Positions 1 to 64,000 of a stretch of DNA of 64,000 nucleotides are shown here, piece after piece (positions within the stretch are counted from its first letter, which is position 1; each line of letters opens with the position of its first letter). A program made the position numbers and the translations under genes. Source of the DNA: a virus; the IMG/VR virus record IMGVR_UViG_3300050821_006485, positions 1 through 64,000 of that record; one strand, written 5' to 3'. The notes below the pieces were generated by a model. The model did no database searches. It was not told where the DNA came from and saw only the letters and a list, made by a program, of their open reading frames with translations.

Positions 1-341
1 CCAGCACCAACACCGGCGACCGTAGCGCCAGCACCAACACCGGCTCTTATAGCGCCAGCACCAACACCGGCGACCGTAGCGCCAGCACCAACACCGGCTC
101 TTATAGCGCCAGCACCAACACCGGCTCTTATAGCGCCAGCACCAACACCGGCAAGCAAGGGGTTGCCCTAGCTTGGGGTTTTGAAAGTAAAGCCAAGGGT
201 GCAATCGGATGCTGGTTAGTATTATCAGAATGGAAGGATGGCGAGATTATTGACGCCCAAATGAAAAGGGTAGACGGTAAAAAAATTAAGGCGGACACGT
301 TCTACTCGCTGGTAGGCGGGAAATTCAAAGCGGTTTCATAA
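1..341 (+). CDS. 3' end of a repeat-containing phage protein
   Basis: The reading frame is open from the window edge (codons from position 3) to TAA at 339-341, so the 5' part is missing. The first ~50 visible residues are a tandem 9-residue repeat of the type STNTG-DR/SY-SA. A non-repetitive tail of about 60 residues follows, rich in Lys, Gly and Trp. Repeats of the [SA]TNTG kind occur in proteins of many phages, usually as a low-complexity stalk before a small conserved C-terminal domain; the role is not known. Family assignment is from memory of the repeat pattern only. Confidence 0.75.
   Translation, partial: STNTGDRSASTNTGSYSASTNTGDRSASTNTGSYSASTNTGSYSASTNTGKQGVALAWGFESKAKGAIGCWLVLSEWKDGEIIDAQMKRVDGKKIKADTFYSLVGGKFKAVS
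3..152 (+). repeat. 27-bp coding tandem repeat (5 full units plus a partial)
   Basis: Units of 27 bp begin at 3, 30, 57, 84 and 111, with a partial sixth unit at 138-152. Two alternating versions differ only in two codons (GAC CGT or TCT TAT). Third codon positions are identical between units, which indicates recent expansion by slippage or unequal recombination. The array runs off the left edge of the window. Confidence 0.95.
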
Positions 342-351
342 CGTATAAAGC

Positions 352-382
352 GTACGCTAGGCGAATCCGGCCACGTGTTTTG
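352..382 (+). promoter_or_regulatory. leader motif GTACG-N11-CGGCCACGTGTTTTG
   Basis: GTACG (352-356) is followed after 11 nt by CGGCCACGTGTTTTG (368-382). The second block starts 39 nt before the ATG at 407, and an AGAAAGGGAG Shine-Dalgarno lies between them. The same two-part motif recurs upstream of leftward genes on the other strand (2925-2953, 3181-3190) and at 780-788, 1251-1260, 2242-2271, 12083-12113 and 12963-12991. Fixed distance to start codons suggests a phage-specific promoter or 5'-UTR element; this is inference. Confidence 0.55.
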
Positions 383-406
383 TTTTAATCACAGAAAGGG
401 AGCAAT

Positions 407-625
407 ATGACTGACAAAGCGGGAACGGTGCGGTGGTGGATAGGTACAGACGATGACCCAGACAAGCGGGAACAGATTGTCGTTACGGCTAAGGATGCCG
501 CCAAGCAACCTAACCGTGGTGACGTAACTGCATTCACTGTTAAAAACTTGCTCACTGGCAAACACGTTAAGTTGCGTAGAGCAGACTGCGGGTTAGGGTG
601 CCAGTATGCCTTAGAACGTGCGTAG
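407..625 (+). CDS. small hypothetical phage protein (72 aa)
   Basis: ATG follows AAAGGGAG at good spacing and the CGGCCACGTG leader motif. The 72-residue protein is hydrophilic and mixed-charge, with two close Cys near the C-terminus (CGLGC). It has no signal peptide or membrane segment, and I do not recognise the family. It is rightward, like its left neighbour, and opposite to the large leftward block that begins beyond 13 kb. Confidence 0.65.
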   Translation: MTDKAGTVRWWIGTDDDPDKREQIVVTAKDAAKQPNRGDVTAFTVKNLLTGKHVKLRRADCGLGCQYALERA

Positions 626-679
626 TTTGCAAGGCGAGTGCTAGGCAAAAGCGTACACGGTACGGAAATGAGGAAAGCT

Positions 680-754
680 ATGTCACTGGACAGAGCAAAG
701 CAAGAATGGCCGGAAACGTATTATGTTGACACCCCCACTTTGGAGTGTGGTTAG
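680..754 (+). CDS. possible very small protein (24 aa)
   Basis: ATG at 680 is preceded by GAGGAAAG at 5-8 nt and opens a 24-codon frame ending in TAG at 752-754. The predicted peptide (starts MSLDRAKQEW, contains CG near the end) has an ordinary composition. It follows the gene at 407-625 after a copy of the 11-bp repeat. Evidence is the ribosome binding site and position only; it could be non-coding or a remnant. Confidence 0.35.
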   Translation: MSLDRAKQEWPETYYVDTPTLECG

Positions 755-1402
755 GCGTACACTCATACGCTTCCAGTCGCGGCCACGTACTTGCTTTCAC
801 CCGTAATGACTCCATACCCTGCTACAGGGACAGTAACGCGTTCCTAGCGCGTCCTAGGCCGTCTGCTAGGCACTTCCTGAGCGAATGGCTTAGGCGAGTG
901 CTTAGCGCAGTTAGTCTCAATATGAGATTATGCATAACTGTCTCATTATGAGATAACTAATCAATTAGTTGCTTACTGCTTAGCGTCTCAATGTGAGACA
1001 ATCCTACCGTCGTGCTACGCTATACGTAGTAGTACATTCCAATCAAGTATAACTAAACAAATGGCTTAGGTGATTGCCTAGCGAGTGCAAGGCGAGTGCC
1101 ACTGCCCGCTTGGGTCTATCGCCTAGCACTCGCAATGCGTTTACTTAGCATAACTTAGCGACTGCTATACCTTTGTCTGGTATAGCTTAGCATTTTGCCT
1201 AGCACGCGCTAAGCAGGCGCGGCCTGCTACTCTCCTGTCCTTACAACAAGCACGTGGCCGAATCCCGCACTTGCTTAGCACTCCCTTAGCGTATCCCTGT
1301 ACGCTTGGCACTCGCTTAGCACTCGCCCAGCAATGCCCCCTAGAGATCTACCAGACGAGTGCTAAGCGATTGCTAGGCAGTTCCCATAGCCTTATACACA
1401 AC
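755..1402. other. gene-poor region filled with 11-bp repeats
   Basis: I find no convincing gene here. The stretch holds many degenerate copies of the 11-bp unit GCGAGTGCTAR and its complement (clusters near 1060-1100 and 1265-1340), two copies of the CGGCCACGT motif (780-788 on +, 1251-1260 on -) and the operator cluster at 915-999. On the minus strand the motif at 1251-1260 is followed by a good Shine-Dalgarno (AGGACAGGAGAG) but no start codon, as if a gene had been lost. Confidence 0.6.
915..999. promoter_or_regulatory. three operator-like inverted repeats TCTCA-NNN-TGAGA
   Basis: Perfect 5-bp half sites with 3-nt centres lie at 915-927 (centre ATA), 941-953 (TTA) and 986-998 (ATG). The last extends to 6 bp (985-999). 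Spacing start to start is 26 and 45 bp. Three identical palindromes within 85 bp of non-coding DNA is the usual look of a dimeric repressor or regulator operator. The regulator and the controlled gene are not identified. Confidence 0.6.
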
Positions 1403-1428
1403 AAAAAACCCTAGCGGTTAGGCTAGGG
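1403..1428 (-). terminator. rho-independent terminator of the leftward block
   Basis: On the minus strand, CCCTAGC and GCTAGGG form a perfect 7-bp stem with a 6-nt loop, followed at once by six T residues (A run at 1403-1408 on +). It lies about 30 bp beyond the stop of the last leftward gene, so it probably ends the long leftward transcript. Confidence 0.8.
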
Positions 1429-1456
1429 TTAGGTAAGGCGAGTGCTAGGGGTGCGC

Positions 1457-1741
1457 CTATCTGCTCAACTGTCCGTCTGACTGCCATCCCTCAGTCTGTA
1501 CAAGACGTGGCCGATTCTTGGCCGTATCGTGTACGTGGGATGGTCTGCTATTCAGTTCTTTAATGCCCGTGACTACAGACAGGAAATGTTCACGGTCAAA
1601 CCTTGGGTTATCCTCCGCGAGGACTACAGCAACTTGATAGGCCGCGTCCATTGCCCCTTGATAACTGTCAAAGCTAGGTGTGTGTCTAGAAACAGCGTTT
1701 CGCAGTGCCCCTGCTAGTACGATGTAATCTTTACGTGTCAT
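1457..1741 (-). CDS. conserved small phage protein (94 aa)
   Basis: Starts MTRKDYIVLAGAL and has the segment AEDNPRFDREHFL near residues 43-55. This pattern (MTRKDY...LA, then DNPRFDR.RFL) is common in small proteins of many phages of soil and Gram-negative bacteria, function unknown. AAGGAG lies 12 nt before ATG, and a variant of the leader motif (CGGCCATGTTTTATG) overlaps the start. It is the last gene before the leftward terminator. The C-terminal ~25 residues are encoded over another motif copy and may be a variable tail. Confidence 0.75.
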   Translation of the reverse strand: MTRKDYIVLAGALRNAVSRHTPSFDSYQGAMDAAYQVAVVLAEDNPRFDREHFLSVVTGIKELNSRPSHVHDTAKNRPRLVQTEGWQSDGQLSR

Positions 1742-1780
1742 AAAACATGGCCGCTCCTTAGTCGGCGTATGCTTGTACGG

Positions 1781-1945
1781 CTATGCTGCTTTGGCTTTTC
1801 CGCCTTGTATTACCTCAAGGCTGTAGTGCCAGTCTGTAGAATCATCCACGCGGTAAATCGTGGCCGGGTTGTAGGACAGGCGCGTATATGTGTACGTACC
1901 GGACCTATCCTGCTCGTTACGGTAAACGATCTGTAGGTCTGTCAT
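1781..1945 (-). CDS. small hypothetical protein (54 aa)
   Basis: The frame of 54 codons starts at an ATG that overlaps the TGA of the upstream gene (ATGA, 1942-1945), a typical sign of translational coupling. The sequence is polar with many Tyr and Thr (TYTYTRLSYN in the middle) and looks like a small beta-rich protein. No known domain. Too short for usual gene finders, but the coupling and composition support it. Confidence 0.6.
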   Translation of the reverse strand: MTDLQIVYRNEQDRSGTYTYTRLSYNPATIYRVDDSTDWHYSLEVIQGGKAKAA

Positions 1946-2139
1946 ACAGACTCCGCATAGTTTGCTACCAGATACTCGTAGGTCTCAGACTGACGCATTT
2001 CGTCGCAGAGTCTAGATGACCAGCTCCCTGTCATCCGAAGCTTAGACAGTAGGCGATAACCGCGTGACCACTGCCCGCTGTGATAGTCCATGAGGAATAC
2101 AGCCAATTCAAAGTAGCATTCTTTCGGAATCTTGTTCAT
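1942..2139 (-). CDS. small hypothetical protein (65 aa)
   Basis: The chosen ATG (MNKIPKECYF) has CAGGAGGAAAT directly upstream; the frame is open further 5' but without a comparable ribosome site. The protein is probably helical, with no membrane segment. Its stop overlaps the start of the next leftward gene. Function unknown. Confidence 0.65.
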   Translation of the reverse strand: MNKIPKECYFELAVFLMDYHSGQWSRGYRLLSKLRMTGSWSSRLCDEMRQSETYEYLVANYAESV

Positions 2140-2658
2140 ATTTCCTCCTGCTCGAATCCTTGCACACCCTTGGCAACTTGTCAAGCCTTCCCGCATAAAT
2201 AGTTGGCAATGGAATTGCTAAGCACCCGCCTAGCGTACGCTGTACGGTCTGAGAATCGGCCACGTGTTTTGTTGATAGCAGAACACTCATAGGGAGAACA
2301 CAAAGGGAAGCTATTAGAATACATAAGCGAACACAAAGCGAATGCTTAGCAGTATGTAATAGTTACACAGCGAATGGATGGCGATAGATGCAAGGTAATG
2401 CGGTGTAGTGCTTGGGGAGTGCTAAGCGAGTGCTAAGTGCTTTGTAGTCTGCTACTTACGATGGGGTAACCACCCGAAACGTGACCGTCAACTGCTGGCG
2501 GGCGCAGTCGTACAGAACTTCACCCTTTTACATGGGGACCTGAACGTATATGCATACGCTTGGCATTCGCTAAAGCTATCTTGCTCACTAACCTGCTTTT
2601 GTTTAGTGAGCACTCGCTTGGCACCCGCTTGGCACATCCTAGGCATTCGCTTAGCACT
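2140..2658. other. non-coding stretch with leader motif and 11-bp repeats
   Basis: No gene is supported. A full copy of the two-part leader motif lies at 2242-2271 on the plus strand and is followed by AGGGAGAACACAAAGGGAAG but no ATG. Clusters of the 11-bp repeat lie at about 2400-2440 and 2611-2657. On the minus strand a coding-like frame (starts KGEVLYDCARQQ, ending near 2462) sits just after an ATG-stop near 2528-2533; it may be a gene remnant. Confidence 0.5.
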
Positions 2659-2901
2659 TTATACGTAAGCCGTCCAGCCTTCCTCCGCGTTATAGTTTTC
2701 AGCCTTAAACTCGTCTTCATACACAGCGTCTTCCTGAAACCAACCTAGTTCCACTAATCTTTCTACCGCTGCCGAAGGCAAAGGTTTGTCTGTACTATAC
2801 GCAAAGAACGTGTCGTGCTCCGCTCCAATATGGTAACCATCCCCACCTTCATAGAAAGGGGCTAGTATCTGTAGCCCCTCAACTAGGTTCATTAGTTTCA
2901 T
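2659..2901 (-). CDS. conserved small phage protein (80 aa)
   Basis: Starts MKLMNLVEGLQILAPFY and contains GAEHDTFFA, then ERLVELGWFQ and an acidic C-terminus. The order (short helix, HD followed by hydrophobics, LEELGWF) matches a small family seen in many phages, with unknown role. CAGGAGAG precedes ATG at about 6 nt, and CGGCCACGTTTTG (2925-2937, minus) starts 36 nt upstream, at nearly the same distance as in the 407 gene. The stop codon abuts an 11-bp repeat array. Confidence 0.7.
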   Translation of the reverse strand: MKLMNLVEGLQILAPFYEGGDGYHIGAEHDTFFAYSTDKPLPSAAVERLVELGWFQEDAVYEDEFKAENYNAEEGWTAYV

Positions 2902-2924
2902 ACTGTTCTCTCCTGAGTTTAAAT

Positions 2925-2953
2925 CAAAACGTGGCCGAATTTACGTTCCGTAC
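2925..2953 (-). promoter_or_regulatory. leader motif upstream of the 2901 gene
   Basis: On the minus strand GTACG (2949-2953) is followed after 11 nt by CGGCCACGTTTTG (2925-2937), then CTCAGGAGAG and ATG. It is the same arrangement as at 352-382 on the other strand. Confidence 0.55.
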
Positions 2954-2974
2954 GCTTATACGCCCGGCATTCTC

Positions 2975-3154
2975 TTAGGAACTTTTCTTCTTTCGCCTTG
3001 ATTCCGTTCCTGGTGTATACCAATTATGTGGGCAATCGTCTTTGTCTAAGCATTGGTGTGGTCCCTTATGCCATTCCAAAAGATAACACGGATACTGCGC
3101 CCCATACGAGTAAGGTCCGTAATCTATAGCTTGGCATTCTCTCTTATCTTCCAT
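2975..3154 (-). CDS. small Cys/His-containing protein (59 aa)
   Basis: ATG is preceded by GGAGAAGAAGC and by the leader motif CGGCCACGTA (3181-3190, minus). The peptide has four Cys and three His (CQAID, PCYLLEWHKGPHQC, DDCPHNW), which could bind a metal, and a lysine/arginine tail (RRKKKSS). Family not recognised. It is shorter than 60 aa but well supported by ribosome site, motif and composition. Confidence 0.6.
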   Translation of the reverse strand: MEDKRECQAIDYGPYSYGAQYPCYLLEWHKGPHQCLDKDDCPHNWYTPGTESRRKKKSS

Positions 3155-3214
3155 GCTTCTTCTCCTGTCTCAAACCCGAATACGTGGCCGGGTTTCAAGG
3201 CGTATTACGTACGC

Positions 3215-3373
3215 TCAGTTAGATTCTTGCGTATCCTGACACATGTGAAATTCTACATACTTTTCTCTACAGTGCGGGCATTCCTGTTCAGGCAGTTCAG
3301 AGCCGCAACAAAAACAATGCCAATTCTTGTGTCCACGCGACATCAAAATGTTACAGCACTCAGGCGTTTCCAT
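3215..3373 (-). CDS. zinc-ribbon-like small protein (52 aa)
   Basis: ATG at 3373 has GGAGAAAATGC upstream and overlaps the 3' end of the preceding gene by 31 bp. The protein carries HCFCCGSELP and ECPHC, a CxxC...CxxC arrangement with 11 residues between pairs, that is a rubredoxin/zinc-ribbon knuckle pattern. More Cys and His lie near both ends. Likely a metal-binding nucleic-acid or protein-interaction module; exact role unknown. Confidence 0.65.
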   Translation of the reverse strand: METPECCNILMSRGHKNWHCFCCGSELPEQECPHCREKYVEFHMCQDTQESN

Positions 3374-3654
3374 GCATTTTCTCCGCACCCTGGCACTCCC
3401 TTAGCATTTGCTGAGCGAGCCTCGTTTTTCTTTATTTGCTCCACGTCTGGTACTTCCCAAGTATTATTTTTCTTATTCCAAAAGGCGTCTGGACCCTTAA
3501 GTTCTGGAAGGTCGGAGCTCCCGGTCCTACGCAGTGTAATGACAATAACCCCGGTAGTGCTGCCCGCAAGGAACTCCCTCACCCACTCAATCAGCAACTG
3601 TGGATTCTGAACAACGTCGCAGGAGTTTACCCAGAATTCCTGAGATTCTTTCAC
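3343..3654 (-). CDS. hypothetical protein (103 aa)
   Basis: GTG at 3654 is preferred because AGAAAGGAATTACCA lies just before it; an ATG at 3678 is in frame but has no ribosome site. The N-terminal half looks folded (EFWVNSCDVVQNPQLLIEWV, then TGVIVITLRR) and the C-terminal half is charged. No known domain. It is followed closely by the zinc-ribbon gene in another frame. Confidence 0.55.
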   Translation of the reverse strand: MKESQEFWVNSCDVVQNPQLLIEWVREFLAGSTTGVIVITLRRTGSSDLPELKGPDAFWNKKNNTWEVPDVEQIKKNEARSANAKGVPGCGENAWKRLSAVTF

Positions 3655-3726
3655 TGGTAATTCCTTTCTTGTACCCATATAGGGGACGTTTGTTCCCTAA
3701 TTGAGTACTATATAGGCACACTGGAA

Positions 3727-3806
3727 TGGAGGAAAGGGTTGGAGTCGAACCAACGATAAGACGGATTCACAGTCCGCTGAGCCATACCGACAGGCACCAC
3801 CAATCC
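3727..3806 (-). tRNA. tRNA-His (GTG), imperfect acceptor stem
   Basis: On the minus strand a cloverleaf can be drawn. The anticodon arm is GCGGA-CTGTGAA-TCCGT with anticodon GTG, the T arm is GTTGG-TTCGACT-CCAAC, the D arm is GTGCC...GGCTC, and CCA is encoded at the 3' end. The acceptor stem (GGATTGG with CCTTTCC) has two T-T mismatches, and I see no G-1, so it may be decayed or read differently. Sequence to either side is non-coding. Confidence 0.65.
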
Positions 3807-3883
3807 AAACCCCTAGCACTCGCCCAGCAACCCCGTGTAGGCGATTGCTAAGCGAATGCCGGGTATTGTAGCGTATAGCCTAA

Positions 3884-4525
3884 TTATTTAGCAACTACTC
3901 GGTACGGCGCATAAGTTCTATTCCACCGAACTATCATGTGCCAATGCGCCATGAGCTTCTCAATTTCGTCGTGCTTCGTCAGCACCGCATCCTGAGTCTG
4001 GTCCGAGTCAGACGTGTCATAGGGGCAGAGATTATCCGCAATCTGCTGGCACTGCACGTCGGTGTTCTTCCATAACCAGATTTCAGCGCCCTGAGTACCG
4101 TCTGGATTTACCACCCAAGTCTGGACCTGAGTTACGCGTGGGTTAAAATTTACTTGCAGATACGGCCAAGGCGATTTCAACGGGTCCCATTGTCCCGGTT
4201 GCCGATTAGTATTCAAAGCAAGCTCGTGCTCCTGTGTCTTTCCAAACCACTCGACGCAGTTCTCGATACCTCTCGGATCATCTGTCAGAATTGGCAGAAA
4301 TATCTTTAGGTCCACAGGATAGAATCCCGGCGCTGGATCGAGATAATGGTACTCCACGCCGATGACCGGAATCGTGAGCGGCGTCCCCGCCGGATCGGGG
4401 TTGAAGACCTGAACTGTGTTGTACTGGATGCGATCTACATTGCCGGTGAACATCAACCTGTTGCCCTGAGCAAGGCAAACAATAGATGCGAGCATTAGCG
4501 TTACTAAAGCAAGTATTTTTCTCAT
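3884..4525 (-). CDS. secreted hypothetical protein (213 aa)
   Basis: N-terminus MRKILALVTLMLASIVCLAQ is a clear Sec signal peptide with a likely cleavage after the ALAQ-like site near residue 20. The mature part is beta-rich with many Pro and Trp and three Cys in its second half. It should be exported to the periplasm or cell surface of the host. Secreted proteins of this kind are unusual in an early phage block. An AGGAGAAT-type site precedes ATG. Function unknown; no enzyme motif seen. Confidence 0.7.
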   Translation of the reverse strand: MRKILALVTLMLASIVCLAQGNRLMFTGNVDRIQYNTVQVFNPDPAGTPLTIPVIGVEYHYLDPAPGFYPVDLKIFLPILTDDPRGIENCVEWFGKTQEHELALNTNRQPGQWDPLKSPWPYLQVNFNPRVTQVQTWVVNPDGTQGAEIWLWKNTDVQCQQIADNLCPYDTSDSDQTQDAVLTKHDEIEKLMAHWHMIVRWNRTYAPYRVVAK

Positions 4526-4538
4526 AGATTCTCCTAAG

Positions 4539-4715
4539 TTACTCTGTTAATGCCTGGATTTCGCTTGGGGTGAGCCCGGCGAGTGCCAGGCGTTCTGTTT
4601 TATACCTATCGCTATCGCCCCTGAGCTTCTGAAACAAAATTTCCATTAAAAGCTTTTCTACCCGCGTTCTAGGTATGTATTGGCCTTGCACATCCATAGG
4701 TAAAGAAAGTTCCAT
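4539..4715 (-). CDS. small hypothetical protein (58 aa)
   Basis: ATG at 4715 follows CTCAGGAGAGATAA. The 58-residue product (starts MELSLPMDVQ, middle VEKLLMEILFQKL) is helical and soluble. Its C-terminal part, LALAGLTPSEIQAL, is encoded across a copy of the 11-bp repeat. Not recognised. Confidence 0.6.
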   Translation of the reverse strand: MELSLPMDVQGQYIPRTRVEKLLMEILFQKLRGDSDRYKTERLALAGLTPSEIQALTE

Positions 4716-4764
4716 TTATCTCTCCTGAGTTTATTTTTGTCCATCTACCCACTGCGGTTCTATA

Positions 4765-4977
4765 CTATTCTACTTTACTAGACAAACCTAGTCTCCCCAT
4801 GATTCGCTGGGCATCCGCCACGTCTTTGCATTGCTCGCATCCATTGGGAGTAACTATGGTTTTGCTGTCCCATACATAAGCGTTAGGTTTTGATTGGCTG
4901 AGTATTTTCCCGCACGAACAGTGCTCAACCCATTTCACGCCCCGTATTTCTAGAGACTTTTTGTAGCCGCTGTCCAC
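4765..4977 (-). CDS. small zinc-finger-like protein (70 aa)
   Basis: GTG start with GGGAGG 9 nt upstream, immediately after the stop of the HAD phosphatase gene. Cys residues are in two groups, HCSCGK (about residue 19) and GCEQCK (about residue 46), consistent with a four-Cys zinc site. Likely translationally coupled to the upstream gene. No family assigned. Confidence 0.65.
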   Translation of the reverse strand: MDSGYKKSLEIRGVKWVEHCSCGKILSQSKPNAYVWDSKTIVTPNGCEQCKDVADAQRIMGRLGLSSKVE

Positions 4978-5424
4978 CTAAAACCTCCCCTCGGCAACTT
5001 GGAAAACGCGTAAGCCGCGATCCCTATACATCTTGACAACTTGGTCTCTGTCCTCAAACACACCGCCGATGCTGTGCAAATCCATGTTGTAATCCTTTTT
5101 AATTTGGTCCAGTATCTCCGACTTGACTATACTGTCTTCCCTATAATCTCCTTCTTTTCTCATGTACAATCTGTCAAAGAAGACGCCGTTATTAAGAAGC
5201 CAATCTTCGGTCAGCTTTCTAATTTCATCACTACGCCCGGTTACCACAAGTTGGGTATAGCCCACCGAGTTCAATGCCTGGTTAACCGCTATGGTTTCTT
5301 TGATAGGTAAATCCTTATCGGCTGCCGCGAAGAATGCCCACCAGTTAGAGGGCTTGCTTTGGATGAAGTGCAGGCGGTGCTCTATATTGCTTAGTGTGCC
5401 GTCTAGGTCCCAGAGGTAGATAAT
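4978..5424 (-). CDS. HAD-family phosphatase, T4 Pnkp-phosphatase-like (148 aa)
   Basis: Open frame from 5424 contains the complete HAD set: WDLDGTL near the N-terminus (nucleophile Asp), VVTGRSDE (motif II) and a C-terminal FEDRDQVVKMYRDRGL (motif IV), followed by the typical FQV end. This is the pattern of the 3'-phosphatase domain of T4 polynucleotide kinase and its phage relatives, which remove 3' or 2',3'-cyclic phosphates during RNA/DNA end repair. The usual start codons occur only at 5274, which would delete motif I. I therefore infer initiation at ATT 5424, 7 nt after AGGAGG and overlapping the previous gene. No kinase or ligase partner is visible. Confidence 0.8.
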   Translation of the reverse strand: MIYLWDLDGTLSNIEHRLHFIQSKPSNWWAFFAAADKDLPIKETIAVNQALNSVGYTQLVVTGRSDEIRKLTEDWLLNNGVFFDRLYMRKEGDYREDSIVKSEILDQIKKDYNMDLHSIGGVFEDRDQVVKMYRDRGLRVFQVAEGRF

Positions 5425-5630
5425 TTTGTTGCCTCCTGTCTTTTCTCGTCCATTTCTTCCAGTAGTTTACGCTGTTCCGTTGGGGAAAGCAAGTAGAAAT
5501 CTTCTCCCGTGGTTTCGTGGTAGTGCTTTGCCGTGTCGTACAAAAGTACTAGGTCCTTTTGCAACTGATCGGTAAGGTTAGCCGTGAAAATCCAATGGCA
5601 ATGCGGGCAGGTTATTTGGTCCCAGCTCAT
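5403..5630 (-). CDS. small CPHC-containing protein (75 aa)
   Basis: Starts MSWDQITCPHCHWIF: one CxxCH knuckle at residues 8-12 and then a long helical, acidic region with a short charged C-terminus. CTAGGAGTCCT precedes ATG. It overlaps the HAD gene by 22 bp, and the HAD Shine-Dalgarno lies within its end. A single CxxC suggests dimer metal binding; function unknown. Confidence 0.65.
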   Translation of the reverse strand: MSWDQITCPHCHWIFTANLTDQLQKDLVLLYDTAKHYHETTGEDFYLLSPTEQRKLLEEMDEKRQEATKLSTSGT

Positions 5631-5642
5631 AGGACTCCTAGA

Positions 5643-5870
5643 TCAGTAGTCATCGGTACTCCATGCTCCGGGTTTGCTCACTGAAACAATGCGAATGCTG
5701 CCGTCATTGTATTCTCCATCTACCGTTACAAAGTCTGTTTCTTTTAGGGATTTGGATTTTTCTACGGCTTCTTAAAAAGATGAAGCTTCAACTTCTACAT
5801 CGCTAATAATTACAATACGGGCAGTAACATTAAACGTTCTGTCCTTGACGCTAACCTTTTTAGTTGACAT
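5643..5870 (-). pseudogene. small gene with internal TAA (75 codons, stop at codon 33)
   Basis: ATG at 5870 follows ACTCAGGAGAATAA. The frame MSTKKVSVKD... runs 32 codons to TAA (5772-5774). It then continues open and coding-like (EAVEKSKSLKETDF, ending WSTDDY) to TGA at 5643-5645. Both halves look like one small beta-rich protein. Either this is a nonsense mutation, a sequencing error in the run CTTAAAAAG, or readthrough. The shorter reading 5772-5870 would be a 32-aa protein. Confidence 0.6.
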
Positions 5871-5884
5871 TTATTCTCCTGAGT

Positions 5885-6229
5885 TTACCTATTGTCTCCT
5901 TCACTTTTTATTACATCACGGTTGCGACGATCAGAAAGCTTAGTAATGTTCTGCACGGCTATTTCACTTAGGTCCATGCCCAGTTCCCGAGCAGAAGCCG
6001 CAATATACCACAGAACATCTCCAAGTTCTTTAGCAAATTCCTTACGTTGTTCGTAAGAAAGATTAGCGGAAGACATGCTGCCCGCATTACGCCAATTTTT
6101 CTTAACTTTGTCTACATATTCCCCCGTTTCCCCAGCCAAACCCATAGCTGGATAAACAAGGTTCTCACCTACGCTCTGATACACCGCTGTTGACAAGGCC
6201 AAATCTTGGTAATCATCGAAATTAAGAGC
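5885..6229 (-). CDS. MazG-like nucleotide pyrophosphohydrolase (114 aa)
   Basis: Contains GLAGETGEYVDKVKK and KELGDVLWYI, the ExxE...ExxD helices of the MazG / phage MazG-like all-alpha NTP pyrophosphatase family that bind Mg2+. GTG at 6229 is chosen as start (AAGGCGGTACCT upstream; product begins with NFDDYQ, as in relatives); an ATG at 6268 is possible. It overlaps the end of ribonucleotide reductase by 8 bp, so the two are coupled. Phage MazG proteins are thought to trim nucleotide or alarmone pools during infection. Confidence 0.85.
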   Translation of the reverse strand, partial: ALNFDDYQDLALSTAVYQSVGENLVYPAMGLAGETGEYVDKVKKNWRNAGSMSSANLSYEQRKEFAKELGDVLWYIAASARELGMDLSEIAVQNITKLSDRRNRDVIKSEGDNR

Positions 6230-7868
6230 CACAGGTACCGCCTTTTCCTGAAATTTCGCAAATATCACTTGCTTCTACAAAAGTTTCACCTACGTGCTTT
6301 GTTGCTGTGTTCCAACGAACGGGCGTTAAAGGTTGCCCGCTTCTAGCTCCATCAGGATAAGTAGTAACGCCCCGAAGAAGAGGCAAATATTTGATAAGCG
6401 TTTTACCAAACGTTTGTACCGTGTCTGCATTGTTTAATTCGCTGCCCCATTGAGGTAAATTTATCGTACTACTAATGCCATGATCTACATACTTCTGAAC
6501 ATGCGCTTGGAACGCTAGCCTACGTTCCACGTTTTCTGCCAAAACATAAGCATCTTCTATGTTGTCTGGATTCACCCCTTTCTCTTCTATCAGACGCTTC
6601 GCTGTTGGATCGAGCACGTATTGATAATTCCATGTGCTGCCCTTAAGATAACGTCTCTTGTATGCGGAGCAAAATATTGGTTCAATACCCGTGGAACTTT
6701 CTGCTAAGATTCCAATTGACCCCGTAGGAGCAACCGCTCGGGTTTTTACTGGGTGTGACAGGTCCCACTTATCGGCGTACTGCCCGGCAATCTTTGTACT
6801 CTCCGTATAGGCTTCCAAGTATGCATCCAACTCCGCATCTGCGCCGTAAGGTTTTCCGTGAACAAGTAGCCATTCGTGAATGCCCATCAAGCCTAACCCG
6901 AGACGGCGGTTCTTGGTACGAACCATGTCTACCTTGGCAAACGGAACGTCACTATAAACCGTTCCTGCCAATAAGAATGCTGTTGCACACTCTATAACTG
7001 CCTTCATCTCCTCTAAGTTCTCAATACGCGCAAGGTTGACGGAGCCAAGATTGCAAACATCGCTGTCGTCCTCGCTGCATAATTCTGTACAAGCGTTTCG
7101 AAGTGTCTCCTTTCTATTTTTACCTATGTCAATGCTAAACCCAGGCTCTCCGGTCTTAAGCATACGCTCGACGGTTGCCCAGTAGACCATGCTGGCTTGA
7201 GTGTTCTTAGAATGTTTTTCATCTTCAAATGCAGCGAAGAATTCATCGTCTAATTGAACGCTGATATTGGTTCCGTCCATCGTCGCGGGAAAATTGAAGT
7301 CCTTGGCCTTCATCTCCCTGACTTCTGGAATCCAGTTCTTCATCACTATAAACTTCATTATATCAGCGTGCGACCATTTTAGTCCAGCCCATAATGCGGA
7401 GCGTCTACTGCCGCCTTGCATTACTCCCCGTCCGCATTCGTTCGTAATCTGCATTAGGGCCAACGGCCCCGTAGAGAAACCTCCTGTCTTACGGATTAAC
7501 TTTCCTTCTGACCTAACAGCAGAATAATCTGTTCCTATTCCCGCTCCAGTCATAAGGCCCATGGTGTTCTTCTGTACGTGCTCACTCCAGCCCTCACGGC
7601 TATCTTCGGCTTTCATCATCAAACAGTTATTAACTTGGTGATAAGGCCTACCCGTTGCGTATAAATAGCGACCTCCAGGTATAAACTTTCTGTCTACAAT
7701 GCATTGCTTGGTTTGTTCAATAAGAGTTTTTGGAGCGCTTACAGCTTTTAACACCGTTCGGCTTACCCTTTCTGCGATGTCCTCCCAAGTTTCTTTGGTT
7801 CCGTCTTTATGTTCATGTGAGTATTTCTGAAACATTATGTCTGAGCTAAACTTAGACATCACTTGCAT
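6222..7868 (-). CDS. ribonucleotide reductase, probably class II (B12-dependent), 548 aa
   Basis: Reduces ribonucleotides to deoxyribonucleotides for phage DNA synthesis. Seen: VNNCLMMKAED (first active-site Cys region), MTGAGIGTDYS, NACTELCSED...CNLGSVNLARI (radical Cys and glutamate loop), APTGSIGILAESSTGIEP, and a C-terminal CEISGKGGTCGS tail that would carry the redox cysteines. There is no small-subunit (NrdB) or activase gene nearby, and the length suits the monomeric adenosylcobalamin type, hence class II. The start could be the ATG at 7868 or the Met at 7859; neither has a strong ribosome site. Confidence 0.85.
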   Translation of the reverse strand: MQVMSKFSSDIMFQKYSHEHKDGTKETWEDIAERVSRTVLKAVSAPKTLIEQTKQCIVDRKFIPGGRYLYATGRPYHQVNNCLMMKAEDSREGWSEHVQKNTMGLMTGAGIGTDYSAVRSEGKLIRKTGGFSTGPLALMQITNECGRGVMQGGSRRSALWAGLKWSHADIMKFIVMKNWIPEVREMKAKDFNFPATMDGTNISVQLDDEFFAAFEDEKHSKNTQASMVYWATVERMLKTGEPGFSIDIGKNRKETLRNACTELCSEDDSDVCNLGSVNLARIENLEEMKAVIECATAFLLAGTVYSDVPFAKVDMVRTKNRRLGLGLMGIHEWLLVHGKPYGADAELDAYLEAYTESTKIAGQYADKWDLSHPVKTRAVAPTGSIGILAESSTGIEPIFCSAYKRRYLKGSTWNYQYVLDPTAKRLIEEKGVNPDNIEDAYVLAENVERRLAFQAHVQKYVDHGISSTINLPQWGSELNNADTVQTFGKTLIKYLPLLRGVTTYPDGARSGQPLTPVRWNTATKHVGETFVEASDICEISGKGGTCGS

Positions 7869-8142
7869 TGTTGTTATTCTCTTTCTCTGACTCAGGTTTC
7901 TGCTGCTCTTTAATATAAAACTTATGTCCAGTGTTGCAGACGTACAAAGTAAATACCAAGTTAGGCTGCACGGGAGATATGTAGGTTTGCGAAGGACATG
8001 CCGGGCAATTGTAGTACCTACTGCGCTTAGCGTTTCGTAGTTTCTCCATCGCTACCTGTTTGTCGTTAGTGCACTCACCGCAGTATTCATCGTATAAGCC
8101 ATGAATACTGCATACACCTTGCTCTCCCGGATGTAAACTCAT
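7852..8142 (-). CDS. zinc-ribbon hypothetical protein (96 aa)
   Basis: Has CSIHGLYDEYCGEC near the N-terminus and NCPACPS in the middle, followed by a beta-rich stretch with VCNTGHKF and a polar KE/N-rich tail. The Cys pairs suggest one or two zinc knuckles. ATG follows the stop of the homing endonuclease directly, and the 3' end overlaps the start of ribonucleotide reductase. Function not recognised. Confidence 0.65.
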   Translation of the reverse strand: MSLHPGEQGVCSIHGLYDEYCGECTNDKQVAMEKLRNAKRSRYYNCPACPSQTYISPVQPNLVFTLYVCNTGHKFYIKEQQKPESEKENNNNASDV

Positions 8143-9180
8143 TTAGTCAGCCCCCTTTAACTTTAGGAATTTACGAATCTTTTCTTCCATGTTCTTCTCA
8201 GTATGCTTTATGACTAACAAGGGAATGTCGTTTCTTTTACAGAAACGCCTCTTAATGCGATCATGATTTTGTATTTTATTTAACGCCCTGTTTCCACCAA
8301 AAAATGTACACTTTTTATAATGTTGTCCTCCGTGGAATTCAATGAGATATTTTTTATCTAAATCCACGGAAAAATCAAACGGTAGAGGCCTTTTGTCTCT
8401 GCACTCTGAAATACGAAGCTCCCGAGAAAATTGAACGTTCAGCCCTACGAGTATTTTTGCTACCCTCTTTTCTCCTTTTGATTCTTGGCACCTAGGACAA
8501 CCGTTTCCTTGTTGATGTTGGTAGTATCTTTGCTTGTAATTACCATGGGTTGTACAAACGAACCAGTACTTACCTTTAGCCCCATTCCACCTTTGATTTT
8601 TTACTATATCAGGAAATCTGGCTTCGGCCTCTTCCACAGAAATAGAACGCTTTTTGGCGCGATTTTCTATCGCGCACGCAGAACATCCCTTTCCCATATC
8701 ATGATTATGGTATGTTTGCAAATATTTCCCATGAGCTTTGCATTCAAACCAATACTTAGCCTTATTACCTAACCATTTTTGCCCCTTTATCATGTCTAGA
8801 TGCTTGGATTCTACCTCTTTTGCGTTTAAATCTTTTGTACCACCACACGCATCGCACCTTTGTCCACTATAGTGGTTGTCATATCTTTGTAAATATTTTC
8901 CGTGGGTATTACAAACAAACCAATACTTGGCTTTGGCACCAATCCATTTTTGACCTCTTACCATTTCAGGGAAATTAGTTTCTACCGATTTTATATCTAA
9001 ATCTTTTGAACCTCCGCACGCATCACATCCGTAACCGCTTTGATGACTCATGTAACTTTGCAAATATTTTCCGTGAATTTTGCAAATAAACCAATATTTA
9101 TACTCAACATTGTTCCATCTTTGTCCTTTTACCATATCTGGACACCGATGCTCTGCTTCTTCTATCGTTAACCTTCTCAT
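8143..9180 (-). CDS. homing endonuclease: four zinc-finger repeats plus Vsr-like nuclease (345 aa)
   Basis: Four repeats of about 55 residues share KYWFxCxxHGKYLQ and GxGCxAC, a treble-clef-type zinc module used for DNA binding. A C-terminal PD-(D/E)xK/Vsr-like domain follows: FDFSVDLDKKYLIEFHGGQH, then NHDRIKRRFCKRNDIPLLVI. This build matches the EDxHD / Vsr-like free-standing homing endonucleases of phages (I-Bth0305I group). ATG at 9180 overlaps the TGA of DNA polymerase (ATGA), so the gene sits exactly at the polymerase 3' end. It is AT-richer than its neighbours, as expected for a mobile gene. Confidence 0.85.
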   Translation of the reverse strand: MRRLTIEEAEHRCPDMVKGQRWNNVEYKYWFICKIHGKYLQSYMSHQSGYGCDACGGSKDLDIKSVETNFPEMVRGQKWIGAKAKYWFVCNTHGKYLQRYDNHYSGQRCDACGGTKDLNAKEVESKHLDMIKGQKWLGNKAKYWFECKAHGKYLQTYHNHDMGKGCSACAIENRAKKRSISVEEAEARFPDIVKNQRWNGAKGKYWFVCTTHGNYKQRYYQHQQGNGCPRCQESKGEKRVAKILVGLNVQFSRELRISECRDKRPLPFDFSVDLDKKYLIEFHGGQHYKKCTFFGGNRALNKIQNHDRIKRRFCKRNDIPLLVIKHTEKNMEEKIRKFLKLKGAD

Positions 9181-11633
9181 TTTTTCCAACAATCTCCAAT
9201 TTTGTACGAACTTTCCATAACGACTTTATGCATAACCTGGGCGGCAGCCCGCTTGAATGCGTCCTTAGCTAATTCTGCTGGTATATTTCCAAAACGCTTA
9301 GGATATTCGATCTGCAACTCATCGTGGACCATTGATAAAACCCTTGCTTTATACTTTGGCAGAGTATGCCAAAGGTACGGCACTCCATCTCTATCAAAGC
9401 CACAAGAAAGCGCAAGTTTCACGATTGAGCAATTTGTCCCCTGTGCGGGCATGTTGCGCCCCTGCCTTTCTAACCCACCCATTAGCGCCCTTACCGCATA
9501 ATTTATGTCAGATTTGTTAATGGGCCTATGAGATAACTGCCACAGTTCCTCTTTTCGCGGCTCCCGTAAATTCTTGGCTTTGAAGGAAAATAAATTCTGC
9601 TTTACAACCTCATCTGGCAGCCTTAACTTTTCCTCTCTCTCAGATTTGAACCAGTCCTCCGCCTTTTTTTGGCTGGGATGTGGCAGTATCCGCCTCCTGC
9701 CGAACATATCCCTAGCTTCCCCCTGCTCCCTCGCTTCCCGTCCCGCCTGCTCCAAGAACTTCCACACGTCAGGGAAGGCGGCCTCGTGCTTCTGCATTAG
9801 TACCTTGGCATTCTCTATGGATATGCCAAGCGCGTCAGCAAGTGCTGGTGGCCCACCCCCATAGGCAATCAGGAAATTAATTTCCTTAGTTTGTTGCCGC
9901 AGTTCTATGTGCCCCGGACATTCGCATTTCGCGTGCTTAGGTTTCCCATCAACAAGTGCGTAGTAAGCGCACGAAGCGAGTGCCAAGGATGGCCACTTAT
10001 CTGGCCAAAGTATTTCTGTACTGACGCTATGAATATCTGCGCCGGAATTAAAGGCATCAATCCAACTCTTTGCCTCGGAGAGGTCAGCAATAATGCGGAG
10101 TTCGCAGCCCTCTAAGTCAATGGTCGCAATTACATAACCTTCCGGCGCATCTTCGTCAGCTTCTCTTGCAATGAAGCACGATCTAATTTCTTCAATCAAC
10201 GGCAAATTCTGTCCGTTGGGTTTTGACGAAGAAGTCCTCCCGGTCTCCGCTTCGTACTGATTCCACTGACAGTGCAATCTCCCATCCCACGGATGCAAGA
10301 ATCCCTGTTCTTTGCATGGATGATCCTGCCACTTGCGGCACCACGATTCTCCGTAGGTCGATAATTGCTTGCTGTTTAGCCTGTACTTACGAAGTTCTTG
10401 AATAAGAGGGTTATCGTTATAGATCAACAACGCGTCATCGGCAGCGCTTTCAAGCTTTATACCTTTTATTTTATTGAGAGCAGAAATTAACTGGTCATTC
10501 GAGGAATAATTGATATACGCTTCGCCTTCGCAGCGCTCCAAATTTTTAACTACATCTGTTCTCTTCTTACTCAATTCGGAATATTGCTTTCTTGCGTCTG
10601 CCTTTTTTACCTTTCTCTTATTCTCCAATGCCTTTAGTTCTACACCTAGCACTGATTTCTTAATCTTGTCTTTTTCTAACCTCTTCTTTGCAGCCAACTC
10701 TTTTTCTTCAGCAGTAGCCTCCTCGAATCCTTCTCTCCATATTTTTTCTCTACGGGAAAGTTCTTCTTCGTCAATCTGCGAGTCTTTGCGACCAACCAAG
10801 GGGATGAAACCTCGGTCTAAAATTTTTAGTGCTTCTACCCTCTGTGCTTTTAAATTATCAAGTCTCTTCAACCACTTTTCTGTATCTAATCTCTGCCCAT
10901 TCAAAAAAATATCTGAAAACGCTACGAGAGAATCATTCTCTATTTGTGCAATCGTAGCAAGTTGTGCACTAGAAAGTGTTCTCATTTGCATCAGACGAAC
11001 AGCAAGTGGAAGCCTAATATCTAGCGCGGCGTATTCGAGCTGCGCCGTAGTAAGCGCCGAGGAAAGGTCGAATGATACCTGTAATTCCTTACTAATCTGC
11101 TTACGAAAGTATCTCCTGAAAATAGCTTCTAGCGAATACTCATCATACTTCTTTAGTGAGATAGCCCCTGCCTGTATGGCCCTTTCAACCAAATCTATGG
11201 AATATAAGTGCCAGATTCTTTTACCAAAATTCCATCTGAGAGTTTCATACTCGAACTGCAAAAACTGCCCGACCTTAACCGCCGCATTGGAGCAGATTAG
11301 AGGCTCTAAGATATCAAATATTGGTTTGTAAACTTCCCCATTATTCTGCCCATAAAACCCTTGTGTACTTACTAACTTTTCCGCCGTCTCGGCAAACGCT
11401 AAAAAATCTATGACGAATTGAACGTCACGGTCTCCTACTTGCGCCGTTCTTACCCTGCGCGGTACCCAATCCTGCACTACATTAGTTTCCAAATCGAGCC
11501 CAAACACTTCTGGTTTCCGATCCGCCCACTTCTTCAGCTCCGCTAGCCCCGCCCCGTCCTGGACCAGAACGATATTTAGCGGTGGGGAGAGACTAGCAAT
11601 GTCAAGCACTGGGTACTGCACGGCATCTGCCAA
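9177..11633 (-). CDS. family A DNA polymerase (about 818 aa)
   Basis: Phage replication polymerase. The N-terminal third is a DEDD 3'-5' exonuclease-like domain (VFGLDLETN; YAALDIRLPL). A long charged insertion of about 100 residues rich in Lys/Glu follows. The polymerase domain has motif A ATIDLEGCELRI, motif B KEINFLIAYGGGP and motif C MVHDELQIEYP. TTG at 11633 is preferred as start because GTGGAGGTTATAAC precedes it. The in-frame ATG at 11660 has no ribosome site and lies in 11-bp-repeat DNA. No 5'-nuclease domain is present. Confidence 0.93.
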   Translation of the reverse strand: MADAVQYPVLDIASLSPPLNIVLVQDGAGLAELKKWADRKPEVFGLDLETNVVQDWVPRRVRTAQVGDRDVQFVIDFLAFAETAEKLVSTQGFYGQNNGEVYKPIFDILEPLICSNAAVKVGQFLQFEYETLRWNFGKRIWHLYSIDLVERAIQAGAISLKKYDEYSLEAIFRRYFRKQISKELQVSFDLSSALTTAQLEYAALDIRLPLAVRLMQMRTLSSAQLATIAQIENDSLVAFSDIFLNGQRLDTEKWLKRLDNLKAQRVEALKILDRGFIPLVGRKDSQIDEEELSRREKIWREGFEEATAEEKELAAKKRLEKDKIKKSVLGVELKALENKRKVKKADARKQYSELSKKRTDVVKNLERCEGEAYINYSSNDQLISALNKIKGIKLESAADDALLIYNDNPLIQELRKYRLNSKQLSTYGESWCRKWQDHPCKEQGFLHPWDGRLHCQWNQYEAETGRTSSSKPNGQNLPLIEEIRSCFIAREADEDAPEGYVIATIDLEGCELRIIADLSEAKSWIDAFNSGADIHSVSTEILWPDKWPSLALASCAYYALVDGKPKHAKCECPGHIELRQQTKEINFLIAYGGGPPALADALGISIENAKVLMQKHEAAFPDVWKFLEQAGREAREQGEARDMFGRRRILPHPSQKKAEDWFKSEREEKLRLPDEVVKQNLFSFKAKNLREPRKEELWQLSHRPINKSDINYAVRALMGGLERQGRNMPAQGTNCSIVKLALSCGFDRDGVPYLWHTLPKYKARVLSMVHDELQIEYPKRFGNIPAELAKDAFKRAAAQVMHKVVMESSYKIGDCWKK

Positions 11634-11654
11634 GTTATAACCTCCACTTCTGCC

Positions 11655-11745
11655 TGGCATCCGCTAGGCACTCGCTATGCTTTCGTTTATCTTTTCTCTA
11701 AGTTTGCATTCGCTAGGCACTCGCTTTGCATTTGCTAGGCGCGTG
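11655..11745. repeat. 11-bp repeat cluster beside the polymerase start
   Basis: Copies of YWRGCAYYCGC in tandem and near-tandem (CTGGCATCCGC, TAGGCACTCGC, TTGCATTCGC, TAGGCACTCGC, TTGCATTTGC) span the polymerase 5' end and the 3' end of the next gene. They supply the last codons of the 11735-12064 gene and the dubious ATG upstream of the polymerase. Confidence 0.7.
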
Positions 11746-12064
11746 CCGTTTCTGTGCTTCTTTCCAACACCCCTTCTGCCACAAGAACATCGCACCGCAG
11801 GCCGATTCCACCGTTGTCTTTGTCAAACCATTCACAGGCGACCTTGCCACCTTGGAAGATGCCGTTTTGGCGGCAACGTTGTGCCCGTTCACGCACAAAA
11901 TTCTTTGGGTAGCCGGTGAATTTAACTAAGCGATTTATGTTTGCTCCCACCTGAAGTGCAGAAAGTAAAAGTACCGCTGTTTTAAAACTAGAATCCTCAG
12001 ATTTAATCTTGGGATCAAGGCGATGTACTGCGTTCTCTAAAAATTTTAGAGTCAACTTCTTCAT
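11735..12064 (-). CDS. hypothetical protein, possible winged helix (109 aa)
   Basis: ATG at 12064 follows ACGGGGAGATAAA. The central part (FKTAVLLLSALQVGANINRLVKFTG, then FVRERAQRCRQNG) reads like a helix-turn-helix followed by a wing (IFQGGKVACEW), as in small MarR-like phage proteins. A DNA-binding role is plausible but unproven. The last residues are encoded by 11-bp-repeat DNA. It is the gene upstream of DNA polymerase in the leftward block. Confidence 0.6.
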   Translation of the reverse strand: MKKLTLKFLENAVHRLDPKIKSEDSSFKTAVLLLSALQVGANINRLVKFTGYPKNFVRERAQRCRQNGIFQGGKVACEWFDKDNGGIGLRCDVLVAEGVLERSTETARA

Positions 12065-12168
12065 TTTATCTCCCCGTATAATGTACGTTTCCAAATCTCG
12101 GCCACGTGTTTTTATGTTACCCTATTACCCAAGCACATGTCAAGGACAATTCTATGTGTGACTAGTAG

Positions 12169-12333
12169 TCATTCTATTTTTATTTGTAGCGTTTTTGAGT
12201 ACATGTCAACGTTGTCCAAGACTTCTCGCCTGATTCTATCGGCGGTAATCAGAAATTCTTCTGATCCTGGGGTTGCGTAGTTGTCTTTCCTGCTTAGAAA
12301 ATCCACAAAATCATCTAGCCTGACTTCAATCAT
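12169..12333 (-). CDS. small hypothetical protein (54 aa)
   Basis: ATG at 12333 is preceded by TTGAGGAGATGCT. The 54-residue product starts MIEVRLDDFVDFLSRK and is helical and acidic. It is separated from the next leftward gene by about 100 bp that hold another CGGCCACGTG motif (12099-12113, plus orientation). Not recognised. Confidence 0.6.
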   Translation of the reverse strand: MIEVRLDDFVDFLSRKDNYATPGSEEFLITADRIRREVLDNVDMYSKTLQIKIE

Positions 12334-12396
12334 AGCATCTCCTCAATTCTGCCTAGCACACCCTTGGTATTCGCACAGAGATTAGCCAGGCGAGTG
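12334..12396. repeat. 11-bp repeat copies between small genes
   Basis: TAGCACACCCTTGGTATTCGC and CCAGGCGAGTGCTAGGC are degenerate copies of the 11-bp unit in both orientations, filling most of the gap between the 12333 and 12397 genes. Confidence 0.5.
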
Positions 12397-12723
12397 CTAG
12401 GCATTGCACCAACACCAGTCTATGTCTCCTGCCGCATCGCATACTATTTCCTGACATCCGGTAGTAGAGTGCTTGGACAGTAAGTGCTTGCAGGCCGTGC
12501 ACCGAGGGCCGGTTTTTGATTTTTTAGAAATTATTTTCTTTTTGGAAAATCCATACGTTCCGTTATCGTTCCTCCATCCGGCCAAATACGCTTTCCAATC
12601 GTTTTCTGTACGTTCACAGAAATATTCCCCATTTGCTGCCTTCTCGAATTTATATTGTAGATGGCGGGAACCAGATTTTGCCCACTCCTCGAACACCTCG
12701 TTTATTGCTTCCTCTATTTTCAT
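12397..12723 (-). CDS. small Cys-rich protein (108 aa)
   Basis: N-terminal half is helical (MKIEEAINEVFEEWAKSG). The C-terminal half has CTACKHLLSKH, GCQEIVC and DWCWCNA, giving six Cys and two His that could form a zinc site. ATAGGAGAAT precedes ATG. The very end is encoded over an 11-bp repeat. No named family. Confidence 0.65.
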   Translation of the reverse strand: MKIEEAINEVFEEWAKSGSRHLQYKFEKAANGEYFCERTENDWKAYLAGWRNDNGTYGFSKKKIISKKSKTGPRCTACKHLLSKHSTTGCQEIVCDAAGDIDWCWCNA

Positions 12724-12731
12724 ATTCTCCT

Positions 12732-12761
12732 ATCTGCGCCTCCCGACGGCGCACATATTTT
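12732..12761. repeat. 30-bp direct repeat, copy 1 (hairpin TGCGCC/GGCGCA)
   Basis: Exact 30-bp match to 13967-13996. It contains the stem TGCGCC-TCCCGAC-GGCGCA followed by CATATTTT, that is a terminator-like hairpin on the plus strand. This copy lies between two leftward genes and its end contributes to the stop codon of the 12760-12939 gene. Confidence 0.8.
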
Positions 12762-12939
12762 AAGCATTCAAATGGCTGTCAAATTCTTCTCCGACATCTC
12801 TCCAAGTATGGTTTCCCATGCTCGATTCCCACCCGCAAAGGCATTCAATCCAAGGAGTTTGCGGCCATGTCATATTACTGTATCCAGCAATTGCAGGGCC
12901 ATGCGGTTTTTCTTCTTCAAGTTCAGTATTTTCTGTCAT
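12760..12939 (-). CDS. small hypothetical protein (59 aa)
   Basis: ATG at 12939 follows ACAGGAGAAAAT. The peptide begins with an acidic stretch (TENTELEEEK), then GYSNMTWPQTPW, ECLCGWESS and NHTWRDVGEEFDSH. The CLCG knuckle plus two His resembles a truncated zinc-finger module of small phage proteins. Not recognised further. Confidence 0.6.
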   Translation of the reverse strand: MTENTELEEEKPHGPAIAGYSNMTWPQTPWIECLCGWESSMGNHTWRDVGEEFDSHLNA

Positions 12940-12969
12940 ATTTTCTCCTGTCCGTACGCCCGTACGCCT

Positions 12970-13227
12970 CTAAACCCGGCCACGTGTTTTGAAACCCCTA
13001 CTGTTCCACCTTCTGCTTCTAGTCTCTAACTTCTTCAATTCTAATCGAATTCTAGCTTCTTCTGCCTTACAGAACACGAACTGTAAATCCGCTAGTGATT
13101 CGCCTGGTTCTCCGCTTGGAAAACTTAGCGTTTGCTTAAGGGTGTTTGCTTGGTTAACCCAATGGGAGAGTTGCTGGCTTAAAATAAATCTTTTCTTAGA
13201 GATTTGCTTAGCAGTCATTTTAACCAT
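12970..13227 (-). CDS. helical basic protein, first gene of the leftward block (85 aa)
   Basis: Starts MVKMTAKQISKKRF and is predicted to be mostly helical with many Lys/Arg and Glu, ending RSRRWNSRGFKTRGRV. The C-terminal residues are encoded by the motif CGGCCACGTG (12977-12991). GGGAGACTTTATAAAA precedes ATG; the Met at residue 4 is an alternative start. It is the first gene after the leftward promoter at 13309-13337. Function unknown. Confidence 0.6.
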   Translation of the reverse strand: MVKMTAKQISKKRFILSQQLSHWVNQANTLKQTLSFPSGEPGESLADLQFVFCKAEEARIRLELKKLETRSRRWNSRGFKTRGRV

Positions 13228-13308
13228 TTTTATAAAGTCTCCCTAAGTTGTTGATAATTTCTTCTTACTATTTGTTTAGTATATGCTTGGCGGAGGACCT
13301 TAATCTTA

Positions 13309-13337
13309 ATTCTATCATCTAAAAATTACTCTGTCAA
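13309..13337 (-). promoter_or_regulatory. sigma70-type promoter, leftward block
   Basis: On the minus strand TTGACA (13332-13337), a 17-bp spacer and TAGAAT (13309-13314). Transcription would begin near 13302, about 75 nt before the first leftward gene. It is divergent from the promoter at 13381-13409. Confidence 0.8.
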
Positions 13338-13380
13338 ATCTGCCTGTGGAAAATCTGTGGAAATTCCATGTATTTTATTC

Positions 13381-13409
13381 TTGAATTCCTTTAGAGTGCG
13401 TGGTATAAT
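13381..13409 (+). promoter_or_regulatory. sigma70-type promoter, rightward
   Basis: TTGAAT (13381-13386), 17-bp spacer, TATAAT (13404-13409). Start near 13416, only about 17 nt before ATG 13433. Together with 13309-13337 it makes a compact divergent control region. Confidence 0.8.
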
Positions 13410-13432
13410 AGCATTAGAAAGTGAGGTTACCA

Positions 13433-13711
13433 ATGAATTATTCCGAGCAATCCTGGTGGTCCGACTGTGTAAACAGGGGGATGTCAGGAAGTGTTAAACT
13501 GATTAAAGAATACCTGAAAGAAGTGGTAGAAGTCAACCGGGCAGACAAAAGAATGAAGGTAATTGATAGAAAAATAAGGGAGATGTCTATAGAGGAAAGG
13601 GCACTTAGGCGAAAAAGAATAAACCTACAACGAAAGGTTTTGGAGATCGGAAGCCCGCAGTGGGCCAAGGCTTTTGCAGAGGCAGCAGAATCCGCCGAAT
13701 TTAATAAGTAG
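13433..13711 (+). CDS. helical basic protein (92 aa)
   Basis: ATG at 13433 (MNYSEQSWWSD) has GTGAGGT upstream; a GTG at 13421 is in frame but lies in the ribosome site. The body is a long charged helix or coiled coil (KVIDRKIREMSIEERALRRK). It is the first rightward gene after the divergent promoter, a position often taken by a regulator or host-takeover protein, but no domain is recognised. Confidence 0.65.
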   Translation: MNYSEQSWWSDCVNRGMSGSVKLIKEYLKEVVEVNRADKRMKVIDRKIREMSIEERALRRKRINLQRKVLEIGSPQWAKAFAEAAESAEFNK

Positions 13712-13759
13712 GTAATCTGCGCATAAGCCTATTTGTTTCAAATAATTAGGAGCAACCGC

Positions 13760-13788
13760 TTGACAGAGCAAGATTTATCTGTTAAACT
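13760..13788 (+). promoter_or_regulatory. sigma70-type promoter for the structured leader
   Basis: TTGACA (13760-13765), 17-bp spacer, TAAACT (13783-13788). It drives the region 13795-14045, which contains no gene but strong hairpins. Confidence 0.75.
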
Positions 13789-13827
13789 ATAGATACTTAA
13801 TGTCAACTTTCCCTCCTTACAAGGGAA

Positions 13828-13863
13828 GAGGGTTGGTGCCTCTAACACTAACCCTCATATTTT
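13828..13863 (+). terminator. terminator-like hairpin in the leader
   Basis: An 11-bp stem with one G-U pair and a 7-nt loop, followed by ATATTTT. If it works, the promoter at 13760 makes a short RNA of about 70 nt. Confidence 0.5.
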
Positions 13864-13966
13864 CAACATCTTCAACACAGCCCCGCAATAGGGCAAATAC
13901 GGCTCGCGGCTTCGCCTGACTTTCCACATATCCTGCCGGGAAGGTCCCGAAGCCGCCCAGCCAACC

Positions 13967-13996
13967 ATCTGCGCCTCCCGACGGCGCACATATTTT
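13967..13996 (+). repeat. 30-bp direct repeat, copy 2
   Basis: Identical to 12732-12761 over 30 bp, including the TGCGCC/GGCGCA stem and the TATTTT tail. Confidence 0.8.
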
Positions 13997-14044
13997 GCAA
14001 GGAGGTCTTGCTGTGAAACGTACACGTATACGCTGGAGAGGAAT

Positions 14045-14242
14045 TTGAAGAAAATTCTGGAAGTCTGGAACGCTCCAGAGACAGAGCTTCACGTTTCGCC
14101 GGAAGAATTCAGTTGGATGCGAGATAACTCGATTCTTCTACATGAAAGTCAGTTTGTAACTACTATTTACAATCGTTGGCAGAGACTGCGCAAGCTGCCG
14201 ACCGGCACAGAGATAAAAGTTGTGGCGCATTGGGACTGGTAG
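14045..14242 (+). CDS. small hypothetical protein (65 aa)
   Basis: TTG start after GGAGAGGAAT; the product is MKKILEVWNAPETELH... ending TEIKVVAHWDW. It is compact and acidic with a YNRWQRLRKLP helix. A short GTG-started frame with a GGAGGT site (VKRTRIRW) overlaps the start and could couple translation. Function unknown. Confidence 0.55.
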   Translation: MKKILEVWNAPETELHVSPEEFSWMRDNSILLHESQFVTTIYNRWQRLRKLPTGTEIKVVAHWDW

Positions 14243-14249
14243 TTTCTAC

Positions 14250-14278
14250 TTGACACGCTCCTAAGAATTTGCTATTAT
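14250..14278 (+). promoter_or_regulatory. sigma70-type promoter of the Y RNA / Ro60 region
   Basis: TTGACA (14250-14255), exactly 17 bp, TATTAT (14273-14278). Transcription would start near 14285 and read through the structured RNAs and the Ro60 gene. Confidence 0.8.
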
Positions 14279-14284
14279 TTGAAT

Positions 14285-14540
14285 TGTTACTATGGAAGAA
14301 CGAACTCCGCAAGGGTTCGCATATTCCCCGTTAACTTGATGACGACTTGTCCAGAGGGTGGCCACCCTAAGTTGTCAGGAAGGCGGAAATTATAAGCGCC
14401 TATGGAAGGACAAGTTGGTCATGACAATTCCATAGGCCGATAAATGAGCACCTACGCTTACCGTATTGGAGGCCCGTGGAAATCGGCCAGATTTTAATTT
14501 TGGGCTAATCTTTCAATAGATGTGCCTGGCAAACCGCCCG
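14285..14540 (+). ncRNA. structured RNA with long-range and competing helices
   Basis: No gene fits. Helices seen: TGACGACTT (14340-14348) with AAGTTGTCA (14369-14377), enclosing a GGGT-GGCC-ACCC hairpin. A perfect 10-bp stem GCCTATGGAA (14398-14407) pairs with TTCCATAGGC (14428-14437). Its loop carries GGACAAGT (14408-14415), which can pair with ACTTGTCC (14345-14352), that is a pseudoknot or a switch with the first helix. A GTGCC...GGCAC stem lies at 14522-14543. It precedes the three Y RNA candidates and may be a further RNA of the same locus. Confidence 0.55.
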
Positions 14541-14561
14541 GCACGCCCAAGCGTATTCTAA

Positions 14562-14628
14562 ACTGTGATGGCGTTTGCGGTGAGTTACTTCTATGGTGAA
14601 AACACTCCCGCTATTTGTTCCTCACAGT
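14562..14628 (+). ncRNA. candidate Y RNA 1 (Ro60-binding type)
   Basis: Lower stem ACTGTGA (14562-14568) with TCACAGT (14622-14628). An asymmetric internal loop follows, then an upper stem GCGG-GAG with CTC-CCGC. The 5' strand GATGGCG...GTGAGTTACTTC and the 3' strand TTTGTTCCTC recur in candidates 2 and 3. Architecture (terminal stem, bulged conserved helix, variable loop) is that of Y RNAs, which hold Ro60. It lacks a tRNA-like part. Confidence 0.55.
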
Positions 14629-14637
14629 AAGTTCAAG

Positions 14638-14724
14638 GCGTCCGTAGTGTATGGCGAGGGCTACTTCTTCCATAATAGAACCGCCCTTAAGTGGGCATAT
14701 CTCTTGCCGCTTGTTCTCGGATGC
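14638..14724 (+). ncRNA. candidate Y RNA 2 (Ro60-binding type)
   Basis: Lower stem GCGTCCG (14638-14644) with CGGATGC (14718-14724). Conserved 5' strand TATGGCGAGGGCTACTTC, upper helix GGC-GAG with CTC-TT-GCC, 3' strand GCTTGTTCTC. The distal part has a GCCC/GGGC hairpin (14683-14696). Same plan and same sequence blocks as candidates 1 and 3. Confidence 0.5.
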
Positions 14725-14737
14725 GAAGTTTTAAGAT

Positions 14738-14870
14738 TGTCGATGGTGTAGGACAGTGTTACTTCAATGCTAATGACGAGGTTGCGGGTTTGAGTCCCGT
14801 CGGATTCTTCGGAATCTGTAGCTCAATTGACTAGAGCGCGAAAATCTCACTGACCGTTTGTTCCTCGACA
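14738..14870 (+). ncRNA. candidate Y RNA 3 with permuted tRNA mimic (YrlA-like)
   Basis: Outer stem TGTCGA (14738-14743) with TCGACA (14865-14870), and CAGTG (14754-14758) with CACTG (14848-14852). Conserved GATGGTG...GTGTTACTTC and TTTGTTCCTC strands are present. Inside lies a circularly permuted tRNA: T arm GCGGG-TTTGAGT-CCCGT (14784-14800), then acceptor 3' strand CGGATTC joined by a TTCG tetraloop to acceptor 5' strand GAATCTG (14801-14818). TA and a D arm GCTC-AATTGACTA-GAGC (14821-14837) follow. This is the layout of bacterial YrlA RNAs, which tether effectors to Ro60 and imitate tRNA. Confidence 0.75.
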
Positions 14871-14898
14871 TAAATTCAGCACTTACTCAGGAGGCTGT

Positions 14899-16296
14899 AT
14901 GGCAGGACTAAATGTAGCACGACGTAAATCCTCTCCGACGCTGCGTACAGCCGAAGGCGGATTAGCGGTAAAATCGACCAAAGGCCAGGCACTCGCTCGG
15001 CTAGTCAACGCGTGCTTGCTTTGGGAGGATAACTTCTACATTGACGGGCAGAGCGTAGCCGATTTGATCGCTAAGCTTGTCCACGAGGTTACTCCTGAAG
15101 TTGCGCAGACCATTGCCGTAAAGGCCCGTACGGAGCAGAAGCTTCGTCATGTGCCCTTGCTGGTTGCTAGGGAGATGGCGCGTGCATCTGTGGCTCATCG
15201 CCTACTTGTAGCTGATACGCTGGAACAGATTATTCAACGGCCAGACGAACTTTCTGAATTCCTTGCCATTTACTGGAAAGAAGGTAAGCAGCCCTTGTCC
15301 GCGCAAGTTAAGAAGGGATTAGCTCGCGCATTCACCAAGTTTTCCGCTTACAACCTTGCAAAATATAACCGAGACGCAGAAATCAAATTACGAGACGTGG
15401 CGTTTTTGTCTCATCCCGCGCCCAAGGACAAGGAGCAGGCTAAGACGTTTGCTCAGTTGGTCAATAAAGATCACTTTCCGAAGGCCCTAAAGTTAGGGAA
15501 ATTTTCCAAGTTGGAGACGCCGGATACGTGGGAAGTCGCGCTGTCCGCCGGTAAGGACAAAAAAGAAACATTTACTCGTCTTATTCAAGAAGAAAAGCTC
15601 GGCGCGTTGGCTTTGCTTCGCAATTTGCGAAACATGACCCAATCCGGGGTAGACGACGATGTAATCCGAGAAGCACTTGTTAGTGCGAACGCAGAAAAAG
15701 TTCTTCCATTTAGATTTATTGCAGCAGCAAAATACGGCCCTCAGTTCGAGTCAGAGCTTGAGCAGTCGATGTTCAAGTGTCTCAAAGACCACGAGAAACT
15801 TGAAGGAGAAACCGTCCTTCTGGTTGACGTTTCGGGCTCTATGGATGCGCCAATTTCTGCAAAGTCCGACTTACAGCGCTTGGATGCAGCCGTCGGTCTT
15901 GCAATGCTTCTGCGTGAAATTTGCGAGAAAGTAAAGGTATATAGTTTTTCTAACAAAGTCGCCGGGGTTCCGCCGCGCAGAGGTTTTGCTCTTGCTGAGG
16001 CGATTAAGTCGTCGCAGCCGCACATGGGAACAGCCCTAGGGGAAGCCGTGCGGGCCGTGGCGAGTGCCGAGCGGAACGCTGATCGAGTTATTGTTATTTC
16101 GGATGAACAAGCCGCAGATCGGGTAACTAATCCCTTTTCTAGAACCGGCAAGAAGGCATATATGGTCAACGTGGCAACCAACACGTACGGAGTTGCCTAC
16201 GGGGATGGCTGGAGCCGCGTAGACGGCTGGTCTGAATCCATTGTTAGTTACATTCTCGCGGAAGAAAATGAAGACGATTTAGATGACGACGAATAA
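14899..16296 (+). CDS. Ro60/Rsr orthologue (TROVE + vWA domains), 465 aa
   Basis: Ring-shaped RNA-binding protein that binds Y RNAs and the ends of misfolded RNAs, in bacteria often with exonucleases such as PNPase. The N-terminal ~290 residues are alpha-helical TROVE repeats (starts MAGLNVARRKSSP; STKGQALARLVNACLL; LVAREMARASVAHR). A von Willebrand A domain follows with the MIDAS signature LLVDVSGSMDAP (Asp at residue 310) and PHMGTALGEAV. The C-terminus is acidic (EENEDDLDDDE). CAGGAGGCTGT precedes ATG, 28 nt after candidate Y RNA 3, so RNA and protein partner are encoded together. Shorter than vertebrate Ro60 but complete in both domains. Confidence 0.9.
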   Translation: MAGLNVARRKSSPTLRTAEGGLAVKSTKGQALARLVNACLLWEDNFYIDGQSVADLIAKLVHEVTPEVAQTIAVKARTEQKLRHVPLLVAREMARASVAHRLLVADTLEQIIQRPDELSEFLAIYWKEGKQPLSAQVKKGLARAFTKFSAYNLAKYNRDAEIKLRDVAFLSHPAPKDKEQAKTFAQLVNKDHFPKALKLGKFSKLETPDTWEVALSAGKDKKETFTRLIQEEKLGALALLRNLRNMTQSGVDDDVIREALVSANAEKVLPFRFIAAAKYGPQFESELEQSMFKCLKDHEKLEGETVLLVDVSGSMDAPISAKSDLQRLDAAVGLAMLLREICEKVKVYSFSNKVAGVPPRRGFALAEAIKSSQPHMGTALGEAVRAVASAERNADRVIVISDEQAADRVTNPFSRTGKKAYMVNVATNTYGVAYGDGWSRVDGWSESIVSYILAEENEDDLDDDE

Positions 16297-16672
16297 TCTC
16301 ATCGGCTTGAGCACCTGAGTAAGAACCTGCGAGGGGTGCTCCAGCTTGAGCATAATACCCTAGCGTATTCTGTACGATTATTTAGGGAGTATTAAAGTTT
16401 GGGGAGAGGCGGAGATGTGGTCCGCGCAGCCCATGAGGGGCTGAGGACGTAGGTCAACCGGAGACGCAAGTCGGCAAGACATTACCTTCCGTTCAATAAC
16501 CACCTACCTTCCCAACCATTTTTATGGAGAAGTGCGCCTTGAGCATTTCTTAAGGTTTCGGTACATGGCCCCGAGGCACCATAACTCATTTTGTTTCTTC
16601 GACTGTTGCAGTCAATTCAATAAATGCAGAAAAACATGTTCGGAAACAAATTTCCTGACAAGGAACGTGATA
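16297..16672 (+). other. structured non-coding stretch between Ro60 and the tRNAs
   Basis: About 375 nt without a gene. Seen: a GAGCACC/GGTGCTC stem (about 16311-16342), the sequence CTTGAGCA three times (near 16308, 16345 and 16539), a CAGCCC-ATGAG-GGGCTG hairpin near 16428-16444, and a possible outer pairing of TTGGGGAG (about 16399) with CTTCCCAA (about 16507). It may hold one or more RNAs related to the Ro60 locus; no family recognised. Confidence 0.45.
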
Positions 16673-16706
16673 GAGGCCGCACGATACAAAACGGCCTCAC
16701 CTTTTT
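16673..16706 (+). terminator. rho-independent terminator before the tRNA cluster
   Basis: Perfect 7-bp stem GAGGCCG/CGGCCTC (16673-16679 with 16692-16698) followed by ACCTTTTT. It would end the Ro60 transcript. Confidence 0.75.
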
Positions 16707-16709
16707 AAA

Positions 16710-16786
16710 GCGGGTTTGGTGTTTTAACGGCAGCATTTTGGTCTTCCAAACCAGTGGTATCGGTTCGATTCCGATAACCCGCTCCA
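16710..16786 (+). tRNA. tRNA-Gly (TCC)
   Basis: Acceptor GCGGGTT/AACCCGC is perfect, anticodon arm TTGGT-CTTCCAA-ACCAG, T arm ATCGG-TTCGATT-CCGAT, discriminator T and encoded CCA. Confidence 0.85.
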
Positions 16787-16788
16787 AC

Positions 16789-16864
16789 ATTGGATTAAGA
16801 TAGCGGCTAATCGGCCCATCTCCAAAACGGTGGAACACTGGTTCGAGTCCAGTATCCTCTGCCA
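16789..16864 (+). tRNA. tRNA-Trp (CCA)-like, weak stems
   Basis: Anticodon loop CTCCAAA (anticodon CCA), T arm ACTGG-TTCGAGT-CCAGT and encoded G-CCA are clear. Acceptor (ATTGGAT with ATCCTCT) and anticodon stem have mismatches, so it may be decayed. Confidence 0.55.
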
Positions 16865-16870
16865 ATTTTT

Positions 16871-16947
16871 GCCCTTGTAGCTCAGCAGGCCAGAGCAGCA
16901 GTTTTGTAAACTGCGGGTCGGGAGTTCGATTCTCTCCTGGGGCTCCA
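16871..16947 (+). tRNA. tRNA-Thr (TGT)
   Basis: D arm GTAGCTCAGC..AGAGC, anticodon arm GCAGT-TTTGTAA-ACTGC, T arm GGGAG-TTCGATT-CTCTC, acceptor GCCCTTG/CTGGGGC with one mismatch, CCA encoded. Confidence 0.85.
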
Positions 16948-16954
16948 ATTTTAT

Positions 16955-17026
16955 GGCGTGGAAGTGAATAGGATCACCTTTGGCTCATAATCAAAAAATC
17001 CGGTTCGAGTCCGTCGAACGCTACCA
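16955..17026 (+). tRNA. tRNA-Met-like (CAT), weak T stem
   Basis: Anticodon arm TTTGG-CTCATAA-TCAAA gives anticodon CAT. A T-loop TTCGAGT and encoded A-CCA are present, but the T stem keeps only three pairs and the acceptor stem is imperfect. It could serve Met or, if modified, Ile (AUA). Confidence 0.55.
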
Positions 17027-17048
17027 TTCTAAGTAAGGAAATTTTCAA

Positions 17049-17489
17049 ATGCTAAAGTTCCTTCGCGGGTTACTCGCGGTTATTCTTTTCTCTGCTCTCC
17101 CACTAATTGCTGAATCCGTGCACCAAGGCTCTGTGCAATCCGCCTTCCTTATCCAAGGTGGAACGTTGTTTACACTGACTAGTGGAGGACCATCCGGCCC
17201 ATGTTATTTAGGAAACGGCTTCTGCTGGGACAGCGGCAGTAAATTTATTTTGCACAAAGTTGGCGGTCTCGGCCTATGTTCCTCGGTGTGTAACTTCGAT
17301 GGGACAGTAGAGTCCGTACTAAACACCAGTCTAGGCGGTGTTTGTACACAGATCAGCTTTGAGATTTCTAATGCTACTTTACAGGTGAATAGTTCATACC
17401 GTACAGGACTCCACGCGTGGTACACACAAACGTCGTGCAGTTTGCCCAGTGTCTTTATGGGCGGCGGTAGTTTATTGGTTTATAGGTAA
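17049..17489 (+). CDS. secreted Cys-rich protein (146 aa)
   Basis: Signal peptide MLKFLRGLLAVILFSALPLIAES, then a Gly/Ser/Thr-rich beta-type mature part with six Cys (GPCYLG, GFCWDS, GLCSSVC, GVCTQ, TSCSLP). Disulfides would form in the periplasm or outside. It sits between tRNA genes, a frequent landing place for cargo genes. ATG after AAGTAAGGAAATTTTCAA. Function unknown. Confidence 0.7.
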   Translation: MLKFLRGLLAVILFSALPLIAESVHQGSVQSAFLIQGGTLFTLTSGGPSGPCYLGNGFCWDSGSKFILHKVGGLGLCSSVCNFDGTVESVLNTSLGGVCTQISFEISNATLQVNSSYRTGLHAWYTQTSCSLPSVFMGGGSLLVYR

Positions 17490-17495
17490 AAGTTT

Positions 17496-17570
17496 TGGTC
17501 TCTAGCTCAACGGCAGAGCCCCGCACTGTTAATGCGACCGTTGTAGGTTCGAATCCTGCGGGACCAGCCA
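17496..17570 (+). tRNA. tRNA-Asn (GTT)
   Basis: Acceptor TGGTCTC/GGGACCA, D arm TAGCTCAACGGCAGAGC, anticodon loop CTGTTAA (anticodon GTT), T arm GTAGG-TTCGAAT-CCTGC, G-CCA encoded. A leader hairpin ACCGACT/AGTCGGT follows before the next gene. Confidence 0.88.
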
Positions 17571-17634
17571 ATTGTTGTTAAATCTAACCGACTTTAAGCA
17601 CTAGGTTCCTAGTCGGTGAACCTTAAGGAGCAGT

Positions 17635-18498
17635 ATGGTTTATCGTAATCGTTTTGTAGCCGCCATTAAAGTTGGCGGTAAGGTTCTTCGTGAAACTTCG
17701 GACTCGGTTTCTATTCCCTTTGGTTCTGAATACAGCATTCTGTTGAAGAACTTGAATTCGGTGCGTGCACAGGTAAAGGTATCTGTGGACGGGAAGGATG
17801 CTACCGAGGGAACTTGGCTGATTGTTGAGCCTAATGGCAGCATTGACCTAGAGCGTTATATACGCGATGGTAATCTGGATCGCGGAAATCGTTTTAAATT
17901 CATTGAGCGGACCAAAGACATCGAAGACCACAAAGGAATTGGTGTTGAGGATGGGCTGGTTAGAGTAGAGTACAAGATGGAGCAGGTTGTTGTGGAGCAG
18001 CCTGTTATTAGAACAAAATATTACGATCAGTGGGTCCCTGTTGAGAGGCCCTATTACTATGATCCATACTGGCCATACCATCCATATCCGAGGCGTTGGC
18101 CTTATTATGATAAGATTTGGTACGGAACCAATTCTTTAAGTAACTCTTCAACCTTCTCCTCAACATCAAATTTTGTTGGAAACGCCCATTCTTCCGGCAA
18201 TATGATGGCGATGAATCTTTCCAAATGCTCCGAACCGGTACAAGATTCTGCTTTTAATGACGCCGGAATTACCGTTCCGGGAAGTGAGAGTTCTCAGAGG
18301 TTTGTTTCTGGCGCGTATTTTAAAACCGAATCGCAGAGTGAAGTGATTGTTATTAAGTTGCGAGGCGTGGTGGCCGGAAAGAAGGTTTCTGCCCCGGTTA
18401 CGATTGAAAGAAAGCCAAAGTGTAGTACTTGCGGAAAGGTTAACAAGGGAGACGCATTGTTTTGTTCTAAGTGCGGTACGGCTTTGAATTTGATTTAG
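17635..18498 (+). CDS. zinc-ribbon phage protein (287 aa)
   Basis: The N-terminal beta-rich domain (MVYRNRFVAAIKVGGKVLRE) looks like a small jelly-roll. The middle is Tyr/Pro/Trp-rich and probably unstructured (RPYYYDPYWPYHPYPRRW). A second domain around GITVPGSESSQRF follows, and the C-terminus is a four-Cys zinc ribbon (CSTCGKVNKGDALFCSKCGT). Proteins with this order occur in several large phages, possibly virion or host-interaction factors. AAGGAGCAGT precedes ATG. Confidence 0.7.
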   Translation: MVYRNRFVAAIKVGGKVLRETSDSVSIPFGSEYSILLKNLNSVRAQVKVSVDGKDATEGTWLIVEPNGSIDLERYIRDGNLDRGNRFKFIERTKDIEDHKGIGVEDGLVRVEYKMEQVVVEQPVIRTKYYDQWVPVERPYYYDPYWPYHPYPRRWPYYDKIWYGTNSLSNSSTFSSTSNFVGNAHSSGNMMAMNLSKCSEPVQDSAFNDAGITVPGSESSQRFVSGAYFKTESQSEVIVIKLRGVVAGKKVSAPVTIERKPKCSTCGKVNKGDALFCSKCGTALNLI

Positions 18499-18539
18499 AT
18501 ATTCCACACAATGAAAGCAGTAAACTAAAGGCTTTGGCG

Positions 18540-18986
18540 ATGGAAAATTCGCCGGGCCTTTTTTATTTGCCCAAATGTACAGACGGTGCTGTGGGCCTCT
18601 GGGAGACGCACATGAAAAGTGATCCTACTCTCCGAAAATGGTTCCGCATAATTAATAAGAGATTTTTTGGCAATGAAATTACGGATAAGGTTTGTGTACG
18701 ATGGGCAAATGAGGAAGATAACGATGAAGAAGCCCGCTGCGAAGAGAAGTATATGGGGTGGGCAGACTTAGCGTCTGACGGTTATCATGAGTATGTAATT
18801 GTTCTTAGTCGAGTAAACAAAAATTCCCCGTCCACTAAGCTTATGACTCTATGCCACGAAATGTGTCACCTCGCCACGAAATTAAAAGACGACCACGGCC
18901 CGGCCTTTGAGGCGCAGAGACAGTTGATAGCAGATCGCGGAATTTTTAAGAAAAACGCCCTTAGAAAAGGGTTAACTATATTTTAA
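18540..18986 (+). CDS. SprT-like zinc metallopeptidase domain protein (148 aa)
   Basis: Contains LCHEMCHLATKLKDDHGPAF, an HExxH motif with a downstream His, and ends GLTIF. The preceding ITDKVCVRWANEED...YVIVLS strand pattern fits the SprT/SprT-like fold. ATG at 18540 (AAAGG upstream) is chosen; the frame extends into the previous gene without a better start. Such small SprT-like proteins are frequent next to terminase genes in phages; the substrate is unknown. Confidence 0.75.
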   Translation: MENSPGLFYLPKCTDGAVGLWETHMKSDPTLRKWFRIINKRFFGNEITDKVCVRWANEEDNDEEARCEEKYMGWADLASDGYHEYVIVLSRVNKNSPSTKLMTLCHEMCHLATKLKDDHGPAFEAQRQLIADRGIFKKNALRKGLTIF

Positions 18987-19001
18987 CAGGAGACGACTCA
19001 G

Positions 19002-19358
19002 ATGGAAGTTACAGCAGAAGAAGTACAGAAGGCAAATGGAGTAGTTGTTAATCAAGGCGAACAGGTTTCGGAGATTTTTAGCGGTAAAGAAGAAAAAACC
19101 GCCACTAAAGCTTTGCCGGAGCGCGTTGATCTTACTGACGCAGAAAAGTATTCACTTGCAAAAATTGAGAACGATTGGTTGAAGGCGACGGCGGAGTACT
19201 CACGATTGCAGAAGGCCGCCGAAGAAACACAGAAGGCAATTCAAGATGCGGCGAAGAAATTTCCAGAGACCATTAAAACCCTTGTTGATAAGTATGGAAT
19301 CTCCGTGGACAAATACGTGTACGATAATGTTTCGTCCGCATTTGTGTTGAAGAAATAG
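19002..19358 (+). CDS. helical hypothetical protein (118 aa)
   Basis: Starts MEVTAEEVQKANG and ends FVLKK; residues 40-100 are a long amphipathic coiled coil (YSLAKIENDWLKATAEYSRL). ACAGGAGACGACTCAG precedes ATG. Located in the run of small genes that leads to terL. Role unknown. Confidence 0.7.
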   Translation: MEVTAEEVQKANGVVVNQGEQVSEIFSGKEEKTATKALPERVDLTDAEKYSLAKIENDWLKATAEYSRLQKAAEETQKAIQDAAKKFPETIKTLVDKYGISVDKYVYDNVSSAFVLKK

Positions 19359-19366
19359 GAGCGGTA

Positions 19367-20011
19367 ATGGAGGAGGACTCGGAGCAGAAACCTACGGAGG
19401 AGTTTAATCTTCCGCCGAAGACGGAGAATGCGCAGGTAATAGTTAAGAAGGAAAAAGATTTAGGCGGCTATTCTGAAATAGCCCTTCGGAACCACGACAA
19501 TTCTTTTAGAATTCAGCGCAAAGATGCTAGCGGAAAATTTATTCGCAGTAAGAAGACCTACGCCGTAGAAACCAAAGACATAACCCGCATGATGCGGCAG
19601 ATGTTGATGGTGCCGGTAAAAGATAAAGACGGCAGGATCACTAAGGAATCAAAAAGTTTATTTGTAAAAGGCTTCGAGAATTTGGCAGATATAATGACTG
19701 CGGATTCTCGCGTTCCAGTTCTTGATAAGTTTGGAAAGCCGATTTTAATAGATGGAAAGCCACTGTTGACCAGGGACTCGAAGATGGCTATGGCATCTAT
19801 TAAGGCTTATCAGGCGTTGATGGAGCGCGGATTTGGTAAGGTACAGCCCGGTGATGAGGAAATGGATGCTTTACGCATCGCTGGAGTGAAGATTGTGGTC
19901 GTGAGTTCGCCGGAATTAATGAATCCAGAAGTAGTAAAAGAAAAACCAAAAGAGTTAGGAACGAATAGACCAAGTTTTATTGAAGCAGAAATTGTTGAGA
20001 ATAAAAGTTAG
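19367..20011 (+). CDS. hypothetical protein, terminase small-subunit candidate by position (214 aa)
   Basis: Lies directly before terL. Contains charged helices (KDITRMMRQMLMVPVK) and a segment LVKGFENLADIM-like in the middle, with a mixed polar C-terminus. No helix-turn-helix is obvious. Small terminase subunits are poorly conserved, so the assignment rests only on location. Confidence 0.45.
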   Translation: MEEDSEQKPTEEFNLPPKTENAQVIVKKEKDLGGYSEIALRNHDNSFRIQRKDASGKFIRSKKTYAVETKDITRMMRQMLMVPVKDKDGRITKESKSLFVKGFENLADIMTADSRVPVLDKFGKPILIDGKPLLTRDSKMAMASIKAYQALMERGFGKVQPGDEEMDALRIAGVKIVVVSSPELMNPEVVKEKPKELGTNRPSFIEAEIVENKS

Positions 20012-20019
20012 GACTCAAG

Positions 20020-21955
20020 ATGCCAAGGAAAATGGCGAAAGAAGTTAAGGAAAGACCATCATATATAAATGCTGATGGTGTTCTTGACGTTTCGAAAATA
20101 TTTAAATTCCAACCGAAACAGACGGAATTACTACGAAACGTAGAAAGAAACGGACATACTTACGTGCAGCCGGTAGCAGAACAGTGCTTATCGGTTGGTG
20201 GTATCCGAGGCGGTAGTATTATTTGCTGCATTAGTTAGTAATAACTAATTGTAAACCTAGAGAATTCGGTGGAACGCCCGTAAGGGCCAATACCGAGCCG
20301 AGCTTCTGAAAAGAAGAAGGTGTAACGACTATCTCGAAAGAGAGTAGGGAACAGCGTTCCCGAAGCACTAGGGGTCCTGCAAAGGGATCAAGATATAGTC
20401 TGGACTTATTAGTAATAATAAGAGAGTAAGCGGACGCGGCTTATTTGTAACATCATTGAAAACTCTCGGATGGGTGATGTATGGAATCATGCATTACTGC
20501 TTAGCGTTTGATGGTTGTGATATTTTAGTGCTGCGTCGAACGTATAAGGAATTGGAATCGGGTGCGATACGGGATGCACTCAATTTCACTCCTAAGGAAT
20601 TATTTTCCTATGACACCACGCGGCACGTGATGAAGTTTTTAAACGGATCAAGAGTTGTATTTGCTCACTGCGAAAATCTTTCTGAAAGAGACATAAGCGC
20701 CTTCTTAGGTCAGGCTTATAGTTTTTGCGTCGTCGATGAGTGCGGTCAATTTTCTTCCGATGCTTGGTTGAGATTATATTCAAGAACTATTGTTAATGCT
20801 ACTTGTAAACCAGACGCTTGGGGTAACTTACCAATCCCAGCGATTGTCGGCTGCACAAATCCTATTGGTCCTCACTATGAATTCTATAGAACTTTGTTTG
20901 TACAGAAGGAGCCATGGAATAAGCCGGAAGACGCAAGGAAAGATGAGCTAACTGGAATTTGGTGGAGACCAGAAGCTGGTGAATGGCTTCCCATATATGA
21001 CCCCAGTAAGTATGCGTACCAGAGAACAACAGTATTAGATAACAAGGAATTACTTAAGCGCGATCCTGGAATTCTTTATAAGCTTAATAGCTTACCAAAA
21101 GCTAAGCGTGATAAAGAGCTTTTAGGACTTGACGGGCGTTATGAGGGCGCATATTTTGACTGCTTTGATCCTTACTATCATGTTATAAATTTGCGTGAAG
21201 ACCCGGAAGCCATTATATGGCAGCCTTCTTATCAAAAAGTTTGGTGCGGGCACGACTTTGGCGCAGGAGCCGGTGGTCACGCCAGTGCGGCATATTTGTT
21301 TACAAAGGCTTTAGTAAGGGATTCAACTGGCGGAGATAATTATAGAATTAAGACTGTATGCTTTAGAGAGATGGTTACTACTGCTGGACAGACCCATAAA
21401 GAGTGGGCCGCTATCTTAGCTAATGCTTGTAAGTTACCTAATGGTGTACCGATAAAGCCAAGCGCTATTTATTTTTCTCACGAAAAGTTTGCCAGGCAAA
21501 TGGCAGGATTTGGTCATACACCGGCGGACGAATATTCCAGAGAATTAAAAGCTTTAGGGTTGCCTCCGGTAGTAAGAGCCACAACAGATCGCATAGGAAG
21601 AGCCAGCCTTTTATATAATTCCTTCAAAAATGGGGATTTAGTAATCACAGACAATTGCAGAGAGATAATCCTTGCAATACCAAATTTGATGCGGGACGTT
21701 GACAATTTGGACGACGTGAGTAAGACGGACGCTAAGGGGGACGATTGTTATGATGGTTTCTCTTACGCGCACTACGGACAATATACTGCACAGAAAAAGC
21801 CAGATGTAGAAAGAATACACGAGCACGCCGCCGGGCTTGATCCACTCGCAAAGTTTTTTTATTTACAGAAGCAGCTAGCAACGCAGGCAAATAAGTCGGC
21901 AACGTTCAAACCATCAGAAATTCCCGTGTGGCAATCAAAATTAAATCAGCAATAA
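20020..21955 (+). CDS. terL: terminase large subunit, split by a group I intron (563 aa spliced)
   Basis: ATPase-nuclease motor that packages DNA. CDS is join(20020..20214, 20459..21955). Splicing restores the Walker A motif GGIRGGKTLGW: exon 1 ends in GGT and exon 2 begins AAA ACT. Unspliced, exon 1 ends 8 codons later at TAG. Other motifs: Walker B VVDECGQF, the nuclease Asp in GHDFGAGAGG, and DAKGDDCYDGF near the C-terminus. TerL sits between the 19367 gene and a GIY-YIG homing endonuclease that starts 3 nt after its stop. Confidence 0.93.
20215..20458 (+). other. group I intron in terL (244 nt)
   Basis: P1: exon end GCGGU pairs with the internal guide GCTGC, with the U-G pair at the splice site. 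A P2 hairpin (ATTAGTTAGTAATAACTAAT) follows. The conserved core is ATTCGGTGGAACGCC...AATACCGAGCCGAGC, then GGTGTAACGACTATC and GATATAGTCTG. The last nucleotide is G (omega-G, 20458). P10 can form between exon AAA and TTT beside the guide. It has no ORF. A 137-nt stretch (20316-20452) is identical to the tail-gene intron. Confidence 0.93.
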
Positions 21956-21958
21956 AAT

Positions 21959-22681
21959 ATGCTCAAGACCTCGAATCTTGAGACAGAGTTGGGAGATGCC
22001 ATATACATCTCCCTTCTCGCATCTTATATGGAGAAAAAAGTGGGAGAAACATTTTATACGTATTTTTGGCTAAGAGAAAACGGAACTCCTTATTATGTTG
22101 GTAAGGGAAAAGATAAACGTGGATTCGAAAGTAGGGGGCATAGAGTTTCTTGTCCTCCTGAAGACAGAATTATAATACAATACCACCCCAGCGAGGAAGA
22201 AGCTTTAGAGGTAGAAATATTCTTCATAGGGTATTATGGAAGAATAGATTTAGGTACAGGGTGTCTTTCTAATTTAACTGACGGGGGAGAGAATCCTCCA
22301 AGCATGTTAGGGAAAAAACTTTCAGAGATTACCAAAAAGAAAATAGGAGATGCTCACAGAGGCAGGAAATTATCAGATGAGGCCAAAAGAAAGATAAGTA
22401 AGGGGCATACAGGTAAAAAGCATTCAGAAGCGCAGAATCGTGCTCATAGCATTGCTATGACGGGCAGAAAGCATACAAAAGAAGACCTTATTAAAATGAG
22501 TGCCGCACAAAAGGGCAAAAAACTCTCAAAAGAGCACATTGCCAGCATTATAGAGGGCGCAAAAAAGAGAACTATCAGAATACCAACGTGCCACCCAGAT
22601 AGAAAACATGGTGCTTTTGGTTTATGCAAATCTTGCTATGGTAAGAAGGTATATTGGGACAACAAAGGGAGGACTCAGTGA
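21959..22681 (+). CDS. GIY-YIG homing endonuclease with NUMOD3 repeats (240 aa)
   Basis: GIY-YIG-type core FYTYFWLRENGTPYYVGKG near residue 32. Several NUMOD3 DNA-binding repeats follow (GKKLSEITKKKIGDAHRGRK type, about residues 118-190), and a Cys/His end CHPDRKHGAFGLCKSCY could bind zinc. It is free-standing, starting 3 nt after terL and overlapping the next gene by 4 bp, AT-rich relative to neighbours. It probably spreads the adjacent terL intron or itself by cutting intron-less terL alleles. Confidence 0.88.
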   Translation: MLKTSNLETELGDAIYISLLASYMEKKVGETFYTYFWLRENGTPYYVGKGKDKRGFESRGHRVSCPPEDRIIIQYHPSEEEALEVEIFFIGYYGRIDLGTGCLSNLTDGGENPPSMLGKKLSEITKKKIGDAHRGRKLSDEAKRKISKGHTGKKHSEAQNRAHSIAMTGRKHTKEDLIKMSAAQKGKKLSKEHIASIIEGAKKRTIRIPTCHPDRKHGAFGLCKSCYGKKVYWDNKGRTQ

Positions 22682-22926
22682 ACGAACCAGTAACCCAAGA
22701 AGAATTCAAAGCGCTGTCGGAAGATGTAAAAAATTTAACTACTTCTGTTAAAGATTTAGCTAACTTTGTCTGGCGTATTAATGGGACTTTGCACGGAGAC
22801 CCAGAACGTGGTATAGGTTCTACTATGTATGATTTAAAAAACAAAGTGCGGCATTTATGGGAAACATCGTTACCTGCACAGGTACGCATGGGCAAGGAAG
22901 TCCTAAGGCAAATTAGCAATGGTTAA
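22678..22926 (+). CDS. small hypothetical protein (82 aa)
   Basis: GTG at 22678 follows GGGAGGACTCA and overlaps the homing endonuclease stop. Starts VNEPVTQEEFKAL and has a heptad-like stretch (LSEDVKNLTTSVKDLANFVW), so probably a short coiled coil. Downstream gene overlaps by 8 bp. No family recognised. Confidence 0.65.
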   Translation: MNEPVTQEEFKALSEDVKNLTTSVKDLANFVWRINGTLHGDPERGIGSTMYDLKNKVRHLWETSLPAQVRMGKEVLRQISNG

Positions 22927-23293
22927 TGATCTCGGTTTAAACATTAGACAGTTCTTCCGCTCGCTTTTTGGAAGCCGTGTCTCGGAGATTTTAGAAACTT
23001 CGATTCTACAACTCAGACAGGATACCGAGCAACGTATCCAAGAGAAGAACGAAGTAATTGCAAGTCTCCGAGAAGAAAAAGCCCAGCTCGTAGCAGAGCT
23101 TACCCTTTATCGTCTCCGAGCGGGCCTCCCAACCGCTTCCCAGTTGTCTGCTAAGAAGCAACCGAGCTTTCTCTTCGACACCCCACAAAAAACTTCGTGG
23201 CAACTGGCGCAGGAGGCCCACGACGCGGAGAATGCCCGTCTAGACGCAGAGGAAGCCTTAGCACTCGCTCAGAAGAAAGAGGCCTCCCAGTGA
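22919..23293 (+). CDS. coiled-coil protein (124 aa)
   Basis: Residues 22-60 form a coiled coil (ILETSILQLRQDTEQRIQEK) and the C-terminus has a second one rich in Ala/Glu. A short N-terminal FFRSLFGSR could touch membrane. Overlaps both neighbours by a few bases, so part of a coupled run. Function unknown. Confidence 0.65.
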   Translation: MVNDLGLNIRQFFRSLFGSRVSEILETSILQLRQDTEQRIQEKNEVIASLREEKAQLVAELTLYRLRAGLPTASQLSAKKQPSFLFDTPQKTSWQLAQEAHDAENARLDAEEALALAQKKEASQ

Positions 23294-23592
23294 ATCTGCT
23301 TCTAGCCCTTGTTTTGATGTTTTCGCACCACACCCCTTGGGTTCTCTCGTACCACTGCGAGTGGAACCGAGACGTTTGCGAATATGCCGACGATTACAAC
23401 GGAAGCCAGAAGAAAAGCTTCCACAGCAAACAGCAAGCTATTGATTGGGCGCAGGGAAATTACACATATGTTCCCGAGAACTTGACGCACGGAGATGATG
23501 TTTTTCCTTGCCACGTTAAGTACTTGAGTATGGATGACCCTGATCCCGTCACAACGTATCGCAAGGAGGTCACATGCGAACTTACGCAATAG
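23290..23592 (+). CDS. secreted small protein (100 aa)
   Basis: GTG at 23290 overlaps the previous stop (GTGA) with GAGGCCTCCCA upstream. N-terminus VNLLLALVLMFSHHTPWVLS is a signal peptide. The mature part has four Cys (YHCEWNRDVCEYAD, FPCHVK, VTCEL). Likely periplasmic. Not recognised. Confidence 0.6.
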   Translation: MNLLLALVLMFSHHTPWVLSYHCEWNRDVCEYADDYNGSQKKSFHSKQQAIDWAQGNYTYVPENLTHGDDVFPCHVKYLSMDDPDPVTTYRKEVTCELTQ

Positions 23593-23795
23593 CATGTCCG
23601 GCAATACTGCTTGTATTGTGCCTGCTTTCTATAATATCAATTTTTATGGCAGAGGACTCAAAATCACAAATCGTATCCGAGTACGCCTGTGTTAAGAACT
23701 ACAGCTTTATAGATGCAGAGCGCGTCCCAATTTTAGGACTAGAGCATACGCGAGACATTTGTCCGAGTGGAACTGAAATGGTTAGGCTGAAATAA
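23574..23795 (+). CDS. small membrane-anchored protein (73 aa)
   Basis: CAAGGAGGTCAC gives a strong ribosome site. One transmembrane segment (ACPAILLVLCLLSIISIFM) is followed by a short outside domain with two Cys. It overlaps the secreted protein gene by 19 bp. Possibly an envelope-acting accessory protein. Confidence 0.6.
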   Translation: MRTYAIACPAILLVLCLLSIISIFMAEDSKSQIVSEYACVKNYSFIDAERVPILGLEHTRDICPSGTEMVRLK

Positions 23796-23807
23796 AGGAA
23801 GAAAACA

Positions 23808-24065
23808 ATGCATTACAAAAATGGCCGTGAAGCAAAGAACGGTGACAAGGTTGTTTTAATACCATCTTATGGTAGTCCGGTTATTGGAATCTTATATGAT
23901 GCGCAAGCTGGAAATGATTATTGCAACGGGAAAATAGCCCCGACTGCGCCGAATGATCCTTGCCCAAATCTGAAAGAAGTATTGCATTTGGAAGATGTGC
24001 TTAAAGCTTTGCCCGCCGACGTACCAAATACGTCTGTAGTTACGCAGAAACATCAGGAGAAATAA
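23808..24065 (+). CDS. conserved small phage protein, KOW-like start (85 aa)
   Basis: N-terminus MHYKNGREAKNGDKVVLI is a motif found in many small phage proteins, resembling a short SH3/KOW beta barrel. The rest (CNGKIAPTAP, VLHLEDVLKAL) also fits that family. GAAGAAAAC before ATG. Function unknown. Confidence 0.7.
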   Translation: MHYKNGREAKNGDKVVLIPSYGSPVIGILYDAQAGNDYCNGKIAPTAPNDPCPNLKEVLHLEDVLKALPADVPNTSVVTQKHQEK

Positions 24066-24584
24066 ATGGCATTTCCCACTAAGGACGGAAAAAAGAAGTT
24101 TGGGTCAGGTTTTGTGGCAAAGCGCTACGACTCTATGCACCCCGGAGAATCAGAACCAACGGCAGGACCGGCCAAAGCCCCCGGTGGTCTAGGCTTAAAG
24201 AAAGCATCTCCCGCCCCTCTAGGTGAAGATAACCCCTTTGCTGCTAAGCCCACCCCTAGCGCCGCAATGAATCCGGCTCTGGGCGCAGAGCCCGACCCCA
24301 ACGCGCAGCCTGATCCCAACGCGCCAGAGGACCCGCAGAGTACCGTTGCACAGCACGGGGCTGCCAGCAACGTTACTGTACACCATTCCCATTCTACTGG
24401 TAAGCACGTGGTCGTGAGTAAGCACCCCGACGGACATTTGCATCATTCAGTACACGCTACTGCTCAAGACGCCCACAGCGCGGCCAAAACTCTTGGTGGT
24501 GGGGCAGAACCTACGCAGGACGAAAATGAACCGCAGTTGGGCGAAGTCGAAGGCGCGGGCGCACCACGCCCCCGTTTCGCATAG
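24066..24584 (+). CDS. Pro/Ala/His-rich protein, paralogue of the next gene (172 aa)
   Basis: Starts MAFPTKDGKKKFGSGFVAKR. This head is shared with the next gene. A disordered Pro/Ala/Asn stretch follows, and the C-terminal domain VTVHHSHSTGKHVVVSKHPD is His-rich. Directly abuts the previous stop. May be a minor virion protein encoded before the portal. Confidence 0.65.
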   Translation: MAFPTKDGKKKFGSGFVAKRYDSMHPGESEPTAGPAKAPGGLGLKKASPAPLGEDNPFAAKPTPSAAMNPALGAEPDPNAQPDPNAPEDPQSTVAQHGAASNVTVHHSHSTGKHVVVSKHPDGHLHHSVHATAQDAHSAAKTLGGGAEPTQDENEPQLGEVEGAGAPRPRFA

Positions 24585-24593
24585 GAGATATTT

Positions 24594-25121
24594 ATGGCAT
24601 TTCAAAGTAAAGACGGAAAATCGTACGGATCGGCCTATGTGGCTAAGCGTAAAGACAAAGAACACGGTGACGCCGCTAATGAGCCCAAGCGTTTCGATTC
24701 GTATGAAGGTGGGAAGCAGCCCAGCGAAGAGAATGATAATTCCAAGGCAGAGCCTAAGGAACACTCGGAAGACAAGGTGAACGAGTTTAGTAAATCCGAG
24801 AATGTGCCAAGCGAGCATAATGAGCACGTTGAGCACGAAGCCCCGGAGGCTACTGTGCAGGCGCACGGTTTGGCTCACACTGTTCACTATAAGTTAGATC
24901 ATGAGAATGGGCAGCACCAAGTGCGTAGCCTACATGATGATAACTACGAGGCGGAAACAGTGCATGGGAGCACTTCGCAAGCGTTTGGACATGGCAAGGC
25001 TTTGGCTTTCGAGGCGGGTGGGGTAGAGCAGGCAACTTCGCCTAAAAAGAGAAACCACCCAGACCAACAGGGCGCGGAATCCGAAGAAAGACCATACGAG
25101 CAGCCCGATCTTACAATCTAG
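24594..25121 (+). CDS. acidic protein, paralogue of the previous gene (175 aa)
   Basis: Starts MAFQSKDGKSYGSAYVAKRK, like its neighbour, followed by a long Glu/Lys-rich disordered region and the domain AHTVHYKLDHENGQHQVRS, which aligns with the His-rich domain of the previous gene. The two probably arose by tandem duplication. TAGGAGATATTT precedes ATG. Confidence 0.65.
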   Translation: MAFQSKDGKSYGSAYVAKRKDKEHGDAANEPKRFDSYEGGKQPSEENDNSKAEPKEHSEDKVNEFSKSENVPSEHNEHVEHEAPEATVQAHGLAHTVHYKLDHENGQHQVRSLHDDNYEAETVHGSTSQAFGHGKALAFEAGGVEQATSPKKRNHPDQQGAESEERPYEQPDLTI

Positions 25122-25130
25122 GATATAAAG

Positions 25131-25292
25131 ATGCCTTATAAATCTAATGCACAAAGAAAGTTCTTTCACGCGAACGAAAAGAAAATGGAAGCGCAGGGCG
25201 TGGATGTCGGTGAGTGGGATGCCGCAAGTAAAGGCAAGAAGTTACCCGAGCGAGCGCCAAAGAAATTCACTTTTGCTAAAAAGGGAAAGTAA
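25131..25292 (+). CDS. conserved small phage protein MPYKS-type (53 aa)
   Basis: Starts MPYKSNAQRKFFHANEKKM, then WDAASKGKKLPERAPKK. This is a very widespread tiny phage protein whose function is unknown. TAA overlaps the next ATG (TAATG). It is below the usual length cut-off but clearly real. Confidence 0.85.
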   Translation: MPYKSNAQRKFFHANEKKMEAQGVDVGEWDAASKGKKLPERAPKKFTFAKKGK

Positions 25293-25483
25293 TGCTTGAC
25301 AAGGGCCAGGTATATTTCGAGCACCCCGCCGTAGGAACCGGGCAGCACTGCGGTCAGTGCATTCACTTTATCAAGGGCAAAAATAAGTGTGAAATTGTCA
25401 GCGGTGTTGTTAAGGCAGAAGATTGGTGTGAACGCTTTGAAAAACGAGTATCTAAGTTCCATCAAATAAGCAGGGAGACATGA
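25292..25483 (+). CDS. Cys-rich small protein, HiPIP-like pattern (63 aa)
   Basis: Four Cys in HCGQCIHFIKGKNKCEIVSG and DWCERF match the short high-potential-iron-protein-like proteins seen beside phage head genes. Whether it carries an Fe-S cluster or zinc cannot be told. Overlaps both neighbours by 1-4 bp, so coupled. Confidence 0.7.
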   Translation: MLDKGQVYFEHPAVGTGQHCGQCIHFIKGKNKCEIVSGVVKAEDWCERFEKRVSKFHQISRET

Positions 25484-25746
25484 TGCTGGGGATTGGTCGG
25501 GAAAAGGCTAAGTTGTTGCAGATTAACTCGGCATCTGTTAAGGGCGAACCTGGGACTGGATTTGAAAAGCGTAAACAGGGTGGAAAGTCTGGGCCGTTCG
25601 AATGTTCCAATTGTGAGCATTTTAAAAACGGAAATGCTTGCGACCAAAAAGACATGATGAAAAATTCCAAAGAACCTAAGCATCCAAATGGAACTATAAA
25701 GGTCTCTGGTCTTGACTGTTGCGATTATATTGAACGTGTAAAATAA
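25480..25746 (+). CDS. Cys-rich small protein (88 aa)
   Basis: Contains FECSNCEHFKNGNACDQKDMM and DCCDYIE, a Cys layout similar to the preceding gene but longer. The N-terminus is basic. Start MMLG (CAGGGAGACATG region). Probably another metal-binding companion of the head genes. Confidence 0.6.
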   Translation: MMLGIGREKAKLLQINSASVKGEPGTGFEKRKQGGKSGPFECSNCEHFKNGNACDQKDMMKNSKEPKHPNGTIKVSGLDCCDYIERVK

Positions 25747-25758
25747 ATTGGAGATAAG

Positions 25759-28455
25759 ATGGCAGAAAACGATACACCGGCAAATGCTCAGACTACCAAG
25801 AGCACGCCATCAAATGATCCCAATGATTTTCCTATAGGTTCCTTGGCGTCCTTCCCATATTCTCCAGAACCATTTGCTAAGCTCACTGATGCAGCTAAGG
25901 GCGCACTTATGGCCCTAGATGTAATTGCTACGAAGACAGATGTTGCAGCACGAAGATTAGAAGTTGAGCAAGCCTGGCAGGCTTTGCATTTCTCAAGGGG
26001 TTATCAGCATTTATTTAAAAGACGCGGCGGTGGTTGGGAATTGCCTGGAGAAGGTTCCGGCTTTAATAACGCTAAGAGCCATAGTAACCATGACGCCCAA
26101 TACGAAACTAATATTTATTCCACTAAAGGTGAGGATATAATTGTCGCAGCACTCTCCAGGGAAATTCCTAAGATGGAGTTTTTCCCAGCAAATCCTGAGT
26201 ATGCCCCAGATATTGTGGCGGCAGAAGAGAGTGAAAATTTTAAGCAAATTTGGAGTCGTAACAACAATCTACACGCCTTACTAGTTGAATGCTCTAGGAT
26301 TTTTTGGAACGAAGACCGTGTTCTCTTATGGACTCGCTACGAAATAAACGGACAAAAGTACGGGTTTGAGGAAGACAACCTTGAATCTCCGACAGTCCCT
26401 GAAGATGTTCTTTCTCCCCCAGATTCCGAGCCCACCGGTCAAGAAGGCCAGGAGGACTTTCTCGCGGCAGAAGAAACGCTTCTACCGGAAGGTACGACTG
26501 ATTCTGTGGAGGAATCTCCTGCCGAAGAACAAACCGAAGAGGCGGCAGAAAGCGATGCCGGAGGAGAGGAACTAGTTGACGCTTTGGAAGAAGTTGCGGA
26601 GAGAAAACCCTTGGGCAGAGAGATTACTACTGCTCACGGCAAGTTGGATCATAAGGTTCCGATTGCTGTAGACAACATGTGCGATATGCACTTTATTCAG
26701 TTGTATCAGGATACAGATGAAGCAGTCGCTAAGGCTATGTTTCCTTGGATCGCAGAAAAGATTCATGCTGGCTCAGATGGACAGTCCGAAGTTGAATTAG
26801 ACCGCATAGCACGTGAAAACGTGCGCCAAGCAGTATTAGGTTCGTATGTTACGGGAGATTCCCAGCAGCGTCACGTAGTCGTAAAATATACGTGGTTCCG
26901 GCCTTCGATGTTCATGGATAAATCCGTAAACGATGTTTGTAAAGCGGAGTTACTGGAGACATTCCCCAATGGTTGCCTGCTTGTTAAGGCAGGATCGGAG
27001 TACGCCTTCTCTCGCAATGAGAGCATGGACAAACACTTGGTAATCGGACATGCCTTGGGCGGCAAAGGGCAAAATAGGCGAGCGCTAGGCACGGCCATGA
27101 TCCCAATTCAGAAACGTGTGAACGACTGGGTTGACATCATGGATGATTTCTTCAAGCGTACTATTCCTAAGAAGTGGTACAACGCAGAGGCCTTCGATAT
27201 GCAAGCTATGAAGGATCAACCGAATATGCCAGGCAGTAGCGGATCGTTCCAACCGCAACCAGGATTGGCGTCTTCAGATCAGTACATGATGGTCGAGCCT
27301 ACTCCCCAGCCTCAAGCAGCTTTACCTGATTTCGTTAAGTGGTTTATTACAAGTTTGACTGAAGAAATTTCAGGAGCTCTGCCTTCTCTTTTTGGGAGCC
27401 CGACGAACACAGATACTGTAGGTGGAATTGCGATTCAGCGTGACCAAGCGTTACAAAGAATCGGTTGCCCTTGGAATAATATCCAAGATATGTTTGCGGA
27501 AGCCGCACTTCAAGCTGTATGGTGCGCAGCAGAATGCAGAGACGGCAAAAGAATTACTCAGAATATTCAGGGTAGAGGAAACGTATCGGTTAATACGGCT
27601 AACCTAGCGGGTAATGTTCTCTGTTATGCGGAATCGAATCCGGCCTTTCCAGAAAGTTGGCAGCAAAAAGAGGCGAAAATTTTGCAGCTTATTGATGGCA
27701 GTGCGAATATTCCCGATCTCGCAAAGTTCTTGTTCCACCCGATAAATTTGCCCGCGCTAGCAGACAGTATTCGCCTAAAGACTTTTAAAGTACCGGGTGC
27801 ATCTTCTATTACGAAACAGAAATCCGAGTTAGAGATACTTCTGCGTAGTGGACCAATGCCGAATCCAAAGGTTGTGCAGATGAAGCAGACTTTGGACGAA
27901 GCAACACAGGGAATGGCGTCTCATGTTACCAGTGGACAACCAATTCCGCCACAAGCCCCGCAGATGATGAATCAGTTGGAGCAGATGATAAAGTCCCTGC
28001 CTCCTACGGTCAGCACTGTCCCCGTGGCGCAAGATGAAAGCGAAGAGCACTTGATAGAAGCCGCTCAATGCTTGGAATGGGCAACTAGTGGAGAAGGTCA
28101 AAAATTTAAGTACGGACTGCCCAAACAAAAAGCGGCGTACGAAAATGTTTTGTTGCATTGGAAAGAGCATATGGAGATGGCTAAGAAAATTGCCGCCGCT
28201 AATGCTCCGTCAAATGTAAAGCCTCCGTCTGAGTCTATCTCCGTGGATGTAAGTAAGATGCCTGGGAATGTCGCTTCGCAAGCACTTGCTAAGATGGGTA
28301 TAGAAGCTACCCCTGCGGATTTTGCTCAGCATATGAATGAGCAAACTAATCAGGCCGTGCAGAAAAAGGCCGTACCCGAGGCTTTGAAAGGCCCGTCAGA
28401 TAAAACACCGCCCCCCGGACAGGGACAGGAACCTCCTAGACAGTTGCGGAGGTAA
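25759..28455 (+). CDS. portal protein (898 aa)
   Basis: Dodecameric portal that forms the DNA channel. Identified by size, position after terL and before scaffold/capsid, and segments such as EQAWQALHFSRGYQH, YETNIYSTKGEDIIVAALSR, KWYNAEAFDMQAMKD and GIAIQRDQALQRIGCPWNN, as in podovirus-type portals. An acidic low-complexity insertion lies around residues 215-270. The C-terminus is Pro/Gln-rich. TTGGAGATAAG precedes ATG. Confidence 0.85.
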   Translation: MAENDTPANAQTTKSTPSNDPNDFPIGSLASFPYSPEPFAKLTDAAKGALMALDVIATKTDVAARRLEVEQAWQALHFSRGYQHLFKRRGGGWELPGEGSGFNNAKSHSNHDAQYETNIYSTKGEDIIVAALSREIPKMEFFPANPEYAPDIVAAEESENFKQIWSRNNNLHALLVECSRIFWNEDRVLLWTRYEINGQKYGFEEDNLESPTVPEDVLSPPDSEPTGQEGQEDFLAAEETLLPEGTTDSVEESPAEEQTEEAAESDAGGEELVDALEEVAERKPLGREITTAHGKLDHKVPIAVDNMCDMHFIQLYQDTDEAVAKAMFPWIAEKIHAGSDGQSEVELDRIARENVRQAVLGSYVTGDSQQRHVVVKYTWFRPSMFMDKSVNDVCKAELLETFPNGCLLVKAGSEYAFSRNESMDKHLVIGHALGGKGQNRRALGTAMIPIQKRVNDWVDIMDDFFKRTIPKKWYNAEAFDMQAMKDQPNMPGSSGSFQPQPGLASSDQYMMVEPTPQPQAALPDFVKWFITSLTEEISGALPSLFGSPTNTDTVGGIAIQRDQALQRIGCPWNNIQDMFAEAALQAVWCAAECRDGKRITQNIQGRGNVSVNTANLAGNVLCYAESNPAFPESWQQKEAKILQLIDGSANIPDLAKFLFHPINLPALADSIRLKTFKVPGASSITKQKSELEILLRSGPMPNPKVVQMKQTLDEATQGMASHVTSGQPIPPQAPQMMNQLEQMIKSLPPTVSTVPVAQDESEEHLIEAAQCLEWATSGEGQKFKYGLPKQKAAYENVLLHWKEHMEMAKKIAAANAPSNVKPPSESISVDVSKMPGNVASQALAKMGIEATPADFAQHMNEQTNQAVQKKAVPEALKGPSDKTPPPGQGQEPPRQLRR

Positions 28456-28457
28456 TT

Positions 28458-29078
28458 ATGCCAGAGAAAACTTTGGTTGGTATTTTGCAGCGGCACGGGG
28501 ATACAGATACGAACGAGAAAAACCAGTTTCGTTCTAGACTTGATCCTCCGCTCAACGAAAAAGGCTTTTCGCAGGCGGAGCAGGCTTCCGATAACATTAT
28601 AAGAGACAAGTTTGAAATCAAGAGAATCATTAGCAGCCCTCTTTTGAGAGCAATGCAGACTGCTGATATCTTTAGTGAAAAGCTGGGATTACCTGTTTCT
28701 CAAGATCGGGGCCTTCTTTGCTGGGCTCTTGGCTTTTTATCTGGCAGAGATAAAGATGACTACTCAGACATTCTTGATTATTATGTGGACAACCCACATA
28801 AAGTAATTCCAGAGGGAGAATCTTTAGATGATCTTGAGCAAAGAACTTTTGAATTTTTCAACGAACATCTTAAAAATGAATTAACTCTTTTTGTCACGCA
28901 CACTTCAAATATCATCACGGTTGAGAACCTAGTGAATGGTAATCGAGAAGGGCGACCAGAAAGCGGTGAGTCTAGCGTAGATACTGGCGGAACAGTTGGT
29001 GTTTACGTAGACGATTCAGGAAAATATAGCACCGAGATTTTATTCGGTAACGAAAAAGAAGCGCAGTATGGAAGTTAG
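28458..29078 (+). CDS. histidine phosphatase (phosphoglycerate-mutase-like), 206 aa
   Basis: Has the catalytic LQRHGDTDTNEKNQF (RHG), then SSPLLRAMQTADIF (second Arg), PEGESLDDLEQR (acid loop) and LFVTHTSNI (second His), that is the complete histidine-phosphatase signature. It removes phosphates from small molecules or proteins; the substrate is unknown. Unusual place: 2 bp after the portal gene and before the scaffold, so made with head proteins. Confidence 0.85.
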   Translation: MPEKTLVGILQRHGDTDTNEKNQFRSRLDPPLNEKGFSQAEQASDNIIRDKFEIKRIISSPLLRAMQTADIFSEKLGLPVSQDRGLLCWALGFLSGRDKDDYSDILDYYVDNPHKVIPEGESLDDLEQRTFEFFNEHLKNELTLFVTHTSNIITVENLVNGNREGRPESGESSVDTGGTVGVYVDDSGKYSTEILFGNEKEAQYGS

Positions 29079-29103
29079 ACTCAGAAAGACCAGGAGATAA
29101 AAA

Positions 29104-30546
29104 GTGAGTGAATCAGTATTGGATTTTGCGGGACTAGAAACACAAGTGAGTACAGAAACTCAGGTTGAAACTCCAGAAGTTACTCAAGTTGAAACTCCAG
29201 AGACTACAACTACTCAGGAACCTACGGAGACAACTACAACCACAGAACCTAAGGTTGAGGGGGCAGAAAAAAAGCAACTTTATAACTCTGACGGTTCTCC
29301 TAAAGAGGAAGTTAAAAAAGAAGAGCCGCTTCCCGGCGGGAAGAACACTCCAGATTCCATACGTCGCGCATTAAAAATGGTGCGTGACGCCAACCCTCAG
29401 AATAAGGGTTTGGTAAAAGAGCTTCACGATGGCTGGGAACGTAGTGCGGCATACGCAAAGGAATTTCCCACGGTTCAGGAAGCTAGGAATGCAAAAAGTT
29501 TCATAGAACTCGTTGGGGGTCCCGAGGGATATGAGAAGCTTAATCAGACAGTTGAGAATATTAAAGCTAGCGACCAGCTTTTATACAACGGAGATGCAAC
29601 CCTCTTAGATAATATTATTGAGGATTTGAAATCAGAGGGCCGCATAGATGCCTTTGGAAAACTCGCCGCCCCGTTTTTAGACAAACTACGCGACTTGGAC
29701 AGAAAGTCATACAACGATACAGTAGCGCCCCATATTCTCAGTAACCTTGAGTCGGCCAACCTACCGGGAGCCTTAGCAGGCCTTGTGCAAGCGCTAAACG
29801 ATCCCGATCCAGCCAAGGCCGTAGCCGCCGCTAAAGAAATCGCTCAGGATATGAACGGTTGGTATAACAAGATTAAGCAGGAACACGCCGATAAGCTGAA
29901 GGCAGCTAAGGCGGAGCCCACACCTGAGCAACTGAAGTTCCAGAAGGAACGCGAAGAATTTACCAAGCAAAAGCAGGAGTTTGAGAAGGGTAAGCAAACC
30001 GAGTTCCAGAACGCGGTTGCTAGTGTACTAGAGAAGAGTAACAATCAGTTGCTAGGCAAATCCCTAGGTCCTTATTTGAAGATGGCGTATTTTAAGGAGT
30101 TCCCACGGACGGCACTTGTGGATTTAGGCAACGGTATTAAAAATAACTTGTATCAAGCCCTCAAAGCAAACAAGGACTATCAGCGCCAAATGGGTGCAAT
30201 GTGGAAAGAAAAATCGCCTAATAAAGATAAGATTAAAGAGTACCACGACGCAACCGTGGAGGGCATGGCAGAAGATGTTGTTCGGCAGACAATCGAGACC
30301 AGATATCCGGGATATGCTAAGGGCGGACAGGCCGCTACTCGCGTAGCCGCTGCCGCTACGAAGACCGCAGCGGTTAACAAGGCGGATGCCACGGCGGTTG
30401 TTACGGGCAAACCTCAGTACGTTGCCGAGAAGCCCAAGAATTTGAATCGAGAGATGGACCCGAAGTCATTTCTTGAGATCGCTGGAAAAGGATACGTTCC
30501 AGATGGTAAAGGCGGTCACCGTTTCGTGACCTGGAGAAAAGTTTAA
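29104..30546 (+). CDS. scaffold-like protein (480 aa)
   Basis: GTG start after CAGGAGATAAAAA. The N-terminal ~90 residues are Thr/Glu/Gln-rich and disordered (QVETPEVTQVETPETTTT). The rest is mostly helical with coiled coils (KFQKEREEFTKQKQEFEKGK) and a C-terminal KSFLEIAGKGYVP. Position before the capsid gene and composition are typical of capsid scaffolds. Confidence 0.75.
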   Translation: MSESVLDFAGLETQVSTETQVETPEVTQVETPETTTTQEPTETTTTTEPKVEGAEKKQLYNSDGSPKEEVKKEEPLPGGKNTPDSIRRALKMVRDANPQNKGLVKELHDGWERSAAYAKEFPTVQEARNAKSFIELVGGPEGYEKLNQTVENIKASDQLLYNGDATLLDNIIEDLKSEGRIDAFGKLAAPFLDKLRDLDRKSYNDTVAPHILSNLESANLPGALAGLVQALNDPDPAKAVAAAKEIAQDMNGWYNKIKQEHADKLKAAKAEPTPEQLKFQKEREEFTKQKQEFEKGKQTEFQNAVASVLEKSNNQLLGKSLGPYLKMAYFKEFPRTALVDLGNGIKNNLYQALKANKDYQRQMGAMWKEKSPNKDKIKEYHDATVEGMAEDVVRQTIETRYPGYAKGGQAATRVAAAATKTAAVNKADATAVVTGKPQYVAEKPKNLNREMDPKSFLEIAGKGYVPDGKGGHRFVTWRKV

Positions 30547-30584
30547 AATAGCTTTGCAGTTAAATCAATTTAGGAGAAACAATT

Positions 30585-30782
30585 ATGCCAGCAGTTCCAT
30601 TTGCATTTACTCGTGCGGGAAAACCTCTACAAGTAGGAGACGCTGTGTCAGTAATTGGCACAGTAACCGCCGTGTCGGGTTCAGGCCCCACCGCTTCCGT
30701 TACTGTCCAGTGGGCGGGTTCAGGTAATACTTCAGCAAACGTCCAGGCCCAAGATGTAGCAGCCGGTGGACAGACGCTCTAG
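30585..30782 (+). CDS. small beta-domain protein A (65 aa)
   Basis: Core GDAVSVIGTVTAVSGSGPTA followed by SVTVQWAG. The same ~35-residue beta unit recurs in 31159-31347 and twice in 31705-32067. Likely a small beta barrel, possibly a capsid-decorating protein given its place before the capsid gene. TTAGGAGAAACAATT before ATG. Confidence 0.65.
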   Translation: MPAVPFAFTRAGKPLQVGDAVSVIGTVTAVSGSGPTASVTVQWAGSGNTSANVQAQDVAAGGQTL

Positions 30783-30818
30783 TTTCGCGTAACTAAATTC
30801 AATTCAGGAGGTGCAACT

Positions 30819-30830
30819 ATGACGCTCTAA
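30819..30830 (+). other. minimal ORF ATG ACG CTC TAA with strong ribosome site
   Basis: CAGGAGGTGCAACT-ATG starts a three-codon frame. A second AGGAGG overlaps its stop and serves the next gene (TTG 30843). A similar ATG-TAA with AGGAGG lies at 31063-31068. Possible translational coupling or regulatory mini-ORFs. Confidence 0.45.
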
Positions 30831-30842
30831 GGAGGTCATAAT

Positions 30843-31028
30843 TTGCGCACACCAGAACAAAAACTAGCGACCAAGCAACGCAAGGCGGCGGAACGCTTGG
30901 CGCACCGAACCAAAGTGTTTACAAAACATCCGCCAAGCGTACGCTACGCCAAGGCAAAGTTTAAAAAAGGTACCAAGCGTCAACGCAAGAATCGTAAGCC
31001 CGCCGTGATAAAACTCGGCGTACAGTAG
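30843..31028 (+). CDS. small very basic protein (61 aa)
   Basis: TTG start after CTAAGGAGGTCATAA. More than a third of residues are Lys/Arg (TPEQKLATKQRKAAERLAHR; KAKFKKGTKRQRKNRK), so it probably binds nucleic acid, perhaps packaged DNA. Not recognised. Confidence 0.6.
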   Translation: MRTPEQKLATKQRKAAERLAHRTKVFTKHPPSVRYAKAKFKKGTKRQRKNRKPAVIKLGVQ

Positions 31029-31062
31029 TGTGGTTATCTTCCAGTAAGCAGGAGGTGATCCC

Positions 31063-31137
31063 ATGTAACAACATTTGGCATACAGCGGCCTATTCATAAG
31101 TATGCAGGGGAAGGGCTAAAACCCCTTCTCTGGCCGC
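31063..31137 (+). other. ATG-stop mini-ORF and structured spacer
   Basis: AGGAGGTGATCCC-ATG-TAA (31063-31068) is a start-stop with a near-perfect Shine-Dalgarno. It is followed by a stem GCGGCC (31085-31090) with GGCCGC (31132-31137) that encloses a GAAGGG/CCCTTC hairpin. Confidence 0.5.
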
Positions 31138-31158
31138 GTATATTGTGCGGAGGTACAA

Positions 31159-31347
31159 ATGTCGCAGAGTAGGGCACTATCAATTTCAGGAAAACCGGTT
31201 CAAAAGGGGGATTTTGTTTCCGTAACGGGCCAGATTGTTTCTATTTCTGGAACGGGACCCAATGCTGCTGCTACCATTAAGGCGCACGATACCGGCGCTA
31301 CTTTTACAATTCCGACCAGGGAGCTACACGCTTCACAATCACTTTAA
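31159..31347 (+). CDS. small beta-domain protein B (62 aa)
   Basis: Core KGDFVSVTGQIVSISGTGPN followed by AAATIKAHDTG, clearly related to protein A (30585) and to the doubled protein (31705). TGCGGAGGTACAA precedes ATG. Same inferred role. Confidence 0.65.
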   Translation: MSQSRALSISGKPVQKGDFVSVTGQIVSISGTGPNAAATIKAHDTGATFTIPTRELHASQSL

Positions 31348-31362
31348 ACAGAGGAGAAACGT

Positions 31363-31701
31363 ATGGAAAAACAACTATTATTTAGCCTAACCAAGAAGGA
31401 CTTTGTTATCCAGACGTTCTGCACTGGAGGCAAAGGCGGGCAGCATCGGAATGCCAAGCAAAACGGTGTGAGAATAATCCACCCGGCATCCGGGGCGCGT
31501 GCCGAGCACAGGGATGGTAGGGACCAAGGCAAAAACAAGGCCGAGGCCTTTGAAAAGTTGTCAGAAACCCCTGTTTTTAAGAAATGGCATAAGGCAGAGG
31601 TTGCTAGACGTTTAGGTCAGGTTAGAAGTGATGAAATCGAGGTAGAGCGGGCCGTAGATTTGGCTATGCATGATAAGAATCTAAAGGTTGAGGTACTTTA
31701 A
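31363..31701 (+). CDS. RF-1/ArfB-type GGQ domain protein (112 aa)
   Basis: Carries the peptidyl-tRNA hydrolysis motif in CTGGKGGQHRNAKQNGVRI. It is the catalytic domain 3 of class I release factors without codon-recognition domains. It lacks the basic tail that ArfB/YaeJ uses to enter the mRNA channel and ends acidic (DEIEVERAVDLAM). Stand-alone GGQ proteins are known in phages; the role (rescue of stalled ribosomes or release on phage mRNA) is unproven. GAGGAGAAACGT precedes ATG. Confidence 0.85.
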   Translation: MEKQLLFSLTKKDFVIQTFCTGGKGGQHRNAKQNGVRIIHPASGARAEHRDGRDQGKNKAEAFEKLSETPVFKKWHKAEVARRLGQVRSDEIEVERAVDLAMHDKNLKVEVL

Positions 31702-31704
31702 TCT

Positions 31705-32067
31705 ATGGCACAAGGAACCAATTACACAGGCGATGTAGTACTGGTTAACGATCAAGTTAGTATTTTAGGTATAGCCACGGCTATCTCTGGAATTGGCGTG
31801 ACCGCCGCCGTTACTGTTCAAACACAATTGGCCGATACTTTCACCACTCAGGCCGGTGACATGTTCGCTTTTCAAGATGACGTTGGTTCTTCGGAGGCAG
31901 AATCTACCGCAGGTAATGATTTTCAGGTGAATGACCAGGTAACCGTGAACGGTGTTGTGACTAATATCACAGGAAAAGGCCAAACCGCCCAATTAACCGT
32001 GCAGTTGTTCTTTTCTGGTAATTCCGTTGTGTGCAGCGCGGGGACCGTGTATAGTTCGGGTCACTAA
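31705..32067 (+). CDS. doubled small beta-domain protein C (120 aa)
   Basis: Two copies of the beta unit in one chain: NDQVSILGIATAISGIGVTA and NDQVTVNGVVTNITGKGQTA, each followed by a TVQ strand. With proteins A and B this makes a four-copy family beside the capsid gene. Candidate head decoration or stabilising protein. Confidence 0.65.
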   Translation: MAQGTNYTGDVVLVNDQVSILGIATAISGIGVTAAVTVQTQLADTFTTQAGDMFAFQDDVGSSEAESTAGNDFQVNDQVTVNGVVTNITGKGQTAQLTVQLFFSGNSVVCSAGTVYSSGH

Positions 32068-32069
32068 TT

Positions 32070-32237
32070 ATGGATTTTTTTACTAAAATGGAAGTTCTGT
32101 TTGCTAGAATGGATGAAGCTATGCACGTCCGCTCCCCGGAAGAAGCTAAGGCTAGGGTAGAGGAATTAAAACAAGAACTTGAAGGCTATTCTGATATTAT
32201 GAAAAAAGTTGTAAACGAAATGCTTAAAGAACTCTAG
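32070..32237 (+). CDS. small helical protein (55 aa)
   Basis: ATG 2 nt after the previous stop. Fifty-five residues (MDFFTKMEVLFARMDEAMHV ... MLKEL), acidic and entirely helical, likely a coiled coil. Directly followed by the 11-bp repeat array. Weak ribosome site; coupling expected. Confidence 0.6.
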   Translation: MDFFTKMEVLFARMDEAMHVRSPEEAKARVEELKQELEGYSDIMKKVVNEMLKEL

Positions 32238-32251
32238 GCGTTATAAACCTA

Positions 32252-32320
32252 GCGAGTGCTTGGCAAGTGCTAAGCGAAAGCAAAGCGAGTGCGGAGCGAA
32301 CGCGGAGCGAGTGCCAAGCC
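32252..32320 (+). repeat. tandem array of the 11-bp repeat (six units)
   Basis: Six consecutive 11-mers: GCGAGTGCTTG, GCAAGTGCTAA, GCGAAAGCAAA, GCGAGTGCGGA, GCGAACGCGGA, GCGAGTGCCAA, then a partial GCC. This is the cleanest array of an element found in many intergenic places and some gene ends of this genome. Confidence 0.9.
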
Positions 32321-32327
32321 AGAACGG

Positions 32328-32352
32328 GAGGGTGACTTTCACACCCTCTTGT
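32328..32352 (+). terminator. terminator-like hairpin before the homing endonuclease
   Basis: GAGGGTG/CACCCTC, perfect 7-bp stem with a 7-nt loop, followed by TTGTT. Confidence 0.5.
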
Positions 32353-32373
32353 TCGTCCTATGAAAGGGGACAA

Positions 32374-33003
32374 ATGAACGGGATAATTTACAAAGTAACA
32401 AATATTGAATCTGGAACGTCTTACATTGGACAAACCACAAAAACATTGAAACAGAGGTGGACAGAGCATATTTATGATGCCACCGGTAATAGGAGCAAGG
32501 ATAAAGGATGTTATTTTCACCTTGCTATAAAGAAATATGGCCCAGAGGCATTTAAGTTGATTGTTCTGCAAGAATGCTTAAATAAAGAGGCGTTGGACTC
32601 AGTAGAAAAGTTCTATATTTCCCATTTTAATACGGTTCGTCCCTTTGGTTATAATTTGTCTCTCGGAGGCTCTGGAGTAATGCACGGTAGGAAAATGAGT
32701 GCAGAAGCCAGAGCAAAAATTAGCGCGGGGCTTATGGGAAGACCGGGAGCACAATTTAGTCATACCCCAGAAGCCAGAGCAAAAATAAGCGCATCCCTTA
32801 TGGGTAACAAAAGGTCAGTAGGTAGAAAACTTTCAGATGAAACTAAGGCTAAGATGAGAGCCGCTCATTTAGGAAGAACCTACAAAAAGAAAGACAAAAG
32901 TTTAGATTCAAGCAACGATGCTCATGATAGTGGCGAAAACACTTTAAATATGCGGATTGAGAAAGTTGCGAGTACTAAAGATGACTCAGCGATAGGCCAG
33001 TAA
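32374..33003 (+). CDS. GIY-YIG homing endonuclease with NUMOD3 repeats (209 aa)
   Basis: ATG at 32374 has AAAGGGGACAA upstream. Core GIIYKVTNIESGTSYIGQTT and catalytic Arg in LKQRWTEH, then NUMOD3 repeats (GRKMSAEARAKISAGLMGR type). Free-standing between the small head genes and the four-intron capsid gene, so it may cut intron-less capsid alleles. AT-rich. Confidence 0.9.
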   Translation: MNGIIYKVTNIESGTSYIGQTTKTLKQRWTEHIYDATGNRSKDKGCYFHLAIKKYGPEAFKLIVLQECLNKEALDSVEKFYISHFNTVRPFGYNLSLGGSGVMHGRKMSAEARAKISAGLMGRPGAQFSHTPEARAKISASLMGNKRSVGRKLSDETKAKMRAAHLGRTYKKKDKSLDSSNDAHDSGENTLNMRIEKVASTKDDSAIGQ

Positions 33004-33060
33004 AATAACTCAGAGGTTTTACTACGTGGCACTTCGTAGTACAGAAGGAAAATAATAACT

Positions 33061-35330
33061 ATGCCATTACTTGAGGCTGCTGTAGAAGCAGTCGAACTTG
33101 ATGCATTTGCTAAGGAAATCCCTAGGTAATAAGGTCGGGGATTTTATGCCAAAAATACTTAGGACCTAGTATTTCATGGAACTACAGCATATTCCATGTT
33201 CAAGGCAGAGGCTCAATATTAGGGCCTCGATAAACCCGCTCTAATTGTCTCGAAATCTGAAATGACAACGAGGCGGAAGTCAAGTTTATTTGTAACAAAA
33301 CTTGACACCGTGAGAGATCAAGCGAGAGGGAGCCAAAAGGCTATGCAATGATCCGAGCTGCATGAAACAGTAACATGCAGAGGTTAGCAGAAATGACTAA
33401 TCCAAAATACAGTAACAAAGCTGACTAATATTCCTGTGAGCAATCAGTCACAGGCAGGCGGAGTAACTCGTCCGTCATTCCGCATCCCGTTTAGGGTGCA
33501 GGCTGGCGCGTCTATCTCCCAGGGAACCGGAAATGCCGACTCCATGAACCGAGGCACTGGAAGTAAATGGGCTTCCTTTGCGCTAGCACCTGTTTACCTA
33601 TTTAACGTCTAAAAATTTCATGGACGTTTAAAATTTCGCTGTATCGGTGGAACGCCTGAAAAGGCCAATACCGAGGCAACCTGCCTAGGCAGAGAGTCCG
33701 TAACGACTACACGCGAAACAGGCATAACGCTTGATGATATAGTCTGAACTGCATGGTAACATGCAGAAGGCAGCAGAAATGACTGCCTCATAACCTAAAG
33801 TTATGTAACAATTTTTGGTGAAATTTCCTGGCTCGCCCAGGCTTCCACGGATAGCAAGCAACGCGGTCTCTTCGCCGTAAAAGCCCAGGAGATGAAGAAC
33901 TCTTTGGATGCTGCAATGCAGGGCATCGAGGGGTTAATAAATTCCGACGGGAGTGGTATGATCGACCAAATCCCGGCCACCGCAGTCATTAACAACGGTA
34001 CGGGTACTGGTGACAGTACCTCCAGCATCGTTGGGATGAACGTGGCGGTAGCATTCACCGACCAACAGACGGTAACGTTCTGGACGGTTGGTGGTGTTCA
34101 GCGTACGACCGGCGTATCCTCGGCAGTAGTTAGCTACTCCGATGGACCGAGCAACACTTTGTTCTTCAGCACCGCCCTACCGACCGGTGTGGCAGTAACG
34201 GATTACATCGTGGTGAACGGCGCGACCTACGGCTCTGGTGCCTCTATTTTGGGCATCAAGGCTTGGGACGTGAACAGCAATACCGGGAGTATCGCCGGGC
34301 TTAACCGAGCGACTTACCCAGGCCGTCTTAGCACGCCTACCATTAACTTGGCGGGTGCCGCTATTACGCCAGGCATTGCCCAGCGAGCAGAAGTGCTCCT
34401 AGGCCGTGCGTTGGGTCCTGATGCCGACAGCATTAAGTCCGGCATTTGGTATGGGCCGCCCGAGCAAGCCTTTGCGCAGAGCAATCTGATGTGAACTAAA
34501 CGCATCATCAACTGGTAACAGTTGAAAGTAAACCAAGAGAATTCGGTGGAACACCCAATAAGGTCAATACCGAGCCGAGCCTGTTAGCGCAGGAAGGTGT
34601 AACGACTATCTCGAAAGAGAGTAGGGTCTAAGTAGACTCGAAGCACTTGGCACCCGTAAGGGTTGAAGATATAGTCTGTTCTCGCAGGTAACTGTGAGAG
34701 GGTAAGCGGAAACGGCTTGCCCGCAACGAACAAGACAACGTTCAAATTGCGAACGCACAGGAAATCAAGGGCGATAAAACGCTAGACATGTCCAAGAAGT
34801 ATTTTTCGGATTAACAATAGTCCCCTCAATCGGAAACGGTTGAATGAAAACCGAGAGAATTCAGGGAAACGCCTTAGTGGCCAATCCTGAGCCGAGCCTC
34901 AAAAGAGGAAGGTGCAACGACTATCCTGTAATGGGAGTAGGGGTCAGTGACCTCGAAGCACTTGGGACCCGTAAGGGTTATGATATAGTCTGAGCTTGTA
35001 GGTAACTACAAGAGTTTAGATGGAAACGATCTAAACGTAACGTAACTGACGTTTGGTGGCCGTAAGTATCACAAGAGTTGGACAGCAACCGCAAGCCGAA
35101 TGGATTTGCTGGTGCTAGACAACTGGTACATAGGAGAGCTGTCACCGCTAGAACTGTACGATTTTGGCGGCGGCAATGTGGTAGCTCCCGTGCCCGATAT
35201 TGGCAACGGGACTTCAAATGGTAGTTATCTTACCTCCCACATGTTTGCTTATAACACATGCTTCAACCTGGCTAATGCAGCTCCGCGAGCTGGCTTATAC
35301 GTTCAGAATGCAGCTGTGCCAACTGTGTAG
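33061..35330 (+). CDS. major capsid protein in five exons (about 441-454 aa)
   Basis: CDS is join(33061..33213, 33424..33610, 33818..34492, 34741..34811, 35052..35330). The junctions are in frame and read MFKAEA|TNIPVSN, YLFNV|CEISWL, SNLM|FQIANAQ and KKYFSD|FGGRKYHKSW. The product is an HK97-fold capsid protein of the type RVQAGASISQGTGNADS ... AQEMKNSLDAAMQGIEGLI ... GRKYHKSWTATASRMDLLVL. Exon 1 contains a 39-nt stretch (33124-33162) with three in-frame stops between KEIP and DLVFHGTTAYSMF, described separately. GGAAAATAATAACT precedes ATG. Confidence 0.88.
33124..33162 (+). other. 39-nt in-frame interruption inside capsid exon 1
   Basis: The capsid frame reads ...AKEIP, then AGG TAA TAA ... 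TAG, then DLVFHGTTAYSMFKAEA in the same frame. The ends can pair: CCTAGGT (33121-33127) with ACTTAGG (33157-33163). It is far too short for a group I intron. A double frameshift (+1 near 33121, then -1 near 33163) would also avoid the stops. How the full protein is made is unresolved. Confidence 0.6.
33214..33423 (+). other. group I intron 1 of the capsid gene (210 nt)
   Basis: P1: exon end GAGGCU pairs with guide GGCCTC (33223-33228), U-G at the splice site. P10: AATATTAG just before the guide pairs with CTAATATT of the next exon. Ends with G 33423. Its core differs from the other five introns but shares GCTGCATG..TAACATGCAG and GTTAGCAGAAATGACTAA with intron 2. No ORF. Confidence 0.85.
33611..33817 (+). 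other. group I intron 2 of the capsid gene (207 nt)
   Basis: P1: exon AACGUCU pairs with guide GGACGTT over 7 bp. P10: AAATTTCAT pairs with exon GTGAAATTT over 9 bp. Core ATCGGTGGAACGCC...CAATACCGAGG, CGTAACGACTAC and GATATAGTCTG; omega-G 33817. No ORF. Confidence 0.92.
34493..34740 (+). other. group I intron 3 of the capsid gene (248 nt)
   Basis: P1: exon CUGAUGU pairs with guide GCATCA. P2 CAACTGGTAACAGTTG. Core ATTCGGTGGAACACC, AATACCGAGCCGAGC, GGTGTAACGACTATC, GATATAGTCTG. Omega-G at 34740 gives the in-frame junction ATG TTT CAA; the alternative G 34728 would create a stop. The 3' end is the least certain point. Confidence 0.85.
34812..35051 (+). other. group I intron 4 of the capsid gene (240 nt)
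   Basis: P1: exon GGAU pairs with guide GTCC. P2 TCAATCGGAAACGGTTGA. Core ATTCAGGGAAACGCC, CAATCCTGAGCCGAGC, GGTGCAACGACTATC, GATATAGTCTG; omega-G 35051. Joining gives GAT TTT GGT GGC, continuing the capsid frame. Only 71 nt of exon separate it from intron 3. Confidence 0.88.
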
Positions 35331-35348
35331 ATGTAATTGAAAACAAAG

Positions 35349-35378
35349 AACTTACACGCTTTTTAATTGTAAGTTTTG
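35349..35378 (+). terminator. terminator after the capsid gene
   Basis: AACTTACA/TGTAAGTT 8-bp stem followed by TTGT. A second hairpin, GTGGGAG/CTCCCAC, lies about 40-70 nt further on, just before the HNH gene. Confidence 0.55.
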
Positions 35379-35461
35379 TACTTGTACTATAACGACGGTT
35401 ATGGTATTCTAAAAGTGGGAGGAGACCTTGAACTTCTCCCACTATATTTCAAGGAGAACGA

Positions 35462-35989
35462 ATGGAAAGCAAAGTTTGTACCAATTGCAGTCTAGAAAAA
35501 CCATTTTCTGAATTTCAAGAAAATGAAAGATATGCGGACGGGTATTCTACGTGGTGTAAGGAGTGCCATAAGCAAGCTTCTACAAAAAGTAGAAAAAAGT
35601 TATCTAAAGAAAATCCTAATTATCACAAAGATAATGCTCTTAAACACAAACATAAAATAAGTTTAGAACAGTTTGAAGAAAAGCAAGTAGAGCAGGGCGG
35701 ACATTGCGCTTTGTGTTTGGCTACTAAAAGCAGTAATGGTGATAGACTAGGAGTAGACCACGATCACAGAATTTGTCCCGGAAAGTATGCTTGCGATAAG
35801 TGTCGAAGAGGTTTATTGTGCAGTTCTTGTAATGCTCGATTGGGCTACCTAGAGGGGTTTTTAGAAGAAGCTTTTGTATTTCCTTTCTTAGGCAGAGGAC
35901 AGTGGATACGGAAAGCAGTAGAATACTTAAACTACTATAAGAATGCATTATATCAAGCGTCTCTTTTGGAGTCTACCCAATGCAAGTAA
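35462..35989 (+). CDS. HNH homing endonuclease, endonuclease VII type (175 aa)
   Basis: N-terminal zinc module (CTNCSLEKPFSEF ... WCKECHKQ), then HCALC, GVDHDHRICPG and RGLLCSSCNARLGYLEGF, the active-site and Zn-binding pattern of recombination endonuclease VII / HNH. Free-standing directly after the capsid gene, another candidate driver of its introns. CAAGGAGAACGA precedes ATG. AT-rich. Confidence 0.85.
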   Translation: MESKVCTNCSLEKPFSEFQENERYADGYSTWCKECHKQASTKSRKKLSKENPNYHKDNALKHKHKISLEQFEEKQVEQGGHCALCLATKSSNGDRLGVDHDHRICPGKYACDKCRRGLLCSSCNARLGYLEGFLEEAFVFPFLGRGQWIRKAVEYLNYYKNALYQASLLESTQCK

Positions 35990-36534
35990 CTCCTCTGACC
36001 ATAAAGCAAGCTAATGAATTGATTTCCAGATTGCATCGGCACCACAAACCAGTAGTAGGACACAGATTTTCCATAGGACTTCTCAACCAAGGGGTTCTTG
36101 TAGGCGCTGCCGTAGTAGGAAGGCCAGTTGCCCGTGAAGTAGAACAATATACCATAGCAGAGGTAACTCGGCTTGTGACGGACGGAACGCCTAACGCTTG
36201 CTCAATGCTTTATTCAGCGTGTGCACGGGCAGCCAAGGCTATGGGGTTTACGAAGATTCAGACCTATATTTTGGACAGCGAACCGGGAACTAGTTTAAAA
36301 GCCTCTGGCTGGAAACTAGAAGGCAAAACGGCAGGCGGTAATTGGAACCATAGTTGGCGTAAGGGTCGTAGAGAAGATCAACCCATGGAACCCAAATCTA
36401 GATGGGGTTTGGTTCTAAACTCGGTAGAGGAAGTCCAATGTCAACCACCTTCTGCTTCGCCCGTGACCACGACAACAATTACAGAGAATCTCACAAGCCT
36501 GTGCCAGGAAAATACGATGGTCTCCCCATCGTAA
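35980..36534 (+). CDS. XF1762-family protein (184 aa)
   Basis: Recognised by HRHHKPVVGHRFSIGLL, VGRPVAREV, TRLVTDGTPNACSMLY and SLKASGWKLEG. The family is common in phages and resembles GNAT acyltransferases in layout (acceptor-binding strand, then a glycine loop), but the activity is unproven. Overlaps the HNH stop by 10 bp. The Ser/Thr-rich last 35 residues overlap the next gene in another frame and may be a late extension. Confidence 0.8.
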   Translation: MQVTPLTIKQANELISRLHRHHKPVVGHRFSIGLLNQGVLVGAAVVGRPVAREVEQYTIAEVTRLVTDGTPNACSMLYSACARAAKAMGFTKIQTYILDSEPGTSLKASGWKLEGKTAGGNWNHSWRKGRREDQPMEPKSRWGLVLNSVEEVQCQPPSASPVTTTTITENLTSLCQENTMVSPS

Positions 36535-36644
36535 CCTGTGCTTGGTGTGGAAGAACTTTAGAATCTACTCAGGAGACTCAGCATGTTCATAGCGCCCAAG
36601 TTCCTCAAAGAGTACCTAAGCACTCGCAAGGCACGTCGCGCTAA
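36438..36644 (+). CDS. small CxxC protein overlapping XF1762 (68 aa)
   Basis: ATG at 36438 follows AGAGGAAGTCCA. Contains TCAWCGRTLESTQ, a CxxC knuckle. It overlaps the previous gene by 97 bp and the next by 62 bp in different frames, which is unusual even for phage. Coding nature inferred from ribosome site and composition. Confidence 0.5.
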   Translation: MSTTFCFARDHDNNYRESHKPVPGKYDGLPIVTCAWCGRTLESTQETQHVHSAQVPQRVPKHSQGTSR

Positions 36645-36789
36645 TAACGCCGCCTTCTGGTCTATGATTAACGCCTATATTTACGTGCAGAATCTTCCGT
36701 GTAGGAACAATCGAGAAGATGTGGCCGCGTCGGACGCATTGCGTATTATTCACTTAGCGCTGTTAGAGCTGGAGAAAAGCCTTAAATGA
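36583..36789 (+). CDS. small helical protein (68 aa)
   Basis: CAGGAGACTCAGC precedes ATG, the standard ribosome site of this cassette. Basic N-terminus, two or three helices, ending LALLELEKSLK. Overlaps the next ATG by 4 bp. Unknown. Confidence 0.6.
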   Translation: MFIAPKFLKEYLSTRKARRANNAAFWSMINAYIYVQNLPCRNNREDVAASDALRIIHLALLELEKSLK

Positions 36790-37058
36790 GCGCCATCGGC
36801 TGGCTTTATAGGAAGTTTAAGATTTTTGCCCATAAGCATAATTGGCATCAGATGGAGCCAAACCCTAATCTAGAGCGCGGCAAAATTCATTATTGGTGCC
36901 ATTGGTGTGGTATCAGGGCGGTTGAAAATGTTCCGTATTTTGATTTTGAATTAAGTGTCGGAACTCTTTTAGAAAACCACGAAGCTGGTAAAATACCCGG
37001 AATGGACATGAAAACTTATGAAAAGTACTACAAGTCTAAAATAAAGTCATTGGTATAA
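36786..37058 (+). CDS. small zinc-knuckle protein (90 aa)
   Basis: Central HYWCHWCGIRAVENVPY gives a CxxC after several His; N-terminus amphipathic (AIGWLYRKFKIFAHKH). Unknown function; coupled to the previous gene. Confidence 0.6.
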   Translation: MSAIGWLYRKFKIFAHKHNWHQMEPNPNLERGKIHYWCHWCGIRAVENVPYFDFELSVGTLLENHEAGKIPGMDMKTYEKYYKSKIKSLV

Positions 37059-37074
37059 ACACTCAGGAGACTCA

Positions 37075-37497
37075 ATGGAAATCACAGCAGGACGCATAGT
37101 ATTGTATAGGCTATCCGAGGTAGATGTCACGGCAATCGGTAAGCGCGGAAACGGCCACAAAGCTGGGGACATTCTGCCTATGATTGCAGTACGAGTTTGG
37201 CCAGACCAATCCGTAAACGGCCAAGTGTTTATTGATGGACAGGGAACACAGTTTGTGAATACTCGCCGGGAAGGTACCGAGGATGGTACTTGGCATTGGC
37301 CTGTGCATAAACAAGACCCAACGCTTTATAACCATGTAGAAATTACATCCGGCGCAGGCAATTCCCCGCTTTATGGGGATAATTCAGAGAAGATAGCCAC
37401 TACTTTTGAAGTCCTAGCAGACAAATTAAAGGAGACTCAACATGCCAGCAAAAAAGAACAAAACCAAGAAAGTTGCCAGGCAATCGCCCAGAAGTAG
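37075..37497 (+). CDS. hypothetical protein (140 aa)
   Basis: Beta-rich (RIVLYRLSEVDVTAIGK; PMIAVRVWPDQSVNGQV; GTWHWPVHKQDP) and resembles short phage proteins of the MEITAGRIVLY type. The last ~18 residues overlap the next gene in another frame. CAGGAGACTCA precedes ATG. Confidence 0.65.
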   Translation: MEITAGRIVLYRLSEVDVTAIGKRGNGHKAGDILPMIAVRVWPDQSVNGQVFIDGQGTQFVNTRREGTEDGTWHWPVHKQDPTLYNHVEITSGAGNSPLYGDNSEKIATTFEVLADKLKETQHASKKEQNQESCQAIAQK

Positions 37498-37774
37498 CGT
37501 AGGTTCAACCCGTACTCCTTGCACCTGCCAGTATAACCATAGAATCTCCAAGGCATTTGATGAGAGTTTCGATAAGCTAATTGGCGTGGAAGGTTTGGAA
37601 GAATACCACACGGCCTTGGTTCACTCCGATAAATTTGACGACATTATGGAAGCCTTGGGAGAAGATGATAACGATCCGTATTTGGTGATAGCAGACGCCG
37701 TGCGTATCGGTTTTGACGCAGGAAAAAGAATGAACGAGTGCGATAAGCTCGAAGCGATGGTCGGCTATAAATGA
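37442..37774 (+). CDS. hypothetical protein with basic N-terminus (110 aa)
   Basis: Starts MPAKKNKTKKVARQ, then a CTC Cys pair and an acidic helical body (EALGEDDNDPYLVIADAV). AAGGAGACTCAAC is its ribosome site. Overlaps the previous gene by 56 bp and the next by 4 bp. Unknown. Confidence 0.6.
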   Translation: MPAKKNKTKKVARQSPRSSVGSTRTPCTCQYNHRISKAFDESFDKLIGVEGLEEYHTALVHSDKFDDIMEALGEDDNDPYLVIADAVRIGFDAGKRMNECDKLEAMVGYK

Positions 37775-38502
37775 AGTTTCCAATTAGTTTCATAAACCAT
37801 AGTACGGTAGTTTCCGACGCGGAAGCGAAGATTGTAATGGGCCATTTGCAGACCCAGGTAAGCCGGGATTTCGCTCCGATTTGGGGTGTAGACGCCCAGT
37901 TGTTTTTTGTTTCTGCTTCGGGAACTCCTAACCCCGCGTATTGGCAACTCGTGCTCCTAGACGACGCAGACGCGGCGAACGCTCTGGGATACCATGAACT
38001 AACTTCAGCGGGATTACCCCTTGGCAAAGTGTTTGTGAAGACCACGGCGCAAGCTAAGGGCAAGTGGTCGGTAACCGCATCTCACGAATTATTGGAGATG
38101 CTGATTGATCCCGATATCAACCTCACGGTGTTCGTTCAGGACTCTAATACTTCGGGCCGTATATACGCCTACGAAGTTTGCGATGCGGTTGAAGACGACA
38201 GCTTGGGCTACAATATATATTCGGCTACGGTGTCCGATTTCGTCACCCCAGCATGGTTCGAAGCGCAGGGCTCGTCTTTAAGTCCTAAGTTTGATTTCAT
38301 GGGCCACCTCACTAAACCTTTTGCTCTCGCCTTGAACGGCTACATAGGAATCTTCGACGCGACCGCAGGTACCGGCTGGCAGCAGCTTATGGGTATGCAA
38401 GGCAAGGTCGGGAAGTTCGGAGAGAATAGCAAAGGTGGAGAGGAAGCTAGAAACAAGACGCGTACCATTGGTATGCAGGATCGACGCAGGAGTAAGAAAT
38501 AA
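37771..38502 (+). CDS. putative zinc metallopeptidase-like protein (243 aa)
   Basis: Contains TASHELLEMLIDPDI, an HExxxE motif followed by YAYEVCDAVEDD and TVSDFVTPAWFE. Similar proteins with SHELLEMLxDP occur in soil bacteria and their phages and are thought to be peptidase-like. It sits directly upstream of the lysozyme gene, so a role in lysis or virion entry is possible but not shown. Basic C-terminal tail (RRRSKK). Confidence 0.6.
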   Translation: MKFPISFINHSTVVSDAEAKIVMGHLQTQVSRDFAPIWGVDAQLFFVSASGTPNPAYWQLVLLDDADAANALGYHELTSAGLPLGKVFVKTTAQAKGKWSVTASHELLEMLIDPDINLTVFVQDSNTSGRIYAYEVCDAVEDDSLGYNIYSATVSDFVTPAWFEAQGSSLSPKFDFMGHLTKPFALALNGYIGIFDATAGTGWQQLMGMQGKVGKFGENSKGGEEARNKTRTIGMQDRRRSKK

Positions 38503-38948
38503 TGGGGGCTATCACAAACACCCCAGACCAACTAAAAAGAGACGAAGGGCTACGTTTACAAGTTTACATCGACAGTACCGGCCACCGCAGCATTGGCTAC
38601 GGCCACAATATCGACGCTTCGCCGCTTCCCTTTGATGTGTCCAACGGTATAACTTTACAGCAGGCCTACAATATCCTTGACAATGATATAAACGTTACAA
38701 GGGCGGCTATTTATGCCGCGTTGCCTTGGGTACGATCTTTGTCCGAACCTAGATTCGGAGTGGTGGTGAACATGGGCTTTAATCTAGGCGTGCCGGGTTT
38801 GCTAAAATTTCACCACACGTTGGCGGCGCTACAAGCCAGAGATTATGCACTAACCGCAGAGGGTATGAGAAATTCTCTGTGGTACCGACAAGTAGGAGAC
38901 CGAGCAAGGAGACTCGTGATACAAATGGAGACAGATAGATGGCAGTAA
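38502..38948 (+). CDS. T4-type lysozyme, endolysin (148 aa)
   Basis: Glycoside hydrolase 24 muramidase. Catalytic Glu in KRDEGLRLQVYIDSTGHRSIGYGHN with the E-x8-D-x5-T spacing, then the fold-typical VNMGFNLGVPGL. Cleaves peptidoglycan at lysis. No signal peptide, so export depends on a holin; the next gene is a holin candidate and overlaps by 10 bp. Confidence 0.92.
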   Translation: MGAITNTPDQLKRDEGLRLQVYIDSTGHRSIGYGHNIDASPLPFDVSNGITLQQAYNILDNDINVTRAAIYAALPWVRSLSEPRFGVVVNMGFNLGVPGLLKFHHTLAALQARDYALTAEGMRNSLWYRQVGDRARRLVIQMETDRWQ

Positions 38949-39319
38949 TACTTGTACCACCTGATCCCACAACTGTAAACGCATGGATAACGATCCTTAC
39001 ACCGATAGCCATTGCAATATCAACCATAGTAACCTCATTAGGAATTAAATGGGCACAGCAGGCCGCCGAAAGGGCTAATTTGGCAGCTATAAATGCTAAA
39101 GCAGCCGCCGATGCTTCCAGAATAGCTGAAGCAAAATCCTCAGTTAAACTAGATGAAATTCATACGGCAGTAAACTCCGGGTATAGTGAGTCCTTAAACA
39201 TAGGAGCAACCGCCCTGGAAAAGGTTGCCGAATTGACAAATAAACCGGAAGACGCCGAGTTGGCTAAGGCAGCCAGGATTGTATCGGATACTCATGCTGC
39301 TGGAGGAAATAAAAAGTGA
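38939..39319 (+). CDS. putative holin or lysis membrane protein (126 aa)
   Basis: One strong transmembrane segment (ITILTPIAIAISTIVTSLGI, residues ~17-36) followed by an Ala-rich coiled coil and a polar tail. Overlap with the lysozyme gene and this topology make it a candidate class III-like holin or i-spanin-like protein. No specific family recognised. Confidence 0.6.
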   Translation: MAVILVPPDPTTVNAWITILTPIAIAISTIVTSLGIKWAQQAAERANLAAINAKAAADASRIAEAKSSVKLDEIHTAVNSGYSESLNIGATALEKVAELTNKPEDAELAKAARIVSDTHAAGGNKK

Positions 39320-39573
39320 GGAGAAAAGTTTTAGCACTAGTTTTTTGCGTAGCCTTGGCATCGGAAGCCTTGGCAGTTGACAGTAAATCGCTCTTTATAG
39401 GCATCGGAATAGGCCTAGGTCTTTATACCTACCAAGGCACCCGTACACACGTGTTTCTACCCGCAGCACACGCCGTACAGCGTACGATTAGACCGGTTCC
39501 TCAGGATAAGATTGATAAGGCGAATCGAAAAGCAGCAAAACTTGCAAGGAAACAAAACAAGGAGAAGGATTAA
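39316..39573 (+). CDS. small exported/membrane protein (85 aa)
   Basis: GTG start overlapping the previous stop. N-terminus RRKVLALVFCVALASEALA is a signal peptide with an ALA cleavage site, then a hydrophobic Gly-rich stretch and a Lys-rich tail. Part of the lysis cassette, perhaps a spanin-type component. Confidence 0.55.
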   Translation: MRRKVLALVFCVALASEALAVDSKSLFIGIGIGLGLYTYQGTRTHVFLPAAHAVQRTIRPVPQDKIDKANRKAAKLARKQNKEKD

Positions 39574-40169
39574 TGAAGCAGTCACTTTTAGCACTGGTTT
39601 TATGTTTTACCATGCTGTTTACTAGTTGTAGTCCGACCTGGTTAACTACCGTGGACACTATCTTAGCTGTTGCCGCCCCAGCCCTAGTTAATATTTTGCA
39701 GATTGTAGCTATTGCTGAAGGACAGCCGGTAAACACCGGGTTGCAGGCAAAGATTAAGGCGGATGTAGACAACCTTGAAAAATTAGCGCATGATTTTTCT
39801 GTTGCTTCTGCCGCTGCTAGTCCCGGAGCGTGTCAGCAATTAAAAGCCGGTATCGAGGTATATAGCCAAGACATTCAGTTGGTCTTAAGTGTGGCCCAGG
39901 TAAACAATCCTAATACACAGGCAAAGATTGCCGTTTTATCGGCGTTAGTTGTAGGTACTGTAGAAGCTATTATAGCTCTTATTCCGCAATGCCAAACTGT
40001 GGCAAGAACGGCAAGAACCTCCGTTCCGTTTAATGCGAAGAAGTTTGTTAGCGATTACAATGCTGCTTTAGTGGTTCCAACTGGAGATGTGGCGGTAGAT
40101 TCTTTGACGCCCAAACTTAAACTAAAGGCGCATAGTAAGACTTATCGTTACACCGTAGGGCTGTTCTAA
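39573..40169 (+). CDS. lipoprotein (198 aa)
   Basis: Starts MKQSLLALVLCFTMLFTSCS: a lipobox (LFTSC) with acylation at Cys 19. The mature part is Ala/Val-rich and helical with two hydrophobic stretches and three Cys. In this position it could be an outer-membrane spanin or a superinfection-type lipoprotein. AAGGAGAAGGATTA precedes ATG. Confidence 0.65.
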   Translation: MKQSLLALVLCFTMLFTSCSPTWLTTVDTILAVAAPALVNILQIVAIAEGQPVNTGLQAKIKADVDNLEKLAHDFSVASAAASPGACQQLKAGIEVYSQDIQLVLSVAQVNNPNTQAKIAVLSALVVGTVEAIIALIPQCQTVARTARTSVPFNAKKFVSDYNAALVVPTGDVAVDSLTPKLKLKAHSKTYRYTVGLF

Positions 40170-40197
40170 ACAAATTAGTGAAAGTAGGAATAAAAAT

Positions 40198-41223
40198 ATG
40201 CCCAAAAAAGTACTTTTTTTGGCAAAATTAGGACCAGGTTATTCTTATTCTGACAATACAACTTACCATGAGCCGAGCGGATTGCTAAATTCTTCTCGGC
40301 TTATCGTAAGAATGTTAAATAAACATGGGGTAAACGCTAAGTTCGTGCAAGTAGTTGACAGCAATTCCATCGACAAGGAAGTAGCAAGCTTTTCTCCTGA
40401 CATTGTGATAATCGAGGCGCTCTGGGTTGTGCCGGAGAAGTTCACGGAACTTGCCAAGCTTCACCCAAATGTGCAGTGGTTCGTCCGCATCCATAGCGAA
40501 GTGCCCTTCTTATCACAAGAAGGCATAGCGATACAGTGGATAAGGTCCTATATTAGACAACCGAATGTGCACGTTGCGTTTAATAGTTCCAATACGTTGC
40601 GAGATTTCCTGTGGGTGTTTCCTTCTTCCAAGTATTTGTACCTGCCGAATTATTTCCCGGAGTTCGAGCAAGAGGATTCTATCAGTACTGTTAGACCAAG
40701 TGAACGCTATGTGGACATCGGCAGTTTTGGAGCAATCCGCCCACTTAAGAACCAGCTAATCCAAGCGATGGCGGCTATTTCTTACGCAGATTCCGTGAGA
40801 AAGATGTTGGCGTTCCATATAAATGCCACGCGTGTAGAAGGCGGGGAACAGATTCTAAAAAACCTAAGGGCGCTCTTTGCGAACTCCAAGCACAACTTGG
40901 TGGAACACGATTGGTTATCCGTTGAGGGTTTCGAAAACCTGCTGGCCCGTATGGACGTGGCTTCTTGTGTGTCCTTCAGCGAATCGTTTTGTATAGCGGC
41001 AGCCGAGGCGGTGAGCCTAGGCGTTCCGCTGGTTTGTTCGCCGCAAATTAAGTGGGCGTATTCGGCTTCTTATGCGGACCCCACTAATATGGCAGATATC
41101 GTGCAGACGATTACTAGAGTTAAGGACTCCTGGCAGAGCGGTCTTATAAAGAAGTTAAACCGCAGAGGTTTAAAGGAGTACGACAGGAGATCGGTTAAAT
41201 TTTGGCTGGAGTTCGTGAAGTAA
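40198..41223 (+). CDS. GT-B-fold glycosyltransferase (341 aa)
   Basis: N-terminal Rossmann half (KKVLFLAKLGPGYSYSDNTT) and C-terminal nucleotide-sugar half with DIGSFGAIRPLKNQ and FSESFCIAAAEAVSLGVPLV, the family 1/4 glycosyltransferase pattern. It would transfer a sugar to an unknown acceptor. It lies apart from the glycan island at 51.6-55 kb. The start has a weak ribosome site (GTAGGAATAAAAAT). Confidence 0.82.
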   Translation: MPKKVLFLAKLGPGYSYSDNTTYHEPSGLLNSSRLIVRMLNKHGVNAKFVQVVDSNSIDKEVASFSPDIVIIEALWVVPEKFTELAKLHPNVQWFVRIHSEVPFLSQEGIAIQWIRSYIRQPNVHVAFNSSNTLRDFLWVFPSSKYLYLPNYFPEFEQEDSISTVRPSERYVDIGSFGAIRPLKNQLIQAMAAISYADSVRKMLAFHINATRVEGGEQILKNLRALFANSKHNLVEHDWLSVEGFENLLARMDVASCVSFSESFCIAAAEAVSLGVPLVCSPQIKWAYSASYADPTNMADIVQTITRVKDSWQSGLIKKLNRRGLKEYDRRSVKFWLEFVK

Positions 41224-41239
41224 ATTAAACTTTGCTTGG

Positions 41240-41322
41240 GATATCCGAAGTAATACCCGAGCAACCGCCGGGATTGGCTTGCTTGCCACTTCGGAGAGCT
41301 AAGCAAGTCCCCGGCGTCAATC
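41240..41322 (+). other. structured leader upstream of the GroES-like gene
   Basis: Perfect CGCCGGG (41266-41272) with CCCGGCG (41310-41316) enclosing CTTGCTT/AAGCAAG. In addition CCGAAGT (near 41246) can pair with ACTTCGG (near 41289), which would break the inner stem. Two exclusive folds suggest a regulatory RNA. Confidence 0.5.
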
Positions 41323-41349
41323 TTAGTAAATAACTCAGGAGACTCAGAA

Positions 41350-42084
41350 ATGACATTATCAGGTGGAGACCGGCTTGCGTCCGGCCAAAAGACGGCGCAA
41401 TTTGGTGGAGCTGGCAATTTTGTAACCGAATTCGAAAGCGATTTTATCTTCAAATCTCCGGCAGAAGTTTGTAAGAAGTACGGTATTACCGGTCACGAAT
41501 ACCAACAGTATGATTCGGAAAGACAGAGGGGCGATAGTTTGCCGGATTTGCAGCCCGTGGGGGCAGAACAGGTAAAACCGAGTTTTACTGTTACGGATAG
41601 GCGCAGTCAATTTCTTCCCAATGCCGGGGTGGTGGAAGCTAAGGTTTCTAAGTATCCAATTAGGGAATATAGACCTTTTTCTGCTATTCTTGACAGGATT
41701 TTGGTGAAGAGAATAGAGACCGACCCAGATTTAGAAGAACTAGAAGACGGCTCTGCACGAAGTAAGAGAACGGGCTTGGTTATAGCGGCCCGTTATAGAC
41801 AGCATAACAATAAAGGCATTGTTTTATCGGTTGGAAATTATATTGGTATTGGGGGACAGTGTATACCTCTTTCTAACTTTGTAAGTGCAGGCGATTTAGT
41901 AACGTTCGGGAGCTATAACACGGAAAAATTTGAGATGAATTTTAAACAAGCCAAAGATTTATGTCATTCCTTAGGTATAGATCATGAAGAGGGGGATGAA
42001 CCATTTCAAATTTTAAGACTACAAGACGTGAGAGGCGTTGAGAAATTTATAGTTCGAGTAAAGTTGGTAACAAATGAAAGCTGA
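41350..42084 (+). CDS. GroES-like co-chaperonin domain protein (244 aa)
   Basis: Residues ~112-200 follow the GroES barrel: FSAILDRILVKRIETD, TGLVIAARYRQHNNKGIVLS, VSAGDLVTFGSYNTEKFEM. A ~110-residue N-terminal extension (contains CKKYGITGHEYQQYD) has no clear homology. Phage co-chaperonins such as T4 gp31 help the host GroEL fold capsid protein. CAGGAGACTCAGAA precedes ATG. The last 11 bp overlap a homing endonuclease. Confidence 0.7.
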   Translation: MTLSGGDRLASGQKTAQFGGAGNFVTEFESDFIFKSPAEVCKKYGITGHEYQQYDSERQRGDSLPDLQPVGAEQVKPSFTVTDRRSQFLPNAGVVEAKVSKYPIREYRPFSAILDRILVKRIETDPDLEELEDGSARSKRTGLVIAARYRQHNNKGIVLSVGNYIGIGGQCIPLSNFVSAGDLVTFGSYNTEKFEMNFKQAKDLCHSLGIDHEEGDEPFQILRLQDVRGVEKFIVRVKLVTNES

Positions 42085-42661
42085 AACTCTCATTGGAAAT
42101 AGATACGGAAGGGTAATTATTCTTGGAAGGGACCCGACTAAGTACAAATCAAACTATGCCATAATAAGGTGCGATTGCGGAAAAAAGAAATCAGTACTAA
42201 CAAGAGACTTACTTTTAGGAAAAACTAAAAGTTGTGGATGCTTAAGAGAAGAGATCATAGCAAAAGGAAGAGACAATACCAATAGAAACGCCAATAGCCG
42301 CGCTTACAACACCAATATTAAAACGGAAGTATTGGGACATTATAGTCCTAATGGAATTTTGAAGTGCTCTGACAACGATTGTTGTATAAATGATATCGAC
42401 ATGTTGACTTTGGATCATGTTAATAATGACGGGGCTAAAGACCGACAAGAAGGTAGAAAACAAACCGGAGTAGCTTTATACGGAATGTTAAAAAGAGCGG
42501 GTTATCCAGAAGGATTTTCTACTCTTTGCTGCAATCATCAGATGAAAAAGGATTTAAATCTTAGAAGAAACTTGGCATGTAAAAAAGCTATATTTTCTTA
42601 TATCATACCGATGATGCTCATAGGTTCTTATGGAAAGGACCTTCAAACATGCCCAGTTTAG
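42074..42661 (+). CDS. HNH homing endonuclease (195 aa)
   Basis: N-terminal zinc-finger-like module (IGNRYGRVIILGRD; RCDCGKKKSV; KSCGCLRE), then LTLDHVNNDGAKDRQ and YPEGFSTLCCNHQMKKDLN, the LDHVN/H..NCN form of HNH found in many phage endonucleases. Free-standing, overlapping both neighbours by 11-13 bp. AT-rich. Confidence 0.85.
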   Translation: MKAETLIGNRYGRVIILGRDPTKYKSNYAIIRCDCGKKKSVLTRDLLLGKTKSCGCLREEIIAKGRDNTNRNANSRAYNTNIKTEVLGHYSPNGILKCSDNDCCINDIDMLTLDHVNNDGAKDRQEGRKQTGVALYGMLKRAGYPEGFSTLCCNHQMKKDLNLRRNLACKKAIFSYIIPMMLIGSYGKDLQTCPV

Positions 42662-42912
42662 TAAAGAAGCCACATGATCCCTTTTGGGATGGACCATTAA
42701 CCAGAAAAGAAGCCCAAGCGGCTTTTGATAAGTTGGGAAGAAACGATGCGGAACTATCGGCCATGGCGGATACGGCCTCGATTTTGATAAATTATCTCTG
42801 TGAAAAGGCTGGTGTAAAGCGAGAAGACGTAGACGCATACGTAGAAGAGAAGAAAGTTTTGATGGCAGTAGAACGGGAACGTTTGCGGCAGGAAGCAGCG
42901 GCTAATGCTTAG
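42649..42912 (+). CDS. small helical protein (87 aa)
   Basis: GGAAAGGACCTTCAAAC precedes ATG. Starts MPSLVKKPHDPFWDGPL, then mostly helix and a charged end (AVERERLRQEAAANA). Unknown; next gene overlaps by 8 bp. Confidence 0.6.
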   Translation: MPSLVKKPHDPFWDGPLTRKEAQAAFDKLGRNDAELSAMADTASILINYLCEKAGVKREDVDAYVEEKKVLMAVERERLRQEAAANA

Positions 42913-43630
42913 GGAAGATTACGAGTGCTACGTATGTCCCCAGGAATTCCAAGATAGGTTGACGGAGTTGGGCGGTATAAATAGATATGACAAACCTAAC
43001 TTCCTTTGCGTGTGGGGCCAAGGTGGCCAAGACGAGTGCTTATATCGCTCGGGGGGTGCTTGGCATGTGCCAGGCGAGCCCTCGTATTACGGCTACCGTG
43101 ACCTTCTGATTGGCGGGGGTGTGCCGGGGTGGTGCTTGCTTCAGTGGCAGGATGCTATTTGCTTTGGTACGCCCGAGAGTTACTACGTGCAAAATCTGGA
43201 CGAAGAAACGCAGTTGCAGGACCTAGGCGAGTATCCATACCAAGGAAAATACGTTTTGCTATACTCCATGGTGTGGAGAGACATGAGTTCTGGCAAGATG
43301 AAACTCGAATCTATGCCACTGAATTCGTTTATTTTGGATACGGTGGTGCCAATCATAATGGAGGCCAAAGAAATTTCTTGGCTTAAGACCAAAGCTGCCC
43401 TTCAAGATATAAAATCTCGTGAGGACAAGCTAGACTGTGACATGATCGAAGATTGTATGCGAGACGCGGCAGTTCCTTTTAAAGGTTCGCCAGTGTCTTA
43501 TGCACGCCAAGGTTGTCGCACAAATTTAATTGACAAAAAAGTAGAATCGCTTACAAGAAATTGGAACAAAATGATCCACAACGCCAAATCATTGGGTAGA
43601 GGCTTAACTCAACGGGGCGTTGCACCATAA
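42905..43630 (+). CDS. conserved hypothetical protein (241 aa)
   Basis: Soluble alpha/beta protein with several aromatic-rich segments (YGYRDLLIGGGVPGWCLLQW) and a helical C-terminus. A GGTGCTTGGCATGTGCCAGG stretch in the coding DNA is a copy of the 11-bp repeat. Proteins of this type accompany replication or head genes in other phages, but I cannot name the family. Confidence 0.65.
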   Translation: MLREDYECYVCPQEFQDRLTELGGINRYDKPNFLCVWGQGGQDECLYRSGGAWHVPGEPSYYGYRDLLIGGGVPGWCLLQWQDAICFGTPESYYVQNLDEETQLQDLGEYPYQGKYVLLYSMVWRDMSSGKMKLESMPLNSFILDTVVPIIMEAKEISWLKTKAALQDIKSREDKLDCDMIEDCMRDAAVPFKGSPVSYARQGCRTNLIDKKVESLTRNWNKMIHNAKSLGRGLTQRGVAP

Positions 43631-43650
43631 TAGACTTAGGAGAAACAAAA

Positions 43651-44571
43651 ATGGAAGCAACAGTAAGTGCGCCACAGCACAGAGCAGACCTTAGTGCAGG
43701 AATGTCTAAGGCTAATAATCAGGAATTTAATTTTTTTGGAAACCAGTTCCTTAGTAACAGAGAGCCCGAATACTTTGTGTATTTATACAACGTATCGGAA
43801 ACAAAATTTGAAGTGAACCGCACACCCATTGTTGATAGGCTAATCATTGGTCCAAAAAAGTCTGGAGAGGAGTATACACTTGTCGGAAAATTTCCTCAAC
43901 CGCTTTTAATCCCAGTGGGCAATATTGATTCTAACGAAATTGAATTGAAGCCCATGGACGCTCGGCGTTTTGCCATGGATATTTGTAACCCAGATAATTT
44001 TGGGTTAGATCAGAACGCGGTGATTGATCCTAAGCAGGGGACTAGTGCTGGGACTAATAACATTGGCAAGAAGGGCGTGTTCTGGTCTATTAATAACCCG
44101 CCAAAGCCCGAGGAAGTTAAGGCTGCAATTAAACGTATGGAAGCCTTCTATCTAAGCAAATTAGAGGAAGCCCGTACGGTTGAAGTTTCCGCGCCCGCTA
44201 CTTTGAAAGACGTGCTTGGCCCCGAACATCATCAGGCCGCCGATTATTACGCAGAATCATTCAGTTGGCACGGAAAACGTTCAAAGCCCGCCGATTGTCC
44301 TAACTGCGGTTCTCGTATCATAGCAGGAGCAGCGTTCCACAGAACTGATGAAGGTGGGATGTGTATTATTTCTTGGCCAAAGGCCGTTGCTGCCGGTGTG
44401 AGAACTCGTGCACAAGCGTACGAAGCCACGGGAGATGAGCAGTTTGCTCCGAAGGCTCCTCAGCCGCTTGCCCAAGTAGTCTCCCAGACCACCGAGACCG
44501 CTCCCAAGGCGAACGCTAGGCAAGCACAAGCGGGTACCCAGGCGGGTGCCAAGCAAGAGACCCAAGTTTAA
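43651..44571 (+). CDS. zinc-binding hypothetical protein (306 aa)
   Basis: A beta-rich N-terminal domain (EYFVYLYNVSETKFEVNRTP; FPQPLLIPVGNI) is followed by DCPNCGSRIIAGAAFH...GMCI, a four-ligand zinc motif near residue 214. The last ~25 residues (KANARQAQAGTQAGAK) are encoded by four tandem 11-bp repeat units, so this tail was created by the repeat. Possibly a minor virion or assembly protein. Confidence 0.65.
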   Translation: MEATVSAPQHRADLSAGMSKANNQEFNFFGNQFLSNREPEYFVYLYNVSETKFEVNRTPIVDRLIIGPKKSGEEYTLVGKFPQPLLIPVGNIDSNEIELKPMDARRFAMDICNPDNFGLDQNAVIDPKQGTSAGTNNIGKKGVFWSINNPPKPEEVKAAIKRMEAFYLSKLEEARTVEVSAPATLKDVLGPEHHQAADYYAESFSWHGKRSKPADCPNCGSRIIAGAAFHRTDEGGMCIISWPKAVAAGVRTRAQAYEATGDEQFAPKAPQPLAQVVSQTTETAPKANARQAQAGTQAGAKQETQV

Positions 44572-44672
44572 CCACAACCTTGGCATCCAAAAGGTCCGCC
44601 GAATAGGTGCGTCCTGAGTCCGTGCTGAAAAGCAGTGGCTTTGAGGGTGCCATGTTTCACCAGTAGTTGCAA

Positions 44673-44708
44673 GGCCCGCTCAGGGAACACCTGGGCGGGT
44701 CTTTTTTA
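44673..44708 (+). terminator. strong rho-independent terminator
   Basis: CCCGCTCAGG (44675-44684) pairs with CCTGGGCGGG (44690-44699), 10 bp with one G-U, loop GAACA, followed by TCTTTTTT. It separates the accessory block from the tail block. Confidence 0.92.
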
Positions 44709-44726
44709 ATTTCTAAGGAGGTTTCA

Positions 44727-45554
44727 TTGAGTAGCCCAACAATTGCATTAGGACCGTACCCGTCCCTTGCTACCATAATGGACCTTACGCGCAGTCTCGT
44801 GAATGATGCCCAGGCAGGTGCTACGGGTACACCAGGCGAAGGCCAGATTTTAACAAATAATCCAGTTATCTCCCCGTTTACACAACCTTTTTTGAATTCA
44901 GCAATTCGCCAATTGTACAGGGAGTTAAGAAACATTGGCCAGGCGACCTTGATAAAAGATAATGTTGTTATTTTAAATATTCCCCCTTTAACTAGTCCTA
45001 CTTATGGGCTCGGAATGGCGGACGCCGCTGTACAAACGTTTTTAGGCTTTGGCGGTTATTTCGACGGCTTTCAAATGAATTCCAACATTGTTCTTCCTAG
45101 TGATGTTTTATTCGTAGAAAAGGTTTGGGAACGGCAGAGCAACACACCTAATGATTTTATACCAATGATTCAGCCGCAGTCTGGCCTACGTTCCCGACGA
45201 CAAACTCCGGCACTCTACGAGTGGGAATGGAGAAATGATTCTGTATGGATGGTGGGCAGTACGCAAACGCGTGACTTGAGGTTGCGCTACATGGCTTCTC
45301 TCCCGCAATTTTTTAGTCCCACATTAGACCTCACGGCTACGTATGTTCCAGTTATGGACAGTGAAGATGTTTTGGCCTACAAAACTGCGGTTCTCTATGC
45401 GAGAATGTTAGGATCACCCGGTTTGCCTGATTTAATCGCAGAAGCTAAGGAGCAAACATTTCAGTTGAAGAATCAAAATACCCGTAGGGGTCAATCGGTC
45501 GATTATCATAGAATCCCCCACGGTTCTCATCAAGACTACCACGGAAGGTACTAA
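44727..45554 (+). CDS. putative head-tail adaptor / structural protein (275 aa)
   Basis: TTG at 44727 follows AAGGAGGTTTCA exactly after the terminator; an upstream in-frame ATG lies before the terminator and is rejected. Features: IMDLTRSLVNDAQAG, FLNSAIRQLYRELRNIG, WRNDSVWMVGSTQTRDLRLR, RYMASLPQFF. This resembles phage adaptor/connector proteins encoded at the start of tail modules. Assignment by similarity of pattern only. Confidence 0.65.
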   Translation: MSSPTIALGPYPSLATIMDLTRSLVNDAQAGATGTPGEGQILTNNPVISPFTQPFLNSAIRQLYRELRNIGQATLIKDNVVILNIPPLTSPTYGLGMADAAVQTFLGFGGYFDGFQMNSNIVLPSDVLFVEKVWERQSNTPNDFIPMIQPQSGLRSRRQTPALYEWEWRNDSVWMVGSTQTRDLRLRYMASLPQFFSPTLDLTATYVPVMDSEDVLAYKTAVLYARMLGSPGLPDLIAEAKEQTFQLKNQNTRRGQSVDYHRIPHGSHQDYHGRY

Positions 45555-45557
45555 GTA

Positions 45558-48500
45558 ATGGCATTACTTCGCTACGATGGTTTTGTAAAGAGCGCTTTGG
45601 GACAAGCCATAGCTGGCGCACAGATTTATGCATGTACTCAGCCTGCCAATACCGCTTTTATACCGCCTTCTCCCTTACTATCAATTTTTTCAGACATTAA
45701 TGGGAACTCGTTAATTACCCAACCTCTTCGGGCCGATGGTTTTGGTCATTTTGATTTTTATATCCCCAGCACCACATTCACCCTTGTTATTGTTAACGGG
45801 GGGAAAGTACAACAGGTATACGCAGACCAGGCCCCAATGGGCAGCTTCGGGAGTGGCGGAGGAAGCATTGATTTAGGGGACCTTGCTAGTACCGACCCGG
45901 CATCTGCCTTGAGCCCTTATGTCGCAAACGACGCAAACCCAAACATTGCTTTGAATCAGATTGTAATGATTAATAGGGGCTCCATCCCGGTAGATACTAA
46001 GCGTAAAGTCCTTAATGTTTATTTGGAGGTTAATGGGCAGCAATCCGGGGCAAATTACGATGGATTTCAATCTAACGTAGGGGTTACGATAGATGCAAAC
46101 ACATCCCCCTCCGCAGGGGCAGCCGAAGCCGGAGAATTTTCTACCTCCGTGTTTGGACCGGGTCCCTTTAGTCAGATAAATGCTCTAAAAACAAGAACCA
46201 GCATACTAAACGGGGCTAACTTAACTAATGTAATAGGTTATTCACAGTACCTTCCGCAATTTGATTCTGGAACTACAACTTCTAATTATTTCGGAATTTT
46301 CCAAGATAACCCATCTGGTGGTGGAAACGTTACGAATTGGGTGGGAGCCTCTTTGCAGGCCCCGATTAGCGGGGTTAATGTTACCAATGGCTACGGAATT
46401 CTATGCAGCGGTGGAACGGCAGCCCTTGTAGCAAACGATGCTACGCCTTCGCATGGTTTCATAGGGCACGGTTCCACCCCTGGGGGCTCGCCTGGCACTC
46501 TCCACGATGGCTGGTATGGCATTACGGGGTCTCCCGAGGGCGTGCTTACTGCTAACATAGGCTCCATAGCTTCTCGCCAAGACGGTGGGCCTGGTACAGC
46601 CCTATACGTAAAGGAAACCGGCTCTGGTAACGTTGGGTGGACGGCGGTGACCTCTACGTCTAACGCAACCAATTTGCAAGGCACCCCAATAAGTACCGTA
46701 GGACCTACTTCTCTTCAAGTTTTGCAGTTCGTAGGGGGGAAGTGGACCCCGGAAACTGTGGCCGGAATCTCCACGTATAACGTGGCTCACTCAACGGACT
46801 ATATTTGGTCTATTGTAGCAGGAGTGGGCTTTGGCGCATTAACTGCGGGAACTCCAGCTACGGTAACCTTTGCTACCGCGCCACAAGGCATTGATTGCAG
46901 CGGCAGGGCGTGTACGCCGTACTGGATTTATATATCTGGAGTTGGCACAGCCGAAGCCGTAAAGGTTACCGGAGGTACTTGTACTTCTGGTGCACTTAAT
47001 TGCACTGTACAATTTACCCCGTTTTTTAGTCACAGCACCGGCTACACCCTTGGCACTGCTACAGCAGGAATTCAGGAAGCTCTAAACATTGCTTGTGGTG
47101 TTGATCCTAATCCAATTTTGAATGGATATTGCAAAGTTATTGTTCCTCCATCGGCTATAGGGTTTTCTTATCCCGTGCACGCAACTATTACGATGTGCAC
47201 TACGGAGTCTTCTTTAGAGGGGTATGGAGCAACCCTGGCTTGCGATTCTAGGGGGCCGTGCTTGCAAATTGGGGACTTGGTTCTTTCTACCCATGCCAAT
47301 TCTAACACTGTACAGGGCCTTACATTTAGACCGACGCCATTGCTTTCTACTTCCGACTACGTGGGAAACCTAATTACCAGCACTTCTCGTGCTAGTGGGG
47401 TTTCCACGATAAACACCAATGCGTCCCATAATTTTAGAGTGGGCGATCCGGTTACAATTCTTTTTACGGATGACACCCGCTATTGGGGGGATGTTCCGCA
47501 GATCGCATCGGTACCGTCTTCTACATCCTTTACTTACAATTCTACCGGCAGAGGGGATGCTACACTGCAAACAACTCCCGGACTCGTGGCGCTTACATAT
47601 GTCTGCGTTTTAGATAACGCCAATGGTACCGCCCTACGTGACTTAAAAGTAGATTATGAGGCCAGCGCGGGGGCTTTTAATGGCATATTCGATTTGTGGG
47701 ACGATGAGGATTGCACTATTGATAATTTTACAAACAATGGGATCGCATTAAACAGAAATATTAACTGGTCTCCTTCGTTTATTGCTTCTTACGGAGCAAA
47801 CAATTTACCCAGTGCTACACAGCAGTTAGCCGCTGTTCTTAGCTTATCTAACACAAGTATAACCGCACAATCGGCTAACGCTATTACCTTTTTTAATTGC
47901 AACGGGTTGTATATAGATAACACCGTTTTGCAAGCCACCGGACCTTGGCAGGTAAATTGTTCTAATCAAACGGGCAATTTTCAAGGCGCGTCTATTAGAA
48001 ACCTTTATTCAGAGTCTGGAGCCGGTCTTAATCCGGTTTCTCCGGCTAGAAGTCCTTGGCCCGGCTTGGGAACCGCCGGGCTAATCGCGGGGCCTTCTAC
48101 CGGCGCGGCATCCTTTAATATCCGTGGGAATGGTAATGTAGCGGGGGCTTATCCTATAGTTGGAACCGGTTCTACTAATTATATTTATTACGTAGTAGCC
48201 CATGACACCACCGCAGGAACCTCTACTCCACCGCTGCCAGTTATGTATGCCAAATCTAATGGTGGAGCTGTTACCGTATCTTGGCCTAGAATCGCCAACG
48301 GTACCGACGCATTTACTTATGATGTATTAAGGGTAGCTTCAGCAAGTGGAACCATAGCAGACCCATTAAGCATTTCGCCCTATACAGGGGGATGCCCAGG
48401 CGGATCAACTTCTGCTATGGGCAGTGTTGTAGTTGGACAAGCGCAGCAGTCTGGGTTTATACAAACATTTTCTGATGACACGACAGTTGCTACTACAAGT

Positions 48501-49229
48501 TATCCAACAGTTCCTACTGGGAATTATTTAGGGAACATTACTTTTTGGCCGGGGCAATCTATCACTACAAACGCTATTGTACACAGCGATTTTCCTTTGT
48601 TTGTAATGCAAACTGGTATGCTCGGGAACCCAACGAATGATTGTATGTACGCAGCAAATGGAGGGGCACAATCTCCTTCTACCACTACAGCGGTATCAAC
48701 ATTTTGGGACGCCGGTAACGGTCTTGTTAATCACCAAGCATTGGTTCTTAATGACGGGCCTAATAATGGTTCTTGGGGTAGTAATAAAAGAGGCCGACTA
48801 AACTTCGGCACCTCTGGAGGAAGTAGTTTAAATCCGGGACACATTATAACGCTGGTAGATAGCAATCCACTAAAAACCAGAGCGTACTCTTTAAACCGCC
48901 CCCCTAATTCGAGTAACGACACGTTTATCGGCTTAGATAGTGGTAATGTTGGCTTGGCATCCGCTCAGCTCACCCTCGGCGCACCCATAGCTATCTCCCA
49001 GTATATTTCTAATATCGGTGACGGAGCTTCTTGGTTGGAACGTTTGACTGCCACTAAGAAGCAGTTTGCGGTTCCTGTGCAGTTGGCATCGTATACCTTT
49101 GCGACCCTTCCTAGTTTGCCGGATGGGTCTTCCGCCTATTGCTCTAACTGTACAAGAGGCGGCGCTTGCGGCAGCGGCGGTACCGGAGCTTTAGCGGTGC
49201 ATATTAACGGAGGATGGGCGTGTTTATAA
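45558..49229 (+). CDS. large tail fibre/tailspike protein (1223 aa)
   Basis: The N-terminal module MALLRYDGFVKSALGQAIAG ... YACTQPAN ... DGFGHFDFYIP is shared with the fibre at 49555 and likely attaches the protein to the virion. The long middle and C-terminal parts are Ser/Thr/Asn/Gly-rich beta sequence (beta-solenoid type, with a pectate-lyase-like portion around residues 500-780). Likely receptor binding and possibly polysaccharide degradation. It ends with a Cys-containing AYCSNCTRGGACGSGG tail. Confidence 0.8.
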   Translation: MALLRYDGFVKSALGQAIAGAQIYACTQPANTAFIPPSPLLSIFSDINGNSLITQPLRADGFGHFDFYIPSTTFTLVIVNGGKVQQVYADQAPMGSFGSGGGSIDLGDLASTDPASALSPYVANDANPNIALNQIVMINRGSIPVDTKRKVLNVYLEVNGQQSGANYDGFQSNVGVTIDANTSPSAGAAEAGEFSTSVFGPGPFSQINALKTRTSILNGANLTNVIGYSQYLPQFDSGTTTSNYFGIFQDNPSGGGNVTNWVGASLQAPISGVNVTNGYGILCSGGTAALVANDATPSHGFIGHGSTPGGSPGTLHDGWYGITGSPEGVLTANIGSIASRQDGGPGTALYVKETGSGNVGWTAVTSTSNATNLQGTPISTVGPTSLQVLQFVGGKWTPETVAGISTYNVAHSTDYIWSIVAGVGFGALTAGTPATVTFATAPQGIDCSGRACTPYWIYISGVGTAEAVKVTGGTCTSGALNCTVQFTPFFSHSTGYTLGTATAGIQEALNIACGVDPNPILNGYCKVIVPPSAIGFSYPVHATITMCTTESSLEGYGATLACDSRGPCLQIGDLVLSTHANSNTVQGLTFRPTPLLSTSDYVGNLITSTSRASGVSTINTNASHNFRVGDPVTILFTDDTRYWGDVPQIASVPSSTSFTYNSTGRGDATLQTTPGLVALTYVCVLDNANGTALRDLKVDYEASAGAFNGIFDLWDDEDCTIDNFTNNGIALNRNINWSPSFIASYGANNLPSATQQLAAVLSLSNTSITAQSANAITFFNCNGLYIDNTVLQATGPWQVNCSNQTGNFQGASIRNLYSESGAGLNPVSPARSPWPGLGTAGLIAGPSTGAASFNIRGNGNVAGAYPIVGTGSTNYIYYVVAHDTTAGTSTPPLPVMYAKSNGGAVTVSWPRIANGTDAFTYDVLRVASASGTIADPLSISPYTGGCPGGSTSAMGSVVVGQAQQSGFIQTFSDDTTVATTSYPTVPTGNYLGNITFWPGQSITTNAIVHSDFPLFVMQTGMLGNPTNDCMYAANGGAQSPSTTTAVSTFWDAGNGLVNHQALVLNDGPNNGSWGSNKRGRLNFGTSGGSSLNPGHIITLVDSNPLKTRAYSLNRPPNSSNDTFIGLDSGNVGLASAQLTLGAPIAISQYISNIGDGASWLERLTATKKQFAVPVQLASYTFATLPSLPDGSSAYCSNCTRGGACGSGGTGALAVHINGGWACL

Positions 49230-49555
49230 AACCAAAAATGCCCAAAGCTGTGAGGATTTACACGCAGCTTGGTTGTAATCCGTGCGCAGAAACCGAGAAA
49301 TATTTCGCAGAACACGGGGTATCTACAGAAATAATAATCGTAGATGATTTGCTTAAGCAAGCTATCCCAAAAGAGTTGGGCATGAAGGAAATTCTAACGC
49401 CAATTACCGTATGCTATACAGGAGAAAATCCTCAGCTTGTAGTTGGGTATAACCCACAAGTCTTTGATGTGTTCATTAATAACTCTAAGAATTTCAAGGA
49501 ACCAAGATATTTAGGACCGCCGGTTATTGAAGGCGCAACGTTGCAGGAGGCATAA
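49220..49555 (+). CDS. glutaredoxin-like protein (111 aa)
   Basis: RIYTQLGCNPCAETEKYFAEHGVSTE is the CxxC active site and following helix of glutaredoxin/thioredoxin-fold proteins, but the loop lacks the usual Tyr/Phe and the TVP motif is only TPITV. The GTG at 49220 has GGAGG 6 nt upstream; ATG at 49214 or 49238 are alternatives. The previous gene overlaps. Its place between two fibre genes is odd. Confidence 0.7.
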   Translation: MFIKPKMPKAVRIYTQLGCNPCAETEKYFAEHGVSTEIIIVDDLLKQAIPKELGMKEILTPITVCYTGENPQLVVGYNPQVFDVFINNSKNFKEPRYLGPPVIEGATLQEA

Positions 49556-50886
49556 TGCCAACTTATTTTCGTTATGATTCCTGGGTCAAGTCGGTTCTTG
49601 GTCAGGCCGTAGCTGGGGCACAGATTTGGGTCTGTACACAACCTGCGAATGTAACGCCGCCAGTTACTCCGCCCAGAACTACTCCGGTACCGTGGGCAGG
49701 CCCTAATCCGCAAGCGCCGATTTTCTCAGACCCTAACGGAGTTTCATTAGTTACTCAGCCTCTCCTGAGTGACGGTTTTGGGCATTATAATTTCTATGCA
49801 GCGCCCGGCATTTACACGGTAGTTGTCTACAACCAGGGTAAACTACAAAATTTCTACCCGGATCAATCCCTTGGTAATATCAGTACGAATACCATTACGG
49901 GCACTTCTATTTTATTCGAAACGAACGGCGTAGCGGATGCCCAGCAATTACTAAGAAATCTTGTGAGTACGCCAAGCGTGTCCGTGGCAACCGATGGGTC
50001 CGGGAACACCACATTTGGCGTAACGGGGACTGCGTTAACGTTGAAAACCAATGGCGTAGTTAACGGAAACCAGTTTCTTTTGAATTTGCAGGATGGGGCT
50101 GGCGTTCATATTACGCAGGACGGGGCTGGGAATGTAGCAATTATTAATACTGCTATTCCAATTTTTAAAACTAATGGCGTTACAAACGGGAACCAATCAC
50201 TATTAAATTTAGTAAACGGGACCGGAATTAATATTACTCAAGATGGGTCTGGGAATACTACTATTAACAGTACTATTACCCCTTTGCTGCTAAAAACCAA
50301 TGGTACTACAAACGGGAGCCAATCTCTCCTAAATCTTTTAGACGGCACCGGTATCCATATTACACAAGATGGGTCTGGGAATACTACAGTTAATTCTACC
50401 TTAGCTTTAAAGACTAATGGGGTTACGAACGGCAGTCAGACTCTTTTAAATTTGGTAGACGGAACCGGAACGCATATTACCCAAGACGGAGTTGGTAACG
50501 TTACTATTAATAACACCTCTACACTAAGAACTGGTGCAATTATTTACACAATAGACGGCGGTGGATCGGTAATTACTACCGGAGCAAAAGGGCAGTTAGA
50601 TATACCTTTAAATTGCACTGTTACAGGTTGGGTATTAACCGCAGATCAGTCCGGTTCTGCCGTGGTAGATGTTTTGCGTAGTTCTTACGCGGGATTTCCT
50701 AGTACTAGTAGCATAGCTGGTTCTGATAAACCCACGCTTTCTTCAGTACAGAAGAATGAGAATTTATCAATAGGAGCATGGGGTTCTACCGCACTGTTGG
50801 CGGGAGACCAGTTGCAATTTAATGTAAACAGCGCCACCACGGTTCAAAGACTAAATCTAGCTCTTATTGTCACAATGACTGGATAA
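49555..50886 (+). CDS. tail fibre with glycine/asparagine repeats (443 aa)
   Basis: Starts MPTYFRYDSWVKSVLGQAVA, the same virion-attachment module as the 45558 protein, with a DGFGHYNFYA end. Five repeats of about 38 residues follow, of the form LKTNGVxNGxQxLLNL then DGTGxxITQDGxGNxT, a beta-helical shaft. A C-terminal TIDGGGSVITTGAKGQLDIP domain probably forms the tip. Repeat number suits easy length change. Overlaps the glutaredoxin stop. Confidence 0.8.
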   Translation: MPTYFRYDSWVKSVLGQAVAGAQIWVCTQPANVTPPVTPPRTTPVPWAGPNPQAPIFSDPNGVSLVTQPLLSDGFGHYNFYAAPGIYTVVVYNQGKLQNFYPDQSLGNISTNTITGTSILFETNGVADAQQLLRNLVSTPSVSVATDGSGNTTFGVTGTALTLKTNGVVNGNQFLLNLQDGAGVHITQDGAGNVAIINTAIPIFKTNGVTNGNQSLLNLVNGTGINITQDGSGNTTINSTITPLLLKTNGTTNGSQSLLNLLDGTGIHITQDGSGNTTVNSTLALKTNGVTNGSQTLLNLVDGTGTHITQDGVGNVTINNTSTLRTGAIIYTIDGGGSVITTGAKGQLDIPLNCTVTGWVLTADQSGSAVVDVLRSSYAGFPSTSSIAGSDKPTLSSVQKNENLSIGAWGSTALLAGDQLQFNVNSATTVQRLNLALIVTMTG

Positions 50887-50890
50887 ATAC

Positions 50891-51652
50891 ATGTCTTATG
50901 CATTAGTGCACAGCGGAAGTTATGGGTTAGGTACTTTTTTTACTACTACAACTAATACTACGACCGGCCATTATTCAGTTACTACACAAGCCGGTAATTT
51001 GTTGATACTTGTTATTGCATTTATTAACCAAGACCCAAATGCGTCAGTCCCATCTATAGGCACACCGTCTACCCCTGGATTTACATGGGTATTGGCCGGA
51101 ACAATTACGAGTGATAATTATTTTGATGGTACATTTAATAATCAGCAGTCAATAGCCGTATATTATATAGATAATGCACCTTCGATGGCGGCCAGCGTAA
51201 TAACTTCTGTTGTAGGAACACTGAGTGTAGCTCCCAATAATCATAATGACACATTGAGCTTTGAATTAAGTGAATGGAGCGGTGAAGTTATTGGAAGTGT
51301 AATAGATGTAACCGCAACTGCTAAAGGAATAAGTACTGTTCCATCGGCAGGAAGTATTAACACCAATTTTACAGATTTATTACTTGTTAGTGCTACAGAT
51401 ATAGGAGGAAATACAGAAGGATCGGGGTTTACAGCGCTGAATAATCATAACCCTCCGCCGCATATTACAGCTATAGCAGGGGCAATTAATCAGTATATTT
51501 TGAATGCAGTTCCGGGGACGTATAATACATCGTTTGTTGCTTCGGCTGGAGTTCCACTATATTGCTGGGGGTGTGTTGCCATTGGATTTAAAGCTACCGG
51601 TGGAGGAGGCGGTGGATTTCCTTACTCACACGGCACTCTCATAGGTTTTTAA
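50891..51652 (+). CDS. fibre-associated structural protein (253 aa)
   Basis: Thr/Asn/Ser-rich beta protein (AGNLLILVIAFINQDPN; SIAVYYIDNAPSMAASV; TLSFELSEWSG) ending in a Gly6 run and FPYSHGTLIGF. Similar jelly-roll-like proteins lie in fibre clusters of other phages. The start directly follows the fibre and the stop abuts the first glycosyltransferase. Confidence 0.65.
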   Translation: MSYALVHSGSYGLGTFFTTTTNTTTGHYSVTTQAGNLLILVIAFINQDPNASVPSIGTPSTPGFTWVLAGTITSDNYFDGTFNNQQSIAVYYIDNAPSMAASVITSVVGTLSVAPNNHNDTLSFELSEWSGEVIGSVIDVTATAKGISTVPSAGSINTNFTDLLLVSATDIGGNTEGSGFTALNNHNPPPHITAIAGAINQYILNAVPGTYNTSFVASAGVPLYCWGCVAIGFKATGGGGGGFPYSHGTLIGF

Positions 51653-52327
51653 ATGCGCGTCCTTATAGCCGTTCTTAGTTGCTGGGCAATGCGCCACTAT
51701 GAAGATAGCATACGCAATACGTGGGCTAAGGAAGTTCCAGAGGGTGTTGATTATCGGTTTTTTCTAGGCGAGCCCCAAGCAAGTGCGGCACCTGATGAAG
51801 TGTTCCTGCCCGTACAAGATACGTTTGACGGGGTGACCCATAAAGTCGTAGCAATGCTTCAGTGGGCGCTAGATCAAGAGTATTCTCATGTTTTTAAGGC
51901 AGACCTAGACACCCTGATTCGGCCAGCTTCTTTACTACAGAGTGGATTTGAGCAGTATGATTGGGTTGGTGGACAGAACGGATTTTTTCTCAGTGGCGGC
52001 GGGGGCTATTGGTTGAGCAGGAAGGCTATGCAATGCGTGGTAGCTACCCCAATAGAAGGGGGACAGGCTGAGGATGTAAACGTAGCGCGGGTGCTCCTAG
52101 CAAACGGTATAGAACTCCAAGCGGATGCCAGGTATCTATTTTACCCCGGCTCTGTTATGAACGACCAAACGCTTACGATGCATTTATCGAGCGTTAGAGG
52201 TTGGAATGTTAAAGCAACGCCTCAGATGATGTTGGATACGTGGGAAGATCAGAAAAATAGAGTATACAAGAGATATACGTCAGAGCTAGAAGTTAAGTTT
52301 ACTAGGGCACTCAGGAGATTCAGGTGA
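51653..52327 (+). CDS. GT31-like glycosyltransferase 1 (224 aa)
   Basis: IRNTWAKEVPEGVDYRFFLG, FKADLDTLIRP (DxD metal site) and GYWLSRKAM ... EDVNVARVLL follow beta-1,3-glycosyltransferase family 31 (IRxTW, DDDV, EDV). It would use a nucleotide sugar and a divalent ion. Same family as the gene at 54324. Coupled with the preceding and following genes. Confidence 0.75.
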   Translation: MRVLIAVLSCWAMRHYEDSIRNTWAKEVPEGVDYRFFLGEPQASAAPDEVFLPVQDTFDGVTHKVVAMLQWALDQEYSHVFKADLDTLIRPASLLQSGFEQYDWVGGQNGFFLSGGGGYWLSRKAMQCVVATPIEGGQAEDVNVARVLLANGIELQADARYLFYPGSVMNDQTLTMHLSSVRGWNVKATPQMMLDTWEDQKNRVYKRYTSELEVKFTRALRRFR

Positions 52328-53199
52328 GTTTAACAATTTTTGGCGGTAGCGGGTTTGTAGGTAGTGAGTACAAACGGCAGTTTTACCATCACGCTGTGGG
52401 GAACATATACGCATTCAACAAGCGAGACGACTACAGCGTTTTTAGTAAGGACATTCTTTATCTACTTTCTACCGTTCATAATTATCATATTTTTGACGCC
52501 CCCCTTTTAGATGTAGAAACAAATCTAATTATTTTGGTAAAAGTTTTAGAAAGTTGGAGAAAATACCAAGAGGAATCTGGACAAAAGGGTGTGTTCAACT
52601 TCGCGTCTAGTTGGAGCGTTTACGGAGACCAAAAAGAATTGCCAGTCGCAGAGAACGCTATATGTAACCCAAAAGGGTGGTATATTATTACCAAAAGATG
52701 TGCTGAGCAACTTCTTATTGAATATTGCACTACTTTTCATTTGAATTACAAGATTTTACGTTTTGCGAACGTTATAGGATCGCACGACAAGAAGGCTTCG
52801 GAAAAGAAAAACGTTCTTCAGCATTTAGTTAACAAATTGGCCAAAAACGAAGATGTTGAAATATTTGGAGATGGCTCTTTTCTCCGCGATTTTATCCACG
52901 TTAGTGATTGCGTTGCCGCCGTACAGTTAGTAATGGACAAGGGAAAGTCTAACGAAATCTACAACGTTGGGAATGGTCGGACCTGGTATTACAAAGATAT
53001 TCTGCTCTATGCCAAACAAAATCTTGGTTCTACCGGGCGGATACTGCATGTAGAGCCAAGCGAATTCCAGGCGAATGTGCCGGTGCAAAATTTTTATATG
53101 GACAACACTAAGATTCGTAGACTAGGATACTACCCCCGATACACGGGAGAACAACTGTTTAATACGCTTCTGCCCACCGGAAAAGTGGAGTATGAATAA
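52324..53199 (+). CDS. NAD-dependent sugar epimerase/dehydratase (291 aa)
   Basis: Extended SDR fold: TIFGGSGFVGSEYKRQF (nucleotide binding), NFASSWSVYG, WYIITKRCAEQLL (YxxxK catalytic pair), RFANVIG, then GDGSFLRDFIHVSDCV. Likely converts a nucleotide sugar for the neighbouring glycosyltransferases. Overlaps both neighbours by 4-8 bp. Confidence 0.85.
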   Translation: MSLTIFGGSGFVGSEYKRQFYHHAVGNIYAFNKRDDYSVFSKDILYLLSTVHNYHIFDAPLLDVETNLIILVKVLESWRKYQEESGQKGVFNFASSWSVYGDQKELPVAENAICNPKGWYIITKRCAEQLLIEYCTTFHLNYKILRFANVIGSHDKKASEKKNVLQHLVNKLAKNEDVEIFGDGSFLRDFIHVSDCVAAVQLVMDKGKSNEIYNVGNGRTWYYKDILLYAKQNLGSTGRILHVEPSEFQANVPVQNFYMDNTKIRRLGYYPRYTGEQLFNTLLPTGKVEYE

Positions 53200-54319
53200 A
53201 ACTCAGGATGTTATTCTTGGCGTTCTCTCAGGTCCCAATTATGGTTTTAAGTACCCCGGTGTCGAGTCATACATTGTCAGTATAAATCGCTCGGGATTTG
53301 CCGGGCGTAAAGTAATGATCGTCTGGAATATTCATCCAGAAACGCGTAGGGCGTTGGTTGTACACGGGTTTGAAGTTGTAGATTTATCGCCGTGGCCCCC
53401 TGACCGCTTCTTCCACGCTAGAATGCGCGTGGCGTGGGAGTACATGCGGGATCATTATAAAGAATTCAGATATTGTTTTTGGCTCGACATTAAGGACCTT
53501 TTGCTGCAATCCGATCCGAGTTTATGGATGGAACAAAACATTGGAAAAGCGCAACTCGTAGGTTCAACCGAGTGTACCGCGCTTGCCGAATGCGAAACAA
53601 ACAACCTTTGGATTCGTACAATTTTTGGGGACAAAGTTTTCAACCAAATTGGTCACGAAGAAACAATAAATGGCGGGACTTGGGCAGGTTATGCTGAGCC
53701 CATGATGGAAGTATTCCATAGGGTTCATAATTTGATTAAAGACTATGGCGGCCCTTATCCGCCGTGTCAAGCAGGCATAAACGTAGCTCTGCATACAGAT
53801 TTTAAAAGTATGCTATACATTCCTAGATGGGAGAAGGGCTTTGCTGCGTGCATGCATCCGTTTTGGAGTCCTTGGCGTGTGCCAATGGCCCCTTATTTAC
53901 GAGATAAGCCGCCCGTTCTTGATTTGAGAACGTGTGTACTCTATCCGGGAATAGTTAGCGGCCCTAACAACAAAGCAATCCCATTTAACGGCAATTGGGG
54001 GCAGAATAAGGATTTCAGCATTTGCTCGGCATCCGCCGGGCCTATGCACTGCGTAGAATGCGTGGAAAACTCCCAGAATCGGCCATTTTCTATTTTGCAC
54101 GGGTATGATCGTGATTGGAATCTTAAAGAAATGTTTGAGTTCAAGTACCGTTTCGACCAAGGCGATTGGAACTTGCAAAAGTTCAAGGAATATAAGGAGC
54201 TGATGGTGCCGTCGTACCAAAGGGAATTCAAGAGGGGTCTCAGGAGACCCGAGGCTGTTATGGCAGGTGCTAGGTTGGGAACCCAAGCGAGTGCCAGGCA
54301 GTTGCATAGGAGACCTTAA
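53192..54319 (+). CDS. putative glycosyltransferase (375 aa)
   Basis: FAGRKVMIVWNIHPETRRAL, then FWLDIKDLLLQSDPSLWM (aspartate-rich, DxxD-like) and NGGTWAGYAEPMMEVFHR resemble hypothetical glycosyltransferases of polysaccharide loci. The final 18 residues (AGARLGTQASARQLHRRP) are encoded by tandem 11-bp repeats and differ in composition from the rest. Function is inferred from context. Confidence 0.6.
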   Translation: MNKTQDVILGVLSGPNYGFKYPGVESYIVSINRSGFAGRKVMIVWNIHPETRRALVVHGFEVVDLSPWPPDRFFHARMRVAWEYMRDHYKEFRYCFWLDIKDLLLQSDPSLWMEQNIGKAQLVGSTECTALAECETNNLWIRTIFGDKVFNQIGHEETINGGTWAGYAEPMMEVFHRVHNLIKDYGGPYPPCQAGINVALHTDFKSMLYIPRWEKGFAACMHPFWSPWRVPMAPYLRDKPPVLDLRTCVLYPGIVSGPNNKAIPFNGNWGQNKDFSICSASAGPMHCVECVENSQNRPFSILHGYDRDWNLKEMFEFKYRFDQGDWNLQKFKEYKELMVPSYQREFKRGLRRPEAVMAGARLGTQASARQLHRRP

Positions 54320-54323
54320 ACCT

Positions 54324-55052
54324 ATGAAAGTACTTATAGGGGTGATTACCTGCCATAAGCACTCGGCGTTTCAGCAAGCCATAAGAAACACTTGGCTACC
54401 ACATACCCCTAAAGAGGTAGACGTAAGGTTTTTCTCGGGGAGGGGAGCTAAGCGAGAACCAAGGGAAGACGAAGTTTTTTTAGAAAATGCGGGTGACGAA
54501 TACCTTGATCTGCCAGAAAAGGTCAAGGCAATGTTCACTTGGGCGTATGAACATGGCTATGATTTTGCCATGAAACTAGATAACGACGTGGTTTTAAAAC
54601 CACAGGAATGGTACAACGGTTTTTATCGGGACGACTTCTCGGGCTATGGTGATGTCAACGTAAAAAATGGGGAAATCAAAACTCCATGGGGATTCGCCTA
54701 CGTCCTCAGCAGGAAAGCAATGGAGTTGATAGTGAACGCTCCGCTTCCGGGACAGCCCGGTTCTATGTGGAGTACGTCGCATTCTAACGATGAAGCGTTT
54801 GTAAGCTCAGTTTTGCACTGGAACGGTATTTATTTGCACAACGACTCTAGATACGTGCTATTCAGGGGGAAACCGACTGAGCGAGACCTAAGCAAGGTGC
54901 ATAGACCATTGCGTAGGCCTAGGCCGATGGAAAAAGAGTGCCAGGCGGGTGCATTTGCTACCTGTATTTATTTGAACTGGAACGGATTTCATATGACTCC
55001 AGACGAAGAGATTCTCAGAGAGTTTCATAGAGTATTTTCTGAGGGTAAGTAG
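54324..55052 (+). CDS. GT31-like glycosyltransferase 2 (242 aa)
   Basis: ATG at 54324 follows AGGAGACCTTAAACCT. IRNTWLPHTPKEVDVRFFSG, MKLDNDVVLKPQEW (DxD) and AYVLSRKAMELIVN, then NDEAFVSSVL align in order with the gene at 51653; the two are paralogues. Probably adds successive sugars to the same acceptor (fibre protein or host glycan). Confidence 0.75.
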   Translation: MKVLIGVITCHKHSAFQQAIRNTWLPHTPKEVDVRFFSGRGAKREPREDEVFLENAGDEYLDLPEKVKAMFTWAYEHGYDFAMKLDNDVVLKPQEWYNGFYRDDFSGYGDVNVKNGEIKTPWGFAYVLSRKAMELIVNAPLPGQPGSMWSTSHSNDEAFVSSVLHWNGIYLHNDSRYVLFRGKPTERDLSKVHRPLRRPRPMEKECQAGAFATCIYLNWNGFHMTPDEEILREFHRVFSEGK

Positions 55053-55057
55053 AACAA

Positions 55058-55102
55058 AAATTAACTAATTGTATCCGACTAGCTCGGGGAGGAAATTAAA
55101 TT
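55058..55102 (+). promoter_or_regulatory. duplicated leader sequence (copy 1 of 2)
   Basis: A 20-bp sequence (AAATTAACTAATTGTATCCG, 55058-55077) precedes this gene and occurs again at 55538-55557 before the next one. The rest of the leaders differs. It marks a duplicated 5' region or a shared regulatory site. Confidence 0.5.
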
Positions 55103-55525
55103 ATGCCACAAGTACAATTCGAGTTACCAGAGCAGCCTATCGGCTCGGCAACAAGTGCAACATCACAAGTCAGTTTGCTGGAATTAACGTTTCCAGACAT
55201 TACGCAAAAAAGTATACGAGCATGGGGCATCATTACATTTAGTCCGGGCTCTTATGTAAAGGGCGGACTGTTTGTAAACCTCATGCAATTCGCGGATGAC
55301 CGAGCAATCGACTTCAACGGATTTTTGCGTTGCAAAGTTTGGAACGAAGACCCGGTTCCGCCGGGTGGAATTAATTATACGTACCACTATGCACCAACTT
55401 CGGACGTTGTTCAAATTTTTAATAACGGAGTGGAGTTAGCTACTGGGACGCAAATTCCTGCGGCTATTCTGAATGACGATACCTTGTTTTTAGCCACCTG
55501 GGACCGTACTAACGTTCGTGGATAA
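55103..55525 (+). CDS. virion domain protein, single domain (140 aa)
   Basis: Consists only of the domain SLLELTFPDITQKSIRAWGI ... DFNGFLRCKVWNEDP ... QIFNNGVELATG ... TWDRTNVRG, which is also the C-terminal domain of the next gene. Probably a beta-sandwich head for receptor binding or virion decoration. GGGAGGAAATTAAATT precedes ATG. Confidence 0.65.
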   Translation: MPQVQFELPEQPIGSATSATSQVSLLELTFPDITQKSIRAWGIITFSPGSYVKGGLFVNLMQFADDRAIDFNGFLRCKVWNEDPVPPGGINYTYHYAPTSDVVQIFNNGVELATGTQIPAAILNDDTLFLATWDRTNVRG

Positions 55526-55588
55526 GATTTTAGAAGTAAATTAACTAATTGTATCCGCCAAAAAGCGCGGGGAAATGGAAAAAAAATT

Positions 55589-56641
55589 ATGCCAACACTT
55601 GATTCATTATTGGGTACCGCATCAAACTTTGATGTACTTGCGGGCTCTACGGTTACAAACTCTGGAGCAACTGTTCTTACTGGAGGTGATCTAGGTCTTT
55701 CTCCTGGTTCATCTGTAACGGGCTTTCCGCCAGGCGTAGTTACTCCTCCTAATGTACAGCACATTACCGATTCTGTCGCAGCCAAGGGTCAATCCGACCT
55801 TACTGCCGCATATACGTACTTTGCCGGATTAGCCGGAGCTACGCCTATCGTTGGAAACTTAAACGGTCAAACATTTGTTCCCGGTTTGTATAGCGGCGGC
55901 GCGATTGATCTGGCAGTAGGTGGAACCGTAACCCTTAACGGAAACGGCGACCCAACTGCGGAATTTATTTTCCAAGCCGCGTCCACTCTTACCTTCAACA
56001 ACGGTTCTACTGTTGTCCTTACAAATGGTGCAACCGCCAAAAACATTATATGGCAAGTTGGAAGCTCTGCAACCATCGGAACCACGGCGGTTGTTTCTGG
56101 GGACATCGTGGCGCTGACTTCAATTTCCGTGAACACCGGGGCCACGGTCAACGGCAGATTACTCGCCAGAAACGGCGCGGTGACGTTGAGTGGTAACACT
56201 GTTACTGCCCCGGCAACTGGCGCGGGAACGGGTACGGGAGGTGGCGTAGTAGCGATAGGCACATCCTCAGCGAGTGCCACGGTGACGCTAAGCGAACTCA
56301 CACACCCAGATATTACAGGAAAAAGTTTAAGATCATGGGGAGTGGTGACTATTAATCCTGGAGGTTACACAAGCGGAGGAATTCCGTTCGGATTGATGCA
56401 GTACGCGGACCAACGTACGGTGGATTTTAATGGGTTCTTGCGTTGTGAGGTCTACGGCGAGGAACCTAAGAACAACATCATATTGGCAACTATTGCATAC
56501 CGTTATACCCCAGTCACAGATTCTCTCCAGATTTTTAATAACGGGGTAGAACTTGCCGGGGGCTCTGCTATACCAGTCTCTGTGTTATCTGACACCTTGC
56601 TTTTTGAGGCACAGTGGGATCGCACTAGCGTAAGAGGATAA
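55589..56641 (+). CDS. ice-binding-like (DUF3494) fibre protein (350 aa)
   Basis: Residues ~6-205 match the DUF3494 beta-solenoid of bacterial and fungal ice-binding proteins: ASNFDVLAGSTVTNSGATV, DLGLSPGSSVTGFPPG, NLNGQTFVPGLYSGG, FIFQAASTLTFNNGSTV, WQVGSSATIGTTAVVSGDI, NGRLLARNGAVTLSGNTV. The C-terminal ~125 residues repeat the domain of the preceding protein. No signal peptide, so not secreted as in bacteria. It is likely a virion adhesin with an ice-binding-type scaffold; true ice binding is unproven. Confidence 0.82.
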   Translation: MPTLDSLLGTASNFDVLAGSTVTNSGATVLTGGDLGLSPGSSVTGFPPGVVTPPNVQHITDSVAAKGQSDLTAAYTYFAGLAGATPIVGNLNGQTFVPGLYSGGAIDLAVGGTVTLNGNGDPTAEFIFQAASTLTFNNGSTVVLTNGATAKNIIWQVGSSATIGTTAVVSGDIVALTSISVNTGATVNGRLLARNGAVTLSGNTVTAPATGAGTGTGGGVVAIGTSSASATVTLSELTHPDITGKSLRSWGVVTINPGGYTSGGIPFGLMQYADQRTVDFNGFLRCEVYGEEPKNNIILATIAYRYTPVTDSLQIFNNGVELAGGSAIPVSVLSDTLLFEAQWDRTSVRG

Positions 56642-56739
56642 TTCAACAACAATTTCCTGAGATTAATTACCTCAGGCAGCCGTGGGGAATGCCTACCTAT
56701 GCATGGGCATTCTCCGCGCATCTTCATAGGAGAAAAATA

Positions 56740-57393
56740 ATGCCGCATCATAAGAATACACATTGTAAGCATGGACATGAGTACACGGTAGAAAATACAA
56801 GGATATTACCTAACGGGGCAAGAGTTTGTCGAGCATGTAAGCGTGAATGGGCAAGAGAAAACACGGGATTAGAAGAGGGGGAAGTAAAGCAAAATAAAAA
56901 TCAGAACACTGACAAAACCCATTGTCTTCGTGGTCACGAGTTTACATCGGAAAACACATACATGAAGGGCGAACGTAGGATTTGTATAATTTGTAGGAAT
57001 GCCGCCCAGCGCGATAGACAAAGGATTGCAGAAGCAAAATACAGAGCGTTAAAGAAATCCAGCCCTGAATTATGGGAAAAAGAAAGACGAAGAAGAAGGG
57101 CACAACAACTTAAAAGAGTCGGTTGGAATATTGATCTTTTTGAAGAGACCCTAAACCTGCAAGAAAATAAATGCGCCGTTTGTAGAACTGTTCTAGATAT
57201 TAATGCTATAAAGAACGGCGCTACTAACCAGGCTCATGCTGACCATGAGCACGTAGAGCCTCCAAAGCCTAGAGGTATTTTATGTGGCAATTGTAATTTA
57301 GGCATTGGAAATTTAAAAGAAAACCCAGAAATTATGTTGGCAGCAATTGCCTACGTAACTAAATGGAAGGAAGAGAGGTCGTACGGGCCATAA
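56740..57393 (+). CDS. HNH/endonuclease VII-type homing endonuclease (217 aa)
   Basis: ATG at 56740 follows AGGAGAAAAATA. Two HCxxGHE zinc modules (THCKHGHEYTVENTR and THCLRGHEFTSENTY) precede NKCAVCRTVL, HADHEHVEPP and RGILCGNCNLGIGNLKENPE, the endonuclease VII pattern. It ends 22 bp before the intron-containing tail gene, so it is placed to promote homing there. Confidence 0.85.
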   Translation: MPHHKNTHCKHGHEYTVENTRILPNGARVCRACKREWARENTGLEEGEVKQNKNQNTDKTHCLRGHEFTSENTYMKGERRICIICRNAAQRDRQRIAEAKYRALKKSSPELWEKERRRRRAQQLKRVGWNIDLFEETLNLQENKCAVCRTVLDINAIKNGATNQAHADHEHVEPPKPRGILCGNCNLGIGNLKENPEIMLAAIAYVTKWKEERSYGP

Positions 57394-57415
57394 TTTATCG
57401 CAGTTAGGTAAGTAA

Positions 57416-58693
57416 TTGCCTCATCAATCAGCAATGATTGTTTGTAACCTAGAGAATTCGGTGGAACACCCGATAGGGTCAATACCGAGCCGAGCCCAGA
57501 AATGGGAAGGTGTAACGACTATCTCGAAAGAGAGTAGGGAACAGCGTTCCCGAAGCACTAGGGGTCCTGCAAAGGGATCAAGATATAGTCTGGACTTATT
57601 AGTAATAATAAGAGAGTAAGCGGACGCGGCTTATTTGTAACAATAATCGACAGCATCATTAGACGCCTTTTCTGGATTAATCACCATAGCCGATGCAGTG
57701 GACCTCCCTGAAGGCGCGAGTCCTAGAAATTGGGACGTTCAGTTTAACGTAGGTAGCGTACGCACCAGGTCCGGTTTATTGAGCGTGTACTCTTACGCGA
57801 CCACATTAATAATCACTTCCTATGTTCTTCATTACGGTATAGCAGTGTTTGGGTATACTGGCGTAGAACCAACGGTTAATGAGGGGTTTTTGTTGTCCGG
57901 TTTTATAAACAACCTTTCATATCTGAATGGCCTCCAGGTATTTGTCGTTTCCGCGACAGCAACAACCTTCTCGGTTTTCTTGCCATTTAAGGACGACGGT
58001 CCATTTTTCAATCTCACAGGTTCTGCGGTCTCCCTTTCAGGCGCATTCGCTGGGCCTAACCTAGGCAACACCGTAACTTCCACCGGGTGGACCAACCCCA
58101 GTGGAATCCTAGGTAACGTTTCTTACGCCTCGGCAGTCGGTGGCGCAGCCTTATCAGCAACAATGGTTCCTACGGCGGCAGGAAATGAGTCGTCTAGTAA
58201 TCCGGCGTGGACCGCCCCTGGCAACGTATACACTACCGGCTCGGCATTCGCCCAAGTTACTCTATCTATCGCCGCAGGTGGTGGCGGAGGGGGCGGTGGT
58301 GGTGGCGGGGGTGGAGGTGGAGGGGGTGGCGGCGGAGGCGGTTGCTTCTCCGCAGCGGTTTCCGTTCGTACCCCAGAAGGTCTTATCGAGCTGGGAAATG
58401 CGCCCGGCACTCTCCAAGTTTCTAACGAAACCGGTACGCATAGTGCGCGGCTTATCGTTCACAAGGATTACAAAGGTTGGATGGTGGTAATCGAAGAGGA
58501 TAAGCTTGTCACCATAGATCACGTTATGAGGTCCGGGGATAAATGGGAACCGGCTGGGCTTAAATATCACAATCTACGCCGAGTCTGGTTCGTGGGTACG
58601 GTCTTCGATTTACACGTTATCTCCGATAATGAGGCAGATCATCACTACATACTGTGGAACGGTGACATAGCCCATAACAAACAACTAAAATAG
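57416..58693 (+). CDS. tail protein with intron and C-terminal poly-Gly/Hint domain (350 aa)
   Basis: CDS is join(57416..57428, 57654..58693). Exon 1 is only TTG CCT CAT CAA T, and splicing gives MPHQSSLDAFSGLITIADA. The first ~210 residues are a tail-type beta protein (DLPEGASPRNWDVQF). A run of 22 Gly then leads to Cys 235 and a Hint (intein-like) domain: CFSAAVSVRTPEGLIELGN, VTIDHVM (TxxH) and IAHNKQLK (HN) at the end. Hint domains catalyse self-cleavage or splicing. The next gene seems to continue the interrupted tail protein. Confidence 0.75.
57429..57653 (+). other. group I intron in the tail gene (225 nt)
   Basis: P1: exon UCAAU with guide GTTTG (U-G at the site, one mismatch) and the 11-nt loop also seen in capsid introns 2 and 3. 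P10: AATGAT before the guide pairs with exon ATCATT, fixing the 3' site after G 57653. Core identical in plan to the terL intron; 57506-57642 is identical to 20316-20452 over 137 nt. No ORF. Confidence 0.88.
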
Positions 58694-58705
58694 AAGGGAG
58701 TAACC

Positions 58706-61700
58706 ATGGCGGTATCCGCATTGCTGCTGGCAAGCAGTATAAACTTTAACATACCCAGTAGCGCTACCGTGCTTGGCATTTCCACGTCGTTCGCAGCGCA
58801 AGCCGTGGGCACCGGAACTCCCTCTATTAACATTGAACTTGCTTTAAACGGGGCACCGATAGGGTCGTATATAAACGTTCCTATCGGCAGCTCCCTGAAG
58901 ACCTATACTCAGGGTTCTTCCGCATTTCAATGGGGAACTACGTTAACACCCGCCATTGTAGATGGCAGTTCGCTTGGCATTCTCCTGCAAGCCGAGTTGG
59001 ACACCTCCGGGACCTCAGCGGTCAGCTCCACGTTTAGCGTAAACAACCTCTCGGTGTCGGTATACTACACCACGTCTTTGCTTTCTGAAATTTTGCAGGT
59101 CGAGACGTTTTCCTTTGCGGTACCGGCAACATCTGGTATATCCGGCATCGGGGTGAGCTTTGTTGCGTATTCCAGCCTTACTACTAACTTGTCGGTGCAG
59201 ATGATTAAGGCCGAGGTGCCGGTTGGTACGCCGAAAAGCGTAACGCTAAGCAGCACACCTACTATCTACACGATTGGGGCATCGAACGATCTGTGGGGCA
59301 CCACGTGGATTTCTTCTGATATCAACAACACAGGTTTCGGTGTACAGATAACCGGGTCGGGGGTTGGTACTACATTTGCCAAAGATTTAGATATCTTGGC
59401 TTACCTTACTCCGTCTTTGGCTGATTTTCTGTACGTAAAAACATATGAGCAGAACAACGGGCAAATTACTACTCTTGCCTTAGATGATTCTGGAATCATG
59501 TGGAAGGAGGACGTTAACAATAACCCTAACGTTCTTTCCACGGCCTTGGTTGGTATTATTCCCGGTTCTTATGCCAAGAGCGCCACGGCGGATAACCAAG
59601 AGTACATCATGTTCTCAGACCTCTCCATTGGCACGGAGAGACCCAGAGTTTTAAGCGGTAACACTTTTTATCCCCTGTCTCAAGTAGGACCGGGAGCACC
59701 GCCATCGTTCCAGGCATCAATCGGCTCGATAAGCAATATACTGAGCCTTAGCCATTATTCTCTATCTGGGAATGTAGTTACCTTTACCTATACGGGTACT
59801 ATGCCTACGGTAGGCAGCATTTATATTCTCAGCAATGTTGTTTCCTACCTAAACGGACAGTCGGTTATTGTACTTAGTACCGGATTATCGCCCACCACGT
59901 TTGAGGTGCAATTTCAACACCCTGATGATATTGGCTCAGCAATTAATGGTACGGCCACGCCTACTTTTAGTTATTCCATCCAGTCGATTACGCAACCGGT
60001 GCCCTATTCTGGCATCGCAGAATTTTTGTGGAGCGCGGGTCCGGGACAGACTTCTCCGGGATCAACGGTTACGGTTTATTATAAGCACGATACAACTGGT
60101 GGACAGGACCCAGGGTTATCTTCCACAACAAACCCTGTTTATGTTAACTTAGCACATGCTACAGGAGGGGCGGCACAGTTTAATGGTACATGGCTTGTTA
60201 ATGGCACGGGATTAGGAAATCCTCCGGGGGTAGGGGGTAATTATTGGTACTTTACGTTTACTTATACGGCATCCGGTAGTTACAGTCAAATTTTTCCTCC
60301 AGGAAATCCTGTTTCATACCAAATTACCCTTGCAACCTTAACCACATCTACGCCCATCCCTAACCTTACAGCGGGTAGTCCGATTACTATTACCGGGGTT
60401 ACACCCACCGGTTGGAATAGCAACTGGACAATAGTTACACCCCTGACTAGCGGAGTTCTTAATATTAGTGGCACCCAGATGGATGCCTCCGGTAACGCCT
60501 CGTATACGTACAACGTACAAAGCGGGGCCGGTCCTTTAGTCGGGGAAATTGTTACTGTTACGAATTGTACCAATGCGGCTATATTTAATGCCACCGGAGT
60601 TATTTCTTCTGTGGCAGGCGGAATATTTCAGATTGCCGGATTCCCGCCAAATCATCCCATACCGTTTGCGTTTGAAGCTAATGGCGTGGGTTCTACGTTT
60701 GGTACGCAGTTTACATTTGATCCCGGCGCAGTGGTCGCGGGCACTACCGGCCAATCTATTTTTGGCAACGCTGGTTCTGGTGGAAAGGTTACCATTGTTG
60801 GCAGCTCGATTCAGCCTTTAGGGGCCGGTACTCGCCAAGCGGTAGTGTTCTTTATTACGCAAAGCGGCCTGGAGACTGCCGTGTCGCCGCCGGTAACATT
60901 TACCACGTCTTCTAACGCCAATGAACTAGAGGTTACTAATATTCCTATCGGCCCTCCAAATGTCATTGCAAGAGGCATAGCGATTACCGAGGCGGGCGCT
61001 AACGGTGTGCCGGGAGCTAGTTTTTACGTGATCCCTAACAACGTTGTGTTAACCGTGGGAAACACCGTCACTACGTACCCATCCACAATTATTAGGGATA
61101 ATATTACCACATCTGCTAAGCTTTCGTTTACGGACGCGGTGCTCCTGTCTTCCCAAGAAATAGATGTGCAGGGCAACAACCTGTTTAATCTAATCGAGCT
61201 GGGCAGTTCCGCTTGGTGCCTGCCTTACGCATCCCGCATGTTCTACGGAATGCAGCTAAACAAGGTTGATAACTTTAATAACCTCACGTTCGATGGTGGT
61301 TACCTACCAAACCCAGGAGGTAACTTATTTCCACTTGGTTGGATTGGAACCGATGTAGCCAATACCAATCTTATTAACAGCCCGGTTACCGGCATGTCTC
61401 TATACATCAAGAACGCCGGTTCTACGGTAAAGTCCGGGGTTGGTCTAGTTTATCAGACTGCCTACACGGACCCCTACCAAGTTCCAATAATTTTGCCGAA
61501 TACCTTGTATTCCGTTAGAGTGGCAGCAAGCAATCCTTCTGGAAACGCGGTGGGGTCTCTGGTTATCGACTTGACGGACTTCAATACGGGAATCGGATTT
61601 GGCATCACCTACGGAACGTTCTCGGTGCTGTTAGCCAGCATGTCTACGAATACTTCGGTATTTACTGGGGCATTGCTAACCACACCCTTTACACAAGGCG

Positions 61701-62971
61701 TAAGCCCTGCTTTGCAACTAAGGGTGAGCTTAGCGAATGCCGGGCCGGGGGCCGATGTACAGGTGGACAGGATAGAGGTATTCCCGACTTTGGAGCCTTA
61801 TCTGCTCACGCAGGTCTATGGCTCGTACATTGATAATTTGGAGGCGATAGATGCCAGCGGTTCCGGGGGGATTATTAATACCGCCTCGGAAAATAGCCAA
61901 ACGTGCACGGGCGGGTTCGTGATGCACGACATCATGTATTTGCTCAAAACGAACTCGCTTTATTCCACGCAAGATATCCCAACGAGCGAACCGGGAGGCT
62001 GGAGCCTCAGAGAGGTGAGTAATAAGGCCGGTTCTATTGGAATACATTCTTATTCCTCAGGCGAAGAGTGGGCAGTGATGGCGTGCCGTGCGGGGATTTA
62101 TGGTTTTAACGGCGGGCAACCTGTTCCCATTAATTGGGAAATCAGACAAATTTGGGAAGCAATTAATTGGGACGCTGGTAAGACAATTGTATTGCGCAAT
62201 GATGTAACTAATAAAATGATGTATTGTGCAATCCCTTTGCCGACCGGTACTGACCCAGTTACAGGTATAACTACAAAGTCTATAAAGTGGCTTCCTTTTG
62301 CCCCCTATAACCCGGCTCCTATATCTCCAAATGTTATGTTGGTTCTTAATTACCAAGCAATGGATTCTTTTGAGGAACTAATAGGAGCATCAGGAATTAG
62401 GACCACGATGTTTGGCACGCTTGCCGCTGTTGATATGAAGCGTAAGTGGACTATTTGGCAGATACCAAGTCCGTACATGGATTTTATTATGAGGCCAAAT
62501 GGAATTGATACTCCTCTATTCGTGTGTAACGGAATTGATTCTTCAAAAATTTATGAATTCGAAGACAACCAATTTAGCGATGATGGTACAGCAATTTTCA
62601 GCCTCTATACAACCTATGGGCATGTTAATGCTGCTAAGAGTGCGACCATACCCCTGTTCGGTTATCACGCGAAGAGATACACGGTATTTCAAGTGAACGC
62701 AAAAGGATCGGGTAACATGCAAGTTAGAGTTATACCTAATGTGCTTGAAGCTCGTTACCCTTATACTATACCAGGCGGAATTAATCTTTTTGACCCAGCT
62801 AATGACGATGCCTTTAGACCTTTAAACATAAAAGGTAATAGAGTGTTTTTGGAATTTTCTACCAATGCCGTTGGTTCATGGTTCCAAGTTTCTAAATCAC
62901 TGTTAACTGGCAAGGCCGATCCTTGGTCCAGTTTGAATCCGACCGGAGGATTAAATACCGGCATAAAATAA
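58706..62971 (+). CDS. giant tail protein (1421 aa)
   Basis: Ser/Thr/Gly/Asn-rich beta protein through ~1000 residues, with Ig- or fibronectin-like repeats (NIELALNGAPIGSYINVPIG; ITITGVTPTGWNSNWTI), then a more globular C-terminal third (EEWAVMACRAGIYGFNGGQP; NWDAGKTIVLRNDVTNKMMY; FHAKRYTVFQVNAKG-like). Its start (ASSINFNIPSSATVLGIST) looks like the continuation of the previous gene before the Hint insertion. Probably central tail fibre or baseplate. GAAGGGAGTAACC precedes ATG. Confidence 0.75.
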   Translation: MAVSALLLASSINFNIPSSATVLGISTSFAAQAVGTGTPSINIELALNGAPIGSYINVPIGSSLKTYTQGSSAFQWGTTLTPAIVDGSSLGILLQAELDTSGTSAVSSTFSVNNLSVSVYYTTSLLSEILQVETFSFAVPATSGISGIGVSFVAYSSLTTNLSVQMIKAEVPVGTPKSVTLSSTPTIYTIGASNDLWGTTWISSDINNTGFGVQITGSGVGTTFAKDLDILAYLTPSLADFLYVKTYEQNNGQITTLALDDSGIMWKEDVNNNPNVLSTALVGIIPGSYAKSATADNQEYIMFSDLSIGTERPRVLSGNTFYPLSQVGPGAPPSFQASIGSISNILSLSHYSLSGNVVTFTYTGTMPTVGSIYILSNVVSYLNGQSVIVLSTGLSPTTFEVQFQHPDDIGSAINGTATPTFSYSIQSITQPVPYSGIAEFLWSAGPGQTSPGSTVTVYYKHDTTGGQDPGLSSTTNPVYVNLAHATGGAAQFNGTWLVNGTGLGNPPGVGGNYWYFTFTYTASGSYSQIFPPGNPVSYQITLATLTTSTPIPNLTAGSPITITGVTPTGWNSNWTIVTPLTSGVLNISGTQMDASGNASYTYNVQSGAGPLVGEIVTVTNCTNAAIFNATGVISSVAGGIFQIAGFPPNHPIPFAFEANGVGSTFGTQFTFDPGAVVAGTTGQSIFGNAGSGGKVTIVGSSIQPLGAGTRQAVVFFITQSGLETAVSPPVTFTTSSNANELEVTNIPIGPPNVIARGIAITEAGANGVPGASFYVIPNNVVLTVGNTVTTYPSTIIRDNITTSAKLSFTDAVLLSSQEIDVQGNNLFNLIELGSSAWCLPYASRMFYGMQLNKVDNFNNLTFDGGYLPNPGGNLFPLGWIGTDVANTNLINSPVTGMSLYIKNAGSTVKSGVGLVYQTAYTDPYQVPIILPNTLYSVRVAASNPSGNAVGSLVIDLTDFNTGIGFGITYGTFSVLLASMSTNTSVFTGALLTTPFTQGVSPALQLRVSLANAGPGADVQVDRIEVFPTLEPYLLTQVYGSYIDNLEAIDASGSGGIINTASENSQTCTGGFVMHDIMYLLKTNSLYSTQDIPTSEPGGWSLREVSNKAGSIGIHSYSSGEEWAVMACRAGIYGFNGGQPVPINWEIRQIWEAINWDAGKTIVLRNDVTNKMMYCAIPLPTGTDPVTGITTKSIKWLPFAPYNPAPISPNVMLVLNYQAMDSFEELIGASGIRTTMFGTLAAVDMKRKWTIWQIPSPYMDFIMRPNGIDTPLFVCNGIDSSKIYEFEDNQFSDDGTAIFSLYTTYGHVNAAKSATIPLFGYHAKRYTVFQVNAKGSGNMQVRVIPNVLEARYPYTIPGGINLFDPANDDAFRPLNIKGNRVFLEFSTNAVGSWFQVSKSLLTGKADPWSSLNPTGGLNTGIK

Positions 62972-62999
62972 TATCTCATAGCTTAGCGGCTTTGAGCTA

Positions 63000-63031
63000 G
63001 AGCTGGAACAGCCTGATACTGCTTCCAGCTC
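63000..63031 (+). terminator. hairpin after the giant tail gene
   Basis: GAGCTGGAA/TTCCAGCTC, perfect 9-bp stem with a 14-nt loop, followed by GATCTT. Terminator-like or an RNA processing site before the homing endonuclease. Confidence 0.5.
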
Positions 63032-63050
63032 GATCTTATCAGGAGAGAAA

Positions 63051-63680
63051 ATGATAGTATATTTAGTAACAAACAAACATAACGGAAAACAATATGTAGG
63101 GCAGACCGTAAAACCTCTTCAAACTAGATGGGCGCAGCATGGGAATGACACTTCTCATGTATCTCTCTTACGCAACGCTTTGAAAAAGTATGGAACAAAT
63201 TCTTTCGTAATAGAAATTATCCATGAATGTCTGCATAAAGAAGAAATGGATTTTGTAGAAATATTCTACATTTCATTTTTGAATACTAAATCTCCTAATG
63301 GTTATAATTTAACAGACGGGGGAGAGGGAAGTTTAGGGCATACGCCTACAAAAGAAGCAAGAGTTAAAATGAGTTTGGCTAAGAAAGGATTACTACCGCC
63401 AAAGCCCATAAAAAGGGGACAAAGGTTATCCCCGAGTACAGAAATTAAAAAGGGACAAAGATTATCTCCTAGTACTGAATTTAAAGCCGGATTTATTCCT
63501 TGGAATAAAGGTAAGTCGCATCTAAAAGGGGCGCTTAATCCTTTTTACCACAAAAAACATTCTCCCGAAGCTTTACAAAAAATGCGACTAGCTAAACTCG
63601 GTAGAAAGCAATCTCCAGAACATGTAGCTAAGAGAATGGCCAGTATATTAAAAAGGAAGGAACTAGATGGCTCACGGTGA
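63051..63680 (+). CDS. GIY-YIG homing endonuclease (209 aa)
   Basis: Core MIVYLVTNKHNGKQYVGQTV and catalytic Arg in LQTRWAQH, Glu in FVEIFYISF, then NUMOD-type repeats and a duplicated KRGQRLSPSTEIKKGQRLSP segment. CAGGAGAGAAA precedes ATG. The stop overlaps the next gene, so it sits precisely between two tail genes. AT-rich. Confidence 0.9.
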   Translation: MIVYLVTNKHNGKQYVGQTVKPLQTRWAQHGNDTSHVSLLRNALKKYGTNSFVIEIIHECLHKEEMDFVEIFYISFLNTKSPNGYNLTDGGEGSLGHTPTKEARVKMSLAKKGLLPPKPIKRGQRLSPSTEIKKGQRLSPSTEFKAGFIPWNKGKSHLKGALNPFYHKKHSPEALQKMRLAKLGRKQSPEHVAKRMASILKRKELDGSR

Positions 63681-64000
63681 ACATGCAATTCTAGAAGGTG
63701 GCCGTGAACTCCCATTTCTAAGCCAACAAAACACTTATCTAGGTTCTATTCTTCAGCGCATCCTTGACGCCGTGAACCTTACCGCAAAGAACGCCGGTGT
63801 TTCATCCGTGGGCAAAATTGCACCCCCTGATCCGGTGGACAGTGTGAATATACAAGGTACTCAACTTGGTTCTAAATTAATCGCTCCTTCTGAAATATTG
63901 CATCTGACCTTAACTCATAATGGGCCTGTAAAGAAAAACGTCCAGTACATAACAGAAGTCGCTACGGACAGTAACTTTTCTAATCCGCATATTATAGATC
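63667..64000 (+). CDS. tail structural protein, 3' truncated by the window
   Basis: ATG at 63667 (GGAAGGAACTAG upstream) opens a frame that runs to the window end. It begins MAHGEHAILEGGRELPFLSQ and contains YLGSILQRILDAVN and a region resembling fibronectin-type tail proteins (SEILHLTLTHNGPVKKNVQY). Likely another tail or baseplate component. Confidence 0.65.
   Translation, partial: MAHGEHAILEGGRELPFLSQQNTYLGSILQRILDAVNLTAKNAGVSSVGKIAPPDPVDSVNIQGTQLGSKLIAPSEILHLTLTHNGPVKKNVQYITEVATDSNFSNPHIID

Follow-up and report, generated by a model that had tools for sequence, protein, structure and literature searches.

A stretch of viral DNA contains an array of about six similar 11-bp units, and more units of this kind are found elsewhere in it. 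The locus raises the question of whether the array is a local repeat or part of a signal that extends over the genome. The window analyzed here covers positions 1-64000 of a phage contig of 101,202 bp (IMGVR_UViG_3300050821_006485); the remainder of the contig was also analyzed. Gene calls on the contig are automatic, and include a tailed-phage terminase, a DNA polymerase, a primase/helicase, UvsX and ribonucleotide reductase. A 27-bp tandem repeat (CCAGCACCAACACCGGC...) is located at the start of the contig (window 1-152) and is a probable assembly break. The contig remains unclosed: at the other end, the near-identical contig G011 continues for a further 2,061 bp. No gap was found across the regions compared between the two. 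The cumulative GC skew turns at record positions 13112 and 84114, where leftward and rightward gene blocks switch.

The 11-bp array and the CYNRG dyad

Six consecutive 11-mers are found at 32252-32317: GCGAGTGCTTG GCAAGTGCTAA GCGAAAGCAAA GCGAGTGCGGA GCGAACGCGGA GCGAGTGCCAA. At a lag of 11 bp, 42 of 62 positions in 32248-32320 are identical, compared to a mean of 17.0 and a maximum of 30 in 10,000 shuffles. The original prediction described arrays of a degenerate 11-mer, GCGAGTGCYWR, in both orientations, and all the arrays it listed are present. In the window, GCGAGTGC occurs 25 times, compared to 1.28 expected, and dinucleotide-preserving shuffles never contained more than three copies. The exact array is specific to this phage. 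Searches with it gave three stray single matches in 85,000 bacterial and archaeal GTDB genomes and four in IMG/VR, indicating that there is no shared repeat family. Beyond these stray matches, the same unit array was not found elsewhere as a mobile or shared bacterial (REP-like) repeat, and a literature search on 11-bp phage repeats found no description. This agrees with the earlier remark that the sequence corresponds to no named element.

Expectation-maximisation on the units indicated that the conserved part is the join between them, a palindromic pentamer C-Y-N-R-G, and that the 6-bp spacer is looser. Instances include CTTAG, CTAAG, CCAAG, CCTAG and CTTGG. The 11-bp arrays are thus real, but the conserved part that carries the phase is the CYNRG dyad and not GCGAGTGC. 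The units had also been seen as filling intergenic DNA. In the 101-kb contig, 19 of 30 exact copies of GCGAGTGC are indeed intergenic, with intergenic DNA making up about 20% of the sequence; however, phased sites run throughout the coding DNA as well. The arrays and clusters are listed in the table.

Table. Arrays and clusters of CYNRG dyads or 11-bp units, and one candidate gene. Positions are those of the window unless stated otherwise.
Position	Strand	Feature
843..905		Longest CYNRG array, intergenic; six dyads, spacings 11,12,11,12,12
1070..1388		Intergenic unit cluster, both orientations
2411..2437	+	Three dyads, 11-bp spacing exact
2552..2654	-	Intergenic units (2552-2570); four dyads in a run, 11-bp spacing exact (2617-2654)
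3389..3415		Three dyads, 11-bp spacing, within a predicted ORF
4553..4590		Four dyads, 11-bp spacing exact
11653..11746	-	Units upstream of the DNA polymerase gene and at its start
12352..12401		Intergenic units
32248..32320	+	Named array, about six 11-bp units, flanked by a 55-aa ORF and a gene for a GIY-YIG-type homing endonuclease
34283..34331		Five dyads, spacings 12,10,12,10, in a coding exon of the clade's most conserved gene
43048..43074		Three dyads, 11-bp spacing exact, within a gene
48953..48979		Three dyads, 11-bp spacing exact, within a 1223-aa ORF
61718..61744		Three dyads, 11-bp spacing exact, within a 1421-aa ORF
1..64000		Phased CYNRG field, genome-wide (synonymous-shuffle pair counts)
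record 98360-99076 (L004:14360-15076), outside the window	-	238-aa clade-conserved early protein of no recognised family

Over the whole contig, the spacings between CYNRG sites show peaks at 10-12 bp (45, 98 and 54), 21-24 bp and about 30-36 bp, and troughs at 5-8, 15-20 and 25-29 bp. The fitted period is 10.2-10.9 bp, and the phasing decays over a few turns. CYNRG ranks first for excess at lags 10-12, with a z of 18.1, in an unbiased scan of a few thousand palindromic IUPAC patterns. The best pattern in the same scan reached 4.1 in E. coli and 4.4 in lambda. The phasing is not a generic pyrimidine-purine effect. The C...G flanks are required, and YNR flanked by G, A or T does not have a CYNRG-like phase. 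Among short steps, AAA/TTT, TA and GGC/GCC were run. In the phased phages AAA/TTT has ratios of 0.92-1.13 at lags 10-12, that is, no phasing, and TA and GGC/GCC have no comparable phasing. Since AAA/TTT and TA are unphased, the CYNRG signal is not A-tract curvature.

Several other elements were noted in the window. Adjoining the longest array, a 13-bp dyad, TCTCANTNTGAGA, occurs three times within 84 bp (window 915-998; when one mismatch is allowed, 0.74 matches are expected in 64 kb). This trio is likely an operator cluster. Short paralogous proteins encoded at window 30585-32067 have a 'VGDxVSVxGxVTxxSG'-like pattern in common, which is repeated across the clade. The most conserved clade gene, one of whose exons contains five dyads, probably encodes the major capsid protein, an assignment made without a family match. 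Five group I introns were identified with Rfam (window 20205-20422, 33600-33766, 34483-34698, 34803-35012 and 57400-57612), three of which surround this gene. Parts of three introns are 86-89% alike, suggesting that they spread within the genome. A gene for a TROVE/vWA (Ro60-like) RNA-binding protein is located at window 14899-16296, near a tRNA gene cluster at 16.7-17.6 kb.

Helical phasing of CYNRG inside genes and among relatives

As a null model for coding DNA, synonymous codons were shuffled gene by gene, so that the proteins stayed the same. In the whole contig, coding DNA contains 58 CYNRG pairs at lag 11, compared to 17.3 in these shuffles (z 10.5), with further excesses at lag 22 (z 6.3) and lag 32 (z 5.0) and no significant excess at lags 14-20; the shuffle loses codon-pair context, and the comparison of one lag with another in the real sequence is independent of it. 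For coding DNA in the window, 1000 synonymous shuffles gave 31.6 pairs at lags 10-12 (sd 5.3, maximum 50), compared to 75 observed. The values at lags 21-24 and 31-36 are 70 compared to 39.4 and 87 compared to 46.4. At the control lags of 15-18, 31 pairs were found and 32.0 expected. Intergenic DNA is phased more strongly than coding DNA. Phasing is above expectation in 51 of 56 testable genes, and in the three phased phages described below the excess is about 2-3-fold in most 10-kb bins, with a few bins near or below 1.5. These results show that CYNRG sites keep helical phase over three to four turns independently of the encoded protein.

In all three phased phages, neighboring CYNRG sites with no site between them are enriched at 20-24, 30-36 and 41-46 bp. 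This enrichment of multi-turn gaps indicates that the sites are aligned on a helix face, and that contact between adjacent sites is not the only factor. Because the excess extends across the genome, a local packaging or replication signal, one of the functions suggested originally, is unsupported. The phased sites may have a genome-wide role in packaging or condensation.

About 90 related loci were found through the terminase and the probable capsid protein. The sample numbers suggest that many of them come from peat and soil metagenomes. A search of GTDB genomes for the host with the conserved probable capsid protein found no relative. Phasing at lags 10-12 in coding DNA was compared in this phage and ten relatives. 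It is strong in this phage (z 10.1), in G001 (124/46, z 10.8) and in G014 (184/67, z 16.3). Weaker phasing is found in G018 (z 3.1), G015 (2.7), G002 (2.4), G017 (2.0) and G003 (1.6), and no excess in G013 (0.0), G012 (-1.3) and G016 (-1.7). Of the 61 clade loci with a length of 8 kb or more, 11 have a z above 3, and some of these 11 share contigs. Terminase identity is only about 60% for the two strongly phased relatives. Comparison with related phages, as proposed originally, therefore identified two distant relatives with CYNRG phasing, but the exact 11-mer array is in neither.

The preferred step is 11 bp in this phage, 12 bp in G001 and 10-11 bp in G014. The spacer sequence differs as well, GCGAGTGC here and GGTCAACC-like in G014. 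The distribution of phasing is patchy: on the terminase tree, G014 (z 16) is the sister of G013 (z 0). CYNRG is above synonymous expectation only in phages with phasing (rank correlation 0.99 in 11 genomes), a correlation that is partly built in because pair counts grow with site density. Among a few control genomes, CYNRG phasing is absent from E. coli, lambda, phi29 and Pf-WMP3.

A possible reader protein and alternative explanations

The analysis suggested a distributed sequence code, in which C-Y-N-R-G sites would lie on one helix face at steps of about 11 bp in nearly all genes, with greater density and regularity in some intergenic arrays. Selection on phase could arise from a symmetric DNA-binding protein, a dimer of which would read the 5-bp dyad with its pyrimidine-purine step. 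Dimers at successive turns would coat, wrap or bend the viral DNA. The reader would be an architectural protein like p6 of phage phi29, but with a real sequence preference in which C...G is recognised, and may be encoded by either the phage or the host. Dense intergenic arrays may be nucleation or high-occupancy sites. Both the role of the reader and that of the arrays are inferred. We consider a sequence-reading architectural protein of this kind somewhat more likely than not. A protein-binding phased array was among the options raised originally, and is the one favored by the sequence, on a genome-wide scale that the first reading had not seen.

An ordinary tandem repeat could in principle also give an 11-bp step, if a functionless unit had spread into intergenic DNA by polymerase slippage or copying. 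The intergenic runs are tight, with exact 11-bp spacing, and resemble near-identical units; the spacers form a phage-specific 'dialect', and the exact array is confined to this phage. In genes, however, identical paired dyads number 10 compared to 9.4 expected, 12 compared to 9.5 and, in G014, 21 compared to 13.4 (sd 3.6), so identity is not beyond chance, although slightly raised in G014. The pairs are spaced by 10-12 bp with every reading frame represented, gaps of two to four turns are enriched with no intervening site, and an 11-bp slip within a gene would break its frame. For the coding component, slippage is refuted by these non-identical, variably spaced pairs. The slippage-prone filler of the original prediction may explain the growth of the tightest intergenic arrays but not the phased, non-identical sites inside genes, and we consider it an improbable account of the whole. 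Pairs of CYNRG could instead be small hairpin stems in transcripts, as the dyad is able to self-pair across a 6-nt loop. Complementary pairs in genes are rarer than chance (5 compared to 8.2, 4 compared to 10.3 and 8 compared to 13.3), short loops (lags 5-8) are not enriched, and spacings of two and three turns have no meaning for hairpins. As the gene pairs are neither identical nor complementary beyond chance, 11-bp duplications and hairpin stems both fail, and the latter is very improbable. Amphipathic helices, with about 3.6 residues or 11 bp per turn, are known to produce ~11-bp periodicity in coding DNA generally, and could impose it here through the codons. This explanation is refuted by the loss of the signal on synonymous shuffling with proteins fixed, and intergenic DNA is phased more strongly; we give it almost no weight.

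The signal could also be an unusually strong case of the general ~11-bp dinucleotide or A-tract periodicity of genomes. Dinucleotide periods near 11 bp are selected in many genomes, including some lytic Erwinia phages (PMC7537859). Against this, AAA/TTT and TA are unphased in the phased phages, the signal is a specific pentamer bounded by C and G with a 2.5-5-fold excess, and phages generally lack strong curvature-type periodicity (PMC3431218). We find this explanation unlikely, if slightly less so than slippage. The remaining alternative, that a host nucleoid protein or global repressor reads the code and the phages adapt to it, is a version of the architectural-protein model and compatible with it. 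No matching phage gene was found, and a host reader would explain the patchy distribution on the terminase tree and the weak phasing in intermediate relatives. Exact 11-bp triplets in stray bacterial genomes, which are not known hosts, argue against it: compared to the reversed control, Nonomuraea (185/150) and Sorangium (62/47) have little excess, and a third genome has few sites (33/6). A host reader is a tentative possibility, and equally serious is the version in which the reader is a phage-encoded architectural protein. There, selection on synonymous sites and spacers would put the dyad on one helix face as a genome-wide, sequence-specific 'chromatin code' with a lineage-tuned step (10-11, 11 or 12 bp), and the protein would assemble along the whole genome; this we consider just as tentative.

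Candidate phage readers of the sequence-specific architectural type were searched for in the clade. No match to HU (PF00216) was found above the cut-off in 11 clade records. The same holds for RHH_1 (PF01402), which has no match in the three strongly phased phages (G000, G001 and G014). No tblastn match to p6 in the clade was better than E=4, a search that a diverged homologue could escape. By phylogenetic profiling, no gene of evident DNA-binding type is confined to the phased phages. The only gene found, apart from fragments and antisense ORFs, encodes a PNKP-type HAD phosphatase homologue (window 4978-5424, minus strand); of the phages compared, only the three with strong phasing share it. 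A gene for an RNA ligase is located in the remainder of the contig at L004:7844-9046. The patchy phasing and the lack of a phage DNA-binding gene that tracks the phased phages are evidence against the reader model.

Two clade-conserved early proteins were modeled with AlphaFold. The model of a 134-aa protein has no significant fold match. That of the 238-aa protein has no significant Foldseek match, and in VIA-align the DNA-binding domains of ParB, Spo0J and Noc are at the top (Spo0J, Z 10.2, rmsd 3.1, 115 residues), a Z that can arise between helical folds. Its putative recognition helix is nearly unchanged in the unphased G013. For this reason the 238-aa protein, with its predicted ParB/Spo0J/Noc-type domain, is only a weak candidate for the CYNRG reader.

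Comparison with known systems

R1 ParR, Arc and MetJ are small proteins that bind short sites, one per helical turn. The stbDRs bound by StbA of R388 are similar, 9 bp long with 2-bp gaps, that is, 11 bp (PMC3098194). These plasmid partition and ribbon-helix-helix operator arrays resemble the CYNRG arrays in having short, symmetric or pseudosymmetric sites one turn apart. Unlike them, which are local, the CYNRG sites are genome-wide and include genes, and no RHH_1 match was found in the phased phages. The periodicity of bacterial A-tract curvature has a similar helical phase of about 11 bp, but the phased motif here is not an A-tract. HU-type bending systems differ in that no phage-encoded HU family protein was found above the cut-off in the 11 clade records.

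The best working analogue of the proposed reader is the phi29 p6 protein, an architectural protein that coats and wraps the phage genome. Its monomers contact DNA every 12 bp, and those of GA-1 p6 every 11 bp (PMC10899789). The step thus varies among related phages, as the CYNRG spacing does here, and provides a precedent for species-specific spacing. What recurs every 10-12 bp over the genome here is a sequence site. The p6 protein is said to read bendability and no specific sequence, whereas the C...G flanks are needed here, and no p6 homologue was matched in the clade. CYNRG is unphased in phi29 DNA, which is coated by p6, indicating that a coat protein need not leave a mark of phasing.

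Closest to our observations is the selected ~11-bp dinucleotide periodicity found in genomes of all domains, for which an unidentified binding partner was proposed (Atzinger and Lawrence 2020, PMC7537859). Both have the same period, extend over genes and spacers, and are independent of the protein. The helical-period excess across coding DNA here, unexplained by protein sequence, is what identifies such selected periodicity. The differences are that the phage has a defined dyad pentamer with a 2.5-5-fold excess and arrays of up to six sites, that its spacing depends on the relative, that sister phages lack the signal, and that AAA/TTT and TA are unphased. Genomes have long been known, for decades, to carry helical-period signals, with neither a motif nor a reader defined, and phages were thought generally to lack strong ones. 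The CYNRG excess at one turn is measurable in a single 100-kb genome. With an explicit motif whose spacing and strength vary between relatives, the reader of genomic periodicity is now testable. The results also show that a DNA-level constraint acting across the genome can shape the synonymous sites of a phage. If a dedicated phage reader exists, this would be close to a new kind of system. The CYNRG phasing fits a much sharper, motif-resolved and lineage-variable form of the known selected ~11-bp periodicity.

What the first reader, a model, noticed from the sequence alone, without database searches (positions are those of the whole stretch)
33061..35330. Major capsid gene split by four group I introns into five exons
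Exon-guide pairing fixes the splice points, and P10 pairing supports introns 1 and 2. All junctions rejoin one HK97-type capsid frame. The smallest internal exon is 71 nt. Four self-splicing introns in the most highly expressed structural gene is exceptional; none carries an ORF, while homing endonucleases lie just before (32374) and just after (35462).
Basis: partly seen in the sequence, partly recalled or inferred. Interest (0 to 1): 0.92.

Follow-up and report, generated by a model that had tools for sequence, protein, structure and literature searches.

The report
Coreless mini-introns beside self-splicing capsid introns
This soil-phage capsid gene is cut by four self-splicing introns and by a 39-base mini-intron that has the signals for cutting and joining but no catalytic machinery, so it probably borrows its neighbour's ribozyme; more than 20 similar mini-introns turn up in related phages.

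Summary
The gene really is split, but not as described. Aligned to an intronless relative (443 aa), it has six exons and five interruptions, encoding 444 aa without internal stops. Four are group I introns: Rfam finds three and a covariance model built from other phages finds the fourth. It hides a conserved 51-nt exon and splits into a 39-nt insert (33124-33162) and a 210-nt group I intron (33214-33423). Two other acceptors are off by 6 and 3 nt.

The 39-nt insert is the surprise. It follows a U, ends in G, and carries a 9-bp P1 and an adjacent 5-bp P10 on one guide sequence, but has no catalytic core. Such mini-introns (23 of 32-49 nt and one of 72 nt, 13 sites, two unrelated capsid gene families, 22 contigs) show compensatory P1/P10 changes. 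They share sites with full introns. Wherever the contig continues, a full group I intron lies 18-120 nt downstream. Best explanation: core-deleted group I introns excised by the neighbouring intron's ribozyme, a natural counterpart of engineered 'spliceozymes'. The chemistry is inferred; no RNA was tested. Multi-intron capsid genes were already known (crAss-like phages); I found no report of core-less dependants.

The parts
33061..33123 (+). Exon 1 of the putative major capsid gene (63 nt)
   Evidence: Spliced alignment to intronless L001; joined ORF open, 444 aa
33124..33162 (+). 39-nt core-less mini-intron; in-frame stops TAA TAA TAG
   Evidence: Follows U, ends in G; P1 9 bp (33115-33123 with 33137-33145), P10 5 bp (33132-33136 with 33163-33167); P1 hairpin is the centroid fold; no core found by Rfam or R1
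33137..33145 (+). Internal guide sequence GGGGAUUUU of the mini-intron, with P10 strand AGGUC just before it (33132-33136)
33163..33213 (+). Exon 2, 51 nt, DLVFHGTTAYSMFKAEA
   Evidence: Identical protein to L001 with 10 synonymous, 0 non-synonymous codon differences
33214..33423 (+). Group I intron (type B), 210 nt; core 33232-33380; P1 GAGGCU/GGCCUC, P10 8 bp
   Evidence: R1 96.8 bits, E 1.9e-18, window not in model; P7 strands GAUCA/UGAUC replace GACUA/UAGUC of relatives; no Rfam hit
33424..33610 (+). Exon 3 (187 nt)
33611..33817 (+). Group I intron, 207 nt; P1 7 bp, P10 9 bp
   Evidence: RF00028 63.3 bits; same site holds a type-B intron or an ORF-bearing intron in relatives
33818..34492 (+). 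Exon 4 (675 nt)
34493..34734 (+). Group I intron, 242 nt
   Evidence: RF00028 57.8 bits; acceptor set by relatives: MYNVQIANAQ
34735..34811 (+). Exon 5 (77 nt)
34812..35048 (+). Group I intron, 237 nt
   Evidence: RF00028 70.1 bits; acceptor set by relatives: FSDTFGGRK
35049..35330 (+). Exon 6 with stop codon
32374..33003 (+). Free-standing GIY-YIG endonuclease with NUMOD3 motif, upstream of the capsid gene
   Evidence: Pfam; about 65% identical to endonucleases inside the full site-21 intron of L012, L016, L023, the site of this window's mini-intron
35462..35989 (+). Endonuclease VII-type protein downstream of the capsid gene
   Evidence: Pfam PF02945; relatives lie downstream of the capsid gene in most loci, including intronless L001, and inside introns of L042 and L045

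Best explanation
The capsid gene carries four complete group I introns and one core-less, group I-derived mini-intron. The mini-intron at 33124-33162 keeps only the substrate part of a group I intron: a 5' splice site U.G pair in P1, an internal guide sequence whose 5' side also pairs with the 3' exon (P10), and a terminal G. It most likely arose when the catalytic core of a site-21 intron was deleted while a complete intron lay close downstream. Inferred mechanism: the core of the downstream intron (33214-33423) docks the mini-intron's P1, guanosine cleaves at CCU|AGG, P10 holds the next exon, the exons join and the mini-intron is released; the same ribozyme then removes itself. Shown by computation: exon map, coding status of the mini-exon, P1/P10 and their covariation, absence of a core, constant neighbourhood, shared sites with full introns. 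Not shown: splicing, and which core does it.
For: Exon map against an intronless relative used as query. Keeping the insert puts three stops in frame. The mini-exon evolves as coding DNA. MCP1, the window's capsid family, and MCP2, an unrelated family matching PHROG 1357 'major head protein', give 24 distinct short inserts with P1+P10: 23 of 32-49 nt and one of 72 nt, at 13 sites in 22 contigs; L346/L347 add one of 35 nt at a further site. The shortest full intron is 193 nt. Each tabled insert follows U and ends in G; for the 23 short ones P1 is 5-9 bp and P10 4-9 bp, adjacent (gap 0, once 1). Own guide-exon pairing averages 12.55 of 13 (minimum 11) against 5.94 for swapped guides. Compensatory changes at the same site: MCP2 313.1 UUGUCU/GGACAA, UCGUCU/GGACGA, AAGUCU/GGACUU; MCP1 15.0 AGCAAA/UUUGCU, GGCAAA/UUUGCC. 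All 18 minis with another mapped insertion have it 18-120 nt downstream and it is a full intron; for full introns 19 of 54 have the next within 130 nt. De novo scan: 13 of 148 windows upstream of full introns, 0 of 135 and 0 of 132 far controls. The same site is occupied by full introns with nearly the same P1/P10 domain (L165 and L194 at MCP2 site 52).
Against: No RNA or protein evidence. P10 of the window's own mini-intron is among the shortest (5 bp), and its local minimum-free-energy fold is not P1 (the centroid is). No extra pairing between mini-intron linkers and downstream cores was found (median p 0.76), so how the core is recruited is unexplained. Most MCP2 loci were found through a type-B core motif, so the neighbourhood statistic is biased for that gene (not for MCP1 or L346/L347). 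A natural group I core splicing a second intron has no precedent that I found.
Confidence: 0.7

Rival explanations
1. The mini-intron is spliced by group I chemistry, but in trans by any group I core of the same phage rather than by the one just downstream.
For: The gene and genome hold several other cores; no specific pairing to the neighbour was found; in two MCP2 cases (L234, L246) the downstream core is of the other (Rfam) type, so no single core type is needed.
Against: Every mini-intron whose contig continues has a full intron next, 18-120 nt downstream where mapped, never only upstream or far away.
Confidence: 0.15
2. The ribosome bypasses the insert (as in T4 gene 60) and no RNA splicing of it occurs.
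For: Size (32-49 nt) and in-frame stops resemble known bypass elements (own knowledge).
Against: Take-off and landing triplets match in 0 of 23 cases; inserts fall in all three codon phases; constant U before and G at the end; P1 and P10 covary with the exons.
Confidence: 0.04
3. One reading: one 297-nt intron 1 and a five-exon gene of 425 aa.
For: CCU|AGG has a good P1 with GGGGAUU and a G can be chosen at 33420.
Against: It would discard 17 residues present in all intronless relatives and kept by purifying selection here; the only core in this stretch starts at 33232, next to its own P1 GAGGCU/GGCCUC and an 8-bp P10.
Confidence: 0.03
4. A protein (phage or host endonuclease plus RNA ligase) removes the mini-insert; the P1/P10 pairing is only a recognition element.
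For: Cannot be excluded from sequence.
Against: P1, U.G, adjacent P10 and terminal G are exactly what a group I core uses; full introns at the same sites share the same domain.
Confidence: 0.05
5. The insert is a disabling lesion and the gene copy is dead.
For: Metagenome contigs can hold defective phages.
Against: Similar inserts with compensatory changes at 13 sites in two capsid families from 22 contigs; the rest of the gene is intact and conserved.
Confidence: 0.03

Closest known systems
Group I introns in phage capsid genes (mycobacteriophage LittleE, PMC3706429; crAss-like Delta/Zeta phages, PMC7886860)
   Same: Group I introns in the major capsid gene; LittleE splicing proven by RT-PCR and N-terminal sequencing; one Zeta crAss-like MCP is split into five fragments with group I signatures in three of four gaps
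   Different: Here four small ORF-less introns plus a core-less mini-intron; relatives carry 0 to 7 interruptions at more than a dozen sites; no core-less element was described in the passages read
Spliceozymes (engineered trans-splicing Tetrahymena ribozymes, PMC4094466)
   Same: A group I core removes a separate 64-100 nt core-less intron from an mRNA, also in E. coli
   Different: Engineered, with designed recognition helices on the ribozyme; here the mini-intron brings its own guide sequence and the ribozyme is the neighbouring intron
Group III introns of Euglena plastids (own knowledge)
   Same: Short degenerate derivatives of a ribozyme intron class that need help in trans
   Different: Derived from group II introns, different chemistry and organelle
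Degenerate group I introns of lichen rDNA (PMC8527467)
   Same: Group I introns that lost self-splicing yet are removed
   Different: They lost on average about 100 nt (one is about 300 nt long) and are thought to depend on a host machinery; here nothing of the core remains
Twort and Bastillevirinae multi-intron genes (PMC11878797)
   Same: Up to three group I introns per gene, a small internal exon, exon skipping
   Different: Introns reported there average 802 nt and several self-splice in vitro; no core-less element reported in the passages read

Membership tests
Group I intron (the four full introns) | Conserved catalytic core (P3-P9 with P7) | tested here: met
   RF00028 for three; R1 for the fourth; 18 of 27 model pairs have compensatory changes in relatives
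Group I intron (the four full introns) | U at the 5' exon end paired with G of the guide (P1), terminal G | tested here: met
   P1 of the two 3'-most introns is only 4-6 bp and not significant by shuffle
Group I intron (the four full introns) | Self-splicing | not testable with these tools
   No RNA data
Group I intron (the 39-nt mini-intron) | P1 with U.G, P10, terminal G | tested here: met
Group I intron (the 39-nt mini-intron) | Own catalytic core | tested here: not met
   39 nt; no Rfam or R1 match before 33232; so it works like a group I substrate but is not filed as a group I intron
Translational bypass element | Matching take-off and landing codons | tested here: not met
   0 of 23 mini-introns
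HK97-fold major capsid protein | Sequence or fold similarity to known members | tested here: inconclusive
   No Pfam, PHROG or PDB match, unusable model; only gene order supports it

The most novel reading that the evidence does not exclude
A natural spliceozyme system: group I introns that have lost their whole catalytic core survive in phage capsid genes because the ribozyme of the next intron splices them as well as itself. This would be a non-autonomous, guide-only intron class, standing to group I introns as Euglena group III introns stand to group II introns.
Probability: 0.65. Interest if true: 0.95.

Novelty: categorically new. Interest (0 to 1): 0.88.

Why it matters
Group I introns are regarded as carrying their own catalyst. 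If core-less introns are spliced by a neighbour's ribozyme, one RNA catalyst serves several introns in nature: the step from self-splicing to a shared splicing machine that is inferred for spliceosome evolution but, as far as I found, seen for group I cores only in engineered ribozymes. It also means that gene finders and Rfam miss exons and introns in these phages, since a 32-49 nt insert is too short for any group I model. The mini-introns are small, numerous and easy to test in vitro.

Tried and rejected
AlphaFold2 of the intronless capsid protein (pLDDT 28; useless) and profile searches for its fold: no result. tblastn in isolated phages and GTDB genome contigs: no relatives. Translational bypass: rejected, no matching codons. 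Complementarity between mini-intron linkers and the downstream core: none beyond chance. A mini-insert in the terminase or tail-gene introns of the window (20215, 57400): none seen; the HNH gene before 57400 is simply upstream of the tail gene. 20-23 nt 'inserts' in L043 look like single-base indels. A 43-nt insert in L176/L195 lacks P1 and looks like an alignment artefact at the end of an upstream intron; not counted. I first thought only type-B cores serve mini-introns, but L234 and L246 have Rfam-type cores.

Full report
What was claimed and what is there. The window is part of a 101,202-base virus record.

Relatives correct the exon map. The IMG/VR collection holds 64 loci encoding a relative. 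Several are intronless (L001-L005, L038, L025, L027, L028, L055). I aligned the loci to the L001 protein (443 aa), allowing introns of 20 nt or more in any codon phase, with a mild preference for U before and G at the end. In the window this gives inserts at 33124-33162 (39 nt), 33214-33423 (210), 33611-33817 (207), 34493-34734 (242) and 34812-35048 (237). The product is 444 aa without internal stops, 88% identical to L001. Acceptors 3 and 4 move by 6 and 3 nt because relatives read MYNVQIANAQ and FSDTFGGRK there.

Four of the five interruptions are ordinary group I introns. Three match Rfam. The 210-nt one belongs to a second subgroup (called type B here) that Rfam mostly misses. A covariance model from 20 such introns of other phages (18 of 27 pairs with compensatory changes) finds it at 33232-33380 with 96.8 bits, E 1.9e-18. 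Its P7 strands GAUCA/UGAUC replace GACUA/UAGUC of relatives, two compensatory pair changes that support a functional core.

The fifth is the surprise. The 39-nt insert has three in-frame stops, so it must be removed or bypassed for the gene to be read. It follows U, ends in G, and has P1 (GAAAUCCCU with GGGGAUUUU) directly next to P10 (AGGUC with the next exon's GACCU). A group I core cannot fit in it, and none is found before 33232.

It is not a one-off. In the same capsid family (MCP1) comparable inserts lie at codon 6 (L050, 46 nt), codon 15 (L012, L016, L023, L034, 40-41 nt; L089, 39 nt) and codon 21 (L046, 49; L063, 34). A scan of viral contigs for the type-B core motif, followed by a search of the DNA just upstream for P1+P10 inserts that restore an open frame, found 13 in 148 windows and none in 267 far control windows. 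Most new ones lie in a second, unrelated capsid gene, MCP2 (PHROG 1357 major head protein, E 8.4e-16; no similarity to MCP1), for which intronless copies are common. Spliced alignment of MCP2 gave more.

Statistics on 24 distinct P1+P10 inserts, 13 sites, 22 contigs. Twenty-three are 32-49 nt and one is 72 nt, against a shortest full intron of 193 nt. All follow U and end in G. For the 23 short ones, P1 is 5-9 bp and P10 4-9 bp with at most one base between. Own guide-exon pairing over 13 positions averages 12.55 (minimum 11); swapped guides give 5.94. At single sites both helices covary with the exons: MCP2 codon 313 has UUGUCU/GGACAA, UCGUCU/GGACGA and AAGUCU/GGACUU with P1 changing in step, and MCP1 codon 15 has AGCAAA/UUUGCU and GGCAAA/UUUGCC. 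A 25th insert with the same layout (L346/L347, 35 nt, MCP2 codon 302) was found by protein search, not by core motif.

Neighbourhood. Every mini-intron with a further mapped insertion (18 of 18) has a full intron as the next one, 18-120 nt downstream. Full introns have their next insertion within 130 nt in 19 of 54 cases. For mini-introns where the alignment ended early (L158, L246, L263, L063) the covariance model finds the core just downstream; only L181 ends too soon to tell. In MCP1, sampled by protein and not by core, full introns at codons 21, 33 and 38 always had a mini-intron upstream. The model finds no core in nine intronless control loci.

Origin. Mini-introns sit at sites that hold full introns in relatives, with a nearly identical guide domain. 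At MCP2 codon 52, L165 (751 nt) begins ATCTAAAACATTTTGTACTGGT and the mini-intron of L194 begins ATCTAAAAACATTTTGTACTGGT. At MCP1 codon 21, L012, L016 and L023 have full introns encoding a GIY-YIG endonuclease about 65% identical to the free-standing one at 32374 in the window, whose codon-21 site now holds the mini-intron. This suggests that the window's lineage lost the core, and that the endonuclease now lies outside the gene; inference.

Mechanism. Inferred: the downstream core docks the mini-intron's P1 in place of its own, performs both steps with P10 aligning the exon, and then removes itself. In-vitro precedent is the engineered spliceozyme, a Tetrahymena core that excises 64-100 nt introns in trans, also in E. 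coli (PMC4094466). I found no extra pairing between the mini-intron and the core, so recruitment would rest on P1 docking and proximity. Ribosomal bypassing is unlikely: no matching take-off and landing codons in 23 cases.

Prior knowledge. Introns in phage capsid genes are known: LittleE, proven by RT-PCR and N-terminal sequencing (PMC3706429), and crAss-like phages, one with an MCP in five fragments (PMC7886860). Bastillevirinae have genes with up to three introns and exon skipping (PMC11878797). Lichen rDNA has degenerate group I introns that lost self-splicing (PMC8527467). Searches for core-less, abbreviated, remnant or non-autonomous group I introns found nothing comparable, but the library holds open-access papers only.

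Limits. There is no RNA or protein evidence. The capsid label for the window's gene rests on gene order. Most MCP2 loci were chosen by a core motif, which biases the neighbourhood count there but not in MCP1. The spliced aligner favours U and G at the ends, but not P1 or P10.

Noticed in passing
window 20020-20214 joined to 20459-21955: The large terminase gene has a group I intron (20215-20458) exactly in the Walker A motif (GGIRGG|KT); the joined frame reads ...SVGGIRGGKTLGWVMYG.
   Followed up: partly
window 57400-57650: A group I intron whose core is nearly identical to the terminase one lies near the start of a tail gene, directly after an endonuclease VII-type gene (56689-57393).
   Followed up: partly
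L034:987-5059: The record here: one capsid gene with seven interruptions (six full introns and one mini-intron).
   Followed up: yes
MCP1 codon 100 (window 33611; L026, L036; L029, L034, L042, L046): The same insertion site holds three different things in relatives: an Rfam-type intron, a type-B intron, and a 677-705 nt intron with an ORF that looks like a LAGLIDADG endonuclease.
   Followed up: partly
window 35980-36534: A Mom-like DNA modification gene (PHROG 1384, E 1e-36) follows the endonuclease downstream of the capsid gene; among the MCP1 loci searched, only the near-identical L035 had it.
   Followed up: no
L234:8740-9007: Rfam finds a permuted tmRNA (RF04321, 65.8 bits) on this viral contig.
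   Followed up: no
L222 / L325, MCP2 codon 22: A 72-nt insert with P1 and P10 but no core, the only one between 49 and 193 nt; perhaps an intermediate stage of core loss.
   Followed up: partly
L043:4858-7327: Capsid gene with apparent single-base indels; sequencing error or a decaying copy.
   Followed up: no
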